A stretch of DNA of 64,000 nt from the NCBI RefSeq assembly GCF_051622035.1, contig NC_135357.1:19155256-19219255 (forward strand), in the 5' to 3' direction. The translations under genes and the position numbers were made by a program. The notes under the pieces are model-generated. The model saw only the letters and a program-made list of their open reading frames with translations. It was not told the DNA's origin and did not search any database. How positions within the stretch are numbered: position 1 is the first letter of the stretch; each line of letters starts with the position of its first letter. The DNA is from Arctopsyche grandis (Eukaryota > Arthropoda > Insecta > Trichoptera > Hydropsychidae). Shown in pieces: positions 1 through 64,000 of the stretch.

Positions 1-171
1 CAAACAAAGGATACGCTGGAATTCTCACTGACCTGGGTGAGTACATGCGCAAACAATAAACCCGCCAGAGTAGACCTTTAAGTGCCAATAGACAATAGAC
101 CCATTAATGGATCGGGGAAGCTGTGATGGGCAATTTGTCCTTTATTTTTTTTTTTTTTGTTTATTTAATTT

Positions 172-222
172 ATACCAGGAAGGCCTAACAGGTAAACCCA
201 ATGCGCCTTCCTGGCCAAAGAC
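172..222 (-). repeat. SINE tail fragment
   Basis: This short block resembles the 3' tail of the SINE at 430-898 and of the one at 44480-45241. It contains CCAGGAAGGCC, then AACAGGTAAACCCAATGCG, then CCTTCCTGGCC, an imperfect inverted repeat that is nearly identical in all three places. No tRNA-like head is attached here, so it is a truncated copy. Confidence 0.6.
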
Positions 223-429
223 AATTATATAAACATATATGTATATTATATATATTCACAAATACTTACACGTATACACAAATACACATACATACAGGAT
301 TCACATAAATACACATTATAAAATACACATAAATACACATTATAAGTAGGTACACACGGTAGATCAGATTATTCTGGAGTGAGCGGTAGATCCGTGTGGA
401 CCTCTTGAATCATTGAATAAGTGATGTGA

Positions 430-898
430 AGCGACTTTGACCTTTCATTTAATTTTTATTTTATTTTAATTTTTTTATTTTACATATATACCAGGAAGGC
501 CTTACAGGTAAATCCCAATGCGCCTTCCTGGCCAATTACAAATAAAAATGCAGCATTTTTTTATTATAAGTCGTTGAATTGCGAGACACTGAAAAAACTC
601 GCAAATTAACGAGACATATATGAATTGTACATAAATTTTTATTGTACATCCATCAAATTTCAAATGGTGGTGACATAGTAGGTAGGAAGGATTTTTAGCC
701 AATTTTTTTTCCGGGAACCGTTTCAACAATGAAATCAGAGAAAATTGGCAAACTTTGATAGGAAACGATCAACCTGGAGTCACAAATCCAGGTCTGACCA
801 ACAGCATACTCTGAAAAATTCATTTCCATTCAGGGATAGAACCCGGCACCTTCTTGACGGTAAGCAGAAGCTTAACGTCCGAGCTATGCTGCTGGCAT
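430..898 (-). repeat. tRNA-derived SINE, copy 1
   Basis: Read on the minus strand, the 5' end near 898-830 resembles a tRNA: an A-box-like stretch (TAGCTCGGACGTTAAG) followed by a B-box-like stretch (GGTGCCGGGTTCTATCC). These are internal RNA polymerase III promoter elements. A unique body follows, with a motif containing CCTGGAGTCACAAATCCAGG, then the CCAGGAAGGCC inverted-repeat tail and a T/A-rich 3' end. A second copy with the same head, body and tail is at 44480-45241, which makes this a family and not a chance tRNA-like match. It has no coding capacity and would depend on a LINE for mobility. The exact ends are approximate. Confidence 0.65.
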
Positions 899-1899
899 TT
901 GAATCCTGAACCTACCCCTACGCAACGCAATTATATTAATTGCTGATTATTTCAATTAACTACATACCATTTAATTTATTAAATGACCTAAAACATACTG
1001 ACCAATTGATACAGACCATTTATAGCATTAATTGACCATTTTGATATATTATTTAATTTACTGACCGAAAAGAGGAATTAGTAACCAACCACTTAAATAG
1101 TTAATACAAACCGTTGACAACACCATCTATTTTGATCATTTATTTTCAAATACAGTTAAAATTGGCGCGCGGTGGTAAAAGGACAATGCGTTTCCATTAA
1201 TTTTAAGCATAGAAAGTGGAATAATGTTGATGGACTCCGCCAGCCATCTACCATTTCGCCAAGTGTGTCGTGTCCATCTAATTATTTTTCTGTGACCCAT
1301 TTAGCACGGTAGACAAACGGGAATTCCGCAAGCGATTTGTTTTTGTTGTATTGTGATGTGCTCCAGAAGGAGGAAGAGGGGAGGCTTAGACCGAGGAGAG
1401 TAAATGGTTTCAGCTTAGCGCTCCCGAATTAACGGTCGACTATTGTGCCGTGTCCCGGGCTGCACTTATTTTGGTCTGCCAATTCGAATGTGGTAATTAG
1501 ACATTTATCCCAATGTTAGTCAGCTCACGACCGCCGACCGGCTCCCGGGATTCCCGCGACCGCACTTCCCGTAATCAAATATCAGTTTTTCCGCCATTTT
1601 TCTATTTAGTAGCAATTTCTTTCAATAATATGACATAAGAAAGAAAACTATGTACTTAAACCAGAACTCTCCAGACGAATGGAATATCATACAAAAATCG
1701 TAATTACCACTAAAGCTTATCAAGGTTGATTTATTTTCGACAAATTTCATCGAGATCAAATATTAGTTTCAAAATATCGGTCACCTATTTTTTTTAATTA
1801 GTTGTTAAATTAAAAACCGTTAATAGCAGATGCGCTTAGTAAAAGGGGCGTATTTTCTTCTCTCGAAAATAGTGTACGTCAATCTATCTATAATCTATA
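899..1899. other. intergenic, no gene seen
   Basis: I see no credible coding exon. A short stretch at about 905-930 (CCTACCCCTACGCAACGC) resembles the 3' end of the LTR family at 24440-24819 and 31274-31660. The interval 1190-1560 is somewhat richer in G+C than its surroundings but has no long reading frame. Confidence 0.5.
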
Positions 1900-2480
1900 T
1901 ATATATATATATATATAAATGAATGTCTGTGCGTGTGTCTCGAATAGGCTTCTAAACCACTCAGCCGATTACGATGGAACTTTCAGGATTTGTTCTATGC
2001 ATGTCTGGGAAGATTACTGTGAAAAAAAGTTCGGGAAAAAACGGAAATGAGTGTCATTGCAACGCAATAATTCCAAATGTGTTCGCTACCTGCGTTTTTC
2101 CGACAAATGGGAACGGGAACGGGAACGGGAATTGCATTCGTTATTATGGCATTGCAACGCATGCCAGGGTTCAACTATATGTATATAAAAATGAATGTCT
2201 GTGTGTGTGTCTCGAATAGGCTTCTAAACCACTGAACCGATTGCGATGGAAATTTCAGGATTTGCTGTATGCATGTCCGGTAAGATTACTATGAAAATAA
2301 AATGAGAAAAAACGGAAACGGAAACTGGAAAAACGGGAATGAGTCATTGCAACGCTACAATTTCAAATGTTTTCGCGTCGCGACCAACGTGTTCGCTGCC
2401 TGCGTTTTTCCGACAAATGGGAACGGGAATTGCATGCGTTATTGTGCCATTGCAACGCATGCCGGGTTCAAGTGAAGTGT
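1900..2480 (+). repeat. dispersed repeat, two tandem units
   Basis: Two units of about 285 bp lie head to tail. Each begins after a TATATA tract with AATGAATGTCTGTG, continues with CTCGAATAGGCTTCTAAACC and then with GAACGGGAA-type short repeats and TTGCAACGCATGCC. The second unit starts near 2187. The first unit contains three GGGAAC iterations and the second fewer. This looks like a dimer of a dispersed non-coding repeat; I cannot assign its class. Confidence 0.7.
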
Positions 2481-2672
2481 GACAAACGCATATTTTGTCA
2501 CACTTCACAATAATTGTCTGATGATTGTTTGAACGTACAGACGTTATACCGACAATGTGCATGCGCACAGTGCAGTCTGTCAACTGACATCACACTGATT
2601 GTTATAAGGCTATTCTAAGTTTCACTTCGCTTATTTAAACTAACTACTAATACAGTTCCAATGATTGTCTTA

Positions 2673-2874
2673 TGGTGCGTACACATTAAGTCAACGAAGG
2701 CAAGCGAAGTGGATTCGGCTTTGGGAACAGGAGCGTACAAAATATCGAAATAAAAATTAAATGTCGAAGATTAAATCAAAAAATAAAATAAAATATCAAA
2801 ACTAAAACTATCAATGGTCCCAACGAGCGTTAATTCACACCGTTTGCCTTCGTTGGCTTGGTCAGTACGCACCA
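2673..2874. mobile_element. PIF/Harbinger-like MITE (202 bp)
   Basis: The ends form an imperfect terminal inverted repeat of about 35 bp: TGGTGCGTACACATTAAGTC at the left matches the reverse complement of the right end (TGGTGCGTACTGACCAAGCC). Both then continue as CAACGAAGGCAA. The element is flanked on both sides by TTA, at 2670-2672 and 2875-2877. A 3-bp TTA/TAA target duplication is typical of PIF/Harbinger transposons. There is no coding capacity, so it is a non-autonomous element. Confidence 0.7.
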
Positions 2875-2999
2875 TTAAAATACGCCTCAATGCGATTGTA
2901 CAATTATAATAACATTGTAACTATGTTTTAACTTAGAAATATGTACATAGATCGGAGTATTGCTTTTAATTGGAATATACAATTGAAAGTTGAAACAGT

Positions 3000-3420
3000 T
3001 TCATAATATATTCTGTGATTGACGACTTCTCTGAACACGGGCAGGTGTTAACAGATATGAATATCTGTAAGATGTACGTTTGCCCCTACACAGATGAGTG
3101 TCAGTCATTCGAATTGACACGCGTCAAAGTAAAAAAAAAGTAACAAGAACTGAAATGAAAACGCGTCCGATCGGTTCTCACTTACCTGAAATAGTTTTCA
3201 GCGAACAGACGTGCCAAGTGACAATCCCGGCAGGATCGAGCTTCCCGGATGACAATAGGCCGTATGCGATATTGTTTGTGTACATAACCTAACCCACCGA
3301 CAGTCATGGATTCGTGGGGAGCACTCAGCGTCGACTTTGCGACCACTGCCATCTCCAGAGATGACATGAATGGCAGTTTTCGGAGAAAAAACAAAATCGT
3401 GAGTGTTTTAATGCGTCTTT
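3000..3420. other. GC-richer island with candidate first exons on both strands
   Basis: This 420-bp block has clearly more G+C than its surroundings. On the plus strand an ATG at 3306 opens 31 codons and runs in frame into a good splice donor after 3398 (ATC|GTGAGT). On the minus strand, CAG|GTAAGTGAG lies at about 3189-3178 and would end an exon coming from about 3390. I do not recognise either predicted peptide. The block could be the promoter and first exon of a gene whose other exons are not recognisable here, or a repeat remnant. Confidence 0.3.
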
Positions 3421-3980
3421 GTGTAAATCCAATGCTGGGTATTAAAAAGTTTTCTTATAATTGGTCAAAAACTGTATTGTATTGTTTAGCCAAGCAACCT
3501 ATAAAAATATACATTGTTTGGAACAACTGTCTTCAGTATTCACTATTATCATTGTCCAGCAACGGAAATGAAGATGGAAGTAGGCTACACAGCGTAAAGG
3601 GAAATTCACAGCCTACAGCCCTTTTGGGGCTAATTATAAATAATTCATTTAACTTATTGTAATATCAATGGTTTTGTTTGTCGGTTACAAAACGCATCAC
3701 ATATTTATACATAGATCGTCGTAATATTTCATTCGATTTTACATCCAACGTCGGTGATTGATCTGTAACATGTGTGTTAGCATATTTGCATAAAATAATC
3801 AGTGTTTAAATTTAAATTAAATACTATTATAATTTTATAATAACAATAATATACTCTGGTTTATATTCATAAAATTTATGATTGTGCAGCTTTCTTCGAA
3901 TTATTAATCAAAAATTCTAGTTCTAAATAGTTTATGTTAATAACTGGTTCATCTACGTGGAACGCATAACCCAATTCAAT
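3421..3980. other. intergenic, no gene seen
   Basis: The AT-rich sequence downstream of the GC-richer island contains no convincing exon or repeat ends. A reading frame continues from the candidate exon at 3306 to 3662, but beyond the splice donor at 3398 it looks like ordinary intergenic sequence. Confidence 0.4.
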
Positions 3981-5729
<1,749 letters not shown>

Positions 5730-5870
5730 AGTGATTTTACCAGGCTTCGCTCGGCATTTGTAATATAAACCGCTTAAACATCTCTAATCTAATAGGAAAC
5801 ATTTTTTTTTTTATTAAATTTAATGTCGCGGATTCTACGAACCAAAACTTACATACATACATACAAAGTC
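5730..5870. repeat. dispersed repeat fragment
   Basis: The stretch that includes TTTTACCAGGCTTCGCTCGG followed by AATATAAACCGCTTAAACAT resembles a dispersed-repeat type often seen in insect genomes. I recognise the type but not its class, and no second copy is visible in this window. Confidence 0.35.
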
Positions 5871-6151
5871 TCTTTCGAAATTATATATTAGATTTACACA
5901 CATTGATCAGCTATCATATTGATTGTGCTGAATTATTTATTGCAAACAATAACAAAATTCAAGCAATGAATTCGAATTCAGCTCTTACAGATCAACCAAT
6001 CCAAACGAGGAATGCGACATGCAACTCTGGGCGCTAATTGCAATCACAACGTGACGATATCATTCCAACATATTTAATTAATTGGATCAGTCTCAATCGA
6101 TCAACCGATTGAATTATAAGTGCACTGATCTTACATTTATCCTCCGCAATA

Positions 6152-9032
6152 ATGGGTTCAAAAAAATCTTCCTGGAAACCACGCAACGACGAAGCAACAC
6201 TTGCAGATGATGGTGATGGTTTTGAAAACAAAAAACCCGTTTATGTATCAACAACGGTAAGATTTTTTCTAAAAAACAGTTCCATGGAAAAACATCGTAT
6301 ACATACTGTGATATTTTCCAATAAATACCACTGTTGTTGTATAGAATAGGAGTGATGATACTTAATTTTCATAGCGTTGAGCACCAGCCAACTAGCTGTT
6401 GTTGGGAAGTACGAAAATAACTTGAGATGCTTCCAGTTTCCACAATTTCATTAACGTGCCACGTCAAAAATTTCAGTACTCCTGCAAATATTGTAATAAA
6501 ATCTTACATTTTCACAAATCTTAACGCATCATGGATATAGGAGGTGATATATGGGGCCAGATAGCCCTTGAGGCTTCACAAGTTTATCTTATCGATGGTG
6601 TTATGCGAAGTCCATTTGCTGACACGGTGAGAAAGATCGACGGACGACAAAACCAGACTGCATACTTAAAATACACTATAATTTATTTAAAATTTATAAA
6701 AGCAACGAATATCATTTTTCATAATGAAACATTTAGAACTTTAAAAAATGATTTATTTATTTATGTTGCAATATAAAAAAAATGTTATTTAATTTGCAGA
6801 CAATTGAAAAGTTACCAGATAAAGTACTCCTGAATATATTCAGCTATCTATCACACAGAGAAATTTGTCAAATGGCCCGCGTGTGCAAGAAGTGGAGGAT
6901 CATTGCGTATGACACTAGATTGTGGAAACATGTCAGCTTGAGACCGGAAATATCTGGATTGCATGTTGGTTAGTACTACATAAAAGATTTTTTTAAATAA
7001 ATAATAACAAAACACACATGTAACAATTGATTTGCACTAAAAAGCATAAGTGTCATTGAAGCAAAATATGATGTCAAACTCGGATAATAATTTGTATTGT
7101 GTCAATTAAATTTTAGGATCATTGGAATCTCTTCTGGCTCTTATATCGATCCGTTTTGGCCCATCACTTCGCTACATTGAATTGCCAATTGAATTAATCA
7201 CTCATACAGTTCTACACGAATTGGCAAATAAATGCCCAAATTTGACCCACATGCTATTGGACTTCAGTACAGGTATTATTTGTTGAAAATAAAAACAACT
7301 TATCAAGTAACATACCTATACTATTCTAAAATTCTATTTTACAGCTATGCAACTTCATGATTTTTCTGAAATGCAAGCATTTCCTACAAAACTCAAATAC
7401 ATGTGCATTTGTTTATCTGAGGTCATCTTCATGGAAGGTTTCATGAGAAAAATTTACAATTTCATCAATGGATTGGAAATCTTACACTTGATTGGTATAT
7501 ATTTTTATAAATATTTGTTTACATAGTATATATGTATGTATCATACAACAAACATTTTCTTTAGGTACATATGAAAAAATTGAGGAAGAGGAAGAAGAAA
7601 TTTATGAAGTTATTAATGTTCATAAATTGAAATCAGCAACTCCCAATTTGAGAGTCATCAATCTCTACGGAATCAACTTCGTAGATGATTCCCATATCGA
7701 TGCATTTAGTTCCAATTGTATTCAGGTTAACACTATCAAAATATCCATGAAAAATATTTTTTTCAATTTTTCGTGTGAAATTTCATCAAAATTATCACTA
7801 AATTGAAAATTTCAGTTGGAATGTCTTGCTGTAAATTATTGCAACAAAGTGACAGGTTCTACAATGAAAACATTATTCCAAAGGTCCCGAAGGTTGAGAT
7901 GTTTATTGATGAGTGGAACAAGTACACGAATTCCCTGTTACAAAATACTATCTGTAAAATGTTTATTGAATTTAAAACAATAATATATATTTCAGATCTG
8001 CAATCGGAATATTTGATGCAAGTCGAATGGGAAAAATCGTCAATTCAAGAATTAGATATCACCGGTACAGACCTGTCGACCGAATGTCTCATCGATATGC
8101 TAAGCAGAATACCAAATTTGAGATTCTTGAGTGCTGGTCAACTCAATGGATTTAACGATTCAGTCTTAAAAAGTTTCATGGAATCTGGTAATGCCAGGTA
8201 TTTTTTTTCTTCTATTTATGACATTCTCTCTACAAAATTATGAACGATAATCAAAAGTCATATTATAACAATAACAGGAATCTAGTGGCATTAGACTTAG
8301 ACAGTTCAGATAATCTCACTGATGATGCTCTTCATAAGTTTTTGTCTCGCTATGGACAGCAATTATGGGGCCTGGCTCTTAGTGGTATGCCACACATCAC
8401 CGATCAGTTATGGCAAAGTGTTCTACAACTATTGACTAATTCAAAGTATAATATTTTCCTAATGCTATATATTTTAGAATATAGGTTAATAAAAAAAACT
8501 GTAAAGGTTCAATCATTTTTAGGATTCTTGTTATGGGTACTCAGGATAGATTGGGAGTAAATATTCACGTTGATCAGGTGAGTTTCGCTAATGATTAATG
8601 GTAAAGGCAACCATTTCTATAAATGTGATATTCAATGATATAAATAATTTTAAAATTTAATCTTAGTTAATGGACGGAATAGCTAATAATTGTCCAGTTC
8701 TGGAACGTTTGGAATTGAGGTGGGATCCTGATAACCTAAGATTCTCTGATAAAAGTCAAAAAGCCATTGACATACTCAGGGTTAAATGTCTTAAAATGAG
8801 ATGCCTAGCCTTAAGGTACAATTTTAATACAATATTTCATATAAATTTTTATATTGGATATTAATGATTGACAGTTTGTTTTAAATTTCATTTCAGTGAT
8901 GGTCGTTATTATGAAATTGTAAAAGCTAACTTCGAGAGAGCTGACCGTACAACAGTTGTGCGAACAACGACAAATTGTAGGGTGTCTAACTATCATTTGT
9001 TGTCCAACTATAAGGATTTAGTATTTAATTAA
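6152..9032 (+). CDS. F-box/LRR-repeat protein (FipoQ/CG32085-like), complete, two alternative first exons
   Basis: Exons as read: first exon A 6152-6256 or first exon B 6531-6626, then 6800-6968, 7117-7272, 7345-7494, 7565-7725, 7816-7921, 7996-8197, 8278-8445, 8523-8577, 8667-8815 and 8897-9032. All junctions are GT-AG, and the sum is divisible by three: 515 aa from B, 518 aa from A. The F-box lies at residues 36-75 of form B (LPDKVLLNIFSYL, then CKKWR and DTRLW) and should recruit Skp1/Cullin-1. About ten leucine-rich repeats follow (LRVINLYGINF, LDITGTDLS, LVALDLDSSDNLTDDAL and similar), which would bind the substrate. An acidic stretch of five Glu sits near residue 170. The C-terminus is strongly conserved in type (RYYE, ANFERADRTT). 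The protein is probably the substrate receptor of an SCF ubiquitin ligase. The family resemblance is secure. The FipoQ assignment is from memory, so no symbol is given. Confidence 0.9.
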
Positions 9033-11334
9033 AGTTAACATATTAAATTACTTTTCGGTATATTGACGTTAAAATGATTCACTAATAATTTTATATATTA
9101 TATTAGCATTGGGAGAAAACGCATCACATAACATATATTATAAAATGTATCGTAATAGATATAATATTAATTATTTTGAATAATCTGATATCTAGTAGGT
9201 ATAGGATACATCATTTATGTGTGAATGATAGTAATAATATAAGTAATAAGTCCGAGGCGCAACTCCATTGGTGGATTAAGGATAGGTCATTGCAGTTTCC
9301 ATACGTTCACTTAAACTATTATGATTCACGTACTCAAATGACATTCACTCACTATATCTACATAATAGTAATTTCTATAGAGAGGAAAAGCTGTAGATAG
9401 TCTCATATTATTTGGCCCAAACATTGTAATAAAGGATAGGATCATTATATTTGAAATAAAATTCAAAACATTCAAATAAATAGTGGCAATTTATAATAGC
9501 GATAAAATCACACAATACCTGATTTTTTTACAAATGTAAAATATATTACACGTTAAATTACAACTATAAGACTTATAGTGCATATATTATTGTATATGAG
9601 CAATAAAATGGTCCGTCAAATATCTTAACTTTTGTCAACATCGATTAAAATAAAAACAAAAATGCTGCAAAAAAAACTACACGTACTTTAATTATTTAAA
9701 ACAATTTTTTAAAGTCACTCTAACGACTTACATGACGATTTTCAATTGATTTACAAATAGCATATGTACAAGGTCATAAAAATTAAGTTCCTCAATTCTA
9801 CATAGAACCATGAATAAACTAGTTTAGTTTATTTCCTAATCATTTAATTATATTTATATTGCCAACAAAACGCTAAAGAAAACTTGAATGTCAAAAACTT
9901 AAAAGTAAAAGTGTGTGCTGTTATTTAAGTTTGACACACTACTAATCATGATGAGGTATCACTACTACATTTACAGAGAATCGTGTATCTTTTATGTAAT
10001 TACAATCTTTAATTAAAATAGTCTGTATATGTGCAGTGGCAATGTATTACATATGTTATGCTTTACACAAATATAATTTTAAAAGAATGACTCAATAACA
10101 ATGTTCTGTTTCTATTTTTATTAAGTAATTTTAGCACTGTATATAAGGTTCAAATAAAATTTAACAAAAAAATATGTTATAAATCCACACCATTTCAATA
10201 ATTTCTATTAACTAGGGACTTCTATTAATGTAACAAAGATTTCAATATTTTAGTTTGAAAATGTACGTATTTGCAAAAAATAATAGTGAATATTGAAATA
10301 TGTATTGTTCATATGTACTTCTTTGGAGCATAAATGTCGCAAAAAGATGGCATATTCCACAATGACAAGAAGTTTATAGTTAGTTTATTGCTCACTGCGA
10401 TAATGAGATTGCATAACATATCTACATATGTATGCATGTACTTCATCGGTAAACACAATTTAGGCCAAAGTACAAACTAAAATTTAATAGAACAATCACA
10501 ATTTAATTTAAATAATTAAAACAATCCAACCTTTACCATCGACTCACCATAAATATATTTTCTGTGTTTTCATTATATTACAAAGTACTTGCGAAGTATT
10601 TAACAACGTTTTAGTATTGGTACACGAATATAATTGACAACTAACTATAAATATACTATTACATAATTTACAAATATTTATAAGTTATTTAGATTAAATT
10701 ATACAACCAGACGCGTATAAAAAAATACATACATACATCTGCAAAATTTCCAAAAAAAAAGCAACTGAAAACGATCGAAGTTTGGTTTTTTGGATTACTA
10801 TGAAACAATGCAAACACAATATGTTAACTATCACTAGCATCAAATTTACATCTCTCATCGACTTTCAATTTTCACAAGTGTTAATGTTATCCTATAATAT
10901 CGATTCACTATTAGACGACATGAGGTACTGACATGACAATCTTGCAAAGACACTGGCGTGTGACCCGAAAAATCAAAAAGTTACCACTGCCGCATAATAA
11001 TCTGAAAAACCAAATATATGGATAACCCATTGCTAGTATTAAAACTAATACATATAACGAAAATGGTACGATAAAAAAAAACAAGAGAGCACAAATAGGG
11101 CTGCCAACATTTGTATGTATTCTTTTGGTAAAAGAACTCGAAACTAGGTTTGGTATACATATGTACATGTTTCAACCAATTTTGCGATGTATCAAATATC
11201 TCAATCTATAACTGAGATGTGCATTTTTTTTCTATCTGTAATATTTGAATCTTAAATATAATATAATAGTAATAGCCATTAAAATGATACCCTAGATATT
11301 TCCCAATGTATGTATGTACAGAGTTGGCAACCCT
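9033..11334. other. tail-to-tail intergenic / 3' UTR space
   Basis: This 2.3-kb stretch lies between the convergent F-box gene and Trc8. It is very AT-rich, with AATAAA near 9429 and many others, so it probably holds the 3' UTRs of both genes. I see no coding exon. Reading frames at 10911-11175 lack similarity and splice context. Confidence 0.5.
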
Positions 11335-11484
11335 TAGGCTGGTAGCACACGAGGGTTGTTGTCTCGCCGAGATTAAGGTCCGAGGCTTTATGTATGAACA
11401 GTGCTTCCCGTTTATATAACAGTGCCCCAGACCTCAATATCTCCCGACAGGTAAACCAAACAGCCCTCATGTGAGCCCAGACTA
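11335..11484. mobile_element. small MITE (about 150 bp)
   Basis: The left end (AGGCTGGTAGCACACGAGGG) and the reverse complement of the right end (AGTCTGGGCTCACATGAGGG) form an imperfect terminal inverted repeat, and both continue with T/C-TGT. It sits just beyond the stop codon of Trc8 and may be within its 3' UTR. No clean target duplication was found, and the class is uncertain. Confidence 0.5.
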
Positions 11485-11641
11485 AGTGTAAATGTTTGGG
11501 AAAATATTGATTAAATCTTCGACAAATATGTATATAATATGATCTATTGTGTTTATATATATAAATGGATTTATAAATTAGCAAATGATAAATTTTCGTA
11601 CATTTCGTTATAATTTAAAAATTCCCGTTATGTAAATAAGA

Positions 11642-14600
11642 TCATCTCACATTTTCACCCAATCGCATGGCTTGATCCTCTTCTAAAATATTTTCATTGT
11701 TGATATTTTCCGCCTCGGAACCGGACTCACTGCCTGTATCCTTGCCGTCTTTATCCAATTTATACAATATATCATGGCAAAGCGGGCACCTGTCCTGAAC
11801 GTACAGCCACTTACGCAAACACACTCCGTGGAAGTAATGGTTACATTTAGTTATCTTCGCAGAGCTCATTTCTTGATAACAGATTGCACAAACATCGTCT
11901 AACGAATCTAACTGAACACTGGACGCCTCCGGTAGAGAATTTATCTTATTGACAGCCGACCGTCTCTTCATGAAAACAGACCAACCTGCTCTCGCTTCAC
12001 ACCATATATTGAAATACGCGTGGATGCACATCATGAGGGCTCTGATTGCGCCACCGGATTCAAAAAATAGAATCCAGGCACCGTTGAAGAAAAGAAATAT
12101 TCCAAAACAAAATTCTATGGTATTTCCAAAGGCACGAATGTAATATACATAATCGTCAAGTTTTTCCCAGAAAGTAGTGCGATTTGCATCTAATAAAAAT
12201 AGGGCATAAATCATTATACTCACAAAGACTTTTACAATTACTTCTATACTAAAAGCACTAACAGCTAAAAGCCAAGTTGATATAGTGTGGTTGGACCACA
12301 AATAACACAGCAAAACTACAGGGAAAGTGACTAGGAACGCACACACACATAGTGCCCGTACATGTCTATGCAAATTCGGATTGTGTGATGCACTTAAAGA
12401 CATCAACATTGGATTTACAATATTGTGCACAAAGTGCAACAGAGCAGCAAACAACAAACAAAAGTTTCTGCAAAGTCGTACAAATCTTTTCTCCGGATTT
12501 AAAGAAGTGAGACCAGTTTGCAATGCGAGAATATAAAATAATATCGCTGAAACTGTTCCTATGTTCCTATCTTCTTCTTCGTCTGTTAACAGAACCCATT
12601 GGAAAAAGTTACCAATATAATGACAAAAGAATGAAATTACAGAGGTCATTCCCAGTACGGCTGTTATTGTTTCGCAGCCAGTTATAAGTAAGGATTTTGC
12701 CATCGAGGCGAAAGTTTGAAAAGCAAGGAAAGTGCTGACTTTGAAACTGTCATCGGACAATTCATAGTTATCCATAAGGAGTATACTGGCATGCTCCATC
12801 ACTCTGATAATCCAGAACAGTCGCAAAACGCTGGGAACGTTCAATCGTAGCCATTCCATTTCAAATAAAGCGGAAAGTCCAAAATTAGACGCAAAATTTC
12901 TCGCTTGTTGATAGCTAGAAAAAACGATTTGCATGACGGAAAATGCTGAAGACCAAAGGACGAATTTCACTACAAGCAAAGGCAACAACGCAGCAAACAC
13001 AGGTGCATGCTGCAATACTGCATGGGGGAATGGCAGAGTTGCAATAACAGACGGTATTGTGAAACTCCATGGTAACGAATACTGCAACATCCAATGTCTG
13101 GGGCCGAGATTGATCACATAAAATACAGCGCCTAAGACGAATTGCAAGACATAGTTTTGAATAATTATACTGCCGGCTCCTTCGGGATCAACCAGTCGCG
13201 TCATGTTCAGATTTAACGCATCTTCCAATATACTACTTTTGATTACATTTTCAGCACTTTCGGCCGCCGACAATGCTAACATTTGTTTCATAGCTGCCAC
13301 ATTTGCCCAATACGATACGAAGATAATTCCCATAGATGTCAAATACATGTACATTATAATCAGATGTTTCATACGCAGCACAAACATCGACAAGGCGAAC
13401 ATAAAACCTGGAACAACATAACATTTCATTATTATTTATTATTTAAATAAACTATACGCCGTTTTTTAATAAATTCAGTAGATTTTCCTTATTGATGTGC
13501 AAACATTTTGCACTATTAGGAAAAATCAACTAAATTATTCTAGGCTGTTTTAACATACATAAATACATACAGACAAAATATTAAATTATGTTTTTTTTGT
13601 CCCCAATTTTGATGTAATATTTTTTTATTTATAATACATGTAATATTAAGCTGTTCGGAAAGAAATCCATCGTTTTGCATGTTTTCTTTTAGGTTCAGTT
13701 TCAATCCGGACACCACAAAATGCACAACTTTTCGATGAATTCTTTTATAGACTGTTCGTTAGTATTACTTTTTGCTATACAAACCTTTTTGATATTTAAG
13801 GGTGAAATGGAGAAACCCGAAACCAACCAAGAATATGATAGACATTGGATGCTCTTTTTCTACGATCTATTATATACAAAAGCTATTATAAACAAATGTT
13901 CATTTTGGTTCCATCGATTCAAATCAGGCAATAGGAATTTACAGGATGCCTCTAAATCAGGACGACCATCAAAATTCGATGCAGACTTGCAGAATTTTAA
14001 TTTACTTGAAGAATTCACCGTTGTCGTAGATCCCCGGAAAACTATTGAACTATGAAAAAATATCGCAATTAAACTGGGAAGTTGTACCTCATCCGTCATA
14101 CTCACAGGACTTTGTATCCTAGAGAGCATTCATTAAGAGAAAAAATATAGATGACATAAAAAATCATCTTGAAAGTTATTTTGGATTCAAGCCAACTAGG
14201 TTTTCCACGAAGGGTATTGAAAAATTACCAGAGATGTGGAAATTACTTTTACATAAACAAAGAGGGAAGTACATATGTATAAATAGTGAAGAATACACTT
14301 ATTGTTAACATGAAAAATGATGAATTTCTTTCTGAACAACCTAATATTATATTATGAACAAAATATTTCAAACGTAACAATTATTAATAATTTTATTCAC
14401 TATTTTAATTAATTTTCAAACAAAGTGGATCAAAAATGAGATGATAGCCAGTTTAGTTGTAAAGTAAGTATTGAAAATAATTGATTTTATGAGGTAAGCA
14501 CAAAAGGAGGATAATCATCTTGGTTGTATTCAAAGCGAAAATTAAGAATATGATCAGACATTCAGAATTTGATAATTGAGGAAAATAACTAGACTTTTTA

Positions 14601-16409
14601 TTGCATTTTCCAAACAATTCAAATTAATTCCTTGAATAAGTCAATAGTTTTTATCTCAATAAACATAATAGGATGAAAAATCGCATTAGTTAATGTGACT
14701 AATTTATTATAACATTCGCTAAAAAACGCCAATAAGGCTTTAAATTAATCTTCAACATTGTTTCCAAAATAAAACAACCAATTATTTCATATAATTGTAA
14801 TATATATAAAACACCGACAAAATTATTCAATTCTTCTTTCAAACAATATAATATGTATAGTCCACGAATAGCACACATACCCAAACTGGGCAGGCATATC
14901 AAGTTTAATATACATATATTCAATAAATATGATTATACATATTAGGAATAGAAATTAATGGCATGCGTCATGAATAAAAACAAAGTAAAAAAAGGCTAAT
15001 TTTCAATTTCCATTATATTAAGGTGACCATGTTTTTCAAATTGAAAACCAGCACATTTTATCAACAAAAAAATTTTTTTTTTTTCTAAATACTTCCATTA
15101 TTAAAAACTAACAAAGAATTAATTTACTTTAATGCTCTTATAAAATTCTACACAGAACTGGTTAAAATTATTCTTATCGATTAGCAAATATTTTAAAGTT
15201 TTAACATTTAATATTGCGTTTTATCGCTAGACCACATATTATTCATCAAAGAAAAAAGGGTGCTACTTTTGTATGCGGTCTACCTTCACATATCTACTTA
15301 AGTATGCGATCTACCTTCACGTTTTTACTTTAATATGCGGTCTCACTGTCTCAGTTCTCGCATGTGACACTGAGACTGAATAATACCGACCCTAACAACC
15401 TAATCTTAAATGAATAGGGCCAACCTTAACTTAACCTAATCTATCCTGACCGTTAAATAAATAGATGTTGTCTGCTAAGATATCAAGTTTTATTTCATCA
15501 ATATTTTCACAAAAAAAAACATATCTTAGCAGCCAACACATATTTATTTAAGGATCAGGATAGGTTAGGTTAAGTTAAGGTTGGCCCTATTCATTTAAGA
15601 GATATGTATCTGCTGACAATATTTTGATAGAAATGCTTCGACAAGATTATGGGGCGGCAGTAAAAAAACAAAAATTATAATAAACATTTCGTTGCTACGA
15701 TACAAATAAAATAATCGACTGCGATTCAAAGGTAGATCGCATACTAAAGTAGCACCGAAAAAAGTCCATCTGCAGATGCATATGTTCCCGATAAACAAAG
15801 ACAATATTTGACTAATTTGCCGGTATTTTTGTAGGAGGCAACATTTTCACTGAAGGCTTTGTATACTTAAATACATCTATTAGATAAAAAAAAAGTGTAC
15901 AGGTTTTATTTCACGACTTACCATACTCAAAAAACCAGTACTGTACTGGTAGAAACAGTATGAATGGTCACCTTATATTATATGGTAATCCCGACCTATA
16001 CACAATTTAGATTCTTGATATGGGTATTTAGAATTGATTGGAGTTTGAACTATGGCAAATAGAATTGTGATTGTGATAACAGTAGAAAACATGGAAGCTT
16101 ACCACAACAGCAAACAAGGAACTTGGCAAAGGTGTAGAGAAAGGCCTTGACGAAATCGACATTGTAGTAGAAGGCGTCGTCAGAGGCACGGGTCTCGGTG
16201 AGATGGGAAATGGCAGCGTCCGCGAAGAGGGTCAGGTTGAGATGCTGGTCGGGGGTGTGGTTGTGGTTGAGAGTGATCGGATCCGCTTCGGGCTCGCCCA
16301 CCGGCACGGGCAGACCCAGACTCCGCTTGAGCAGTTCGTCGACCACGAAGAGTGGTGGCACGCGCAGACCAGCCTCGGCCAGGGTGGCCAGCCGAGCCCA
16401 CACGGCCAT
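11642..16409 (-). CDS. Trc8: Trc8/RNF139-type ER multi-pass RING-H2 E3 ubiquitin ligase, complete
   Basis: Two coding exons: 16409-16103 and 13407-11642. The junction is CTGTTGTG|GTAAGC to TTCCAG|GT and restores a Gly codon, giving 690 aa (human RNF139 is 664). The N-terminus contains the family-like LRVPPLFVVDELL. About a dozen hydrophobic segments follow, including a block matching RNF139/RNF145 (GCETITAVLGM, LFYILALQTGL, NPMLMSLSASH, EKLDDYVYYIRAFG). The RING-H2 lies at residues 609-646 with C609, C612, C624, H626, H629, C632, C643 and C646, then an acidic Ser/Glu tail. Known role: sterol-responsive ER ubiquitin ligase that limits sterol synthesis and acts in ER-associated degradation; in flies it restrains growth. 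The start ATG in exon 1 has context GACGAGATGGCC inside a GC-rich block. RNF145 is the alternative paralogue, but NHYFH and CLRKWLY fit RNF139 better. Confidence 0.93.
13646..14344 (+). mobile_element. internally deleted mariner element in the Trc8 intron (699 bp)
   Basis: The ends are imperfect inverted repeats of about 31 bp: TTAAGCTGTTCGGAAAGAAA at the left, and TTAGGTTGTTCAGAAAGAAA as the reverse complement of the right end, each followed by T(C/T)CATC(G/A)TTTT. TA dinucleotides flank both sides (13644-13645 and 14345-14346), the expected mariner target duplication. A full mariner is about 1.3 kb, so roughly half is missing. It lies antisense within the single intron of Trc8. Confidence 0.85.
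13800..14130 (+). pseudogene. mariner transposase remnant (N-terminal HTH region)
   Basis: The reading frame contains the mariner DNA-binding landmarks: a WFHRFKSGNRNLQD-like segment, SGRPSKFD, then LLEE and DPRKT. A stop at about 14053 interrupts the frame before a following segment (NIAIKLGSCTSSV) that still resembles the family. The catalytic DD34D region was not found. This is a dead copy. Confidence 0.8.
15021..15973. mobile_element. nested foldback MITE in the Trc8 intron (953 bp)
   Basis: Outer ends are exact 10-bp inverted repeats (AGGTGACCAT at 15021-15030; ATGGTCACCT at 15964-15973), flanked by TA on both sides. This suggests a Tc1/mariner-type MITE. Inside lies a second inverted repeat at about 15259-15765 with ends near GTGCTACTTTTGTATGCGGT. 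Within that is a foldback at about 15408-15600 whose arms, each about 80 bp, contain GGCCAACCTTAACTTAACCT. There is no transposase. Confidence 0.65.
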
Positions 16410-16800
16410 CTCGTCACTCGCTATTCACTGGTTACCTGTCACCTGTCAATTGTCACCTGTCAGCTGTCAGCCGACGAGCACTCCCCACTCCCCACTCCCC
16501 GCAGTCTGCAGTGTGCAGTCCGCAGCCGCGGCCGCTGTCAACCGGCCGGGCCGCGTTACCAACACAACACATGCATACACTAAAACGCACCGCAGCCACA
16601 CATCTATCACGGCTATTCGCCTCGCTATGCGCTGTCACACTACTCACACTCCACACCTCACTCGTGAGATGTCATTACGGCATTGCCACTACCGCTCCTC
16701 CGAAATCAAATTTAACATGCAGTTTAGTTGTGGTGCTACCCATTAGACTTCGATTGAAAATAATGAGGAACGGATTTCGAAAAATTGGGTTGTAGCGTTC
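16410..16800 (-). promoter_or_regulatory. GC-rich promoter / 5' UTR block of Trc8
   Basis: Immediately upstream of the Trc8 start codon (on the minus strand) is a GC-rich block with repeated CACCTGTCA/CAGCTGTCA units (about 16438-16470), E-box-like CAGCTG and CACCTG cores, CCCCACTCC repeats and CGCGGCCGC. It contrasts sharply with the AT-rich surroundings and fits a CpG-type promoter with 5' UTR. No TATA box stands out. Long frames on the opposite strand here are by-products of the GC content. Confidence 0.5.
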
Positions 16801-17160
16801 TTTATTGTTGCATGGTTTTAAGTTGGCAGCACTACATACACCATACTATGGGTAAATGGCGGCTCGTGCATTGGGCTGCAGTACTCTCAGTACAGTACAA
16901 ATGCATGCTATTTTTGTCGTCCACATGGGCTGAGGGGCTGCGAACCTCCCAGTATAGTATATATTCAAGCTATTTTTCTTTTCATTCGATCACAACGAGC
17001 TACTACAGCTTGAATAATCTTTGCAGCCTGCAGATTATGGCGCAAATTGCGATCGCGCGCACGACAATCGTTGCCTCAAAAATGCCTTTCTATTATGCAC
17101 TAGTGTTGTGGCCGTTGAAATTTCAACGGGTGGTTTCGGAAACAAATTCATACATGATTT
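16801..17160. other. repeat-derived flank of the LTR element
   Basis: This interval holds fragments of other repeats. AATGGCGGCTCGTGCATTGG near 16855 resembles the end of the hAT element at 29184. GTTGAAATTTCAACGGGTGG near 17115, followed by TTTCGGAAA, is the repeat motif also found at about 21240, 21775 and 41715. No gene is evident. Confidence 0.45.
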
Positions 17161-17248
17161 TGTGGCGGCTCGCTATACGACATGGCCGAGTTTGGTCACC
17201 TTCCTACGAGTGGGGACCAACTCAGCTGGGTTCGGAGAGCGGCTACTC

Positions 17249-18406
17249 CAGAGAAGTGTTATACAATAGAAGTGCCCTATGGCATCAAAAGTGTCGACAG
17301 TTGAAGTGTGGCTGTAGCCACACTTAATTTTTTTCCGCCGCAGTCGTGTTCCGTGTATGGGGCTGGTCGTATCTCTGATAAACATTGTTCATATTACTGG
17401 CAAGATGGGGAAGTGCATCATTAAAAGTTGCACAATGCATTCAAATACACACAACAAACAACATGGAATACATTTTCATAGGTAAGTTAATCATTTAAGT
17501 AACATATTATTCAATTGACATCGTAATTTGACAAGTTGCATCTTGCGTCTTGCGACCGCCACCGACTGCATACAATTTCAGGGGTGGCACCAGAGAAATG
17601 TAAAAATAATTAAAAAACACTATAGCCTATATCGCCGGGTTTGCCGTGAAAAAAATATTACAAAAAATATGTTGTAATTATTGTTGTGATGCGCTAGTTT
17701 CTGAAAATCTACTTCCGTATCACAATTTAATTATTTTAAAAGATAAAGGAGGGTTAGTTTACCCCACTCAAGAAGTAATTGATATTTGCTGCACTTGTGA
17801 AGAATTATTTAAATGTGTCTTAACAGCAAGTGGTAATAACACCTTATTGCCAAAATACGATCTAAATTTTTTTGTAAGCAAAACTTTATATCAACTATTA
17901 GATACCTCCACCATTATTAGATTTGCTCCACATTTTGACGGAAATACAGAAAGTCATTGTTTATTACCAATTAAAGCAATAATCGAGAAATATTTTTTAT
18001 ACGATTACATTTTGAAAGTAAAATGTTTACTATAAAAAATAAAAGCGAAAGTAACCGTCAACGCTTTAATAAGCAAATTCTTTTTAGTGGTTTCTAATTT
18101 AATTTTTTTATTATTTGTATCAATATTTAATTGTAAATAAATCTCTAAACATGTATATTCTATTATCAAAAAATAAATAAAAAGGACTTTTATTTCTGTA
18201 GTGAATTTGTGATGACCCTAATTCCGTTCGTGAAAAAAGGTCTGTTAATTAAAAGCTGGCGCGTAGACACGATGTTCTGACTCTTTCTCGCGCGCGGACA
18301 CGCTTACGAGCGTGACAGAGACAACTATTACTAATTATAGTCTGTGAACGCGCTTGACACAGGATATTTGTTCAAAAAGGCACTTCTATTGTATAACACT
18401 TCTCTG
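17249..18406 (+). mobile_element. P-element-like transposon, internally deleted (1158 bp)
   Basis: Perfect 28-bp terminal inverted repeats occupy 17249-17276 and 18379-18406 (CAGAGAAGTGTTATACAATA, then GAAGTGCC). The 8-bp target duplication GGCTACTC is exact at 17241-17248 and 18407-18414. An empty version of the site is present in the other LTR at about 19337. An 8-bp duplication, long perfect inverted ends and a THAP-containing reading frame all point to the P superfamily. Most of the transposase is missing, so it is non-autonomous, but the perfect ends suggest recent movement. Confidence 0.92.
17406..18035 (+). pseudogene. P/THAP9-type transposase, central part missing
   Basis: The first exon at 17406-17481 starts MGKCIIKSC and reaches HGIHFHR, the first half of a THAP zinc finger (C-x4-C pair, then the HFHR motif). 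It is followed by a good donor (AG|GTAAGT). A second block at about 17646-18035 encodes a Cys-containing C-terminal part (NYCCDALVS, KGGLVYPTQEVIDICCTCE) that resembles the C-terminal region of P and THAP9 transposases and ends at a normal stop. The RNase H-like catalytic core between them is absent, so the product cannot be an active transposase. Confidence 0.75.
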
Positions 18407-19429
18407 GGCTACTCACTCTGCCTTCAGCTGTCATAAATAAAACACTTGCATTAACATGCCAGTCGTCTCATTCGTTCATCCCCCATAACTGGTGACCCCC
18501 GACATCGAGCCACGCAGCCTCGATTAATTCAGCATGCCGCTGCTCATCCCTGCCTCGCCGAGCCAGACGGGAAAGCTACCCGCCGCGCCGCCATCGCCAT
18601 CGACACAGCACGTCACGGCCCGCGGGTGACAATAAACGAGCAGACACGGCTACCTACCTACCTACCTACCGACTGGAGTCCAGCCACAACGTCGATGACA
18701 GGTGCTTAAAAAAATGGGGGAGCGAATGAGACGACGATCTTGACAGCTGGATGTGGAGTCATGCGTGATCCAGTACACATAGAACGGTCATCCAGCACCA
18801 CAAGACATACACCACCTCAGCACCATCATCATCATCATCATCAAGGCCCCGTCCGTCCCCACGAGCGTCGTCACGCCGAGACGGGCGGCAGCGCTACAAC
18901 ACCTCCACGAGCCACAACGACTCACGGTCCAGCTCGGAGTATCATCAACCACATCGATGCCCCTGCCGCCCCCGCCGCCCCACCAACCGACATCAGCCTC
19001 GGAAGAGCGGCGCCGGCGCAGCATCGCATCGGCGCGACCATCGGACGAGCCACCGTTCTGCTCGCGACGTCACCGCCCTTGAATATACCGACCATTCAGG
19101 GCGGTACACCTACACAGCGGATGACCCACGTCAACAATTTTTTTTCTCCCCACTCAATAATTTTTTTCTCTTTCTTTGTGTAACAATATTTTTTTTTCTT
19201 TGTAAAATTTGTTTCTTTGTAATTTTTGTATCGCTGATGCTTGGGGGGGGGAGTTATGTGGCGGCTCGCTATACGACATGGCCGAGTTTGGTTACCTTCC
19301 TGCGAGTGGGGACCAACTCGGCTGGGTTCGGAGAGCGGCTACTCACTCTGCTACTCACTCTGCCTTCAGCTGTCATAAATAAAACACGTGCATTAACATG
19401 CCAGTCGTCTCATTCGTTCATCCCCCATA

Positions 19430-20096
19430 ATTTTGTAGGAATATAGTACAACTTGTGCTATTACATCAAAACCAGCGATCTCATTATCGATCCTGTCCAA
19501 AACCGCATAACTCGAGGGCAACGACCCCTTCGACCATTCCAGAAGGAAGAGTTCATCGTTCGATCGTTAAACAACGAAACCCAGCAGTGATGTGAACAGG
19601 CGACCGCAACGCATGTTCCGAAAGACATTTACACGTGAAAAGTCATTAACTCGTGGCACACGCTTGCATTCTCAAACGAACGACGTCCTGGCTCTGAACC
19701 CATAAAACCACACATGTACCGAGCACCCGCCTCAAATATCAACCCGTGTCTCTAACACGTGTGTCCTGGAAACGAAGACAAAGCATTTGCACGCGACACG
19801 CTCCAACCCAAAAGGTATATAAAGCAACACAGCAGCTCCAGACACCAGAGTGATCCACTGGAGTTGAACCAGTTCACATCTCCGAAGCGCTCTTCCTCTT
19901 CGCTCCAACCTCTTCGTACATACAATAACCATTGTACCAATTGAACGAAAATAAACGATCCTCTTTCAAACTCAACTGAATTTCCATAGGCCGGGAAACG
20001 GTCGAAACCTTTCATCCGTCCTATAATTGGTGACCACCGACTACTAAATTGGTGATTACTAAAATTTAAAATATAGTTACAATACAGGTACAAGGT
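19430..20096 (+). mobile_element. LTR fragment of a second retroelement
   Basis: A TATATAAAG box at about 19816 is followed by a probable R/U5 region, an AATAAA near 19950, and then CCTATAATTGGTGACCACCGAC at about 20023. This is the same order (TATA, polyadenylation signal, primer-binding-site-like TGGTGACC) as at an LTR/internal junction. The primer-site core matches that of the TRIM-like element. The 5' end is not defined and no internal genes follow, because the sequence passes directly into a LINE fragment at about 20097. Confidence 0.55.
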
Positions 20097-21058
20097 AATG
20101 TGTTATTCCAGATCCAGATCTATCCCCGATCGTACCTTTTCATATCTTGCTGGTAACTCTTTATTGAACTGGATCGATTCTAGTGTTGATCTTGGGGTTG
20201 CATTCCAGAGTGACCTAAATTTCTCTGATCATATTGACTCGTGTTGCTCTGCCTCACGAATGCTTGGGTTTGTCTTTCGTAATTCTCGACACTACCATAA
20301 TCCCGCTGTTTTGAGATTGCTGTACAATGCTTTAGTTAGGAGTGGAGTATCTTGGAATACACCTCTATGATCCGGAATCGTTCCACTAAATCTCTATCTA
20401 TGAAACTTGAACTTATCCAAAGACGCTTTCTCCGACTGCTTTATAAGGAGCAATATAGGATTTACCCATATTTATTTCCTTCACAATTCGTCATGGGTAT
20501 GGTCGGCTACACTTCCCTTGAACACAGGAGGAGTGTTGCCCTCATCAAGTTCTTGTTTTCCATATTTAGAGGCTATATCTCCTGTCCGTCTCCTGGCTGA
20601 GTTGGGCCTTCATGCTCCGGAGAGTGTGATATGGACCCGACATCGTCCCCTTTTTACATACCTCCTTTGCATTTCACTTGGTTTTCGTGTTAATAGTAAT
20701 TCACACTCCTCTGGCTAGAGCTGTGGCTTATAGTTATTCTCCTATTCCTCGTGGCCTCCGTTTCTTAAATTCACTGGATGGTGCCATTGACATTTGTCAC
20801 ATCTCTCTTCATTCTCAGCACCACTCCCATTCCTCGCGACCATTTAGAAAGGTTGAGTTAGTTTGTTTAGTTATGATATTTATTTGTCATGTTTATTTAT
20901 TTATCTTTTCTTTATTTAAGTATTTTTAATTGTAAAATTTCATGTGCTTTTTTCCTTTCTTAATCTTTTTAGCGCTTTTTCAACGCTTTGGAGCAATCTG
21001 TTAGACGAGTGTGCTTGATTAATTGATGTTGTATAATAATAAAATAAAATAAAATACG
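20097..21058 (+). pseudogene. 5'-truncated, decayed non-LTR retrotransposon (LINE)
   Basis: Translated pieces in shifting frames match the region after the reverse transcriptase core of Jockey/I-like LINEs: DLGVAFQSDLNFSDHI, RMLGFVFRNSRH, LRLLYNALVRS, LELIQRRFLRLLYK and TSLEHRRSVALIKFLF. Frameshifts at about 20350 and 20600 and several stops show that it is dead. A 3' UTR-like AT-rich part follows and ends in AATAATAAAATAAAATAAAA at about 21030-21056, a typical LINE tail. Only the last kilobase of the element is present. Confidence 0.75.
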
Positions 21059-21059
21059 A

Positions 21060-21845
21060 ATAGTAATAATTAATCGAAATCGGAACTAAAACCGAAATTG
21101 GGAATTGGAACTTAAACAAGGATCGGTATCCGGAACTGAAAATGGAGTCCGTATCCGAAACAAAAAGGAATCCAGAATCCGGCGGCCCCCGGTGCCATCG
21201 CTGCCGCCTCGAGGCTACCGAAAATCGAAATCGAAACGGGTGGTAGTTTCGAAACGGGTGGTTTCGGAAAGGAGTTAATACACGTGTGGCGGCTCGCTAT
21301 ATGACATGGTCGAGTTCGGTCACTTCGGTCAACTCGGCCGCGTTCAGAGTTGCTACTATCACTTCGTCTTCGGCCGTCATAATAAACACACGTGCATTAA
21401 CAAGCCAGTCGTCTCATTCGTTCCATCCCCTAAACACGAATTATAAATTACGAATTACGTACGCCGACTTCAGACCCCCCCCCCACACTTCCCCGCTACC
21501 ACACTACCCTGCTACCCACACTGCATTTTATTCGGCCGCGGCTGAGTGAAATCCCTGCGTCTCAAATACTCGGCTGTGATTGGTTCCCCATTCTTGTCCA
21601 CGTTCTGTCCCTTTTTCAGTTGCGGATCCCGATTCTTTTTTCAGTTCCGGTTCCCTATTCCTTTTTCTATTCCGTATCCCGATTATTGTTTCAGTTCCGG
21701 ATCCCGAAGTGATACATTCGCGATGCACAGGACGTATCACTTCGTTATTCGTAATTCGTGTATCAATTTCTTTCCGAAACCACCCGTTTCGATTTCAATT
21801 TTGATTTCGAGGGCGGCGACTTTTGATTTCGATATTAATTTTGAT
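21060..21845. mobile_element. inverted-repeat element hosting a solo LTR
   Basis: The left part (about 21225-21284) contains CGAAACGGGTGGTTTCGGAA and ATACACG. The right part (about 21750-21800) contains the reverse complement, ATACACGAATTACGAA... in inverted order. The outer parts on both sides carry repeated GGATC/CGGAACTGAAA-type sequence in opposite orientation. The motif with TTCAACGGGTGGTTTCGGAA recurs at about 17115 and, inverted, at about 41715. This is therefore one of several copies of an unclassified family with inverted ends. No coding sequence is credible. Confidence 0.5.
21285..21433 (+). mobile_element. solo LTR of the TRIM-like family
   Basis: Starts TGTGGCGGCTCGCTATATGA and ends CATCCCCTAA, with the internal GTGCATTAACAAGCCAGTCG and TCTCATTCGTTC shared with the LTRs of the element at 17161-19429. 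ACACG flanks both sides (21280-21284 and 21434-21438), a 5-bp target duplication. Only one LTR is present, so the internal part was lost by LTR-LTR recombination. Confidence 0.85.
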
Positions 21846-23207
21846 TATGTACTTATAAAGTAGTCTTCAGAAGGTTAAATCTAATGAAAAATATAAAATT
21901 GATGTTTAAAATTGTTTTATTCTTATGTCTATATTTTCGTTCATTATCGACTGTTATTGTTCAAATTAATAAATAATTAATGTTAAAATTTGTTGATTTT
22001 TTAATATAAATTTAAAATTGAGTAGAAGCTACATGGCAACAAATTTTATTTTCACATTAATCGCAGAATTATCGATAAAATTAATAAAAATCTTTTATTT
22101 TCATTTCTGTTATTCATATTGATCATGTATATTTGCAATAAAAACTAATTAAAAGCTTGTTACTAGTGAAACTAACAAAAAGCTTGTAAAAACAGAGAAT
22201 TTTCACGACATGCCAATGGTAGACATAATGTGTAGCGTTTTCCAAAAAAACATAGATAGCCTTGTAACAAGCTAAGAAGAGGTATGTATGTAAAAAATAG
22301 CCACCTTCTCAACAAAATAATACAATCGGGCAACTATAGATGGCGCTAGGCCTTTGCAAAGAATATTGAAATGAAATATAGATTAATATCATAATAAATT
22401 AGTATTTCAATAACAATAAAGAAAATAAGGGGAAAAAATGAATAAATAAATTTTTACAGTGATTTCCAAATGATGTTTGATATCTGTGAGAATTTGTTTA
22501 CATTTGTATTTGAACTCATTTCCATTTCCTGATGGGTTTTAAAGACCACAAAAATATCGTGGTGTTTCATTTTTGGCCATGATGGGCAGTTTTTTCAGAC
22601 ATTCAAAGATATTTACTAAATTTATACAAAAATTTTGGAAATATTTAATTTTTTTCTTGAAAATCAAAATATAATTCTCATAGTTTCAAATTTCCTAATT
22701 TTACAGATTAGATTTTAAATTTGCTTAAATCTAACATGAATTCAACTTACAGCTACATATGTATGTACCTATGTACATATATTACATATATAATATTTCT
22801 AGTCGCCCGCCCGTCAGATACATATGTACAAATTAATTAAATGTGCAACTTCAAGGAAAGAACAAAACATTGAATGGCATGGTTGGTGACGTAAATGCAT
22901 TCAAGGGGACACTTTCCTTCCTAGAAGTGCAATAAGGAGAAAGGATTTAAAACAATTCGAAAATATGGCAGCCATGTTTACATATAGAAACTCACATGAA
23001 TATGATCAATATGACAATACGATATCTCTGTAAGAAATGAGTATGATAGAAGATTTAAAGATGTTTCAAATATAGAGGATATAATATTATTCATGTCATT
23101 CTCATTCAATGATGAAATACAAATAGAAGACATATCAATAAAATTAAAAGAATTTTTGGATGTGGACCAAATACTAGTTGAGGATCAAGAACTTCTTCTC
23201 AAAATAG
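21846..23207. other. intergenic, no gene seen
   Basis: AT-rich sequence with (TATG)n near 22750. A reading frame at 23093-23338 has no recognisable similarity and runs into the hAT element at 23208, so I do not call it a gene. Confidence 0.45.
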
Positions 23208-24122
23208 CAGGGATGTCATTTCGGCTTTTTCTTGGGGGGGGGGGGGGGAGGAAAAAATTGGTCAAATTGAAATTTTTTCAAAAAATATTTTCATATCGAA
23301 ATAAAAATGGAAATTATACCATGAATACAACCTACTGAGTTATAAAATATGAAAAAAATAAGCTTATTTTTGAAAAAAAGGTTCATAAAATTCATAAAAT
23401 CTTCACATCGCCAACAAAAATCGTGAATCAAATCTGTATCTCTAAAAAACTAGCAAATTAACTTAATTTCTACCGAGTGTCTTTTAACTTTATCTATGTA
23501 TGTATGTATGTATGTACGTAATAACAATAGATGAAGTTTTGTGATCATGCGAATATTCGAACTGAAGACTTTGACTAATTCGAACTTAGAATCGATCGAA
23601 TTATAAGTTTATTGCCAAGTTATATATAAAAATTCGTGAACATGCGTCAACCGGAAGTGGCAATTTACTCTTGTTCGATTTTTCTTCCACTATTTTTTTC
23701 GACCCTCAAAATATGTGTATACACGACAAAATTCAAGTATAATCCTTGTATCAGTGTGATGAAAATAAAAAAAAAATTAACCGGAAGTGGGATTTTTTCC
23801 TCTTAGAAAAGTCAAAAATATTGTGACCACACCCCTGAACGTATCAAGCTGAAAATTTATATATGTATTTCCACGACATTGGGTCTCCCCGTACCGATTC
23901 TGAGAAATAACTAATAACGGTCATTGTTTAGCCTAAATGCACTTAGAGTCCAGATATAATCTATGGAAGTAAGTGCATGCATTTAGTTAATCCGATAACA
24001 GATATCCGTTGGTCTAAGTGCAATTCGCTCAATCCGCGGCGTACGTAACACTATTTTCTAAATTAATAAATTTAGGGGGGGCGAGTGCCCCTCCCCCCAT
24101 GCCCCTCCAAATGACGTCCTTG
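23208..24122. mobile_element. hAT-type non-autonomous element (915 bp)
   Basis: Ends CAGGGATGTCATTT and, as the reverse complement of the right end, CAAGGACGTCATTT form imperfect inverted repeats. The 8-bp flank CAAAATAG is exact on both sides (23200-23207 and 24123-24130). An 8-bp duplication and CAG-type ends are hAT hallmarks. G-rich and C-rich subterminal tracts (about 23233 and 24075-24105) are also inverted. No transposase is encoded. The interior contains a piece of the (CA)n repeat family (about 23480-23720) and a piece of an LTR (about 23870-24053), so other elements landed in it or were captured. Confidence 0.85.
23870..24053 (-). repeat. LTR family B fragment, minus orientation
   Basis: Shares CATTGTTTAGCCTA(C/A)ATGCAC, the GATTCTGAGAA/CAATTCTGAGAA block and the terminal GTACGTAACA with the solo LTR at 31274-31660, in the same orientation. 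Only the 5' half of the LTR is present. It lies inside the hAT element at 23208-24122. Confidence 0.6.
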
Positions 24123-24439
24123 CAAAATAGTTATTGAAATTTACTTTGTGAAAAAAAATATCGATGTTTTTGGAGATGTGCGGTATTAGACAACTTTTTT
24201 CGATTCTACTTACTACTCTGCAAAGCAACATTTTCCACCATGAATGAATTCAAAACCAAACATCGCTCCCGTAAAACAGATGACCATTTGAAATCATGTT
24301 TACGAATAACTGTAAGTACATATGAACAACAATATGACAAGCTTGCCGAAAATATGCAATGTCATGTTTCTGAAGTACATTATTTGCATTAATAAAAACA
24401 AAATTAACGAACATATTGTTTTATTTATAAACTATGTAT

Positions 24440-24819
24440 TCTAGCGTATGCTAAAAGGAGCCGCCGTTATAATTGGTTTCCAGGATTATCTGCAGGCTTA
24501 AGTGCAAGTCGGCTAAACAATGAGAGACTCCCGAATGCACTTAGCGGCGATAGCGGCACTCGGTCGCATTCCCGTGGAGTTCTTAGAACTGACAACGCCA
24601 AAGTGTGGACTGCACATCCGAGTACGTGACTAAACAATGGGGAAGTAACCGGATGTCGAAGATGCCTTGAGCGACCTGTACTTTATAAGGAGGTACTTAG
24701 ACCATATCAAGACATTCTGGACGGAGCACTGCCAATGTGTGTATCTCCTTAATCGCCAATAAATGCTGTGAAACGACTTCGGCCTTTTACTTGGATCCTC
24801 CACCCACCCCTACGCAACA
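24440..24819 (+). repeat. LTR family B fragment, plus orientation
   Basis: Contains GGTTACTT-type sequence in inverse form, a TATAAGGAGGTACTTAG TATA-like region at about 24683, AATAAATGCTGTGAAACGA (polyadenylation-type signal at about 24760) and the terminal CCACCCCTACGCAACA. It matches the reverse complement of 31274-31660. Together with 23870-24053 it places two pieces of one LTR family head to head on either side of the hAT right end. Confidence 0.65.
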
Positions 24820-24888
24820 CCTATTTTATATTTATGTGAAGTAAGGTATTATCTATGTTTATTTTAAATTTAAACATATTTTTTACTT

Positions 24889-25855
24889 AAATGTTTTATT
24901 TTATTTTGGTCGACTAGGTATGGTGCAAGTGTTGTGTTGTTTCACAACTCAAAATAAAATCGAGCATTTAATTTATTTATAATAAACAGTGAAGGGAATT
25001 GATTGCTTTAAATTACGAAGCGTTAATGGATTTTTTACATGAAAATTTAAGTGTTTATAAAAGCGATCGTGAGGTGCGTTAAAATATGCATTGAAAATAA
25101 CTTAAATTAATTAATCACGATAAAATGCAATTATATTATGTTTATCTATTGCAAAGCAAAGTGCTCAAAGCCACGCGAATTCAAACATCCTTTGTTTTTT
25201 AACAGGGAAAACTCGTTTTTTACGGAAAAATCTTTTTACATTTATTTAGATTTTTCCTTGGTCAACGATTTAAATACGATTTTGGAAATCAATTAATGAA
25301 CTTTGTTATGTACATCTATTATTGCACATATGTAGGTATATCGCAGGGGTGGCCAAACTTTTGATCACTACGGGCGACCTGCTTTTTAGATTATTGGCGA
25401 CGTTCTACTTACATATGTGCAATAATAGATGTACATAACAAAGTTCATTAATTGATTTCCAAAATCGTATTTAAATCGTTGACCAAGGAAAAATCTAAAT
25501 AAATGTAAAAAGATTTTTCCGTAAAAAACGAGTTTTCCCTGTTAAAAAACAAAGGATGTTTGAATTCGCGTGGCTTTGAGCACTTTGCTTTGCAATAGAT
25601 AAACATAATATAATTGCATTTTATCATGATTAATTAATTTAAGTTATTTTCAATGCTTATTTTAACGCACCTCACGATCGCTTTTATAAACACTTAAATT
25701 TTCATGTAAAAAATCCATTAACGCTTCGTAATTTAAAGCAATCAATTCCCTTTACTGTTTATTATAAATAAATTAAATGCTCGATTTTATTTTGAGTTGT
25801 GAAACAACACAACACTTGCACCATACCTAGTCGACCAAAATAAAATAAAACATTT
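24889..25855. repeat. near-perfect large palindrome (two arms of about 449 bp)
   Basis: The left arm (24889 to about 25337) and right arm (about 25407-25855) are reverse complements. I found only about four or five mismatches over 449 bp, for example CAGTGAAGG against CAGTAAAGG and TTAATCACGA against TTAATCATGA. The spacer is about 69 bp and contains CAGGGGTGGCCAAACTTTTG and GGGCGACCTGC, which look like a hAT terminal sequence. The outer borders fade into weaker inverted similarity. The arms have no coding potential. A transcript would fold into a very long hairpin. Confidence 0.93.
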
Positions 25856-26521
25856 GTAAATGTTTACAAATTTTAATTACATATGTACATCCTTTTTCTT
25901 TCAAAAAACAATTGAAAAATTTCACATGTAGAGATTCCATAAAATTGATAGACTATGAATAAAAACGACCTCTGCTTTGATTGCAAATGCGATAAAAGTA
26001 AATGAACGACGAGATAAAATGGATTAGGTACGAAAATTTCAGCGTCATCATACGCAGTATTTTTACAAAATCGAATAATTTCGATCTAAGTGTAGTTTTC
26101 CGTTTTTCGCAAACTTCCTTCCAGAGCTCGATTAAAAAATATTAAAAAAAAACAAGTGAATTAGTGATTCATACGATTACACGTTTAGACAGCAACATCC
26201 TTTCATGAGCGTGAATTTTGTTTATTGTTGTTTCGATTAACTAAATAGAAACGTATTTCCTTTACATAATGGACAAAAACACTTAACATAAAAAATAGAT
26301 ATGTATGTATTGTATTCATCATTTAAAAAATATACATTCATATTACCTGCAATTAAATAAAAATATATTACAATCCAAATTTTTGGGCGTTTATATAAAT
26401 TATAGTATCAAATAAAAATGAAAGTGAGTCCATAATATTAATTTGTGACTGTAAACAACGTCGCAGTGCAATATTAGAAGGATGTTATTATTATATTATT
26501 ATGATGCATAGGAATTCGGGT
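25856..26521. other. intergenic, no gene seen
   Basis: AT-rich sequence between the palindrome and the composite MITE, with no reading frame or repeat that I can assign. Confidence 0.45.
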
Positions 26522-26528
26522 CTACCCC

Positions 26529-26902
26529 ACGGGACCGAAAGTGAAAAGGTCGAAAAAGCAAATATCGAAAATCGAAAGATCTCAAGTCGAAAGATCAAAA
26601 AAAAGGGTGCATGGTAAACGGTACTATGTATATATACTATATATCAGTGGCATGCAGTGAAATTATCTCTCTTTTTGTCATACAGCCTTGTTTAATGTGC
26701 GCGCGCAGGATACGGGAGGAAAAGCTTGTTCCTCTTGTTCCTGTTGTATCCTGCTCGCGCAAATTAAGTGAGGATGTACGACGGGGGAAGAGAGAGAGTT
26801 TTATCGCACGCCACTAGTATATATACTAACCGTTTTTCATATGTATGCATGATAAACGAATATTTTCGACTTATTCACTTCGACTTTTTCACGGTCACCC
26901 TA
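26529..26902. mobile_element. composite MITE, copy 1
   Basis: The outer ends are inverted and imperfect: GGACCGAAAGTGAAAAGGTC at the left, and GGTGACCGTGAAAAAGTCGA as the reverse complement of the right end. Between them sits a second element at about 26645-26816 with its own inverted ends (CAGTGGCATGC / TAGTGGCGTGC) in a TATATA context. The inner part contains GTGCGCGCGCAGGATACGGG and GGAGGAAAAGC. The same outer and inner arrangement recurs at 52272-52624. Confidence 0.75.
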
Positions 26903-27054
26903 GGAATTCATACTTGAGGTTCTAATTTTAATTGAGTCGTACATAATAAGACGTTTTGACACTTAAATTTTTACTTCAAATAAATACATGTAATAAAGAT
27001 AACATTGATGTTAACTTAATATTATATTTTTTGAATTTTTAAATATAATATAAT

Positions 27055-28318
27055 CAGGGCCGGCGCGTGGCCTGTGCAATCAGTGCTTGGCACAGAGGCA
27101 AGAGACAAAAAGGCGCCAACCCAGCTCAAAAAAAATTACATATTGTGAAAAAAAGTGTGAGGAAAAACTATAGAGTAATCAAATTGACACCATAGTTTTG
27201 ACAGTACCGATACAAGTTTTAATTCATTATTAACCAAAAGACACTGTAGGGCGGTCTTTTAACAAAATATATTTCCAACGGAGAACAGCAAATGGTGAAT
27301 TAGTGGATAGAACATGGCTAGTGTATTCATCCGAATTAGATCGAGTGTTCCGTTTCCGTTGCAAAATATTTAGTAAAGGCGAATTTGCTTTGACAAAAGC
27401 TAGTTCTAATGATTGGAGACACGTGTCGGCTTTATTAAAGGGACACGAGGGAAGCTGTTGGAAGATGTTGATTGCTATGAGAAGTGGAGTGATTTAAAAA
27501 AGAGGTTTTCCACAAATCAAACTATCGATTGTATGTTTATTATTTTCATATTAGATATTTGTTTATTATTTTCAATTTGTAATTTTTCATTTTTTTTTTT
27601 TAATTTTTGATTTTTCAATTTATTAATTCTCAATTTTTCAATTTTTAATTTTTATGTACAATTTTTTAAATGTTTTATTTTATTTGTTTTTCTATTATTT
27701 TTGTTTTATTTTTTCTTATGTATTTGATCTTTTATGTATTGTCTGGCCACAGTGTCATATTGGGGTGACCTGTAAAGACTCTGTGGTATACTTGTATATT
27801 AAAATAAATAAATATAATAAATAAATATGTATAGCAAATAATTTATATTTGAGCGAGGTCATACATTGGGATGAGTTGCTCAAGAGAATAAATTCAATTA
27901 TTTTAACGATGACCTCAGAGAATATTGCATTTACAGGATTTTCAGACAAGCTATTCACCGAAAAAATCCACAAAAGACTAATTTCTTGGGAAAGGATATC
28001 CAGCAGGAATTTATTTCATTGATTGCTAAAGCAACAAGGGATAATTTTTTGGGAATGATTAAAAATGCCATGTATTTTTAACGAAGGATATAGAAGCAGA
28101 TAAAGTTGAAATGGAGTTGAAATTGTTGTCTCGAAAAATTGAAGAAGGTAGTACACCAGAGTGGGTTATGAAGTGGATATATAACAACAACCTAGAGGAA
28201 CTCTTTCCAAATTCGTCTCTTTAATAATGATAGTATTTTGTTAAAAACAGATTTTTTTTTAGAAAAGGCGCCAAAGATTGAACCGCACGTACAATAAAAA
28301 TATGACGCGCCGGCCCTG
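27055..28318 (+). mobile_element. hAT element, decayed (1264 bp)
   Basis: Perfect 14-bp terminal inverted repeats (CAGGGCCGGCGCGT at 27055-27068; its complement at 28305-28318). The flanks AATATAAT and CATATAAT agree at seven of eight positions, consistent with an aged 8-bp hAT target duplication. The interior retains pieces of a TTF-zinc-finger type hAT transposase. Confidence 0.88.
27288..28230 (+). pseudogene. hAT transposase remnants (TTF zinc finger / DUF4371 type)
   Basis: Three blocks are recognisable in order. NGELVDRTWLVYSS followed by RVFRFRCKIFSKGEF and NDWRHVSALLKGHEGS is the TTF zinc-finger region, with a Cys apparently replaced by Arg at the FRFRC site. After a frameshift, YEKWSDLKKRFSTNQTID follows at about 27470-27530. 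Then FLGKDIQQEFISLIAKATRD at about 27985-28040 and KLLSRKIEEGSTPEWVMKW near 28120-28190 are typical of the later part. Several stops and frame changes show an inactive gene with large internal losses. Confidence 0.75.
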
Positions 28319-29183
28319 CATATAATATGTACATCCATATGTACTATGGTATAATATAATATGAAAAATGGTTAGTAAAACCATCCTAAGCTGACTTAAA
28401 CCTCACATTAATTTAACTTATTGCACAAAAATTCACAAGCTATGTATATGAATGATGTGTTTACATATTAACGTTTACGTACTAAGTACATATTACAAAA
28501 ATTTCATACAAAATTAAAGGTAAGGTCAAAATCTATGTAACTACAACTTCAGTTTTACTCGGAAATGGGGCCTTCACTTTTAATAAAAGTTGAAAAATAT
28601 CCAGTATTAATTTTCATATAAATTATTATTCGTTTATCAAAAATTACAATTGTTAAATAGGCATTTGAATAGTTTGTCTGCAATAATATCGGATAAATAC
28701 GGAAGTAGGTATGATATGAATGGTAACCACGCACATGCATATAAAAACATACTAGTGCTTACATTAATACATATGTATGTACAATCAGGGCCGCTGAGAG
28801 GAATCCCGAGTCCTGGGAAAAATAATTCCAGGTCCTATGACAAACTGAAAAAAAACTTATAGATAAACATATTTTTAATTTGCGAAAAATCTATCAGAAC
28901 AATGTTAAACGGTGGGAAGAATTTTAAATTTTCTCAAAACCGAATCCGAATCCTGTATTTAAGAATATTATTCAAGAATATTATTTAAGAATATTAAAAG
29001 GAAACTTATTGTTTTAAAAATCAACTGTTTTTAATTCAATAAAAATCATCGACTATTATTATATAACTTATTTCAATTCAATACATAGGAAAACAGTAAA
29101 AAAAAAAACAATTTTACAGACAAAAGTTTAATGGCGTATTTATCTTATAATGCCTATAAGCAAAAATATCCTAGTGATATAAG
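28319..29183. other. spacer between two hAT elements
   Basis: AT-rich, with no gene. At about 28788, CAGGGCCGCTGAGAGGAATC resembles the end of yet another hAT-like element; its partner end was not found. Confidence 0.45.
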
Positions 29184-30718
29184 CAGTGGCGGCTCGTGAA
29201 TAAGATATCGGGGGGTGCTGCGGTTGATTAAAAAAATGTTTATTTGGATTATATTTTATTATTAACATCAAAATTATTAAAATTAAATGTTATATGTATT
29301 TTTATTTCATTATAAAATTGATTCTTCTGTCTTTTTTCCTTGAAAAACAGTCTCACCTTTTCGTTGAATTTTTCATTATTCATGATCATTTTTTTTTTCA
29401 ATTGACAGCATAGACAAAGCCGTCAATCTTTCCTCAACCATTGTGTTTCTCATACATATATATGTCTTTTTATTGACGAAAATCACCGTTCTGGCTCGGT
29501 GGTAGTCATTGGAGTTGTGAGATAAATTTGAATAAGTTTTGTTATTTCCTCAAGAACTTTGCATAAATTGCTTGCAGAAATAAATTTTAATATTGCATAT
29601 TTCCAGCATGCAATTTAAGATATCATTTTGAATCGATTTTGAAGTGCATTTAAAAACTGAATCACTACTTAAGTGTATTTTTAATTCTGAATCCAAGTTT
29701 ACAGAATAATTGACGAGCCCTTTAAAAACGCCTGGATTGATGGAATCGTCTGTCTCATCATGGCCACGAAGAGGAAGTTCAAAGTATCCGCAAAACTTTA
29801 TACAGTCTATTATTTTTGATAATAACTGTCTGTTTTTCATGACATTTTCATTATGTCTACCCAATAGTGACAAACCCACGACATTATCTACGTATGTACA
29901 TATATGTTTTCTTAAAAGTTCATGTTTAGACGTTTTTTCTTTTATTCTATTAATGCCATTAAATCCATTTTCTGTCCAGAATGAATCGCCACCCATTAGC
30001 AAACATGGAAAACAAAATAATGTATTTCTTATTTCACATCCACAAAGCCAATTCTTCTTATCATACCAATTTGAACTAAAAGTTTGAACGTATTTTCTAT
30101 TATGGCTAACTCCCGATTGAGTAATATGAATATCTGGAATAGGACGACCTCTTCGAACGGTCTTCACTTTTTCCTCGAGTGACAACATTGAAAATTTCAT
30201 CGTTTTTATTTCTGTTATGGTTAGAGCCATGATTCTGTTCCAAAAATAGGGGCAAATCTCGCTTTTAAAAAAATAAGTTTGCCAAACAAATTAGAAGAAA
30301 TAAAACTCTTACAGTGAGGTGTAGAATGAAGTGTAGAAATGTAAAAAGTGTAAGAGGTGTAGAAGGAAAGACGAAAGCAGAAGGAATGACGAAAAGTGAC
30401 AGGTCTCGGACACGCGCATACGACGCAACACGAAATACTGTCGGAAGTGGCAGTACGAGACCAAGTTTCTAGCTGCGAGCTCCCTCCCCGCGCCCCTCCT
30501 TCGCCCACTCGAGCATATTTCATCGAAAACCGTACTGCAAAAAATCATAAACGATATTAGTACCGAGGTATATGATCATTATTGAATGTATCGGTGTGTG
30601 GGAGCTTAAATAATATTGATATTTACATATAATATACATAAATTTATGTATATTACATTTTTCTCAATTTTCTTGGAGGTGCTGCAGTACCGCAGTGCAT
30701 ATGGACGAGCCGCCACTG
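29184..30718 (-). mobile_element. hAT element with truncated transposase (1535 bp)
   Basis: Perfect 14-bp terminal inverted repeats (CAGTGGCGGCTCGT at 29184-29197; its complement at 30705-30718). The exact 8-bp target duplication GATATAAG lies at 29176-29183 and 30719-30726. The subterminal regions are also related (GGTGCTGCGG near 29213; GGTGCTGCAG near 30677). The element encodes only the first part of a transposase on the minus strand, so it is a deletion derivative that probably moved recently. Confidence 0.93.
29550..30230 (-). pseudogene. N-terminal fragment of a hAT transposase (TTF finger / DUF4371)
   Basis: An open frame of 226 codons starts at 30230. It shows the TTF-type finger (NWYDKKNWLCGCEIRNTLFC, then FPCLLMGG), FWTENGFNGINRIKEKTSKH, and the beginning of the DUF4371 region (LSLLGRHNE, KFCGYFELPLRGHDE). 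The frame is intact but stops well before the catalytic RNase H-like core and the hAT dimerisation domain; full transposases of this group are about 600-800 aa. Such fragments can bind ends without cutting, but no such function is shown here. Confidence 0.82.
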
Positions 30719-30726
30719 GATATAAG

Positions 30727-31273
30727 TATCCCAAGATTTTATATCACGATTCGCACTAGTAAAGGTCTGTTCATACCTAATCGGCACGTATCGGCAGCAG
30801 AAGGCAAAATGCAAGTACGGACAGTATTATTTGATACATTGGACTAAATACGGAATGAACGGTATGAAGAGACCTTAAAAGGTTCGTATTTTAGTGTCTC
30901 GATAGTTTAGTTTTGATAGATAGTTTAGATTTAGTTTTGGAATCGATACCTACCTTCACGGCATATTTTTTTTAATTGTCTGTTTCAGACGTCTAAATTG
31001 ATTTAATTTTTCACCGAACTGGTCAAGTTACGAGTTCACAATATGCCGATACTTTATATATGTACATACATACATACATATGTACATACGTAAAGGATGC
31101 GTGTCACCTTTGACACGCGTGTCTTATTTTGGCCATCACTGTCAAAGACATCCTTATTTTACATCCATTTAATTTCTCTATATATAATTTATCAATTTTA
31201 ATATATATGTACTTCAATTTTAATATATACACATGTACCTATTTATATGTACTTCGGTTTTTAAGAAATATAT
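30727..31273. other. intergenic with a hAT end fragment
   Basis: No gene is seen. At about 31095-31135, GACACGCGTGTC and TTGGCCATCACTG look like the end of a hAT MITE in minus orientation (CAGTGATGGCCAA as reverse complement). A (CATA)n tract lies at about 31065-31085. Confidence 0.45.
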
Positions 31274-31660
31274 TGTTGCGTAGAGGTGGGTAGAGGATCC
31301 AAGTAAAAGGCCAAAGTCGTGTCACAGCATTTATTGGTGATTGAGGAGATACACGCACTGCTAGTGCTCCGTCCAGAATGTCTTGATATCGCCTTATAAC
31401 GGATCGGTCGCTCAGGGCATCTTCAACGTCCGGTTACTTCCCTATTGTTTAGGCATGTACCCGGATATGTATTCCCACGACACTCAGTCCTACGGTATCG
31501 GTCAATTCTGAGAAGACCAATAGCGGCCAATTCCGTGGCCATTGTTTAGCCTACATGCACAGTCTAGAGATAATCCTTGAAATCAATTATAACGGTCACA
31601 CAGTCTCTGGGATGCTACTCGGCCTAATCCGATTGCTCTTACTCGGCGGTGTACGTAACA
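31274..31660 (-). mobile_element. solo LTR, family B (387 bp)
   Basis: On the minus strand the sequence runs from TGTTACGTACACCGCCGAG to CTCTACGCAACA, with a TATAAGGCG-like TATA region and AATAAATGCTGTGACACGA as polyadenylation signal in the second half. TG...CA ends and the order TATA then AATAAA are typical of an LTR. Fragments of the same family are at 23870-24053 and 24440-24819. No clean target duplication and no internal region are present. Confidence 0.7.
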
Positions 31661-31745
31661 GTATATTTTGAAAAATCTCACGAATTATAAGACTATAATT
31701 CTTATATGTTTTTGGGACATACAAATACATACAAGTATGAGCAGT

Positions 31746-31976
31746 TATATTTGAAATTTGCGCTAAGTCCACTTTTCTTCATTTCGAGAAATATCTCGCA
31801 AAACACTATAATATTTTGCGTTTTATAATATTTAAAAATACTGGTGGCCCGTAATACATTTATTCTGCTTTTCCGAGATTCTGGACATATTTAAATAAAA
31901 TAATTGATAATAATTTGTGAATTGAGTAAATAGTGTTTTTGGAACTGAAAATTAGACTTCCGCCACTTTCAAATAT
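31746..31976. mobile_element. MITE with GTGGCGGAAGTC ends, copy A
   Basis: Inverted ends (TATTTGAAATTTGCGCTAAG against the reverse complement TATTTGAAAGTGGCGGAAGT). The body contains ATTTCGAGAAATATCTCGCA and CTGGTGGCCCGTAATACATT, shared with copy B at 41281-41500. A shorter remnant lies at about 48236-48292 (ACGAGATATTTCTCGTAATG, then CGGCACTTTCAAATTT). No coding capacity. Confidence 0.7.
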
Positions 31977-33444
31977 AAAGAGTAAACATCCATATACCTA
32001 TGTATGTATGCGAAACTAAATAATCGTAGAATAATAAAAAATGATTACAATGAAATAAATAAGATTATACCTATACATACATACATATATGTATGTATAT
32101 AGTATGTACATACAAGTATAACAACCAATAGCAGCGAAATTTTCTTTAACGTTAAAATTAAAAGCCTTGCAGATGAATGAAATGAATGGTCAAGGAAGCA
32201 ATCTAAAATTAAACATAAATATAAATTTCACTGTAATGGAAATAAAATAAATACCATGACAGTATAATACCTTCAATTTCAATTTTTCACTTTGAATAAA
32301 TTAGGTCTAGGCTATTTTTTTTGCAAATATTAATTTTTATGTACGAATAGATTTTTTTAACCAAGAAATAATAAGTATAACACACATATACACGAATAAC
32401 ACGTACGATTTATCCACAAAAAATATATGGAAAATGTAAACGTGATTGCCCTGATATTTATCAAACAATTTGATCAGATTTTGAAAATCGTTATAAACAC
32501 CATAACAAAGTATTTAATTTTTTCAGTTTTTGAAAGTGATCATTACTATTTTAATTAATATAAATTGACCATTCAAGTAAGTCTGCGTGTACAATGTCAA
32601 AATTATTATTATTTTATTATATTATCTAGTTCTTTCATATATTTATAAATTGCATACTAGCAAAAGGTTAAACTTGTAAACAATACGTCGAGTTTCACAT
32701 TCGCATTAAGCGTCAGTCATACCAACCACAAAACAATATTTAAATTGAAAATAATTAATACATTCGTCTTTTGATATGTAAATAAATAAATAGTGTGTTC
32801 CTATGTAGATGATAAATAGTGTTTAATTCGAAATGAATATAATTTCAATAAATCAAATTATACTTATATGTACTCAAGGTATGTAATGAAAATTTGTATT
32901 GTATAGATTTGCTTAATTATTCTGTTTTAATTCTTTGTACGTCACACTAGTCATTCATTCAGTCGTCTGATTCATATTTAATTTAAACATGCAATTTTCT
33001 TGTACAGTTTTTATTGCAAAATGCATTCAAATGCACAGTGCGTTGCAAAGAGAAGGGGATTGCATTCAAATTGCCAAGGATCAACGGATCATAAAGCATT
33101 TGTGCAAAGAGCATCATTTATTAGGTATGTATCTGAAGAAGCAATTAGCCTTGTTAATTTAATATCGACATCAAACATTTTATTTGTTTTTAATTACCGT
33201 GCACTTTCGATTATCCGGGCTGATGCTGGCGAGTATCAGACCGGATAAATGAACTTTAAATTTTTGATATTGTTTCTATTGTTGTAGTGACAAGACACTC
33301 ATGCATTGCAAGCCCGGATCACTTAAATCGTGATCAAACCACTCCTGGATGTTTTCCCAACTAACATTTTCAAAGCATTTAAAATTTTCCATTAATATGC
33401 ACATTTCAACATATAGTGTATATGTACATACATACGTATGTACT
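31977..33444. other. intergenic, one isolated candidate exon
   Basis: Mostly AT-rich with TACATA tracts. A 117-nt stretch at 33008-33124 is bounded by good splice sites (TGTACAG| and TTAG|GTATGT). One of its frames reads ALQREGDCIQIAKDQRIIKH, an amphipathic, helix-like sequence. I do not recognise it and no partner exon is visible, so it is noted only as a candidate. Confidence 0.3.
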
Positions 33445-34873
33445 AGTGCTTTCAATCCCGGAAGGTTACTTCAGCACCGGGATTGCGGTGCTGGGAATTT
33501 CCGATCCTGCGATCCCGGTGCTAGCACCGGGATTTCAAATGTATATGAAAAAAAGTTCAATTGCATGTTTTCATATTTCAAAAACGTTCAATTGCATTTT
33601 GCAAACTCTCCCTATGTTTCACGCAAAAAATACTCCCATATTGGCGTACTAATTTTGAGAGTTTGGCTACATTCTTTAAATTTTCGGTTTGTATCCATAA
33701 ATTTCTAAGATTAAATAAAAAAAATCCGAAAATACAATTAAATAAAGTAAAAAAACATCGCTTTGATTCATTGATTCGTTTTTACAAATAGTTTGTACCG
33801 TCTAGTAATTATTCATCGAAACAATCCACCTAATATAAAAAAACTCCAATTACATATACTTTATGTAGAAAATTCGGATGTGACCAACCTACGACTTAAT
33901 CTTTGTATTTGAGGAATACAAGAAGGATAAAAAACAAAATTCGATAATCAATACAAATTGAACACAAATGTATGTATAAAAAACACATAAATAACCTTGA
34001 TTCTCTAAATTAAAAGTACTACTTTCGAAAGGCTTAGGAAATAATATTGGGGCATAATATTAATAATTTCTATTACAAGTAAGAAATTTCAGTCCGATTT
34101 GATGAGTGGTTTGGGAGATAATTTAATTCAAAAACTTAAAAAGAAAGAGGACACCTTTAAGGGAAGGTACCATTTCCGGTCAACCTAAAAATTTGAAAAA
34201 AAATTACGGTGAATCGATAAAAATTTCAGTATCCAATACTAAGTTTCAGTTCGATAGGACAAACAGTGTTCAAAAAATCCCCAAAATACACAGACACACA
34301 CACACACACACACACATTTTTTCTAGATCATGAAAATGTGATCAGTAATCGATTCTGTGTTCGAATCAGTCAAAATCTCGAGTTTGAATTTTCGCATGAT
34401 CACAAAACTTCATCTATTGTTACTACGTACATACATAGATAAACTAAAAAACATAATTTACAATTCCAAATGATTTAATTTTTTCAAATTTTATATTATA
34501 TTTACCGTTCTATTTCAATTAAAATAAGTAGTTAAAATAAAATAAAAGTTAGAATCAGTTAAAATAAGCTTCAAATATCATTGAGGTTGAGCACAATATC
34601 TGCGAAACAATACAGGTCGTTCATACCATTTCGTGGAAACGGCAAGTCGGCGTCTAAACGGATGGAAGAAACGGGTGGCAAACAAATGGACTATGACTGC
34701 CATTGCTCATCCCACCATTGTTCATAATATAATGTTGTTTTATGTTTTTTTCCATATTATTTTTGTAAAAATAATATTTTTAAAGAAATTCCTGCCAGCA
34801 CCGTAATCCCGGTACTCAGACTAGTTTCAGCACCGGGATTCACGGTACCTGAAAACACCGGATTGGAAGCCTT
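33445..34873. mobile_element. unclassified element with CAATCCCGG ends
   Basis: AGTGCTTTCAATCCCGG at the left matches the reverse complement of the right end (TAAGGCTTCCAATCCGG). Both sides also carry repeated CAGCACCGGGATT segments (33470-33540 and 34790-34850). The interior holds a copy of the (CA)n repeat family (about 34060-34440). The right part (from CGTGGAAACGGCAAG at 34633) recurs in ebony intron 1 at about 53966-54162. No transposase is recognisable. Confidence 0.6.
34060..34440 (+). repeat. (CA)n-bearing dispersed repeat, copy 1
   Basis: A family with the order GGTACCATTTCCGGTCAAC, GATAAAAATTTCAGTA, TTCAGTTCGATAGGAC, a CA-dinucleotide tract, AGATCATGAAAATGTGATCA and ACTTCATCTATTGTTACTAC. 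Other copies lie at 35276-35880 (minus), 40246-40620 (plus) and 50660-51075 (minus), and a part is at about 23480-23720. Each copy has a different CA-tract length. Class unknown. Confidence 0.75.
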
Positions 34874-35275
34874 AATATGTACAAATATCACATGCTTCGA
34901 TCCCTTCACAATCAGATAAATCTATTTCCACGTAAGGAAAAACCTTTCTCCGTGATCGGACCAGTGTTATTTGCTTTACTTTCGACCTGGATTTTGCTAT
35001 TCCAATTCACTCCTGGATTTTCCCAGAAATTGATCAATTCGTCATTGTCATAAGCATTACAATACTTCTGAGAAGACCAGAAGGGTAAAACCGTTTAATT
35101 AATGATATGGCGGTTGAATTGGACTTGAAAATGTACTTGTCACCGTCGAAAAACCGTCGTTTGTTTTTACTATATGTTCATACATAATTTCTTTCGAGAA
35201 GAATCTTCGAAGATCTCTATCTGTCCATGCTCCTTTTTTGTTTATAAAAATTAACAGGAAGATTTGTATTTTATC

Positions 35276-35880
35276 TATGTATGAATGTATGTATGTACGT
35301 AGTAGCAATAGATGAAGTTATTTGATAATGCGATAATTCGAACTCGGGATTTTGACTGATTCCAACTTAGAATCGATCACTGATCACATTTTCATGATCT
35401 AGAAAAAAATTGTGTGGGTGTGTCTTTGTATTTTGGGATGTTTTGAACACCGTTAGTCATATCGAACTGAAATTCAGTATCGGTTACTAAAATGCTTATC
35501 AATACGACGTAAATTTTTTTACAAATTTTTAAGTTGACCGGAAGCGGCACCTCTGCTTATAAATATGCACATAGTTGTCGTCTTTTTTATGTTTTTGGAT
35601 TCAATTATCTCCCAAACGGCTCAATGAATCAGAATCAATTTTTTTTACATGTAATAAAAAACTATAAATTTTATACACTTATATATATTTTTTAAATATT
35701 TTTACCTCAACCGAAAGAAGTACTTTTACTCTAGAAAATCGAGGCTTTTTATGTTTTTCCCAGAAACCTTTTATTATTGTACTGAAATTTTATATCTAGA
35801 AGTTTAAGCTTAATACCAAGTTACATATAAAATTTGGTGAACACCCGTCAACTGGAAATGGCAGCTAACTCCTGTTTGTT
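35276..35880 (-). repeat. (CA)n-bearing dispersed repeat, copy 2
   Basis: Inverse orientation to copy 1. It is longer than the others: beyond the CCGGAAGCGGCACCTC segment it continues with TTGGATTCAATTATCTCCCA and a third ACTGGAAATGGCAG segment. The 'CCGGAAGTGG' motif recurs two or three times per full copy, so the full element appears to be at least 600 bp with internal sub-repeats. Confidence 0.7.
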
Positions 35881-36284
35881 ACATTTTTATACCTTCTGCA
35901 TTTTGCAGGGTAAATCTTAAAGTCTTGCGTGTTTGTAAGAGATCATAATTTCATGCAAAAAGTCATTAAATAAATAACTGAATATACTTTTTTAACGAAA
36001 AAATCCCACCGATCAATCAATGCTTACTCATTATTCGGAATTCTCATTCAAAAATAATGAAATTTAAAAAAAAAAAGAATTTATTCCAAGCACGGATAGT
36101 CCGGATAACGGAGAATACACTGTATTGGGTAAATATGTACATATGTATGTACACTGTACATATGTATGTTGAGTAAAAAATGTGTTGTACACAAGAAACC
36201 AAGTTATATTGTGCAAAGAAAATATTCGAACTTTTACCACACATGTATGTACATACATATACTATATCGGCATAAGACAGGAAA
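35881..36284. other. intergenic, no gene seen
   Basis: AT-rich with TACATATGTA tracts. The reading frames at 36044-36258 are low-complexity and unsupported. Confidence 0.4.
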
Positions 36285-36612
36285 TGGAAAACCTAAGTGA
36301 GAAGTATGACAGGAGTAGTGGATAGAGTGAAGAGATTGAAATGGCAATGGACGGGTCACGTAGCTAGAAGAGTAGACGATAGGTGGGCAAAAGAAGTGCT
36401 AGAATAGTACCTGAATATAAAAATATAAAAAGAATATAAAAATCTGAAAGGAAGGCCGCAATAAAGATCGGTGAACTAAATTAAAAAGGCATATGTACAT
36501 ACATATGTGTAGAGTCAGGTGGATGAGAGTGTCGCAAAATAGAGACGAATATAGGCGGTTTGGAGAGGCCTTCATATAGCATTGAATGGTGAATGTCTCT
36601 AAATGATGATGA
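36285..36612 (+). pseudogene. LINE 3'-end remnant (RTE/CR1-like reverse transcriptase C-terminus)
   Basis: Reading through stops and frameshifts, the plus strand gives VVDRVKRLKWQWTGHVARR, then RWAKEVLE, RKGRPQ, and WMRVSQNRDEYRRFGEAFI. This series is characteristic of the C-terminal end of LINE polyproteins. The tail ends in ATGATGATGATAT at about 36605, similar to the short-repeat tails of such LINEs. It is heavily decayed. Confidence 0.7.
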
Positions 36613-38293
36613 TATCGATGTGAAATGCTAGATTTTATCAGTAAATCATATTTTCAGGCTTTAACAGTAACATACTAGAGACGATTGTATCTAATATGTA
36701 ATGTTATGTGCCATTAATATGATTGTCATCCTACAATCATGATGCTACTACAAAATCGAATACAATTAGTCAAAGTGAAAAATTAGGATACCAGCAATGA
36801 TTGAATGGCAAATTGGATAATCACTTATCATTGCGTGACCGTTCACCATAATTTAATAATGTTAAGTGTTTAATTGTATTTTATTAAATGGGTCAAGGAG
36901 TTGCAATATTTAAAAAGTGCTGCGATCGGTTTAAAAATTGCCAATCTTTATTTATTGAAGAGTAAACTGAATTTGACATCGTTCCAAAAATATTTCGATT
37001 TACCATTTGGTAGAAATTATAAAATATTCGATCAAAAATAAATTGATAGATATGTACATACATATTTATGTATATCTTCCAAGTTATATATGGTATTATA
37101 TCTTGATTTGTTCATGCGACATTTATCCATTATGACTGATCCAATAAACGGATTAACTTAATTGAATCCTTGCTCTGTTTATTAATCGTTTATTCGCTTA
37201 TTGCTTAAACTGACTTGTTGTGACATTACATACGTTTTCACTTAACGTACTCAACATGTATTCAAAAACCGTAACATATTTTTTCAGGAAATATTAACAA
37301 ATCAACTAAACACGTGCGGAATATAATTAACTAAAAGAATGGTTGCAGTCGCTACAATTTTTTCATATGGTAAAATATGAAGGGGAAATACCGAATTACG
37401 TAAGTATATTTATAATAAGAATAGCGCAGAAAAATCTTGATAAAAAATCTATATTTTATATTCCGTGAATTGAAACAACAAAATAATAATCCGACATTTG
37501 ATAAACAATAATAATTAATCGCGCCAAAAATAAATCCTCAACAAAAAAGTATGAAAAAAAACAATATGAATATTCATTAATCTTGAATTTGCTTAGTCAT
37601 TGCTCAAGCTGTCTATATTTGGAATACGATGTATATCTTATATAATTTCTACGTTTCATTTACATATAGTATATAAGAATTCACATCAGCTTGGATAGCT
37701 TAGTTTCAATTTTTAGTACTCTCAATCAGAACCTATAATACATTTTTTCAATGAAATTTTAAATATGTATATATCATTGAAAAAAAAGCAAAATAAGAAT
37801 CGAAAACTCGTTTTTGTTATTATAATGGCCTTTAAATTTAACTGAGGCTTTCTAAAATAATTGGTAGTAAGTGAATACCTACGCAAAATGTAAAAAACCG
37901 GAACCTGTTTCCATTAATGCAATGAATGTTTGTCATCGGACACAAATTTCCTTGAAACGAGCCTTTTCCTGGTTAATGGTCAGGGCATTCCCAATACCGA
38001 CAGGTTTATAAGATTTTAATTGATCGAAAAAAGAAGGTTTATAAACAAGAGGAAAAAGAGAAACGAATTTCTGAAAACGAAGCGAGATCAGAGTGAAGGT
38101 TGTACTCGTTCAATGACAATTTTTTGTGTTGCTTAAAATCTGAACTCAATCATTGTGATACTAGGTCACTGATCATTGCAAAAAGTATTTGGCACTTCAT
38201 TCTCACCGATTTAAAAATATTCATTATACGATTGTATAATTATAAATCACGTATTTATTGTATAATACTTATCCATATGCAATACTTATACAC
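36613..38293. other. intergenic, no gene seen
   Basis: AT-rich. No reading frame with splice context or recognisable repeat ends was found in this 1.7-kb interval. Confidence 0.45.
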
Positions 38294-38297
38294 TTAA

Positions 38298-38860
38298 GAG
38301 GGCTGGACACCAGCGCCTGGTCCATACAAACGTATTACACTTCTCCCTTCCTCAATTATGGCACTAGAGAAAATATTTTTTAATATGCTATGGATATCCA
38401 CCATTGAGATGCGTCTATAGTTTTATTTTTTTGATTAGTTATTTTTTATAGGAGCTAGGAGCTTCCAAACATCTATAAAATCGCCTCTTTTTACATACCT
38501 CCTTTACGTTTTTTACACCTACAAAAAGAGTCCAGCGTGCTTATTTAACAGTCGATTTTAAAAAAAATACGCACATAGTTGCACAGAAAATATCTTTCTC
38601 ATACCGATGATGATTTTTTTTTTAAATTGGTCCAGTTTCGGAGGAGAAAATACGAGAATACGAAACCTCGATTTTGTCAATTTAAAATACGTTTTATCTG
38701 GTCGAAGCGCAACTGTCGCATTCACTCAATATATATTATCGCATTCACTCAATATATACATTCACTCAATATATACATTCACTCAATATATACATTCACT
38801 CAATATATATATCGAAGAAAGGAACGGCAACAAAATTAAGGTTTCGGGTGTACAGCCCTC
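38298..38860. mobile_element. piggyBac-like MITE (563 bp)
   Basis: TTAA flanks both sides (38294-38297 and 38861-38864), the target site of piggyBac elements. The ends are inverted: GAGGGCTGGACACC at the left and GAGGGCTGTACACC as the reverse complement of the right end, differing at one of 14 positions. No transposase frame is present. The interior carries a minisatellite at 38719-38808. Confidence 0.85.
38719..38808. repeat. minisatellite inside the piggyBac-like MITE
   Basis: About five units of CATTCACTCAATATATA; the first spacing carries an extra TTATCG. The tract lies near the right end of the MITE. Confidence 0.9.
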
Positions 38861-38864
38861 TTAA

Positions 38865-40245
38865 AGATTTTGCCTTGTACATATGTACATATGTATAATA
38901 TATCAATCTTAGAAAATTTCTAATTAATTATTAAAAGCCTATAGTATTACTTCGTTATTTATTTTTAAATAGGAAATACGATCAATCTAACATTCAATTA
39001 TTTTTTCTACCATATTAGTTCTTTTGTTATATGAAATTTCTGGAAACAATTTGACATTATTCCCACATATTAAAAAATATATATAAGATAAATAAATTGA
39101 AAATATAAATAAGCGTAACAAAAATGTTGTAAATTATAAGGACAAGGCAAACTTGTGCCATTTCTAGTAGATTATAAACGCCATCCCCCATGGGACGTAT
39201 GTTCTTGCGTTCGATATGTACACTGGCGGAAATCCTCGACATATATAATATATGTACATATATCCACTTAACAGTTTTACTAAAATTCATATGATTAATC
39301 AGAAAATAAAAATATGCGAACAAACTGCAACGGTGACAATCATCATTTAAAAAAAAATCAGTTTCAAGTATAATTTATTCTGCGATAAAGAACATGTTTT
39401 CAAATTAATTATGGCCTTATTACAGATACATACATATTTAAATTGCATTCATTTGAATAAATCAGTTTATTTTTGAAAATGAGCGTCTGAACTTCGAGAT
39501 ATTACATCAATAATAGAAATGCTGATATACACTATTTCATACATAAATAGATTATTCATATTATGAGATGATTCAACAAAGATTTCAAACACATTTTGCA
39601 AATATAATTTAAGGTAAAATGTTAAGAATCTCGTATTTTTTTTTTATCTTTTAACAATTTGTCACTAATTTATTTTTTTTGAACGTATTTTTATCTTTTA
39701 ACAATTTGTCACTAAAAATTAAATATTTGAATTCAGACAGTCAGAAAGACATTGGGTAATTTGAAAATGAACGTGAATTAAAAAATATATACCGAAAACA
39801 GACTGTATGTATATATCAGTTCATCAACCTGATCTCAAGCTAGTGACCTCAACACTTTTAGTTTTATTCGTATGTACCTAAATACCTTGCAGCTCAGATG
39901 TTAAAGTCGCATATATGTATGTACATATGTAAGGATACGAATACCTTTATCTGCTTGGTACTTGATAATAATGTATGCGAAATATCAGGTATTGCCAAAG
40001 GCTCGCATTCTCAAACCCAGCATGTGACTGCAAATCTTTGGTAAATATTTATGCATATACATACATATATGTACATACATATATGTACATACATATATGT
40101 ACATACATATATGTACATACATACATACATTTGTGTATATGTTCATTTTTGCTTTTTATATATAGGTGAAATGAGCGTAAATATTCATTTTATTGATAAT
40201 TGTACAAATAATAAAAATTAGCGGTTTAGATAATTGAATTGAAAA
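38865..40245. other. intergenic with short tandem repeats
   Basis: No gene is seen. At about 40056-40132 a 14-bp unit (ACATACATATATGT) is repeated about five times. Near 39635-39720, TATCTTTTAACAATTTGTCA occurs twice about 60 bp apart. Confidence 0.5.
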
Positions 40246-40440
40246 ACTTAAAAAAAGGGGACACCTATAAGGGGAGGTACCATTTCCGGTCAACTTAAAA
40301 ATTTAAAAAAAATTTACGTCGTGTCGATAAGAATTTCAGTAACCGATACCAAGTTTCGGTTCGATAGGACTAACGGTGTTCAAAGAATCCCCAAAATACA
40401 CAGACACACACACAGACACACACACACACACACACACACA

Positions 40441-40491
<51 letters not shown>

Positions 40492-40620
40492 AGACATTTT
40501 TTTTAGATCATGAAAACGTGATCAGTAATCGATTCTGAGTTCGAATCCGTCAAAATCTCGAGTTCGAATTTTCGCATGATCACAAAACTTCATCTATTGT
40601 TACTACGTACATATATAAAG
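40246..40620 (+). repeat. (CA)n-bearing dispersed repeat, copy 3
   Basis: Same order of segments as copy 1 at 34060, closely similar in sequence. The CA/CAGA tract at 40396-40497 is the longest in the window, about 100 bp. Confidence 0.8.
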
Positions 40621-41280
40621 TAAAAAACATAATTTACAATTCCAAATGATTTAATTTTTTCATATTTTATATTATATTTACCGTTCTATTTCATTTTCCT
40701 GATTCATTATGGCTATATTTCATAGCTCTTCCAAGCTCATATGTACCTATATGTGCATAGTTAAATATAGTATGTACATTAATGTTTGTTTGGGGTTTTA
40801 TCTACTTATGAATTTAATATAAATTAGTACACATAAATTTAATACATTTTTTTAATTCATTTTACCGACATTATAATATACATACATATGTAATTACGTA
40901 TAATAGTTCCGTTACCCAGGAAAGTCAAAAAGGAAATGTGTGTATAATTGTATATTACTTGACTGTAACAAACAAGCTTATACATAGATATATGTATGTA
41001 TATCACAGGGTATATTCCTTGTCAAATTTAATCATTATTCAAATACATTTCTAAAAAAATGCATATATATATAATTTGAAATGTGTGTATGTTGTCAGGA
41101 GGAAAATGTGTCATATCGAAATTTTCAGATTTGTTTAACATAAATTATAATGCATATTATTTGGCTTTAACATCAAAGCTTATTATTTATATTTTTACAG
41201 GCTTTTTGTTCATTTGGCTTTGGTAGCTTGCAAATTTTGCTCAAGTAATGCTGCAATATATGTAATACTTATATGGCCGT

Positions 41281-41500
41281 TATAATTGAAAGTGGCATAA
41301 GTCTACTTTTCTACATTTCGAGAAATGTCTCGCAAAACATTAGATATTTTAAAATACTGGTGGCCTGTAATACATTTATTCTGCTTTTCTAAGATTCTGG
41401 ACATATCGAATTAAAAGAGGTGATATAAATTTGTGAATTAAGTCAAACAGAAATAGTGTTATGGGAACTGAAAATTGGACTTCCGCCACTTTTAAATATA
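41281..41500. mobile_element. MITE with GTGGCGGAAGTC ends, copy B
   Basis: Second copy of the element at 31746-31976: it starts ATTGAAAGTGGCATAAGTCT and ends with the complementary GACTTCCGCCACTTTTAAAT. The body shares CTGGTGGCCTGTAATACATT and TTCTGCTTTTCTAAGATTCT. Confidence 0.7.
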
Positions 41501-44399
41501 ATGGCTCATATATGTATGCACATACATGCATATAAGAAATATCAAGAGTTATTACATATATCGATTTTAATTCCGATGATGACATCGGTTTCGACATCGT
41601 TTGCGACTTCATTTGCGACTACGGTTATGATTACGATTACGACGACAATTATAGTTGTTATTTGTTATTATTATTATACATTACTTTAAATCGTGTATCA
41701 ATTCCTTTTCCGAAACCACCCGTTGAAATATCAACGGCCACAGAAGTAGTTATCGTATATTTTGTGAATACTTAAAATAGGCATATATCTACTGTTTGTA
41801 ATATATTTTTTTTAATATAATAAGTTTATAAATCTTGAAAATATAGTAAACAGAATTTGAATTAATTATCTTATATTCAATAGAAACGAAGTCATTGTTC
41901 ATAATTATGAATAATATTCATAAATATTTATATTTCTGAAGTTTAAACGATTGATGAACGAACATATTAATTTCATGAGTTTGCTACAAGTATGAGTACG
42001 GATATTAATTATTGAATCTAGCATAAATTTACAATTTCAATTGTAAAATTTAAAAAACACAATGCATGGTGTTGGTTTCCTGAATCTCTGACCGGTATTT
42101 AAAATTCTTCAGTTGCAAACAGGTGACTCGTAATCTTATTTTTTTTTTACAGATTTTCATCTTCGTGAACATTGAAGGCAGTCAACTTTTCGAATAATCA
42201 ACGCACAATTATTTACAACACGATGACAAAAAAGTTCAAGAAATATAAAAACCTGTAAAATATTTTAACAGTATATCGCACATTATTTTTAAATAAAAAT
42301 ATAGGTATATAATACTCTCTCACTGAAAATATAACCGACAACTCGATAAGTATACATGATTTTATTTTTGTTCTAAAATGTCTTTTCATTCATTGATCCC
42401 ATTTCTTTTTGAATAGCTCTCGTGTATGATCACACACAGTGAGAAGTTTCATCATTCTTCATGATAATGGTTTGAACCTTACAGAAATCCCTATTTAAAT
42501 CCATAATCAATAAAATTTGAAATTATTTAACATTTGTTGAATTTATAAAAAAATTTGATCAATTACGACGTTAAACCAAAAGTTCTATCCAAAGCCAACT
42601 AAATATTCCTGTACAAAATCTGTTATTTGTTTATGCCGGAAAATATATCAGGAAAACAAAGAATTTTTCAATTGACTGCATATGAAATGACGATTTACAT
42701 AATTTATTCTATCTATGCAAGATTATTTGTTAATTAATATGACGATGTAGAAGACTTTTTATACGATTTTTTGTTTGGTTTAGATTGTGACTAACATGAA
42801 ATTTATTCAGAGAAATATGAGAAAGAAAAAAATACAAGAACCTGTACAAATGTAAGTTAAGCTATATTTTATTTTACAATATGTACATATTTACATTTTC
42901 TTCAGTAATATTTATACAGAATATTGCATTATTTCGAAGTGTTTTATTCCAATGCTTTTTTACTTTATCTATGTACGTAGTTTTAATTCAGATTTTGATT
43001 AGTAAAAAAATCGTTTAAGAAAAAACATCCAGTTTAATTTTTTGCAAAATTATAAGCCGGCACATCACGTTAACATTGAACAATTTTAAGCAGTCATTCA
43101 AGAAAATAGACACTGTGGTTATCCTCAAATAAACCAGATCAGGTTCTGCAACTAATATTGTAAATTTATTGGGTACACATTTTTCCGGATATACATAAAA
43201 AACACTTATCACTTCCTAATATCTAAAATGAATATACTGTGTAACTTTAAACTTTGAACTAACTTACATTCGAAACGGTTTTAAACTAATCACAATGTGG
43301 TATATACATATGTACATATGTATGGACATGGGTAAATCCAATTTTTTAGTCATCATTTATAAAAATCTAACAACAATTATTTTGTTCGAATTTGGCAATT
43401 ACATTTGCAAGGCGATCGACGCAAAGTAGCCGTGAGTTTTTTATTGAGAGAACAAAATATTCTTTTGAATTACGTTGCTCTTGTAACGCAATTTGTCTTT
43501 ATTTTAAAATCGATCAAACTTTTTTTCGTAAGTTGTAAGCTTTTTAATCATTTTTAGATCATGGACTCTTTTGAATCCAAATAACTTTAATTGTAAATTG
43601 CTGTGTAACCAACAGACCTTACATATTCCATATACCTTTCCACCATAAATCATATTTTTTCCAGGATCGCACAATCGTTTGATAAATTGATAAAACAAAT
43701 GACCTCAAGTTCTTCAACTTTTACTTTTATTGCAGCAACCAAAGCTGATGTTTTATACAATTGTACAAAAAGTACAATTGGTACAGATTTTTAGACATCT
43801 CTTTTGTTCTTCTTTATTTGGGATATCCAGCCCAAGTGTTCATTTCATTCGTTCATGAAATTACTAGTTCGTTCATACATTGACAAACGAACTAGTTTGT
43901 TAATGCACTAAGTATTCACAATCGTTTGCCCCATCATCCGTTCTGCCTTCTACATATTATATTGTATGTATGTACATACATACATACATACATACATATG
44001 TATGTATGCTTACGATGGGTTGCAATATTTTTAAAAATAATAACATCATTGTAATGCAATTTCCATAGGATTTCTCATTTTAAATACTTGCCATTTTGAC
44101 AGCTAAAAGTTTCATGCGATATCTGGTGATAGTCCATTTGAAGATAACTTTTGACTGTTGGCACTTAAACTTAAACTATAGTTCGTGTATGAACAAACTA
44201 GCATGTTTATAAATTAACATTAGACAGTAATATATACATACATATGTATGTACATACTTGAATAAATCATATACAATACCGTGCAGAAATTTGATGACTG
44301 CAACTATTGTTCTTAACCACCACGAAGAATGTTTAAAAAGTGCATCTACACATGGCAACCGGGGCACTGCCCCACACACATTTCTCCCAACTAATGTAG
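41501..44399. other. intergenic, repeat fragments, no gene seen
   Basis: At 41695-41760, CCGAAACCACCCGTTGAAAT is an inverted copy of the motif at about 17115 and 21240. A (CATA)n tract lies at about 43965-44010. The minus-strand frame at 43504-43698 is not recognisable. Nothing else in this 2.9-kb stretch looks coding. Confidence 0.5.
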
Positions 44400-44443
44400 A
44401 TCGTGCCCCACCTGTTTTTAAAGTCACGAGCCGCCCCTGCATA
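44400..44443 (-). repeat. hAT end fragment
   Basis: On the minus strand, CAGGGGCGGCTCGTGACTTT is followed by AAAAACAGGTGGGGCACG. It resembles the ends of hAT elements such as the one at 29184. The other end was not identified; related sequence may extend down to about 44280. Confidence 0.5.
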
Positions 44444-44479
44444 TACATACATACATATTTTATTTTATTTTTACATACA

Positions 44480-45241
44480 TATACATATATGTATATGCCA
44501 GGAAGGCCTAACAGGTAGACCCCAATGCACCTTTCTGGCCAATTACAAACATTGATATACAATTTTAGGAATAATTTTAAAAATGCATCATATAGACATC
44601 TATGGATAAATGTTGACTAATTTTTGTTAAACTTACATTTTCAGAGCTTTTTTTTTATATAAATCATCAAATTTCGATATGCTGAAGAACTCGAAATTCG
44701 CGAGACATTTTATGGATAAATTTGCAGCATTTTTATACGAATTAGCGAAATTCGAGATGCTGAAAACTCGAAAATTGCGAGAAATGGGTAAACGTTGCCA
44801 ATTTGTTGGAACCGTTTCAATGAAAACGATAGTGACACGACAACTTGTTCACAGATTTTCCGTAAACCGAGGATGCGCTCCAGGCATTACGTATACGGCC
44901 ATCTCTTTCTCACCCCGTCTGTTCACTAAGATCTCGTTTACTATGCCAATACGTATGCAGCCATCTCTTTCACAGACCGTCTGTTCACCGATAACAGACA
45001 TGCTCCGAACAGGCTGCATACGTAATGGCATATTAAACGAGATCTTGGTGAACAGACGGGGTGAGAAAGAGATGGCCGTATACGTAATGCCTGGAGCGCA
45101 TCCTTGGTTTACGGAAAATCTGTGAACGAGTTGTCAGGTAACCGAAAACGATCGACCTGGAGTCACAAACCAAGGTCTAGCCAACAGCAACCAGTAGGAC
45201 TCGAACCCGTTACTATGCTAACTACTAATCCACGCTGCTGG
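44480..45241 (-). repeat. tRNA-derived SINE, copy 2, split by a foldback element
   Basis: The head at 45241-45170 (minus strand) has TGGATTAGTAGTTAGC as A box and AACGGGTTCGAGTCC as B box, followed by the same body as copy 1 (CCTTGGTTTGTGACTCCAGG) and the CCAGGAAGGCC tail near 44498. The body is interrupted by the foldback element at 44839-45135. Without it the copy would be about 465 bp, close to copy 1. Confidence 0.7.
44839..45135. mobile_element. foldback MITE inside the SINE (297 bp)
   Basis: The arms, each about 122-125 bp (44839-44964 and 45014-45135), are reverse complements with few mismatches, separated by a loop of about 49 bp. The ends are GACAACTTGTTCACAGATTT and its near-complement. 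The two strands therefore show mirror reading frames of similar peptide sequence, which are artefacts of the inverted structure. Confidence 0.88.
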
Positions 45242-45659
45242 TTATAAAGTCAAAATTAAATTCATTCAGTATTATTAATACTTTATAAAAATAAAATAAA
45301 AAATTGGAAGTTGAACGATTTTTAAATCCCCATGTATATGTATGCATGTATTATATTTGATCATGGTCGTTTTTTTTTTTGAAGGTTTTACTCAGTTTCA
45401 CTTTTTTTTATTTTAATAAAGGTGATTTTAATAAAATATTTAAAAAAAATAAAAATGTGGATGACATCACATTAAGTAAAATCGTTCAGTGAGTTCTATA
45501 AGTTTGACGCACTCCCTTCAACAAAATGGGTGTAAAATCGTTAGGCTTAAGAAGAGTAAAACGATTTTTTTTAATTTGGGAATATTTCTGAATATATCCA
45601 ACGAATATTTATACGTCGTTAATAGTTGTGCAATTTGCGTGTAGTGTTCACAACAAACA
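45242..45659. other. intergenic, no gene seen
   Basis: AT-rich, no feature recognised. Confidence 0.4.
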
Positions 45660-45960
45660 ATGAAAAAGTGGAGAACGTCAGACGATGTGAGTAACCACAC
45701 CTCGTCGGACGACTGTTTACGAAATCTATAAATTGGTTGCACCAGTCCAACCGACCGCATTCAACCAAAGGACAGGATCAGTTAGTTGGTCTTCGCCAAC
45801 CTAACCAATCAGTCAACACTGCGGATCAACATCAGCGAGATCAATTAACGGTTGGTGTACACAGTGAAAAGCGAAAGCGTGTTTCAAATTTTGCACCAAT
45901 TGCGCAAACTCAAAACAAGCTATACTATCAAATCAGTGCAATGTTAGTTTTATTACAGTG
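45660..45960 (+). promoter_or_regulatory. candidate distal promoter / untranslated first exon (possibly of ebony)
   Basis: This 300-bp block is richer in G+C than everything around it. It holds a TATAAAT at about 45726 and an initiator-like TCAGTTAG at about 45778, though their spacing of about 50 bp is too wide for a canonical pair. It contains no recognised repeat. The coding start of ebony at 53497 is preceded by a splice acceptor only 12 bases upstream, so ebony must have an untranslated exon somewhere 5'. This block is the best candidate I see. That link is inference. Confidence 0.25.
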
Positions 45961-46216
45961 AAAATAAGTGATTTTTGTGATTTCGAGAAAATACTATACA
46001 ACTTTTTTATTACATTACATAAATGTAATGTAATATAAAAGTATTTAAAAATAAACTTGTAGAAAGATCAAATTTACAACAATACCTTTAATTGATTAAA
46101 CGTAGACGTAGATATTACGATCCAATCAGCAAAGATGCGATCCAAAAATTTTCATTTCATTTTTAAACAATAAATGTCAATAAAGCAACATTGATCTCAA
46201 ACTCATCCTAAATATA

Positions 46217-46380
<164 letters not shown>

Positions 46381-49300
46381 TTTTAAATCCTTTTTATTAT
46401 TACTCAATTATGTTCACAATGCATCTTATATCTATTTTAATAGCTACTGATATACTAATCATTTTGTATTTTACAATTTTATTTAATTTTTGTTAGTATA
46501 ATCAATAGTATTATGTATATTATTCAAATGTTAATATACAGCATAATAGGAAAAAGAGCTCAAAAATTTATTTTATAATTTATATATAATAATATTAGTT
46601 TCGTCTGACATTTGAACAAATTTTCAATCTGATGAAGTATTAAAATTAATATACACATAATTTTAAACCAAATTATTTATTACTTTTCATAAGTAATAAC
46701 TATTTATACGATTAAATTTGTTAGTTTGTTGCCAAACAACCGATATGTGCCAAATTTTCAAAAGCCTTGGCTATTTTCGTGCTTTCCTATTTATTTATTT
46801 CATGCATCATTTCATGCGAAAAAACCTGCATTTTCAGTATCTAATAGGGGTCGTTTTATTCTAGTTCTTGTTTTATAAAACTAAATAGATACTTTTAATA
46901 TAAATTAGTCTTTCTAACAGTTTTCGAGAAAGAAAATGATTCAAATATCAAAAAACATTGGTGAAATACATTTAATGGTTGTTTGTTCGAAGTCAACACA
47001 TCGCATCAACGTGTTTGAACTCATCGAAACCTGTTTGCATCAAGTATGCACATATGTATGTATGTGTGGCAAAAAGTTATCGAAATATTTTCCTCTTGAA
47101 TTTCAAGGAACTCTTTTTTACTAGTTATCCTCGTTGCTTTATCAGTTATTTTGTTTTTAACAAAGAAATTAAAAATCAGAATTAAAACATATGTACATAA
47201 AAATTCCGTATATATTTCTTAGATTAGATTATATGTAGATGCCTTAGATTTCCCCTTATTATTACGTAATTTGTTATGACAGCCAAATGTCATGTATTTT
47301 ATCATTATCAGATATATAAATAAAGCTGTGCATTATTATATAAATAAAGCTGTGCATACAACAATTCAATTAAAATATCCGTAAACAATCACTTATTTGA
47401 AGGTAATTGAATTAAATGCTTACAAGCGTACTATCTTTTACTTTCAATCAGATTTGCATTTAATTACTATCAGGTAAACGCTTCAATATTTTACAACCAA
47501 GTTTTCCGCTTCATGCCAATCTTAAATTGCGATTAACCAACTCGTCGTGATTAACATATTTTGTGATATAATGCATATGAATTATGTTTAATGGTTTCAA
47601 AACGACGTCATCCATTTTAAAAAGTTTGAATACACCGAACTAAATCCATCATTCAATTTAATATCAACGCGATAAAAATTTCTCATGAAAGCAATCCGCT
47701 ATTTATTGGTACATACATATTGTAGGTGCTCTCGATTCCAATACCGGTACTACCGAAACCGGTTTTCGTCAAAATTCGACCTTCTAAAGACAAAAACTTC
47801 GTAAGAAAGGCTACCGATAGTACTGAAATATAATCATTTCAATTTTACGTTGATGAATTGTTTTGAATTTAGAATAAAACGTTGTATCGGCTAGTTTGAA
47901 TAAGTCCTTTTTGGCATGCTATTTACAGTGTATCATATATTTGAAATCAAAGATAAAATTTCATTTGACAATTATTTGAATACATATGTTTGTATATAGT
48001 ATTTAAAAGCTAAAACCATCCCTTCCACACAAAAATTCTTCAAATTTAAAAGTACGCAAAAAATTATTTACATTTTATTTATTGACATTTGCTGATCGGT
48101 AATGCGCGCGGTGCAGAAAGAGTCAACACATTATTTAGTTATTTATTATAATCAATAAATAATTAGCCGACAATCAACTTTTTTTAACCAATTGCTTAGA
48201 TAAATCAAAACCGGTAACATCGGTGGCGGATTCTTTTTTACGAGATATTTCTCGTAATGAAGAATAGTGGACGGCACTTTCAAATTTAGCGGCCCAGTTA
48301 TGTATTTAGATAAAGTAAAAATTTAACATCGTCATATAAATAACTTAATGATTTTCATAACTGTTTTTAGTACGCTTTTAAATGTACAGTTTTATTGGGA
48401 ACGCAATTATATTAGGCAATAGCCGCATTCGAACGGTGCAATTTCCCACACTTGCACGCCGACATTGCAAAATGCACTCAACGACCTCTTTATACTGTGA
48501 TTTTTCGAAAATCCAATTTACAAATCATCTTGCATTTGACGATGCAAAATCACGCAAACTTGCAGTAATTATGTAGGTGCATTATGTAATTTTCCAATAG
48601 TTATACTAAAAAAATCTATGTGTATATATATGCATATATATACAATACTAACATTCACACGGTAGCAATAATTAATATTAACTTTATATGTACATATGTA
48701 CATCTGTATCCAGTGCTGGCCTTACACCCTAAGGCGCCCTCAGACAATTTTTTTCTAAGCGCCTCTAGAAAAAATATCAAGAAATGGGTTAACCATTCTC
48801 CTTTTTCCGGGCTTGAGACCGGCAGAAAAGTGGTTAACAAGGTTTTCCAACCCCACTGGTGGAGTTAAAAATAAATAAACAAGAAAATAAAATTATATTT
48901 CAGAAGTGAACTATTTTCTGCAAAATCTTTAATTAGAGCTGAAAAATCAAGATTTTCAGCGATATCATTTTCAATAGATAATGTTTCCAAACTGGAAAGT
49001 CTATTTTGTGACATTGTAGATCGGGGATAAGTTTTAATTAATCAAAGTTTCGAAAAACTACGTTCACCACTTGCTACAGTTACAGGCAGTGTCAGAAAAA
49101 TTCGCGTCTAAATTTGTTTTGTGTCTAAAATTCATACACATATGTACAATATGAATGTTCTTACTTTTTATTTATACCTTTTTCATAAAATAATTAAATA
49201 AATTGGGTTACGTGTCTATTTTAAATTCTTTTATTTTATATATTCTTTAAAAAGTTGGCAAAAAAAGTCGATCTTACTAAAATCGTTCAAGTTTGATTCG

Positions 49301-50659
49301 GAGTCGGTAACTTTTGATCCGAGTCCACAGACTCGACTTTATCTTTAAAAACTTCTCATACTGCAATCGCATTATCACATAAAAATTGAAAAATAATGAT
49401 TCTATCATAAAGGCAAAAATTGAAGAAAAAAAAAACTCCATCATTATAACGCAAAAACTATACCGTGATTACTCGTTAGGTTAGTTTGATATAACAGCGA
49501 CTGGTTTATTGTCACTTAACAGGATGGATCCTAATAATCAAAATTGATTCAGTGGCTTATTTCCCAAGCCATTGCGCGACCAATCCAATCCTAGTCCACG
49601 CAAATTGTGCTTTTCATCCAGCGTCGCTCAATTAACTCGGATTATGTTACTCGCTTGAGTTATATTAATTACGTATTTATAAAAATAAAAATAGATTAAA
49701 TACAATTCAAGTAGAATCGCAATTGTGCAAACGCTTTTGAACAAGCAAATACAACACGAGAAAAATATAAGTAGTCGTTTATGTACATACATACATATGA
49801 TTATAAATAATTTTAATAAGTAAATCCACATTTCTCAACTTAGGATCACCAAATATTGGTACACTATCCCATGGTATTCAAATTTAGATAATAAGCATGT
49901 TCAGGAAATCCTTCAAAATTCCTGAAAGCCATTGTTAATTTATATTTATTTGCGAGAGATAATTTTTACATAATCATAAATATTATTTTAAATCTCGTTT
50001 TATCAATCAAAAATATCACCGATTACGCTTTGTGAATTCGATGATCTATGTATGATTGTTAATATTGAAAAGTTATAAATATTATATTTATTTTATTGCA
50101 ATTCATGATTACTTATTTCGTCTATTTTCTAGTTAATTATTTAATCTTTCTATAAAAAAATAAGGGGATATCTTACACAAGACACATGAAAAATAGTTAT
50201 AATGATAGATTTTCATTGTATATAATTTCAATGCTACATTTACGTATACAACTATAATGTTTTGAATGAGTCCTTTTGGTAGCTTGTAGTCATGATAATT
50301 AGATGACACCACTGTTAACATATATGTATATACGTACATATATGTAATTTTGAATAATAGATACACAATTTTATTCACTTGCGTATCGAAATAATTTAAA
50401 AGCAATAATTATGATTGAAATGTCTATAATTGGCCTATTTTCTGGGTAGTTCCCACAGTCGGCGTAGTAGTTATTTCCGCATAAGGTATACATATGTATG
50501 TATATTTGAACTGTAAAAAAATTATAATAACTGACGTTATAAAACAATTTTTGATGCGCAATAATGATACAAAAATTGCCAATTCATTTAATAAAAAAAA
50601 CACGTTTTTCTTGATCATATTAAACTACGCTTACATATTGAGCGTTCTCTATCATTCAT
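46381..50659. other. intergenic, no gene seen
   Basis: Over 4 kb without a convincing exon. It contains a duplicated ATATAAATAAAGCTGTGCAT (about 47313-47358), a repeat fragment with ATACCGGTACTACCGAAACC near 47742, the MITE remnant at about 48236-48292, and a hAT-like start at about 48711 (AGTGCTGGCCTTACACCCTA). The frames at 46936-47185 and 48382-48576 have no recognisable similarity. Confidence 0.45.
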
Positions 50660-51075
50660 AAAAGTTTTTTACTTTATTTACATGAGAAATCATGTAAATA
50701 AAGTGATCATGAGAAAATCCTAAATCGAGATTTAGACTGATTTGAACTAAGAATCGATAAAAAATGTGTGTGTAATTATATATGTCTGTTTATTTTGGAG
50801 ATAATTCGAATACAGTTGATCCTACCACAATGAAACTTAGCATCAGTTATTAAAATGTAATTTTTTTCATATTTTTAAGTTGATCGAAAGTGGTACCTCC
50901 CATTATAGGTTTCTTCTTTTTTATAAGTTCTTGGATTCAATTATCTCCTAAACCACACAACGGATTGAGCTGAAACAATTTACGTGTAATAGGTATAATA
51001 GATTTCATACATTAGTAATTTATAAATATTTTTATCTCAACCAGAAGTTGTAGTAGATATACTCAAGAGTTTCGG
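50660..51075 (-). repeat. (CA)n-bearing dispersed repeat, copy 4
   Basis: Decayed minus-strand copy: AAGAATCGATAAAAAATGTG, then GATCGAAAGTGGTACCTCCC and TTGGATTCAATTATCTCCTA, in the same order as at 35276-35880. The CA tract is reduced to a few units. Confidence 0.65.
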
Positions 51076-51201
51076 AATTTTTTTGAGTTTTTATATATAG
51101 TTGGCGTCATAAAATTAAATTATATTAATTTCTACTTCATAATGATCAACAAGTTATAAATTTGCATATAAATTCAAAAGGGTTCAATGTAATCATATTA
51201 C

Positions 51202-51331
<130 letters not shown>

Positions 51332-51763
51332 TGTATATGCTAACATTGTTTAAAAGTTCTGTCTTCGTATTATGCGGAAATAGTGTAAAACGTTCTTGAA
51401 ATACATATAAAATTACATATGTAAAATATGGATAAAATTGAAAAGTAATCAACAATAAATTCGCATCTACTGTAAATAGATTATTGCCTATTGGGCGGAA
51501 GGAAATGGATTCATTCAGTTAATCGACCAAAAAAACACTAATTATCATTTTTTTCCACTAAATAAAACACAAAGAATTTAAAATTAAATTAATATTATAT
51601 CAAATCTTATTATATCTTACACGGCCTGAAATACATACAGGCGCAACCACTCCCTCCTCACATTTTTTGAAAATAAAAAAAGCGAAACTCTTTAAAATCT
51701 TTTTTGCGTTCCTTAAATTTGCGGAAATAGGGTTAGTGTATATGTTACAGTAGAAGTGTATCT

Positions 51764-52230
51764 TCCAGTTGTAATATATTTTGACTAGATGGAATATATT
51801 CCATCTAACCTGGTCCCAACGTCCGTTATAGTTTAAGTATGTTTTCAGTTTTACTCAGTTGTGTCACCTTAATGGTTTCCATGGGTTTCCGGAAACCCGT
51901 TGTTAAAAATCAAAAGTTTCCGAATACCCGCTAGAAATCTAAAAATTCATATAATTTTTGTCAAACATTATACAAAACTTGAAAATTGTTTTGGACGGTT
52001 AAACTTCAAAAAGTTCACAGTCGATTACATAGCAGGTGAAGAAAAAATACCTTTTTTCGAAATATATATATATAAATTGAACAATTTTGAAACCCGTTGT
52101 TCCAAAATTGGGGTGACACCACTGGTTATACTATATTTTGACTAGTTGGAATATATTTCGTCTAACCAACGTAAGTTGATTTACATATATGGCGAATTAC
52201 ATTCCAACTGGTCAAAATATATTACAATTG
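51764..52230. mobile_element. inverted-repeat element, probable MITE
   Basis: GTTGTAATATATTTTGACTA at the left and the reverse complement of the right end (ATTGTAATATATTTTGACCA) are inverted repeats. An internal copy (TATATTTTGACTAGTTGGAA at about 52131) adds a third occurrence. Ends and class are uncertain. Confidence 0.5.
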
Positions 52231-52271
52231 AAAATACAGTTCAACTATGGTGCCAAGGGGTATACCTCACG

Positions 52272-52624
52272 GCACCGAAAGTGAAAAGGTCGAAAAAGCA
52301 AATATCGGATGGCAAAGATCGAAAAAAAAGGGTGTTTGGCAAACGGTACTATGTATATATAATATATATCAGTGGCATGCGGTGAAATTATCTCTCTTTT
52401 TGTCATACAGCCTTATTTAATGTGCGCGCGCAGGATACGGGAGGAAAAGCCTGTTCCTCTTGTCCCTGTACTATCCTGCTCGCGCATATTAAGTGAGGAT
52501 GTACGACGAGGGGAGAGAGAGTTTTACCGCACGCCACTGATATATATATATTAACCGTTTTTCATATGTATGCATGGTAAACGAACATTTTCAACTTTTT
52601 CACTGTCGACTTTTTACGGTCACC
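52272..52624. mobile_element. composite MITE, copy 2
   Basis: Second copy of the arrangement at 26529-26902: outer GCACCGAAAGTGAAAAGGTC and CGACTTTTTACGGTCACC, with the inner MITE at 52370-52539 (CAGTGGCATGCGGTGAAATT / CAGTGGCGTGCGGTAAAACT) flanked by ATATATAT on both sides. The inner element sits at the same point of the outer one in both copies. Confidence 0.8.
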
Positions 52625-53484
52625 CGGTGCCAAGTTAGGTGCAGAGGCTAGGCTTTCTGAAAACGTGACTCGATTAGTAAATTGAGTTGGAAAGTCACAT
52701 TTTTGTTTTTAACACATTCTTAGAGTTATCGTTATACGATATTCGTAATAAATTGCAAATACTAACGCATTATTGAATTCTAAAGCATTCGTAAAAATAT
52801 TGGAGCTGTCAAAACTCAACTGTATTACAACTGTCGCACATTGTTGAAAGAGTATTTGCGCTTGAAGAGATATAATTGAATTGAATATCTATAATTTTTA
52901 AGATTTAGGGGGGAGGGGGCTGGTGCCCCTATAGCTCTGGCTACGGCAATGTTTCTTTCTTAATATTAAGATTAGAAACATCATGTGGGCAAAAATATTT
53001 TTTTGAAACTATTTTTGATTATTGCCATTGATCAAATAACTGTTATATTATGTTATTATTCTGAAGCAGCTGTTTTTATAATGTTAATTTATTGAACAAG
53101 TTTTAAAAATGAAAACCAAAAACAAATTAATTGTACGACCCTGATGCATAAAAAGTTCGATTATTTGAATCAAACTCAACCTTCGATTATTTGAGTCTCT
53201 ATAATAGCAGATCAAGTTCAACTAATTGCTCTACTGTTAAGATGTTTGCAAGCAACTTTTACAAAATAAGCTAGTTAGTATTCGCAGAAGGCCGATAGTT
53301 AATTCTCTGTTTACAATGAACCAAGGACTTTTCTCAATTATAGTACAAAAAGGTTTCAAATCAAAGTTCAGAGATATCCCAAAAATTATGCATGATCAGC
53401 TTGAACATAATATAAAACATGTATGTATATGTATATGTACATACATGTATAATTATTGATCAAGACTTTTATTTTGATTATTAG
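52625..53484. other. upstream flank of the ebony coding region
   Basis: AT-rich, with TACATG tracts at about 53420-53450. It contains no coding exon. It is probably intronic for ebony, because TTTTGATTATTAG| at 53472-53484 is a good splice acceptor just before the start codon. Confidence 0.45.
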
Positions 53485-53496
53485 TAACATACCTCA

Positions 53497-56400
53497 ATGG
53501 GTTCGCTACCAGATCTATCAATTCTCAAAGGGGAAAAGAGGAATTTGGAAAAAAGGAAACTTCATGCATTATTCGAAGAGCGTTTACAAACTGTCAGCAA
53601 CAACAATGATATCGCCATTATATACAAAGGTAATATGACTTTTTTTTTTTTTGAGCATATAGATATTTTACAATGTGTATTTTATGTACGTATCTAAATA
53701 AAAATTAATGTTTCTATTAAATGTTTATTTGTCTATTATGCAAATTCAGTTTTTGACTTTGCATGAAGCCAAATCTCATGGTAACCAAGACTATAGACAG
53801 GTTTTGAAAAGAGTTCTTTGAAGATTTTTTTCTAGTTTAATCAGCCCTAGCAATGTTGGACGTCACAGTATCGTATATACGTACTAGTTATCGTAAAAAA
53901 ATATCACACCAATAAATTTTATTCAATAGTTATTTTAATATGGTTTATAGTACTATTTATCGAAGAACTGGACATATAAATATTTCGTGGAAACGGCGAG
54001 CCGGCGTCGAAACCCCTCAGAGCAAACAAATGGACTATGACTCATTGTTCATTATATAATGTTGTTTTATGTTTTTTCCTTATTATTTTTGTAAAAATAA
54101 TAATTTTAAATAAATTTCTGGCGGTAACAGAAAACACCGGGATCCCAGGATTAGAAGCCTTACTATGTACATACTTTCAATGCAGAATGGAAAGTTCTTG
54201 TATTTAAGTTAAAATTCGACCTCTTGTTAAGTAAACCAAAAGACCATTATCATTCGATATTTGTGAAATTGCCAAATTGAAAATTTCCCTGTTAGAGAAA
54301 TCATTATTTTATTTTTTCCATCTTTTATTTATTTTTAATATTATTCTGTCATCAATAGAGAACAATAATTCAACCCTAACTTATGGACAACTCAATGAAA
54401 CCTCTAATAAAGTGGCGAGATCGATTTTGAAGCAAGTAGTAGGAGACCATGCATTGGCAAATAATGATGGCGATTACATTGTGGCTGTATCCATGCTCCC
54501 TAGTGATAAGTAAACAATTATTTTATTAATGCAATTATTTTGATCAGTAAATACATATGTACATATATGCTACAACAAAAAAATCAATTTCAGATTGATC
54601 GTGACCTTATTAGCTATTTGGAAATGTGGAGCCGCATATTTACCATTAGATCCAACATTTCCAGAACAGAGAATAAAACATATTTTGAAAGAGTCTAAGC
54701 CTGTGCTAGTTATTCATGATGACACAGGTAAGAAAATACAATTAAATTTAATGAACCATCGTTCTAGAATTTTCATATGCATGTATAATATTGTCACAAA
54801 CTTTACAATCAACTTAAATTTTCATATACATATATAATACATTCTAAACTATTTCAGTTGATGCTAATTACTTCAACGCAAATCAAGCTATTTCTTACAA
54901 TAAACTAATGGATGAATCTGACAATCAGTCTGAAAGTAATGTTCCAGAAATTGAAAGTCTAACCCAAACAACAGAAAATTTGGCTATAGTTCTGTATACC
55001 TCAGGCAGCACGGGCATTCCCAAAGGTATAAATTTATAAAACAATATTAACTACGCTGATGTACTATTATAACATTAACTATTATGACAATAATATTTTA
55101 AGGTGTTCGCTTACCACATGACATAATATTGAATAGGCTGCAATGGCAATTTAATGAATTTCCTTATTCGAAAACTGAAAAGATCTGCATCTTTAAAACA
55201 GCTTTGACTTTCGTCGATTCAGTTTGCGAGATTTGGGGTCCACTTTTGAATGGATTGACTCTACTTGTCATTCCAAAACATATAACAAGAGATCCTCAAA
55301 AACTTGTTGATGAATTAAGTACATATAAGGTAAAAATCAATATGCACATATGTATTATATTTATATATGTACAGGGCCAGATTTAGATGATTTACCCTAG
55401 CTATTTAAAAGTGAGGCTTCCCAACTAAAAACGAGATATGTCCATGAAAATTGGTTCACACATATGTACTTTTTTTTAAATAGAAAACAATCAAATGGAT
55501 AACTTTTGGTATAACTGCATTTTTTTGTCTTAAACTTAATGAAAAAACGTTTTTCGTGATTGGTTGATAATTTTAAAAATGGATTTGTTGGGATTTAATA
55601 CTAAAAGTCACATATAATATTCGGAATAATCGTAAACTTCATTGAGATAAAATTAAAAAAAATATATTTCCTATGGTTGAATTTGATTGGTAAAATGTTG
55701 AATTTGGACTGTTACAATATTACAATTAAATATTTAAAGTTACGTAAAAGGTTGATAAAAATTTATAAATAACTAATTTTACTTCTCGATAATTGAAGAA
55801 TTTGCGATTATGTTTATACTTCTTTCGGGGCTTAAAATTTATTTTTCTTTGAATATTTATTTACTTTATATAAGAAATGATGACACATCTCGTTTGAAGG
55901 CCCCTGTATTTTGAGGCCCTAAGCTGAAGCTTTTTTAGTATATAGGTGAATCAGTATGTATATATGTTTAAATGTAATTTGATTTAAATTGACACATATG
56001 TATGGTTTAAATAAATTTATCAGATTGAACGGTTGGTTTTGGTGCCATCTCTACTACGATCACTTCTTATGTATCTTTCGTTAAACAACAACACATCAGC
56101 TTTGAGAAACTTGAAACTTTGGGTCAGTTCTGGAGAGCCGCTAGCGGTGTCCTTGGCAAAAGAATTTTTTCAATATTTTAGTGCCAAAGATGGTCATGTG
56201 CTATGCAACTTCTATGGTAGTACTGAAGTTATGGGAGACGTCACATATTATTCAATCAAAGGCGATGAATCATTGGAAGGATTTGAAAAGGTTCCAATTG
56301 GTAATAGTTCATTTTTTTAACACATACATTATGTGCATCCAACAATTATTTCGTGAACTTTATTTTTAATATTAAAATACATATTACAGGTTATCCGGTT

Positions 56401-58541
56401 GACAATACAATAATTTATCTATTGGATCAAGATTTAAGACCAGTATCTAATGATGAAAGTGGGGAACTTTGGGTCTCCGGCTGTAATTTAGCTGCAGGTT
56501 ACGTTAACGGAAGAGATCCTGATCGATTCATAGCAAACCCTTTAGCTGAGAGCTCTGGTATACTTTAAAAAATACATAACTACAGATAATTAATAAAAAG
56601 GCTCCGATATAATAAATTGGTATTTTTCATATGTCAGCATATTCAAGAATTTACCGAACTGGGGATTTTGCAAAAATTTATAAAGGCACACTTTTCTACG
56701 AGGGAAGAACAGATTCGCAAATTAAAATTCGTGGTCATCGTGTTGACCTTTCAGAAGTAGAAAAATCTGTCTTAGCAATTGATGGCATCGATAAAGGTTT
56801 AACACATTATTTGAATAAAAATAAATATAAACATTAAATAATCATAATAAATATTATGAATTTTGTCTTTTAGGCGTAGTTTTATGTTATAAAGCTGGAG
56901 AAATGGATCAAGCTCTTTTAGCATTCGTAACATCAGAACCGACAAGCAAGATGACTGGCCTCAAAGTTGAAAGTTTACTCCAGGACAAATTGGCCACATA
57001 TATGATACCCCAAGTACTCAATTAATTACTAGATTTATATAAAAAAAATTAAACAGGTTTTTAATCCATTTTAATCTACTCAGGTAATAATATTGGACAA
57101 TATTCCACTTTTGGTCAACGGAAAAGTTGACAGGCAATCATTATTGAAAATGTATGAAAACACTAACAACAATGGTAATAATCAAAGATCAATTCTAATA
57201 TGATAATAATCAATTACATTAGTATAAGCGTTGATAGACTTATATTTTTATATTCAGATGATTCATCTATAATTCTTGACATCGACTATACTAACATCCC
57301 CAAGTCGAAAATGACCGCAGCAGAAGTTCTTTTCCATACAGTGGGATCAGTGATAGGAAGATCTACTAGAAATACACTTTCAGTAAAATCTAACTATTAT
57401 GAATTGGGAGGGAATTCGTTAAATTCCATTTACACAATAACTCAACTGAAAAAACAGGGATATCTCATAGGTAATAATTAAGAGGCCAAATTTTCAAAAT
57501 GAGAAAAAATATCACCATTATTTAATACATATGAAAATATATTTACTTATAGGTATAACTGATTTCATAATGGCAAAAAATTTGGGTGAAGTTTTAAATA
57601 AAATGTGTTCCGATGATAATCAATCACAAATAAATATGGAAGCAGCAAATTATGTCTCGGAAACATTAAATAACGAACACAAAAAGGATGGATTAAGGTA
57701 TTTATTACAAACAGTAACGATTATATTACTTAAAGTAAAATATGTAATACAATTACAATTTGTCTATACAGTATGATCGTGTCCAGTTTTTACGAAAAAG
57801 CAGACTTAGAACATTGGCTTAAGCCTGAAATCAAAGAATGCGATTACAATGACTTATTGAATGATACTTGGAAAATACTAGTGGACAAAGGTCTAAGTTT
57901 TATCGTACGAGACCAAAATTCAAAACCAATTGCTATTGCACTGAACGTTGACGTGAGAGACGAAGCTGATATTACTATTGAAGCTGAAAACGCTCTCGTC
58001 ATTATTTTTGAATTTCTTGAACATGTAGAAGGTTCAGTTAGGTAAATAATTAAAAAATATATATATAATCATTATATACTCTAATATGATGTAAATATAC
58101 CTACATAATATATACTTCAATGTATATTATCAATTATAGGGAACAACACCTTCCACAAGAGAAAGGAAAAATCGTCCACTCGTTTATGATGGCCACTCAC
58201 CAGGAACTTACAGCGCAAGAAAATATAGCTGTAATACAATTTATGGAAGAAGAACTTGTTCAGATTGCAAAGAAAAAAGGTTACATTGGAATATTTACAA
58301 CAAACACAAGTCCCTTGACACAGGTAAAAGATTGACATTATTTGAATATATTCTAAGATCTAAAGAGCCATTGATATAATTGATAAATTTACGTTTATAG
58401 CAACTTGGATCTGATATACTAGGCTACGAGACACTACTAGACTATCAAGTAAATCAGTTTGTGAGTTCAACTGGACGTACACCATTTGCTAAAGCGCCAG
58501 ATTCTCAGCGAGCTCTCGTTTGTTTAAAAAAATTCTCTTGA
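53497..58541 (+). CDS. e: ebony, beta-alanyl-amine synthase (NRPS-like), complete
   Basis: Fifteen coding exons: 53497-53629, 54359-54509, 54594-54727, 54858-55025, 55103-55329, 56024-56300, 56390-56557, 56638-56796, 56874-57013, 57084-57174, 57258-57470, 57553-57697, 57772-58041, 58140-58323, 58401-58541. All introns are GT-AG, the frame is unbroken, and the product is 866 aa (Drosophila Ebony is 879). The N-terminus [12 protein letters not shown] matches Ebony. Adenylation domain: [10 protein letters not shown] at 187-196, NFYGSTE at 333-339, YRTGD at 425-429, [15 protein letters not shown] at 442-456 and the lysine of NGKVDR at 533. Carrier domain: ELGGNSLNS with the phosphopantetheine serine at 603. 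The C-terminal amine-selecting domain (about 660-866) is complete. Known role: couples beta-alanine to dopamine for tan cuticle and to histamine in glia. Intron 1 and intron 5 carry transposon fragments. Confidence 0.97.
53966..54162. repeat. transposon fragment in ebony intron 1
   Basis: Matches 34633-34873, the right part of the element at 33445: CGTGGAAACGGCGAGCCGGC, AATGGACTATGACTCATTG and AACACCGGGATCCCAGGATT are shared in order. The left half of the element is missing. Confidence 0.65.
55376..55937. repeat. hAT-like insertion in ebony intron 5
   Basis: Intron 5 (55330-56023) is 694 bp, while most other ebony introns are 70-130 bp. Within it, CAGGGCCAGATTTAGATGAT at 55374 has the CAGGGCC start common among hAT elements, and GGCCCCTGTATTTTGAGGCC lies near 55900. 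The end and target duplication are not clear, so the boundaries are approximate. Confidence 0.45.
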
Positions 58542-58912
58542 AGCGTACTAAGGATTATTATTATTTATTTTTGTAATTAGATTAATGTTTAGTAGTATAT
58601 TATATTAATTAATATAAGTTGTTAATTATTTAGGTTAAATAAATGTAAAAATCTAAATATGTATGAACATGGATGTGATTAAAAGCTTTCAGAGGTTTGT
58701 CCAACACAAAATGTATAACATTATTTTTTAAATCAATTATTTAGTTTATTTAAATTAAATTATAGAAAAATATTATAGATTATTATATTTCCCCATGACT
58801 ACCAATTCCTAAAATTTGTATTTTTATATTATTCAGAACATTCTAAATAATACGATCATTTGAAAAATGCGAATCAAAATAACTAATATGGAAATACCAA
58901 TTTTTGAAAATC

Positions 58913-59140
58913 AATGGTTCGGTGATTACTCGTCAAATGTGAACCGGTCACAAGACAACCGGTCGCTCTAGATTGGTAACGTGATCACCCGTCACACCCT
59001 AAAATCGGCTAATCAGTTTACTCGTGACCGATTTTAGGGTGTGACCAGTTTTAGTGTGACGGGTGATCACGTGTGACCGATCTAGCGCGACCGGTTGTCC
59101 TGTGACTGGTTTACATATGACTAGTAGTCCGTTTACCAAA
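58913..59140. mobile_element. foldback element between ebony and the CFAP58-like frame
   Basis: Two arms of about 100 bp are imperfect reverse complements. Both contain GACAACCGGTCG in opposite orientation, and the palindromic centre lies near 59020. Short GGTCACA / TGTGACC units repeat within the arms, for example ACCCTAAAATCGG and its complement. A transcript would form a long hairpin. No coding sequence. Confidence 0.8.
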
Positions 59141-59399
59141 TCAATATATAATATACTCGATTACCATGGAGACGGTTGTTAAAGATCAACCTGTTTGTTG
59201 TGATATCATACTTAAGGTGAACGGGAAAATTCTAAAAGGCAGTTAATATTCATTCCTCATAAATTACAAATCTGCATTAAATTTATTTCAATCGACGCAT
59301 AAAGCATCTTTTTTAAAATCATATCTCTTCTATATATTGAAAGATAGGTGTAATTTTATTTTTATTCTAATCGTCATTCATAACTGCATTTACTTGAAA

Positions 59400-61638
59400 A
59401 TGAATAAAAAACTTGGAGACATGATCGCTGAACGAGACATTCTTGGATCTCAGTTGGTTAAGAAGAACGATGAGTTAACACTGCAAGATTCAAAAATCAA
59501 ACTCCTGCAAGTACTCTTAGATACAAGTAAATATAATATAATAAATACTATAAACCAAATTGACCGTCATATTCACACCTCCGAATCTCCTTCAAGGAGA
59601 AAAACAATATGAGCAACGTTTGGACGATATAAGATTACTAAAACTAGAAATACAAAGACTGCAGCAAGAAAAAACATTACTAAGTAAAGGCGTTGAAAAC
59701 ATGACAGACCTTCGACTTGAAGTAAGCTCAAAATATAACAATGCGATCTAATACACGTTCATTTAATGTACATAAATATCATTATAGGTTTTTAATTTGG
59801 AGCGAGAATTAAACCGCGAACGACTGCGCTCCAGAGCTCTGGAAGAAGCAATTGAGACGCCACAAAATATCCATCGGTGGCGCAAACTTGAAGACACCGA
59901 CCCTTCAGCTCTGGAATTATTAGACCAAATACACATGCTTCAAAAGTGTGCTAATTTATATAGCGCATACAAATATATATACAGTGTACTCTCTATTATC
60001 CAGACTAATAATGGGGAAGGAGGGCACGGATAATTGAAAAACATACATACATATATAATCTGAACTATTACTCTTTATTTCGTTTTAAAATACATTTAAC
60101 ATATTTTTATAATGCAGGCAACAGACTTAAAAGTTTAATACGCATTATTTATAAAGATAATCTGTTGTTTTTGTACGTTTTTGATCATTTTCTTTTAATA
60201 AGTTTCTTACATATATCGATATAATTTTCCTAAGTTATTATACTGTTAAATTCAAGTCGATCACGTCAATAGATTTTCAACAGAAATTAATGTCGTATTG
60301 TGACTAATGTAACTGATAAATTCTCGTTTGCTTTAGCGATATCTTCAAAGCTCCGTAGATTTACCATTAATTCAAATTGTTAATATATTTCACTTACTTC
60401 TGGTTCATTAGAATCGATTAAAGGCGAAAACACACTAAGTGGTGCGTGGTACTTTAGATACTTTTAAACATGTTAAAAAAAGCACCACCACTAGCCCATA
60501 TACATGGTACACAGTCCCAAAAATCACCCCCTGGAGTGTTTTCGGTGATATTTTATCCTTGCTTGACAGTGATTGAAAATGGTGAATCCCATATTTGAAG
60601 AAATGTGCAAGAAACTTGGTTGCTTACACATGCAACCTACCAAAAATATGCATTCTGCACGTGCAAGTACACCCGAATTCGGTTTGGGGAACACCCACTG
60701 TTTACGGTTACAGTGGAAAGCCAAGGACGCGTGACGTCCCATACCACTCAGTGTGTTTTCGCCCTAAATCTCTTTCTCCACAATAGAATGAATGTTACTG
60801 GTATTACTTTAGACAGAAATTGAATTATCCATATATAGGAGCAAGTGTTGTTACTTTTGTTAATAAGGGAACAAGAAGACTGGATGATAACATTTTTTTG
60901 TAGATGAATTAACTTTGATTCATTGCTTGGATTAAAGACCGTAAAAATATTGCTAAATATAAAGCAGTCATTCGTTTTCAACATGCGATTATTCTATTAA
61001 AAATATAATTTTTAATTAATGCACGGCTAATCGAGAGTATACTCTATGTATATATACACTTACATATATAGGTATAAAAGTATTATTAATCCATATTTTC
61101 CAGACAATCACTCAATAAATCACAAAAGTTGAAGGAACTTCAAGCCATGCAGCACGAAACACCAAAAAACGTCGACTTAGATGTCTTGGATAAGAAAGTT
61201 CGATCAACTTTCAAACTGAATATAAAAATATAATATTGTAAATAATATATTTTTATAATAATATATGTATGTGTATTTTCAGGCGGAATTGAGCAAATTA
61301 AAAAAAAAATTAATGGTTAAAGATGAAAAGTTAAGAGCAATCACAGCAGGTATTTTTCATGTTCTAGATTAAATTCGTGATTGAAGTATGGTGAAATAAA
61401 CAATTAATTTTCAGAACTTCGAATGCGAGAAGCTCAAGTAGATGAATACAAACAAAATAAATTGAAATTAAATGGAAGGCACAGTAAGAATTTTTCTGAG
61501 CAAAAGAAATCAAAAAAATCTTCTGAAGACAAGAGATCACAATCAGCACCTCAAAATTGCGCAGAATATCAACAGCAGAACACTCCGGGCAAAACACTAG
61601 GTGGTGGATACAAAATGTGTCCAAAAAGCAGCAAGTAG
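59400..61638 (+). CDS. CFAP58-like protein, C-terminal part only (264 aa)
   Basis: Exons as read: 59400-59526, 59597-59721, 59788-59945, 61104-61197, 61283-61349 and 61415-61638, totalling 795 nt with no stop. The sequence is coiled coil and matches the later part of cilia- and flagella-associated protein 58: IAERDILGSQLVKKNDELTL, EQRLDDIRLLKLEIQRL, LNRERLRSRALEEAI, HRWRKLEDTDPSALEL and LRMREAQVDEYK. Full CFAP58 is about 870 aa; its first two-thirds are not in this window between ebony and here, and a central conserved piece after the HRWRKLE block also seems absent. The start ATG at 59400 is my choice of first in-frame Met; no acceptor is obvious before it. The donor after 61197 (AAA|GTTCGA) is weak. 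It could be a truncated duplicate, a gene whose 5' exons lie beyond ebony, or a young pseudogene. CFAP58 acts in sperm flagella. Confidence 0.65.
60422..60764. mobile_element. PIF/Harbinger-like MITE in the CFAP58-like intron (343 bp)
   Basis: Inverted ends AGGCGAAAACACACTAAGTG and, as reverse complement of the right end, GGGCGAAAACACACTGAGTG; TAA flanks both sides (60419-60421 and 60765-60767). A 3-bp TAA duplication fits PIF/Harbinger. It explains part of the 1.16-kb intron between 59945 and 61104. Confidence 0.75.
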
Positions 61639-63265
61639 AAACGAATTCTAGATCTCTCAAGTGAATGGATATGGGATGGGTAAAAAATATATCTAAAGCA
61701 GTTAAATGAACAAAAATGAAAAATAATGAGAATTAAAAGAATTGAATTTTCACAGGAAAGTCTTCCCCATATATTTAGAAACCTATAACATACGCACTGT
61801 GTAATTTTTGAGAATCTACTTGAATTAAAAAAATAACTAATTGAAATTTTTTATTTATCTAAGTGTCATTTGAAATACAAATGAAGAGTTATTCTTCGAA
61901 AAGAGTCAATAGTAGAAACCAAACAATTGAATTGGCAGCGACATAATCTTTATTTTCATTATTATTTTGTCTTACATAAAATTTCCTAAATCTAAATAAC
62001 TAACATACTAAGAATAATTTTATTACGTAAAAAAGAAAATACTTTTAATTTGGAAAAGTGTAGATAAATCAATCGAGGACAAAGTTTCATTCTCAAATAT
62101 ATACATATACGATACCACTCTAGAGCAGCAATTCTAAAGAAAGTCACTGGTTTTGCAGTGGCGATGTAATTTTTTTACTAATTAATATTATTTTATCATT
62201 ATTTTTATTAACATTATTTATATTGCTGCCAACTCAATATCTCTAAGTCTCACTATTATTCATTCTATGATAAACGTATATTATATAAATTGTGTCCAAT
62301 ACCAAAAGCTAATGTAAAATATTTTATACTACGTAACGTAGAAAAAAAATCTTCAGAAAAACTGCTCTATGATGGTTTATTCATTTGACATAAAAAAAAA
62401 CAAACATTACAATGTACACCAAAAAAAATAGAAATCATTATAATACTAAAAAGGAAATTTAAGTTTACACAAAAAATTCATAAAATATTTATTTCCTAGA
62501 TTTTGCTGATTTGTTTTTGATTACTCAAACTGCAATTTAATACAAAATTTATTTGTATATTAAAATCAATTTAAAATATTTCTATTAAATACTATTTTCA
62601 TGAATCATGAAACTTAATACCCAATCATTTTGAAACATTTGTGTAATTATAATTATTCTACGGCTTTAAACATTATACATGAAAATTTAGAAGAAAAGTG
62701 TCTGTTAACACATTTATCATCAATTAGTTATTTGCCCTTTAAACACATTTAGTAATCTCTTATTTCAATATAATTACTGAGAAAACATATCACGTAAAAG
62801 ATGTAAGGAAGATGTGAAAAATACATTTCATCTTTTGCTAATAAATAACAAAAGCCTAGTTCATTCAATTATCAATAATTAAAAAATATATGTATATGAA
62901 TATAGAATATACCAACATCAAGTTCAACTTCATGGTTTTACAATTTAACTTTTAACATTTTGTGCAAAATATTGTCTTCCAAAAACATCATATTTACAAA
63001 TCAAATGTAGATACTTTGGATGAAATCGTGTAATAAGGAATTGATAAATGTGTACAAACGAGCATTCAAAATTTTGGGCTTATTATATGTATATTTTCAT
63101 AATTGGGATTAATTTTCCAAAAAAAAAAAAACATCTTTCAAGCAAGGAAAACTGAATTACTTTTTCAAATAGAAATTTAAATGAATTTTGTATACATAAA
63201 AATTTTTAAATGTGTATATATATAAATCAAATTCCTCGTTAAAAACTTTCAATAATAAAAAATAA

Positions 63266-63344
<79 letters not shown>

Positions 63345-64000
63345 TGCAAATATTATGAATGTAAAATACAATTTCAAATTGAAGAAAAATTGTAAGAAAC
63401 ATTTCGTATTATAAAAATTCATAGAATTAAATTTTGTTTTAATTCACAGTTCAACTACAAGTCACAATAAACATACGATATTCCACTCAAATTATAGCTG
63501 AAATGTAAATAAAAGAACTGATGATGAAATATTAAAAATAAGACGATGTAATAAACTGAAATCCAATTTGTCCAAGTACACACTGCAAATCACATATGTA
63601 TTATTAAAAAAAAAAGACTTTACGATGTCCAAAAACACTTTCATTATATTACTTAACATATTACTGAGAAAATGTTAACACCGAATTTTCTATTCACAAT
63701 ATATATGAAAATACAAGCGTGATTTGTTTCTTCATTGTCATATTTTTACAAAGTTTTGATGAAAATTTGAACTTTTTTTTAATAAAAAGAAAACGCTGAA
63801 CCAAACTTTAGTATCACATAATTATGTCTTGATTCACTATTATATTTATATTCAATCTCGATTATCAGAATCCATATATTGGCAGCACTTTTTTAAATAT
63901 TTAACATATTTTGATCCACTTTTAGCATTAAATTCACTATTTGATACAAAAAACTTGTGGTATTAGACCCCCTATGATCACTTGATGAGAAATTAGTGGT
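61639..64000. other. intergenic, no gene seen
   Basis: Very AT-rich, with many A and T runs. It contains no exon or transposon end that I can support, apart from the (TA)n tract at about 63270-63340. Confidence 0.5.
63270..63340. repeat. (TA)n microsatellite
   Basis: About 70 bp of uninterrupted TA repeats. Confidence 0.95.

Follow-up and report, generated by a model that had tools for sequence, protein, structure and literature searches.

How does a chromosome come to carry a near-perfect palindrome, and does the palindrome do anything once it is there? We address these questions for a locus of the trichopteran Arctopsyche grandis, at positions 24889-25855 of a 64,000-nt stretch of DNA (positions 19155256-19219255 of contig NC_135357.1; hereafter the window, whose coordinates are used throughout). 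The window contains no N, and the locus lies inside a 38.05-Mb contig. A first-pass annotation, made from the letters alone, had described two arms of ~449 bp with four or five differences around a 69-bp spacer that contains a hAT-like terminal sequence. It left several readings standing: a young palindrome, one maintained by gene conversion, an assembly artefact and a source of hairpin RNA.

Results

Architecture and age of the palindrome

The near-perfect palindrome is confirmed, and the earlier figures are all close to those measured. In strict alignment, the arms are 450 nt each, at 24889-25338 and 25406-25855, and align without indels. A repeat search gives arms of 455 nt, 24889-25343 and 25401-25855, 99% complementary, with 57 nt between them. 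Three substitutions fall in the arm bodies, at 24991/25753 (G/A), 25087/25657 (T/A) and 25118/25626 (C/T). A fourth, at 25335/25409 (G/A), sits at the inner edge, in a part of the right copy that already resembles hAT sequence. The left arm A (24889-25343, plus strand) comprises the strict 450 nt and a putative target-site duplication (TSD). The spacer (25344-25413, minus strand) starts with the hAT-type terminus CAGGGGTGGCCAAAC at 25344 and holds the terminal ~70 nt (up to 79) of a hAT element, inverted relative to hAT pieces found at 22830-24891. The right arm (25406-25855, minus strand) would mark the original position of A, and the right flank follows at 25856-26515 (plus strand).

Given the length and identity of the arms, a chance origin of the palindrome is excluded. 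Folding of the locus as RNA yields -729 kcal/mol versus -183 (sd 6) for 20 shuffles, which only restates the palindrome. No other inverted repeat with arms of at least 200 nt at no less than 95% identity was found in 153.5 kb scanned with loops under 3 kb and low-complexity sequence masked; this sample consists of the window and ten 8.5-9-kb pieces of the same genome, which were picked around hAT copies and are not random. The divergence between the arms, 3/450 nt or 0.67% (95% Poisson range, 0.14-1.9%), agrees with the first-pass view that the structure is young. At a Drosophila-type mutation rate of 2.8e-9 per site per generation, it corresponds to an age of ~1.2 million generations, with a range of 0.25-3.5 million. 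Gene conversion between the arms would imply a greater age.

Copy number of the arms and the flank

The first-pass annotation had proposed a genome search for other copies of one arm. In a search of the same assembly (475.67 Mb, 189 contigs), a 452-nt query from the left arm recovers two places, namely the two arms. The adjoining 660 nt of right flank recover only themselves. The arm therefore appears to be single-copy chromosomal DNA, within the limits of a search that passes over very common words and scores the best candidates only. Because the arm query finds the two arms only and the right flank finds only itself, the arms are not the ends of a multi-copy transposon, and we rejected the idea that they are a transposon in their own right.

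A second palindrome of the window, at 44832-45142, gives a useful comparison. It resembles the first in its near-perfect arms (131 nt) and short loop (49 nt), and differs in copy number. Its search returned 573 first-look candidates, and the best 40 scored were the query itself and 39 other places on many contigs, 93-95% identical on the better strand. By its sequence relatives, 44832-45142 is a palindromic MITE with many dispersed copies. By contrast, no dispersed copy was found for the palindrome at 24889-25855, which is not the behaviour of a mobile element.

The spacer matches the terminus of a hAT family

A 75-nt query from the spacer region finds 27 places in the same assembly, 26 of them elsewhere, at 81-92% identity. 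This bears out the earlier remark that the spacer contains a hAT-like terminal sequence. Ten of the 26 places were fetched as pieces of 8.5-9 kb. Members of the hAT superfamily have CAG...CTG termini and create 8-bp target-site duplications. Both features are found among the relatives. Seven of the ten fetched copies have a CCCCTG end, and the octamers that follow such ends include CTATACAC, GTATAGAT and CTATAGTG. In the copy L038, the opposite terminus reads CAGGGGTAGCCAGAG, and the identical octamer CTATAGTG stands at both ends, delimiting a 1351-nt element with a perfect 8-bp TSD. The terminal octamers differ by one mismatch in L033 (2062 nt) and L037 (548 nt), and by two in L035 (1635 nt). 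In the other six fetched copies, no octamer was found beside a CAGGGG-type terminus; in L034, an exact octamer with CAG lies at a distance of 631 nt, but the sequence after CAG is not a terminus of this type, and L039 also lacks a right terminus. The longest open frame among the four delimited copies is 190 codons, and these copies look non-autonomous. The window copy shows one end only.

Eleven of the 26 other places lie within closely similar surrounding DNA. These are L012-L020, spaced a few hundred kb apart at 30.8-34.3 Mb of the chromosome-sized contig C2, and L010 and L011 on the small contigs C145 and C107. Six of the eleven share 97.5-99.97% identity with L012 over 2.5-3 kb, and four show 91% over 1276 nt and 99.6-100% over 269 nt. 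The surroundings of L010-L020 suggest a segmental repeat unit that has dispersed together with a hAT end and its flanking octamer, the same each time.

The rest of the hAT element lies left of the left arm

The first-pass annotation lacked what we consider the key point of the locus: the remainder of what reads as the same hAT element sits immediately to the left of that arm pair, oriented opposite to the spacer, which explains how the palindrome could arise. A hAT interior at 22830-23207 (plus strand) corresponds to about 729-1020 of L038 and is 86% identical to L038, 83-88% to L033 and 74% to L030; the right terminus of an element in this orientation is expected to point right. The same interior continues at 24123-24435 (plus strand), which corresponds to L038 1016-1189 and L033 1507-1846 and is 79-92% identical to L033, L038, L030, L032 and L031. 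The intervening sequence, ~23208-24122, is read as one or more nested insertions. A further probable nested insertion occupies 24436-24846, where the window copy has ~410 nt versus ~66 nt in L033; its part 24607-24819 is 83% alike over 213 nt to 31274-31475, in inverted orientation. The last hAT stretch before the left arm, 24847-24891 (plus strand; about L038 1202-1246), is 93% identical to L038, 89% to L033, 87% to L031 and 92% to L039 (37 nt).

Seen from L038, its positions 729-1020 match 22830-23119 of the window (86%, plus strand), 1016-1189 match 24125-24298 (85%, plus strand) and 1273-1351 match 25420-25344 (79%, minus strand). The pieces thus read as one hAT copy that keeps its collinearity as far as the left arm, with its terminal ~79 nt recurring flipped as the spacer. 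Positions 1-728 of L038 have no match within the 64-kb window, so the window copy is truncated on the left. If the element was L038-like, ~26 nt (1247-1272) have been lost between the last stretch and the tail; if it was L031-like, the loss is larger, since in L031 ~330 nt separate the terminus from the last piece before the arm. The spacer is 90-91% identical to L031/L037-type copies versus 82% to L033 and L038, and the interior pieces occur in L030, L032, L033 and L038; L030-L033 are 74-92% identical to some of the left pieces, and L037 matches none of them. The true ancestor was therefore a subtype outside the fetched copies, which leaves the lost length uncertain.

A candidate 8-bp target site, GTATATCG, abuts the hAT terminus at 25336-25343 (plus strand). 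Its mate would be expected at the left end of the hAT copy; a search of 10001-24900 did not reveal one next to a CAG terminus. That interval has five octamers that differ from it at a single position, at 13226, 15307, 15789, 17171 and 19267, none of them beside a CAG terminus, and two weak terminus-like sites, at 17579 and 22457, pair with none of the octamers. Because the left half of the element is missing and the second TSD was not found, insertion of the hAT element at exactly this site is a tentative reading.

The junctions

Both junction zones are hybrid. On the minus strand of the right arm, the inner right junction reads GCACATATGT|AAGTAGAACGTCGCC. The GCACATATGT part is arm sequence, and the AAGTAGAACGTCGCC part resembles hAT, for example CACATAATGTTAGTAGACCGCC in L037. 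An ATGT at this junction is common to the arm and nine of the ten hAT copies and lies inside a similar patch of ~10 nt; the ancestor would therefore have had a short imperfect inverted repeat with its halves ~75 nt apart. We scored this similarity as the mean against the e95-e61 stretch of the ten hAT copies, where e positions are counted inward from the hAT terminus. Among background 25-mers, 18 of 1669 equalled the score of the arm's inner 25 nt; among background 16-mers, 41 of 1696 equalled that of the last 16 nt before the junction. The similarity is modestly above background, and is suggestive rather than strong.

At the outer left junction, the strong hAT match runs to ~24891 and the arm starts at 24889, and the AAAT at 24889-24892 also occurs in L033. 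Each junction thus has a candidate microhomology of ~4 bp, joined at the inner one by the imperfect inverted repeat of ~10 nt. A weak, AT-rich similarity to hAT runs on to ~24917, which leaves an uncertainty of ~26 nt in the outer boundary.

Discussion

From the identity, orientation and collinearity of the hAT pieces, the arm search that found no further copies, and the hybrid junctions, all of which are observed, we infer an ancestor, an order of steps and a switching polymerase. In the ancestor, the order from left to right would have been hAT interior, hAT tail (e79 to e1), TSD (CGATATAC on the plus strand), A' (450 bp) and right flank. Moving leftward from the flank, a DNA end or nascent strand may have halted ~9 nt short of the hAT terminus. 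The halted end could then have paired, via CACATATGT in the flank, with CACATAATGT-type hAT sequence as seen in L037, on the complementary strand in the hAT tail and through the short imperfect inverted repeat. Backward copying would cross the tail, the TSD and 450 bp of flank, and the copied strand would rejoin the hAT interior at another microhomology of ~4 bp, with the loss of ~26 nt of hAT or more. The predicted product, hAT, A, inverted tail, A' and flank, is a palindrome looped by the hAT tail, with the TSD between A and the inverted tail. Candidate triggers are a stalled fork, a random break or a cut by hAT transposase. We consider it probable that the palindrome is such an inverted templated copy of the hAT tail plus 450 bp of flank, inserted at the border of the two and made in an error of DNA replication or repair at the margin of an old hAT copy. 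As expected of a two-step template switch or of fold-back synthesis, an apparently single-copy source is duplicated in inverted orientation beside itself, and the spacer derives from sequence adjoining the source, to the extent that the hAT relatives give the ancestor correctly.

Two related routes were set aside. A precise cut at the hAT terminus as the joining step, as in alternative transposition of the maize type, is disfavoured, since the inner junction is displaced outward from the terminus by ~9 nt; a break made by transposase is still a possible trigger. Insertion of a hAT element into a pre-existing palindrome is rejected, as the spacer contains a single end of the element, whose remaining part is found on the outer side of the left arm.

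Alternatively, the hAT tail and A' might have been excised with a 450-nt stagger on the outer side, flipped and rejoined, and filling in of both overhangs would have duplicated A in inverted orientation. Such a microinversion yields the identical final arrangement, so that copying and staggered breakage are inseparable on arrangement alone, and staggered breaks explain inverted duplications at the ends of Drosophila inversions (PMC7584159). Here, however, the duplication is found at one breakpoint only and covers all but a small part of the inverted segment (450 of ~530 nt), and the inverted repeat at the inner junction, modestly above background, is not needed by the model. Because of the short inverted repeat and the duplication at a single breakpoint, synthesis-based copying is favoured, and we leave the staggered break a small but real chance.

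An artefact of assembly or library preparation, either a fold-back chimeric read or a haplotype mis-join, looks unlikely, and we give it little credence. Amplified libraries can contain inverted chimeras with short loops. A fold-back chimera of the inferred ancestor, however, predicts the inverted right flank to the left of the left arm, where instead the hAT interior is found, and the right flank was found nowhere else in the assembly. A haplotype mis-join would fail because, by reasoning, the junction of tail to A' is absent from both the ancestral and the simply inverted arrangement. In addition, two transitions, one transversion and no indel distinguish the arm bodies, and the 38-Mb contig runs unbroken by Ns through the window. 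The artefact that the first-pass annotation had kept open is thus disfavoured by outer flanks that differ from each other and fit a specific two-breakpoint history, and the locus appears to be a real, young, single-locus inverted duplication.

Templated copying of this kind resembles several known systems. The four-point template-switch model of Loytynoja and Goldman also has inverse copying between two switch points that creates an inverted repeat, and in its notation we would place the present event as order 3-1-2-4, read from the right flank to the hAT element (PMC7954356). The great-ape events of that paper have a median length of 12 and reach at most 128 (PMC7954356); the segment copied here is ~530 nt, and its ancestor is deduced from transposon relatives instead of an outgroup genome. 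Fold-back inverted duplications described in human (PMC3907307) and yeast (PMC10622511) share the single-copy spacer and have a short inverted repeat at the edge, which here is modestly above background. In the yeast case described, mismatches of an 11-bp imperfect repeat were corrected (PMC10622511); here, both arms read GCACATATGTA identically. The present duplication is interstitial, 450 bp long and locally rejoined, with neither a terminal deletion nor a dicentric, and its spacer measures 57-70 nt as compared with 766-70466 bp in the human set (PMC3907307). A Drosophila microinversion is similar in that adjacent DNA of comparable size was inversely duplicated, with copies of 534 and 540 bp; that case is linked to an inversion, whereas here the involvement of a large inversion is not known, and its authors also propose template switching as an alternative cause (PMC7584159).

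Most likely, then, the palindrome is a well-resolved example of a known mutation class, and not a new genetic element. What makes it unusually legible is the transposon that straddles the breakpoint, because of which the order before the event and the orientation of the pieces can be deduced from one genome; the event can also be dated from the arms. If our reading is right, inverse-templated copying of ~500 nt happens in the A. grandis lineage, and the resulting palindrome has apparently survived for roughly a million generations. Hairpin-RNA loci could plausibly arise from palindromes of this type.

Whether this palindrome has become such a locus is a separate matter, since transcription, dicing into siRNAs and maintenance by selection would be compatible with any origin. 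A transcript is predicted to form a duplex of ~450 bp. Several newborn hpRNA loci of D. simulans lie close to their source gene, and many others are distant (PMC10317233). According to the D. melanogaster work summarized there, a typical Drosophila hpRNA is substantially complementary to one target or a few (PMC10317233); here, in contrast, the arm matches only its partner, in a search that would miss 21-nt targets. We regard a functional hairpin-RNA locus as very unlikely. The same very low probability applies to a more specific version, in which a template-switch product ~1 million generations old would be a hairpin-RNA gene at birth, transcribed and making siRNAs that regulate its own source sequence or, from the loop side, silence the hAT family.

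Searches for coding or structured RNA at the locus gave the following. The arm's 28-aa open frame, by eye, has a BACK-like look and splice-like borders, which we took to suggest an exon. Its matches in the assembly are the two arms only. Pfam and PDB gave no match to a 29-aa peptide that covers it, nor did Pfam match a joined peptide of 70 aa. The coding reading was dropped on these grounds. Searches for tRNAs and for Rfam families at gathering scores returned nothing in the window. Most likely, the palindrome has no selected function.

Least tenable is the reading of the whole palindrome as a transposable element with long terminal inverted repeats (a MITE or foldback element): palindromic MITEs do occur in this genome, as at 44832-45142, but an element of that class should be present in more than one copy and only the two arms were found, the outer edges (TTTTTTACTTA on the left, TGTAAATGTTT on the right) show by eye no matched direct repeat, and the left outer boundary falls at a hAT piece while the spacer is the rest of such an element, so that the idea is largely contradicted already and scarcely credible.

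Other features of the window

The window contains further repeats. Two MITE-like copies, at 26518-26900 and 52258-52625 (88%), have an imperfect internal palindrome, and two further short imperfect palindromes lie at 15404-15600 and 58924-59129 (86% and 72%). Related repeat copies at 33981-35758, 40217-40696 and 50703-51048 occur in both orientations and are 67-93% alike; those near 34.3 and 40.4 kb contain CA-repeat tracts. An open frame at 29550-30290 (minus strand) has a weak match to DUF4371 (26.8 bits versus a cutoff of 32.1) and may be a remnant of a hAT/ZMYM-type transposase. A long open frame at 11642-13435 (minus strand) matches a RING E3 ligase of the TRC8/RNF139 type (TRC8_N, E 1.4e-177).
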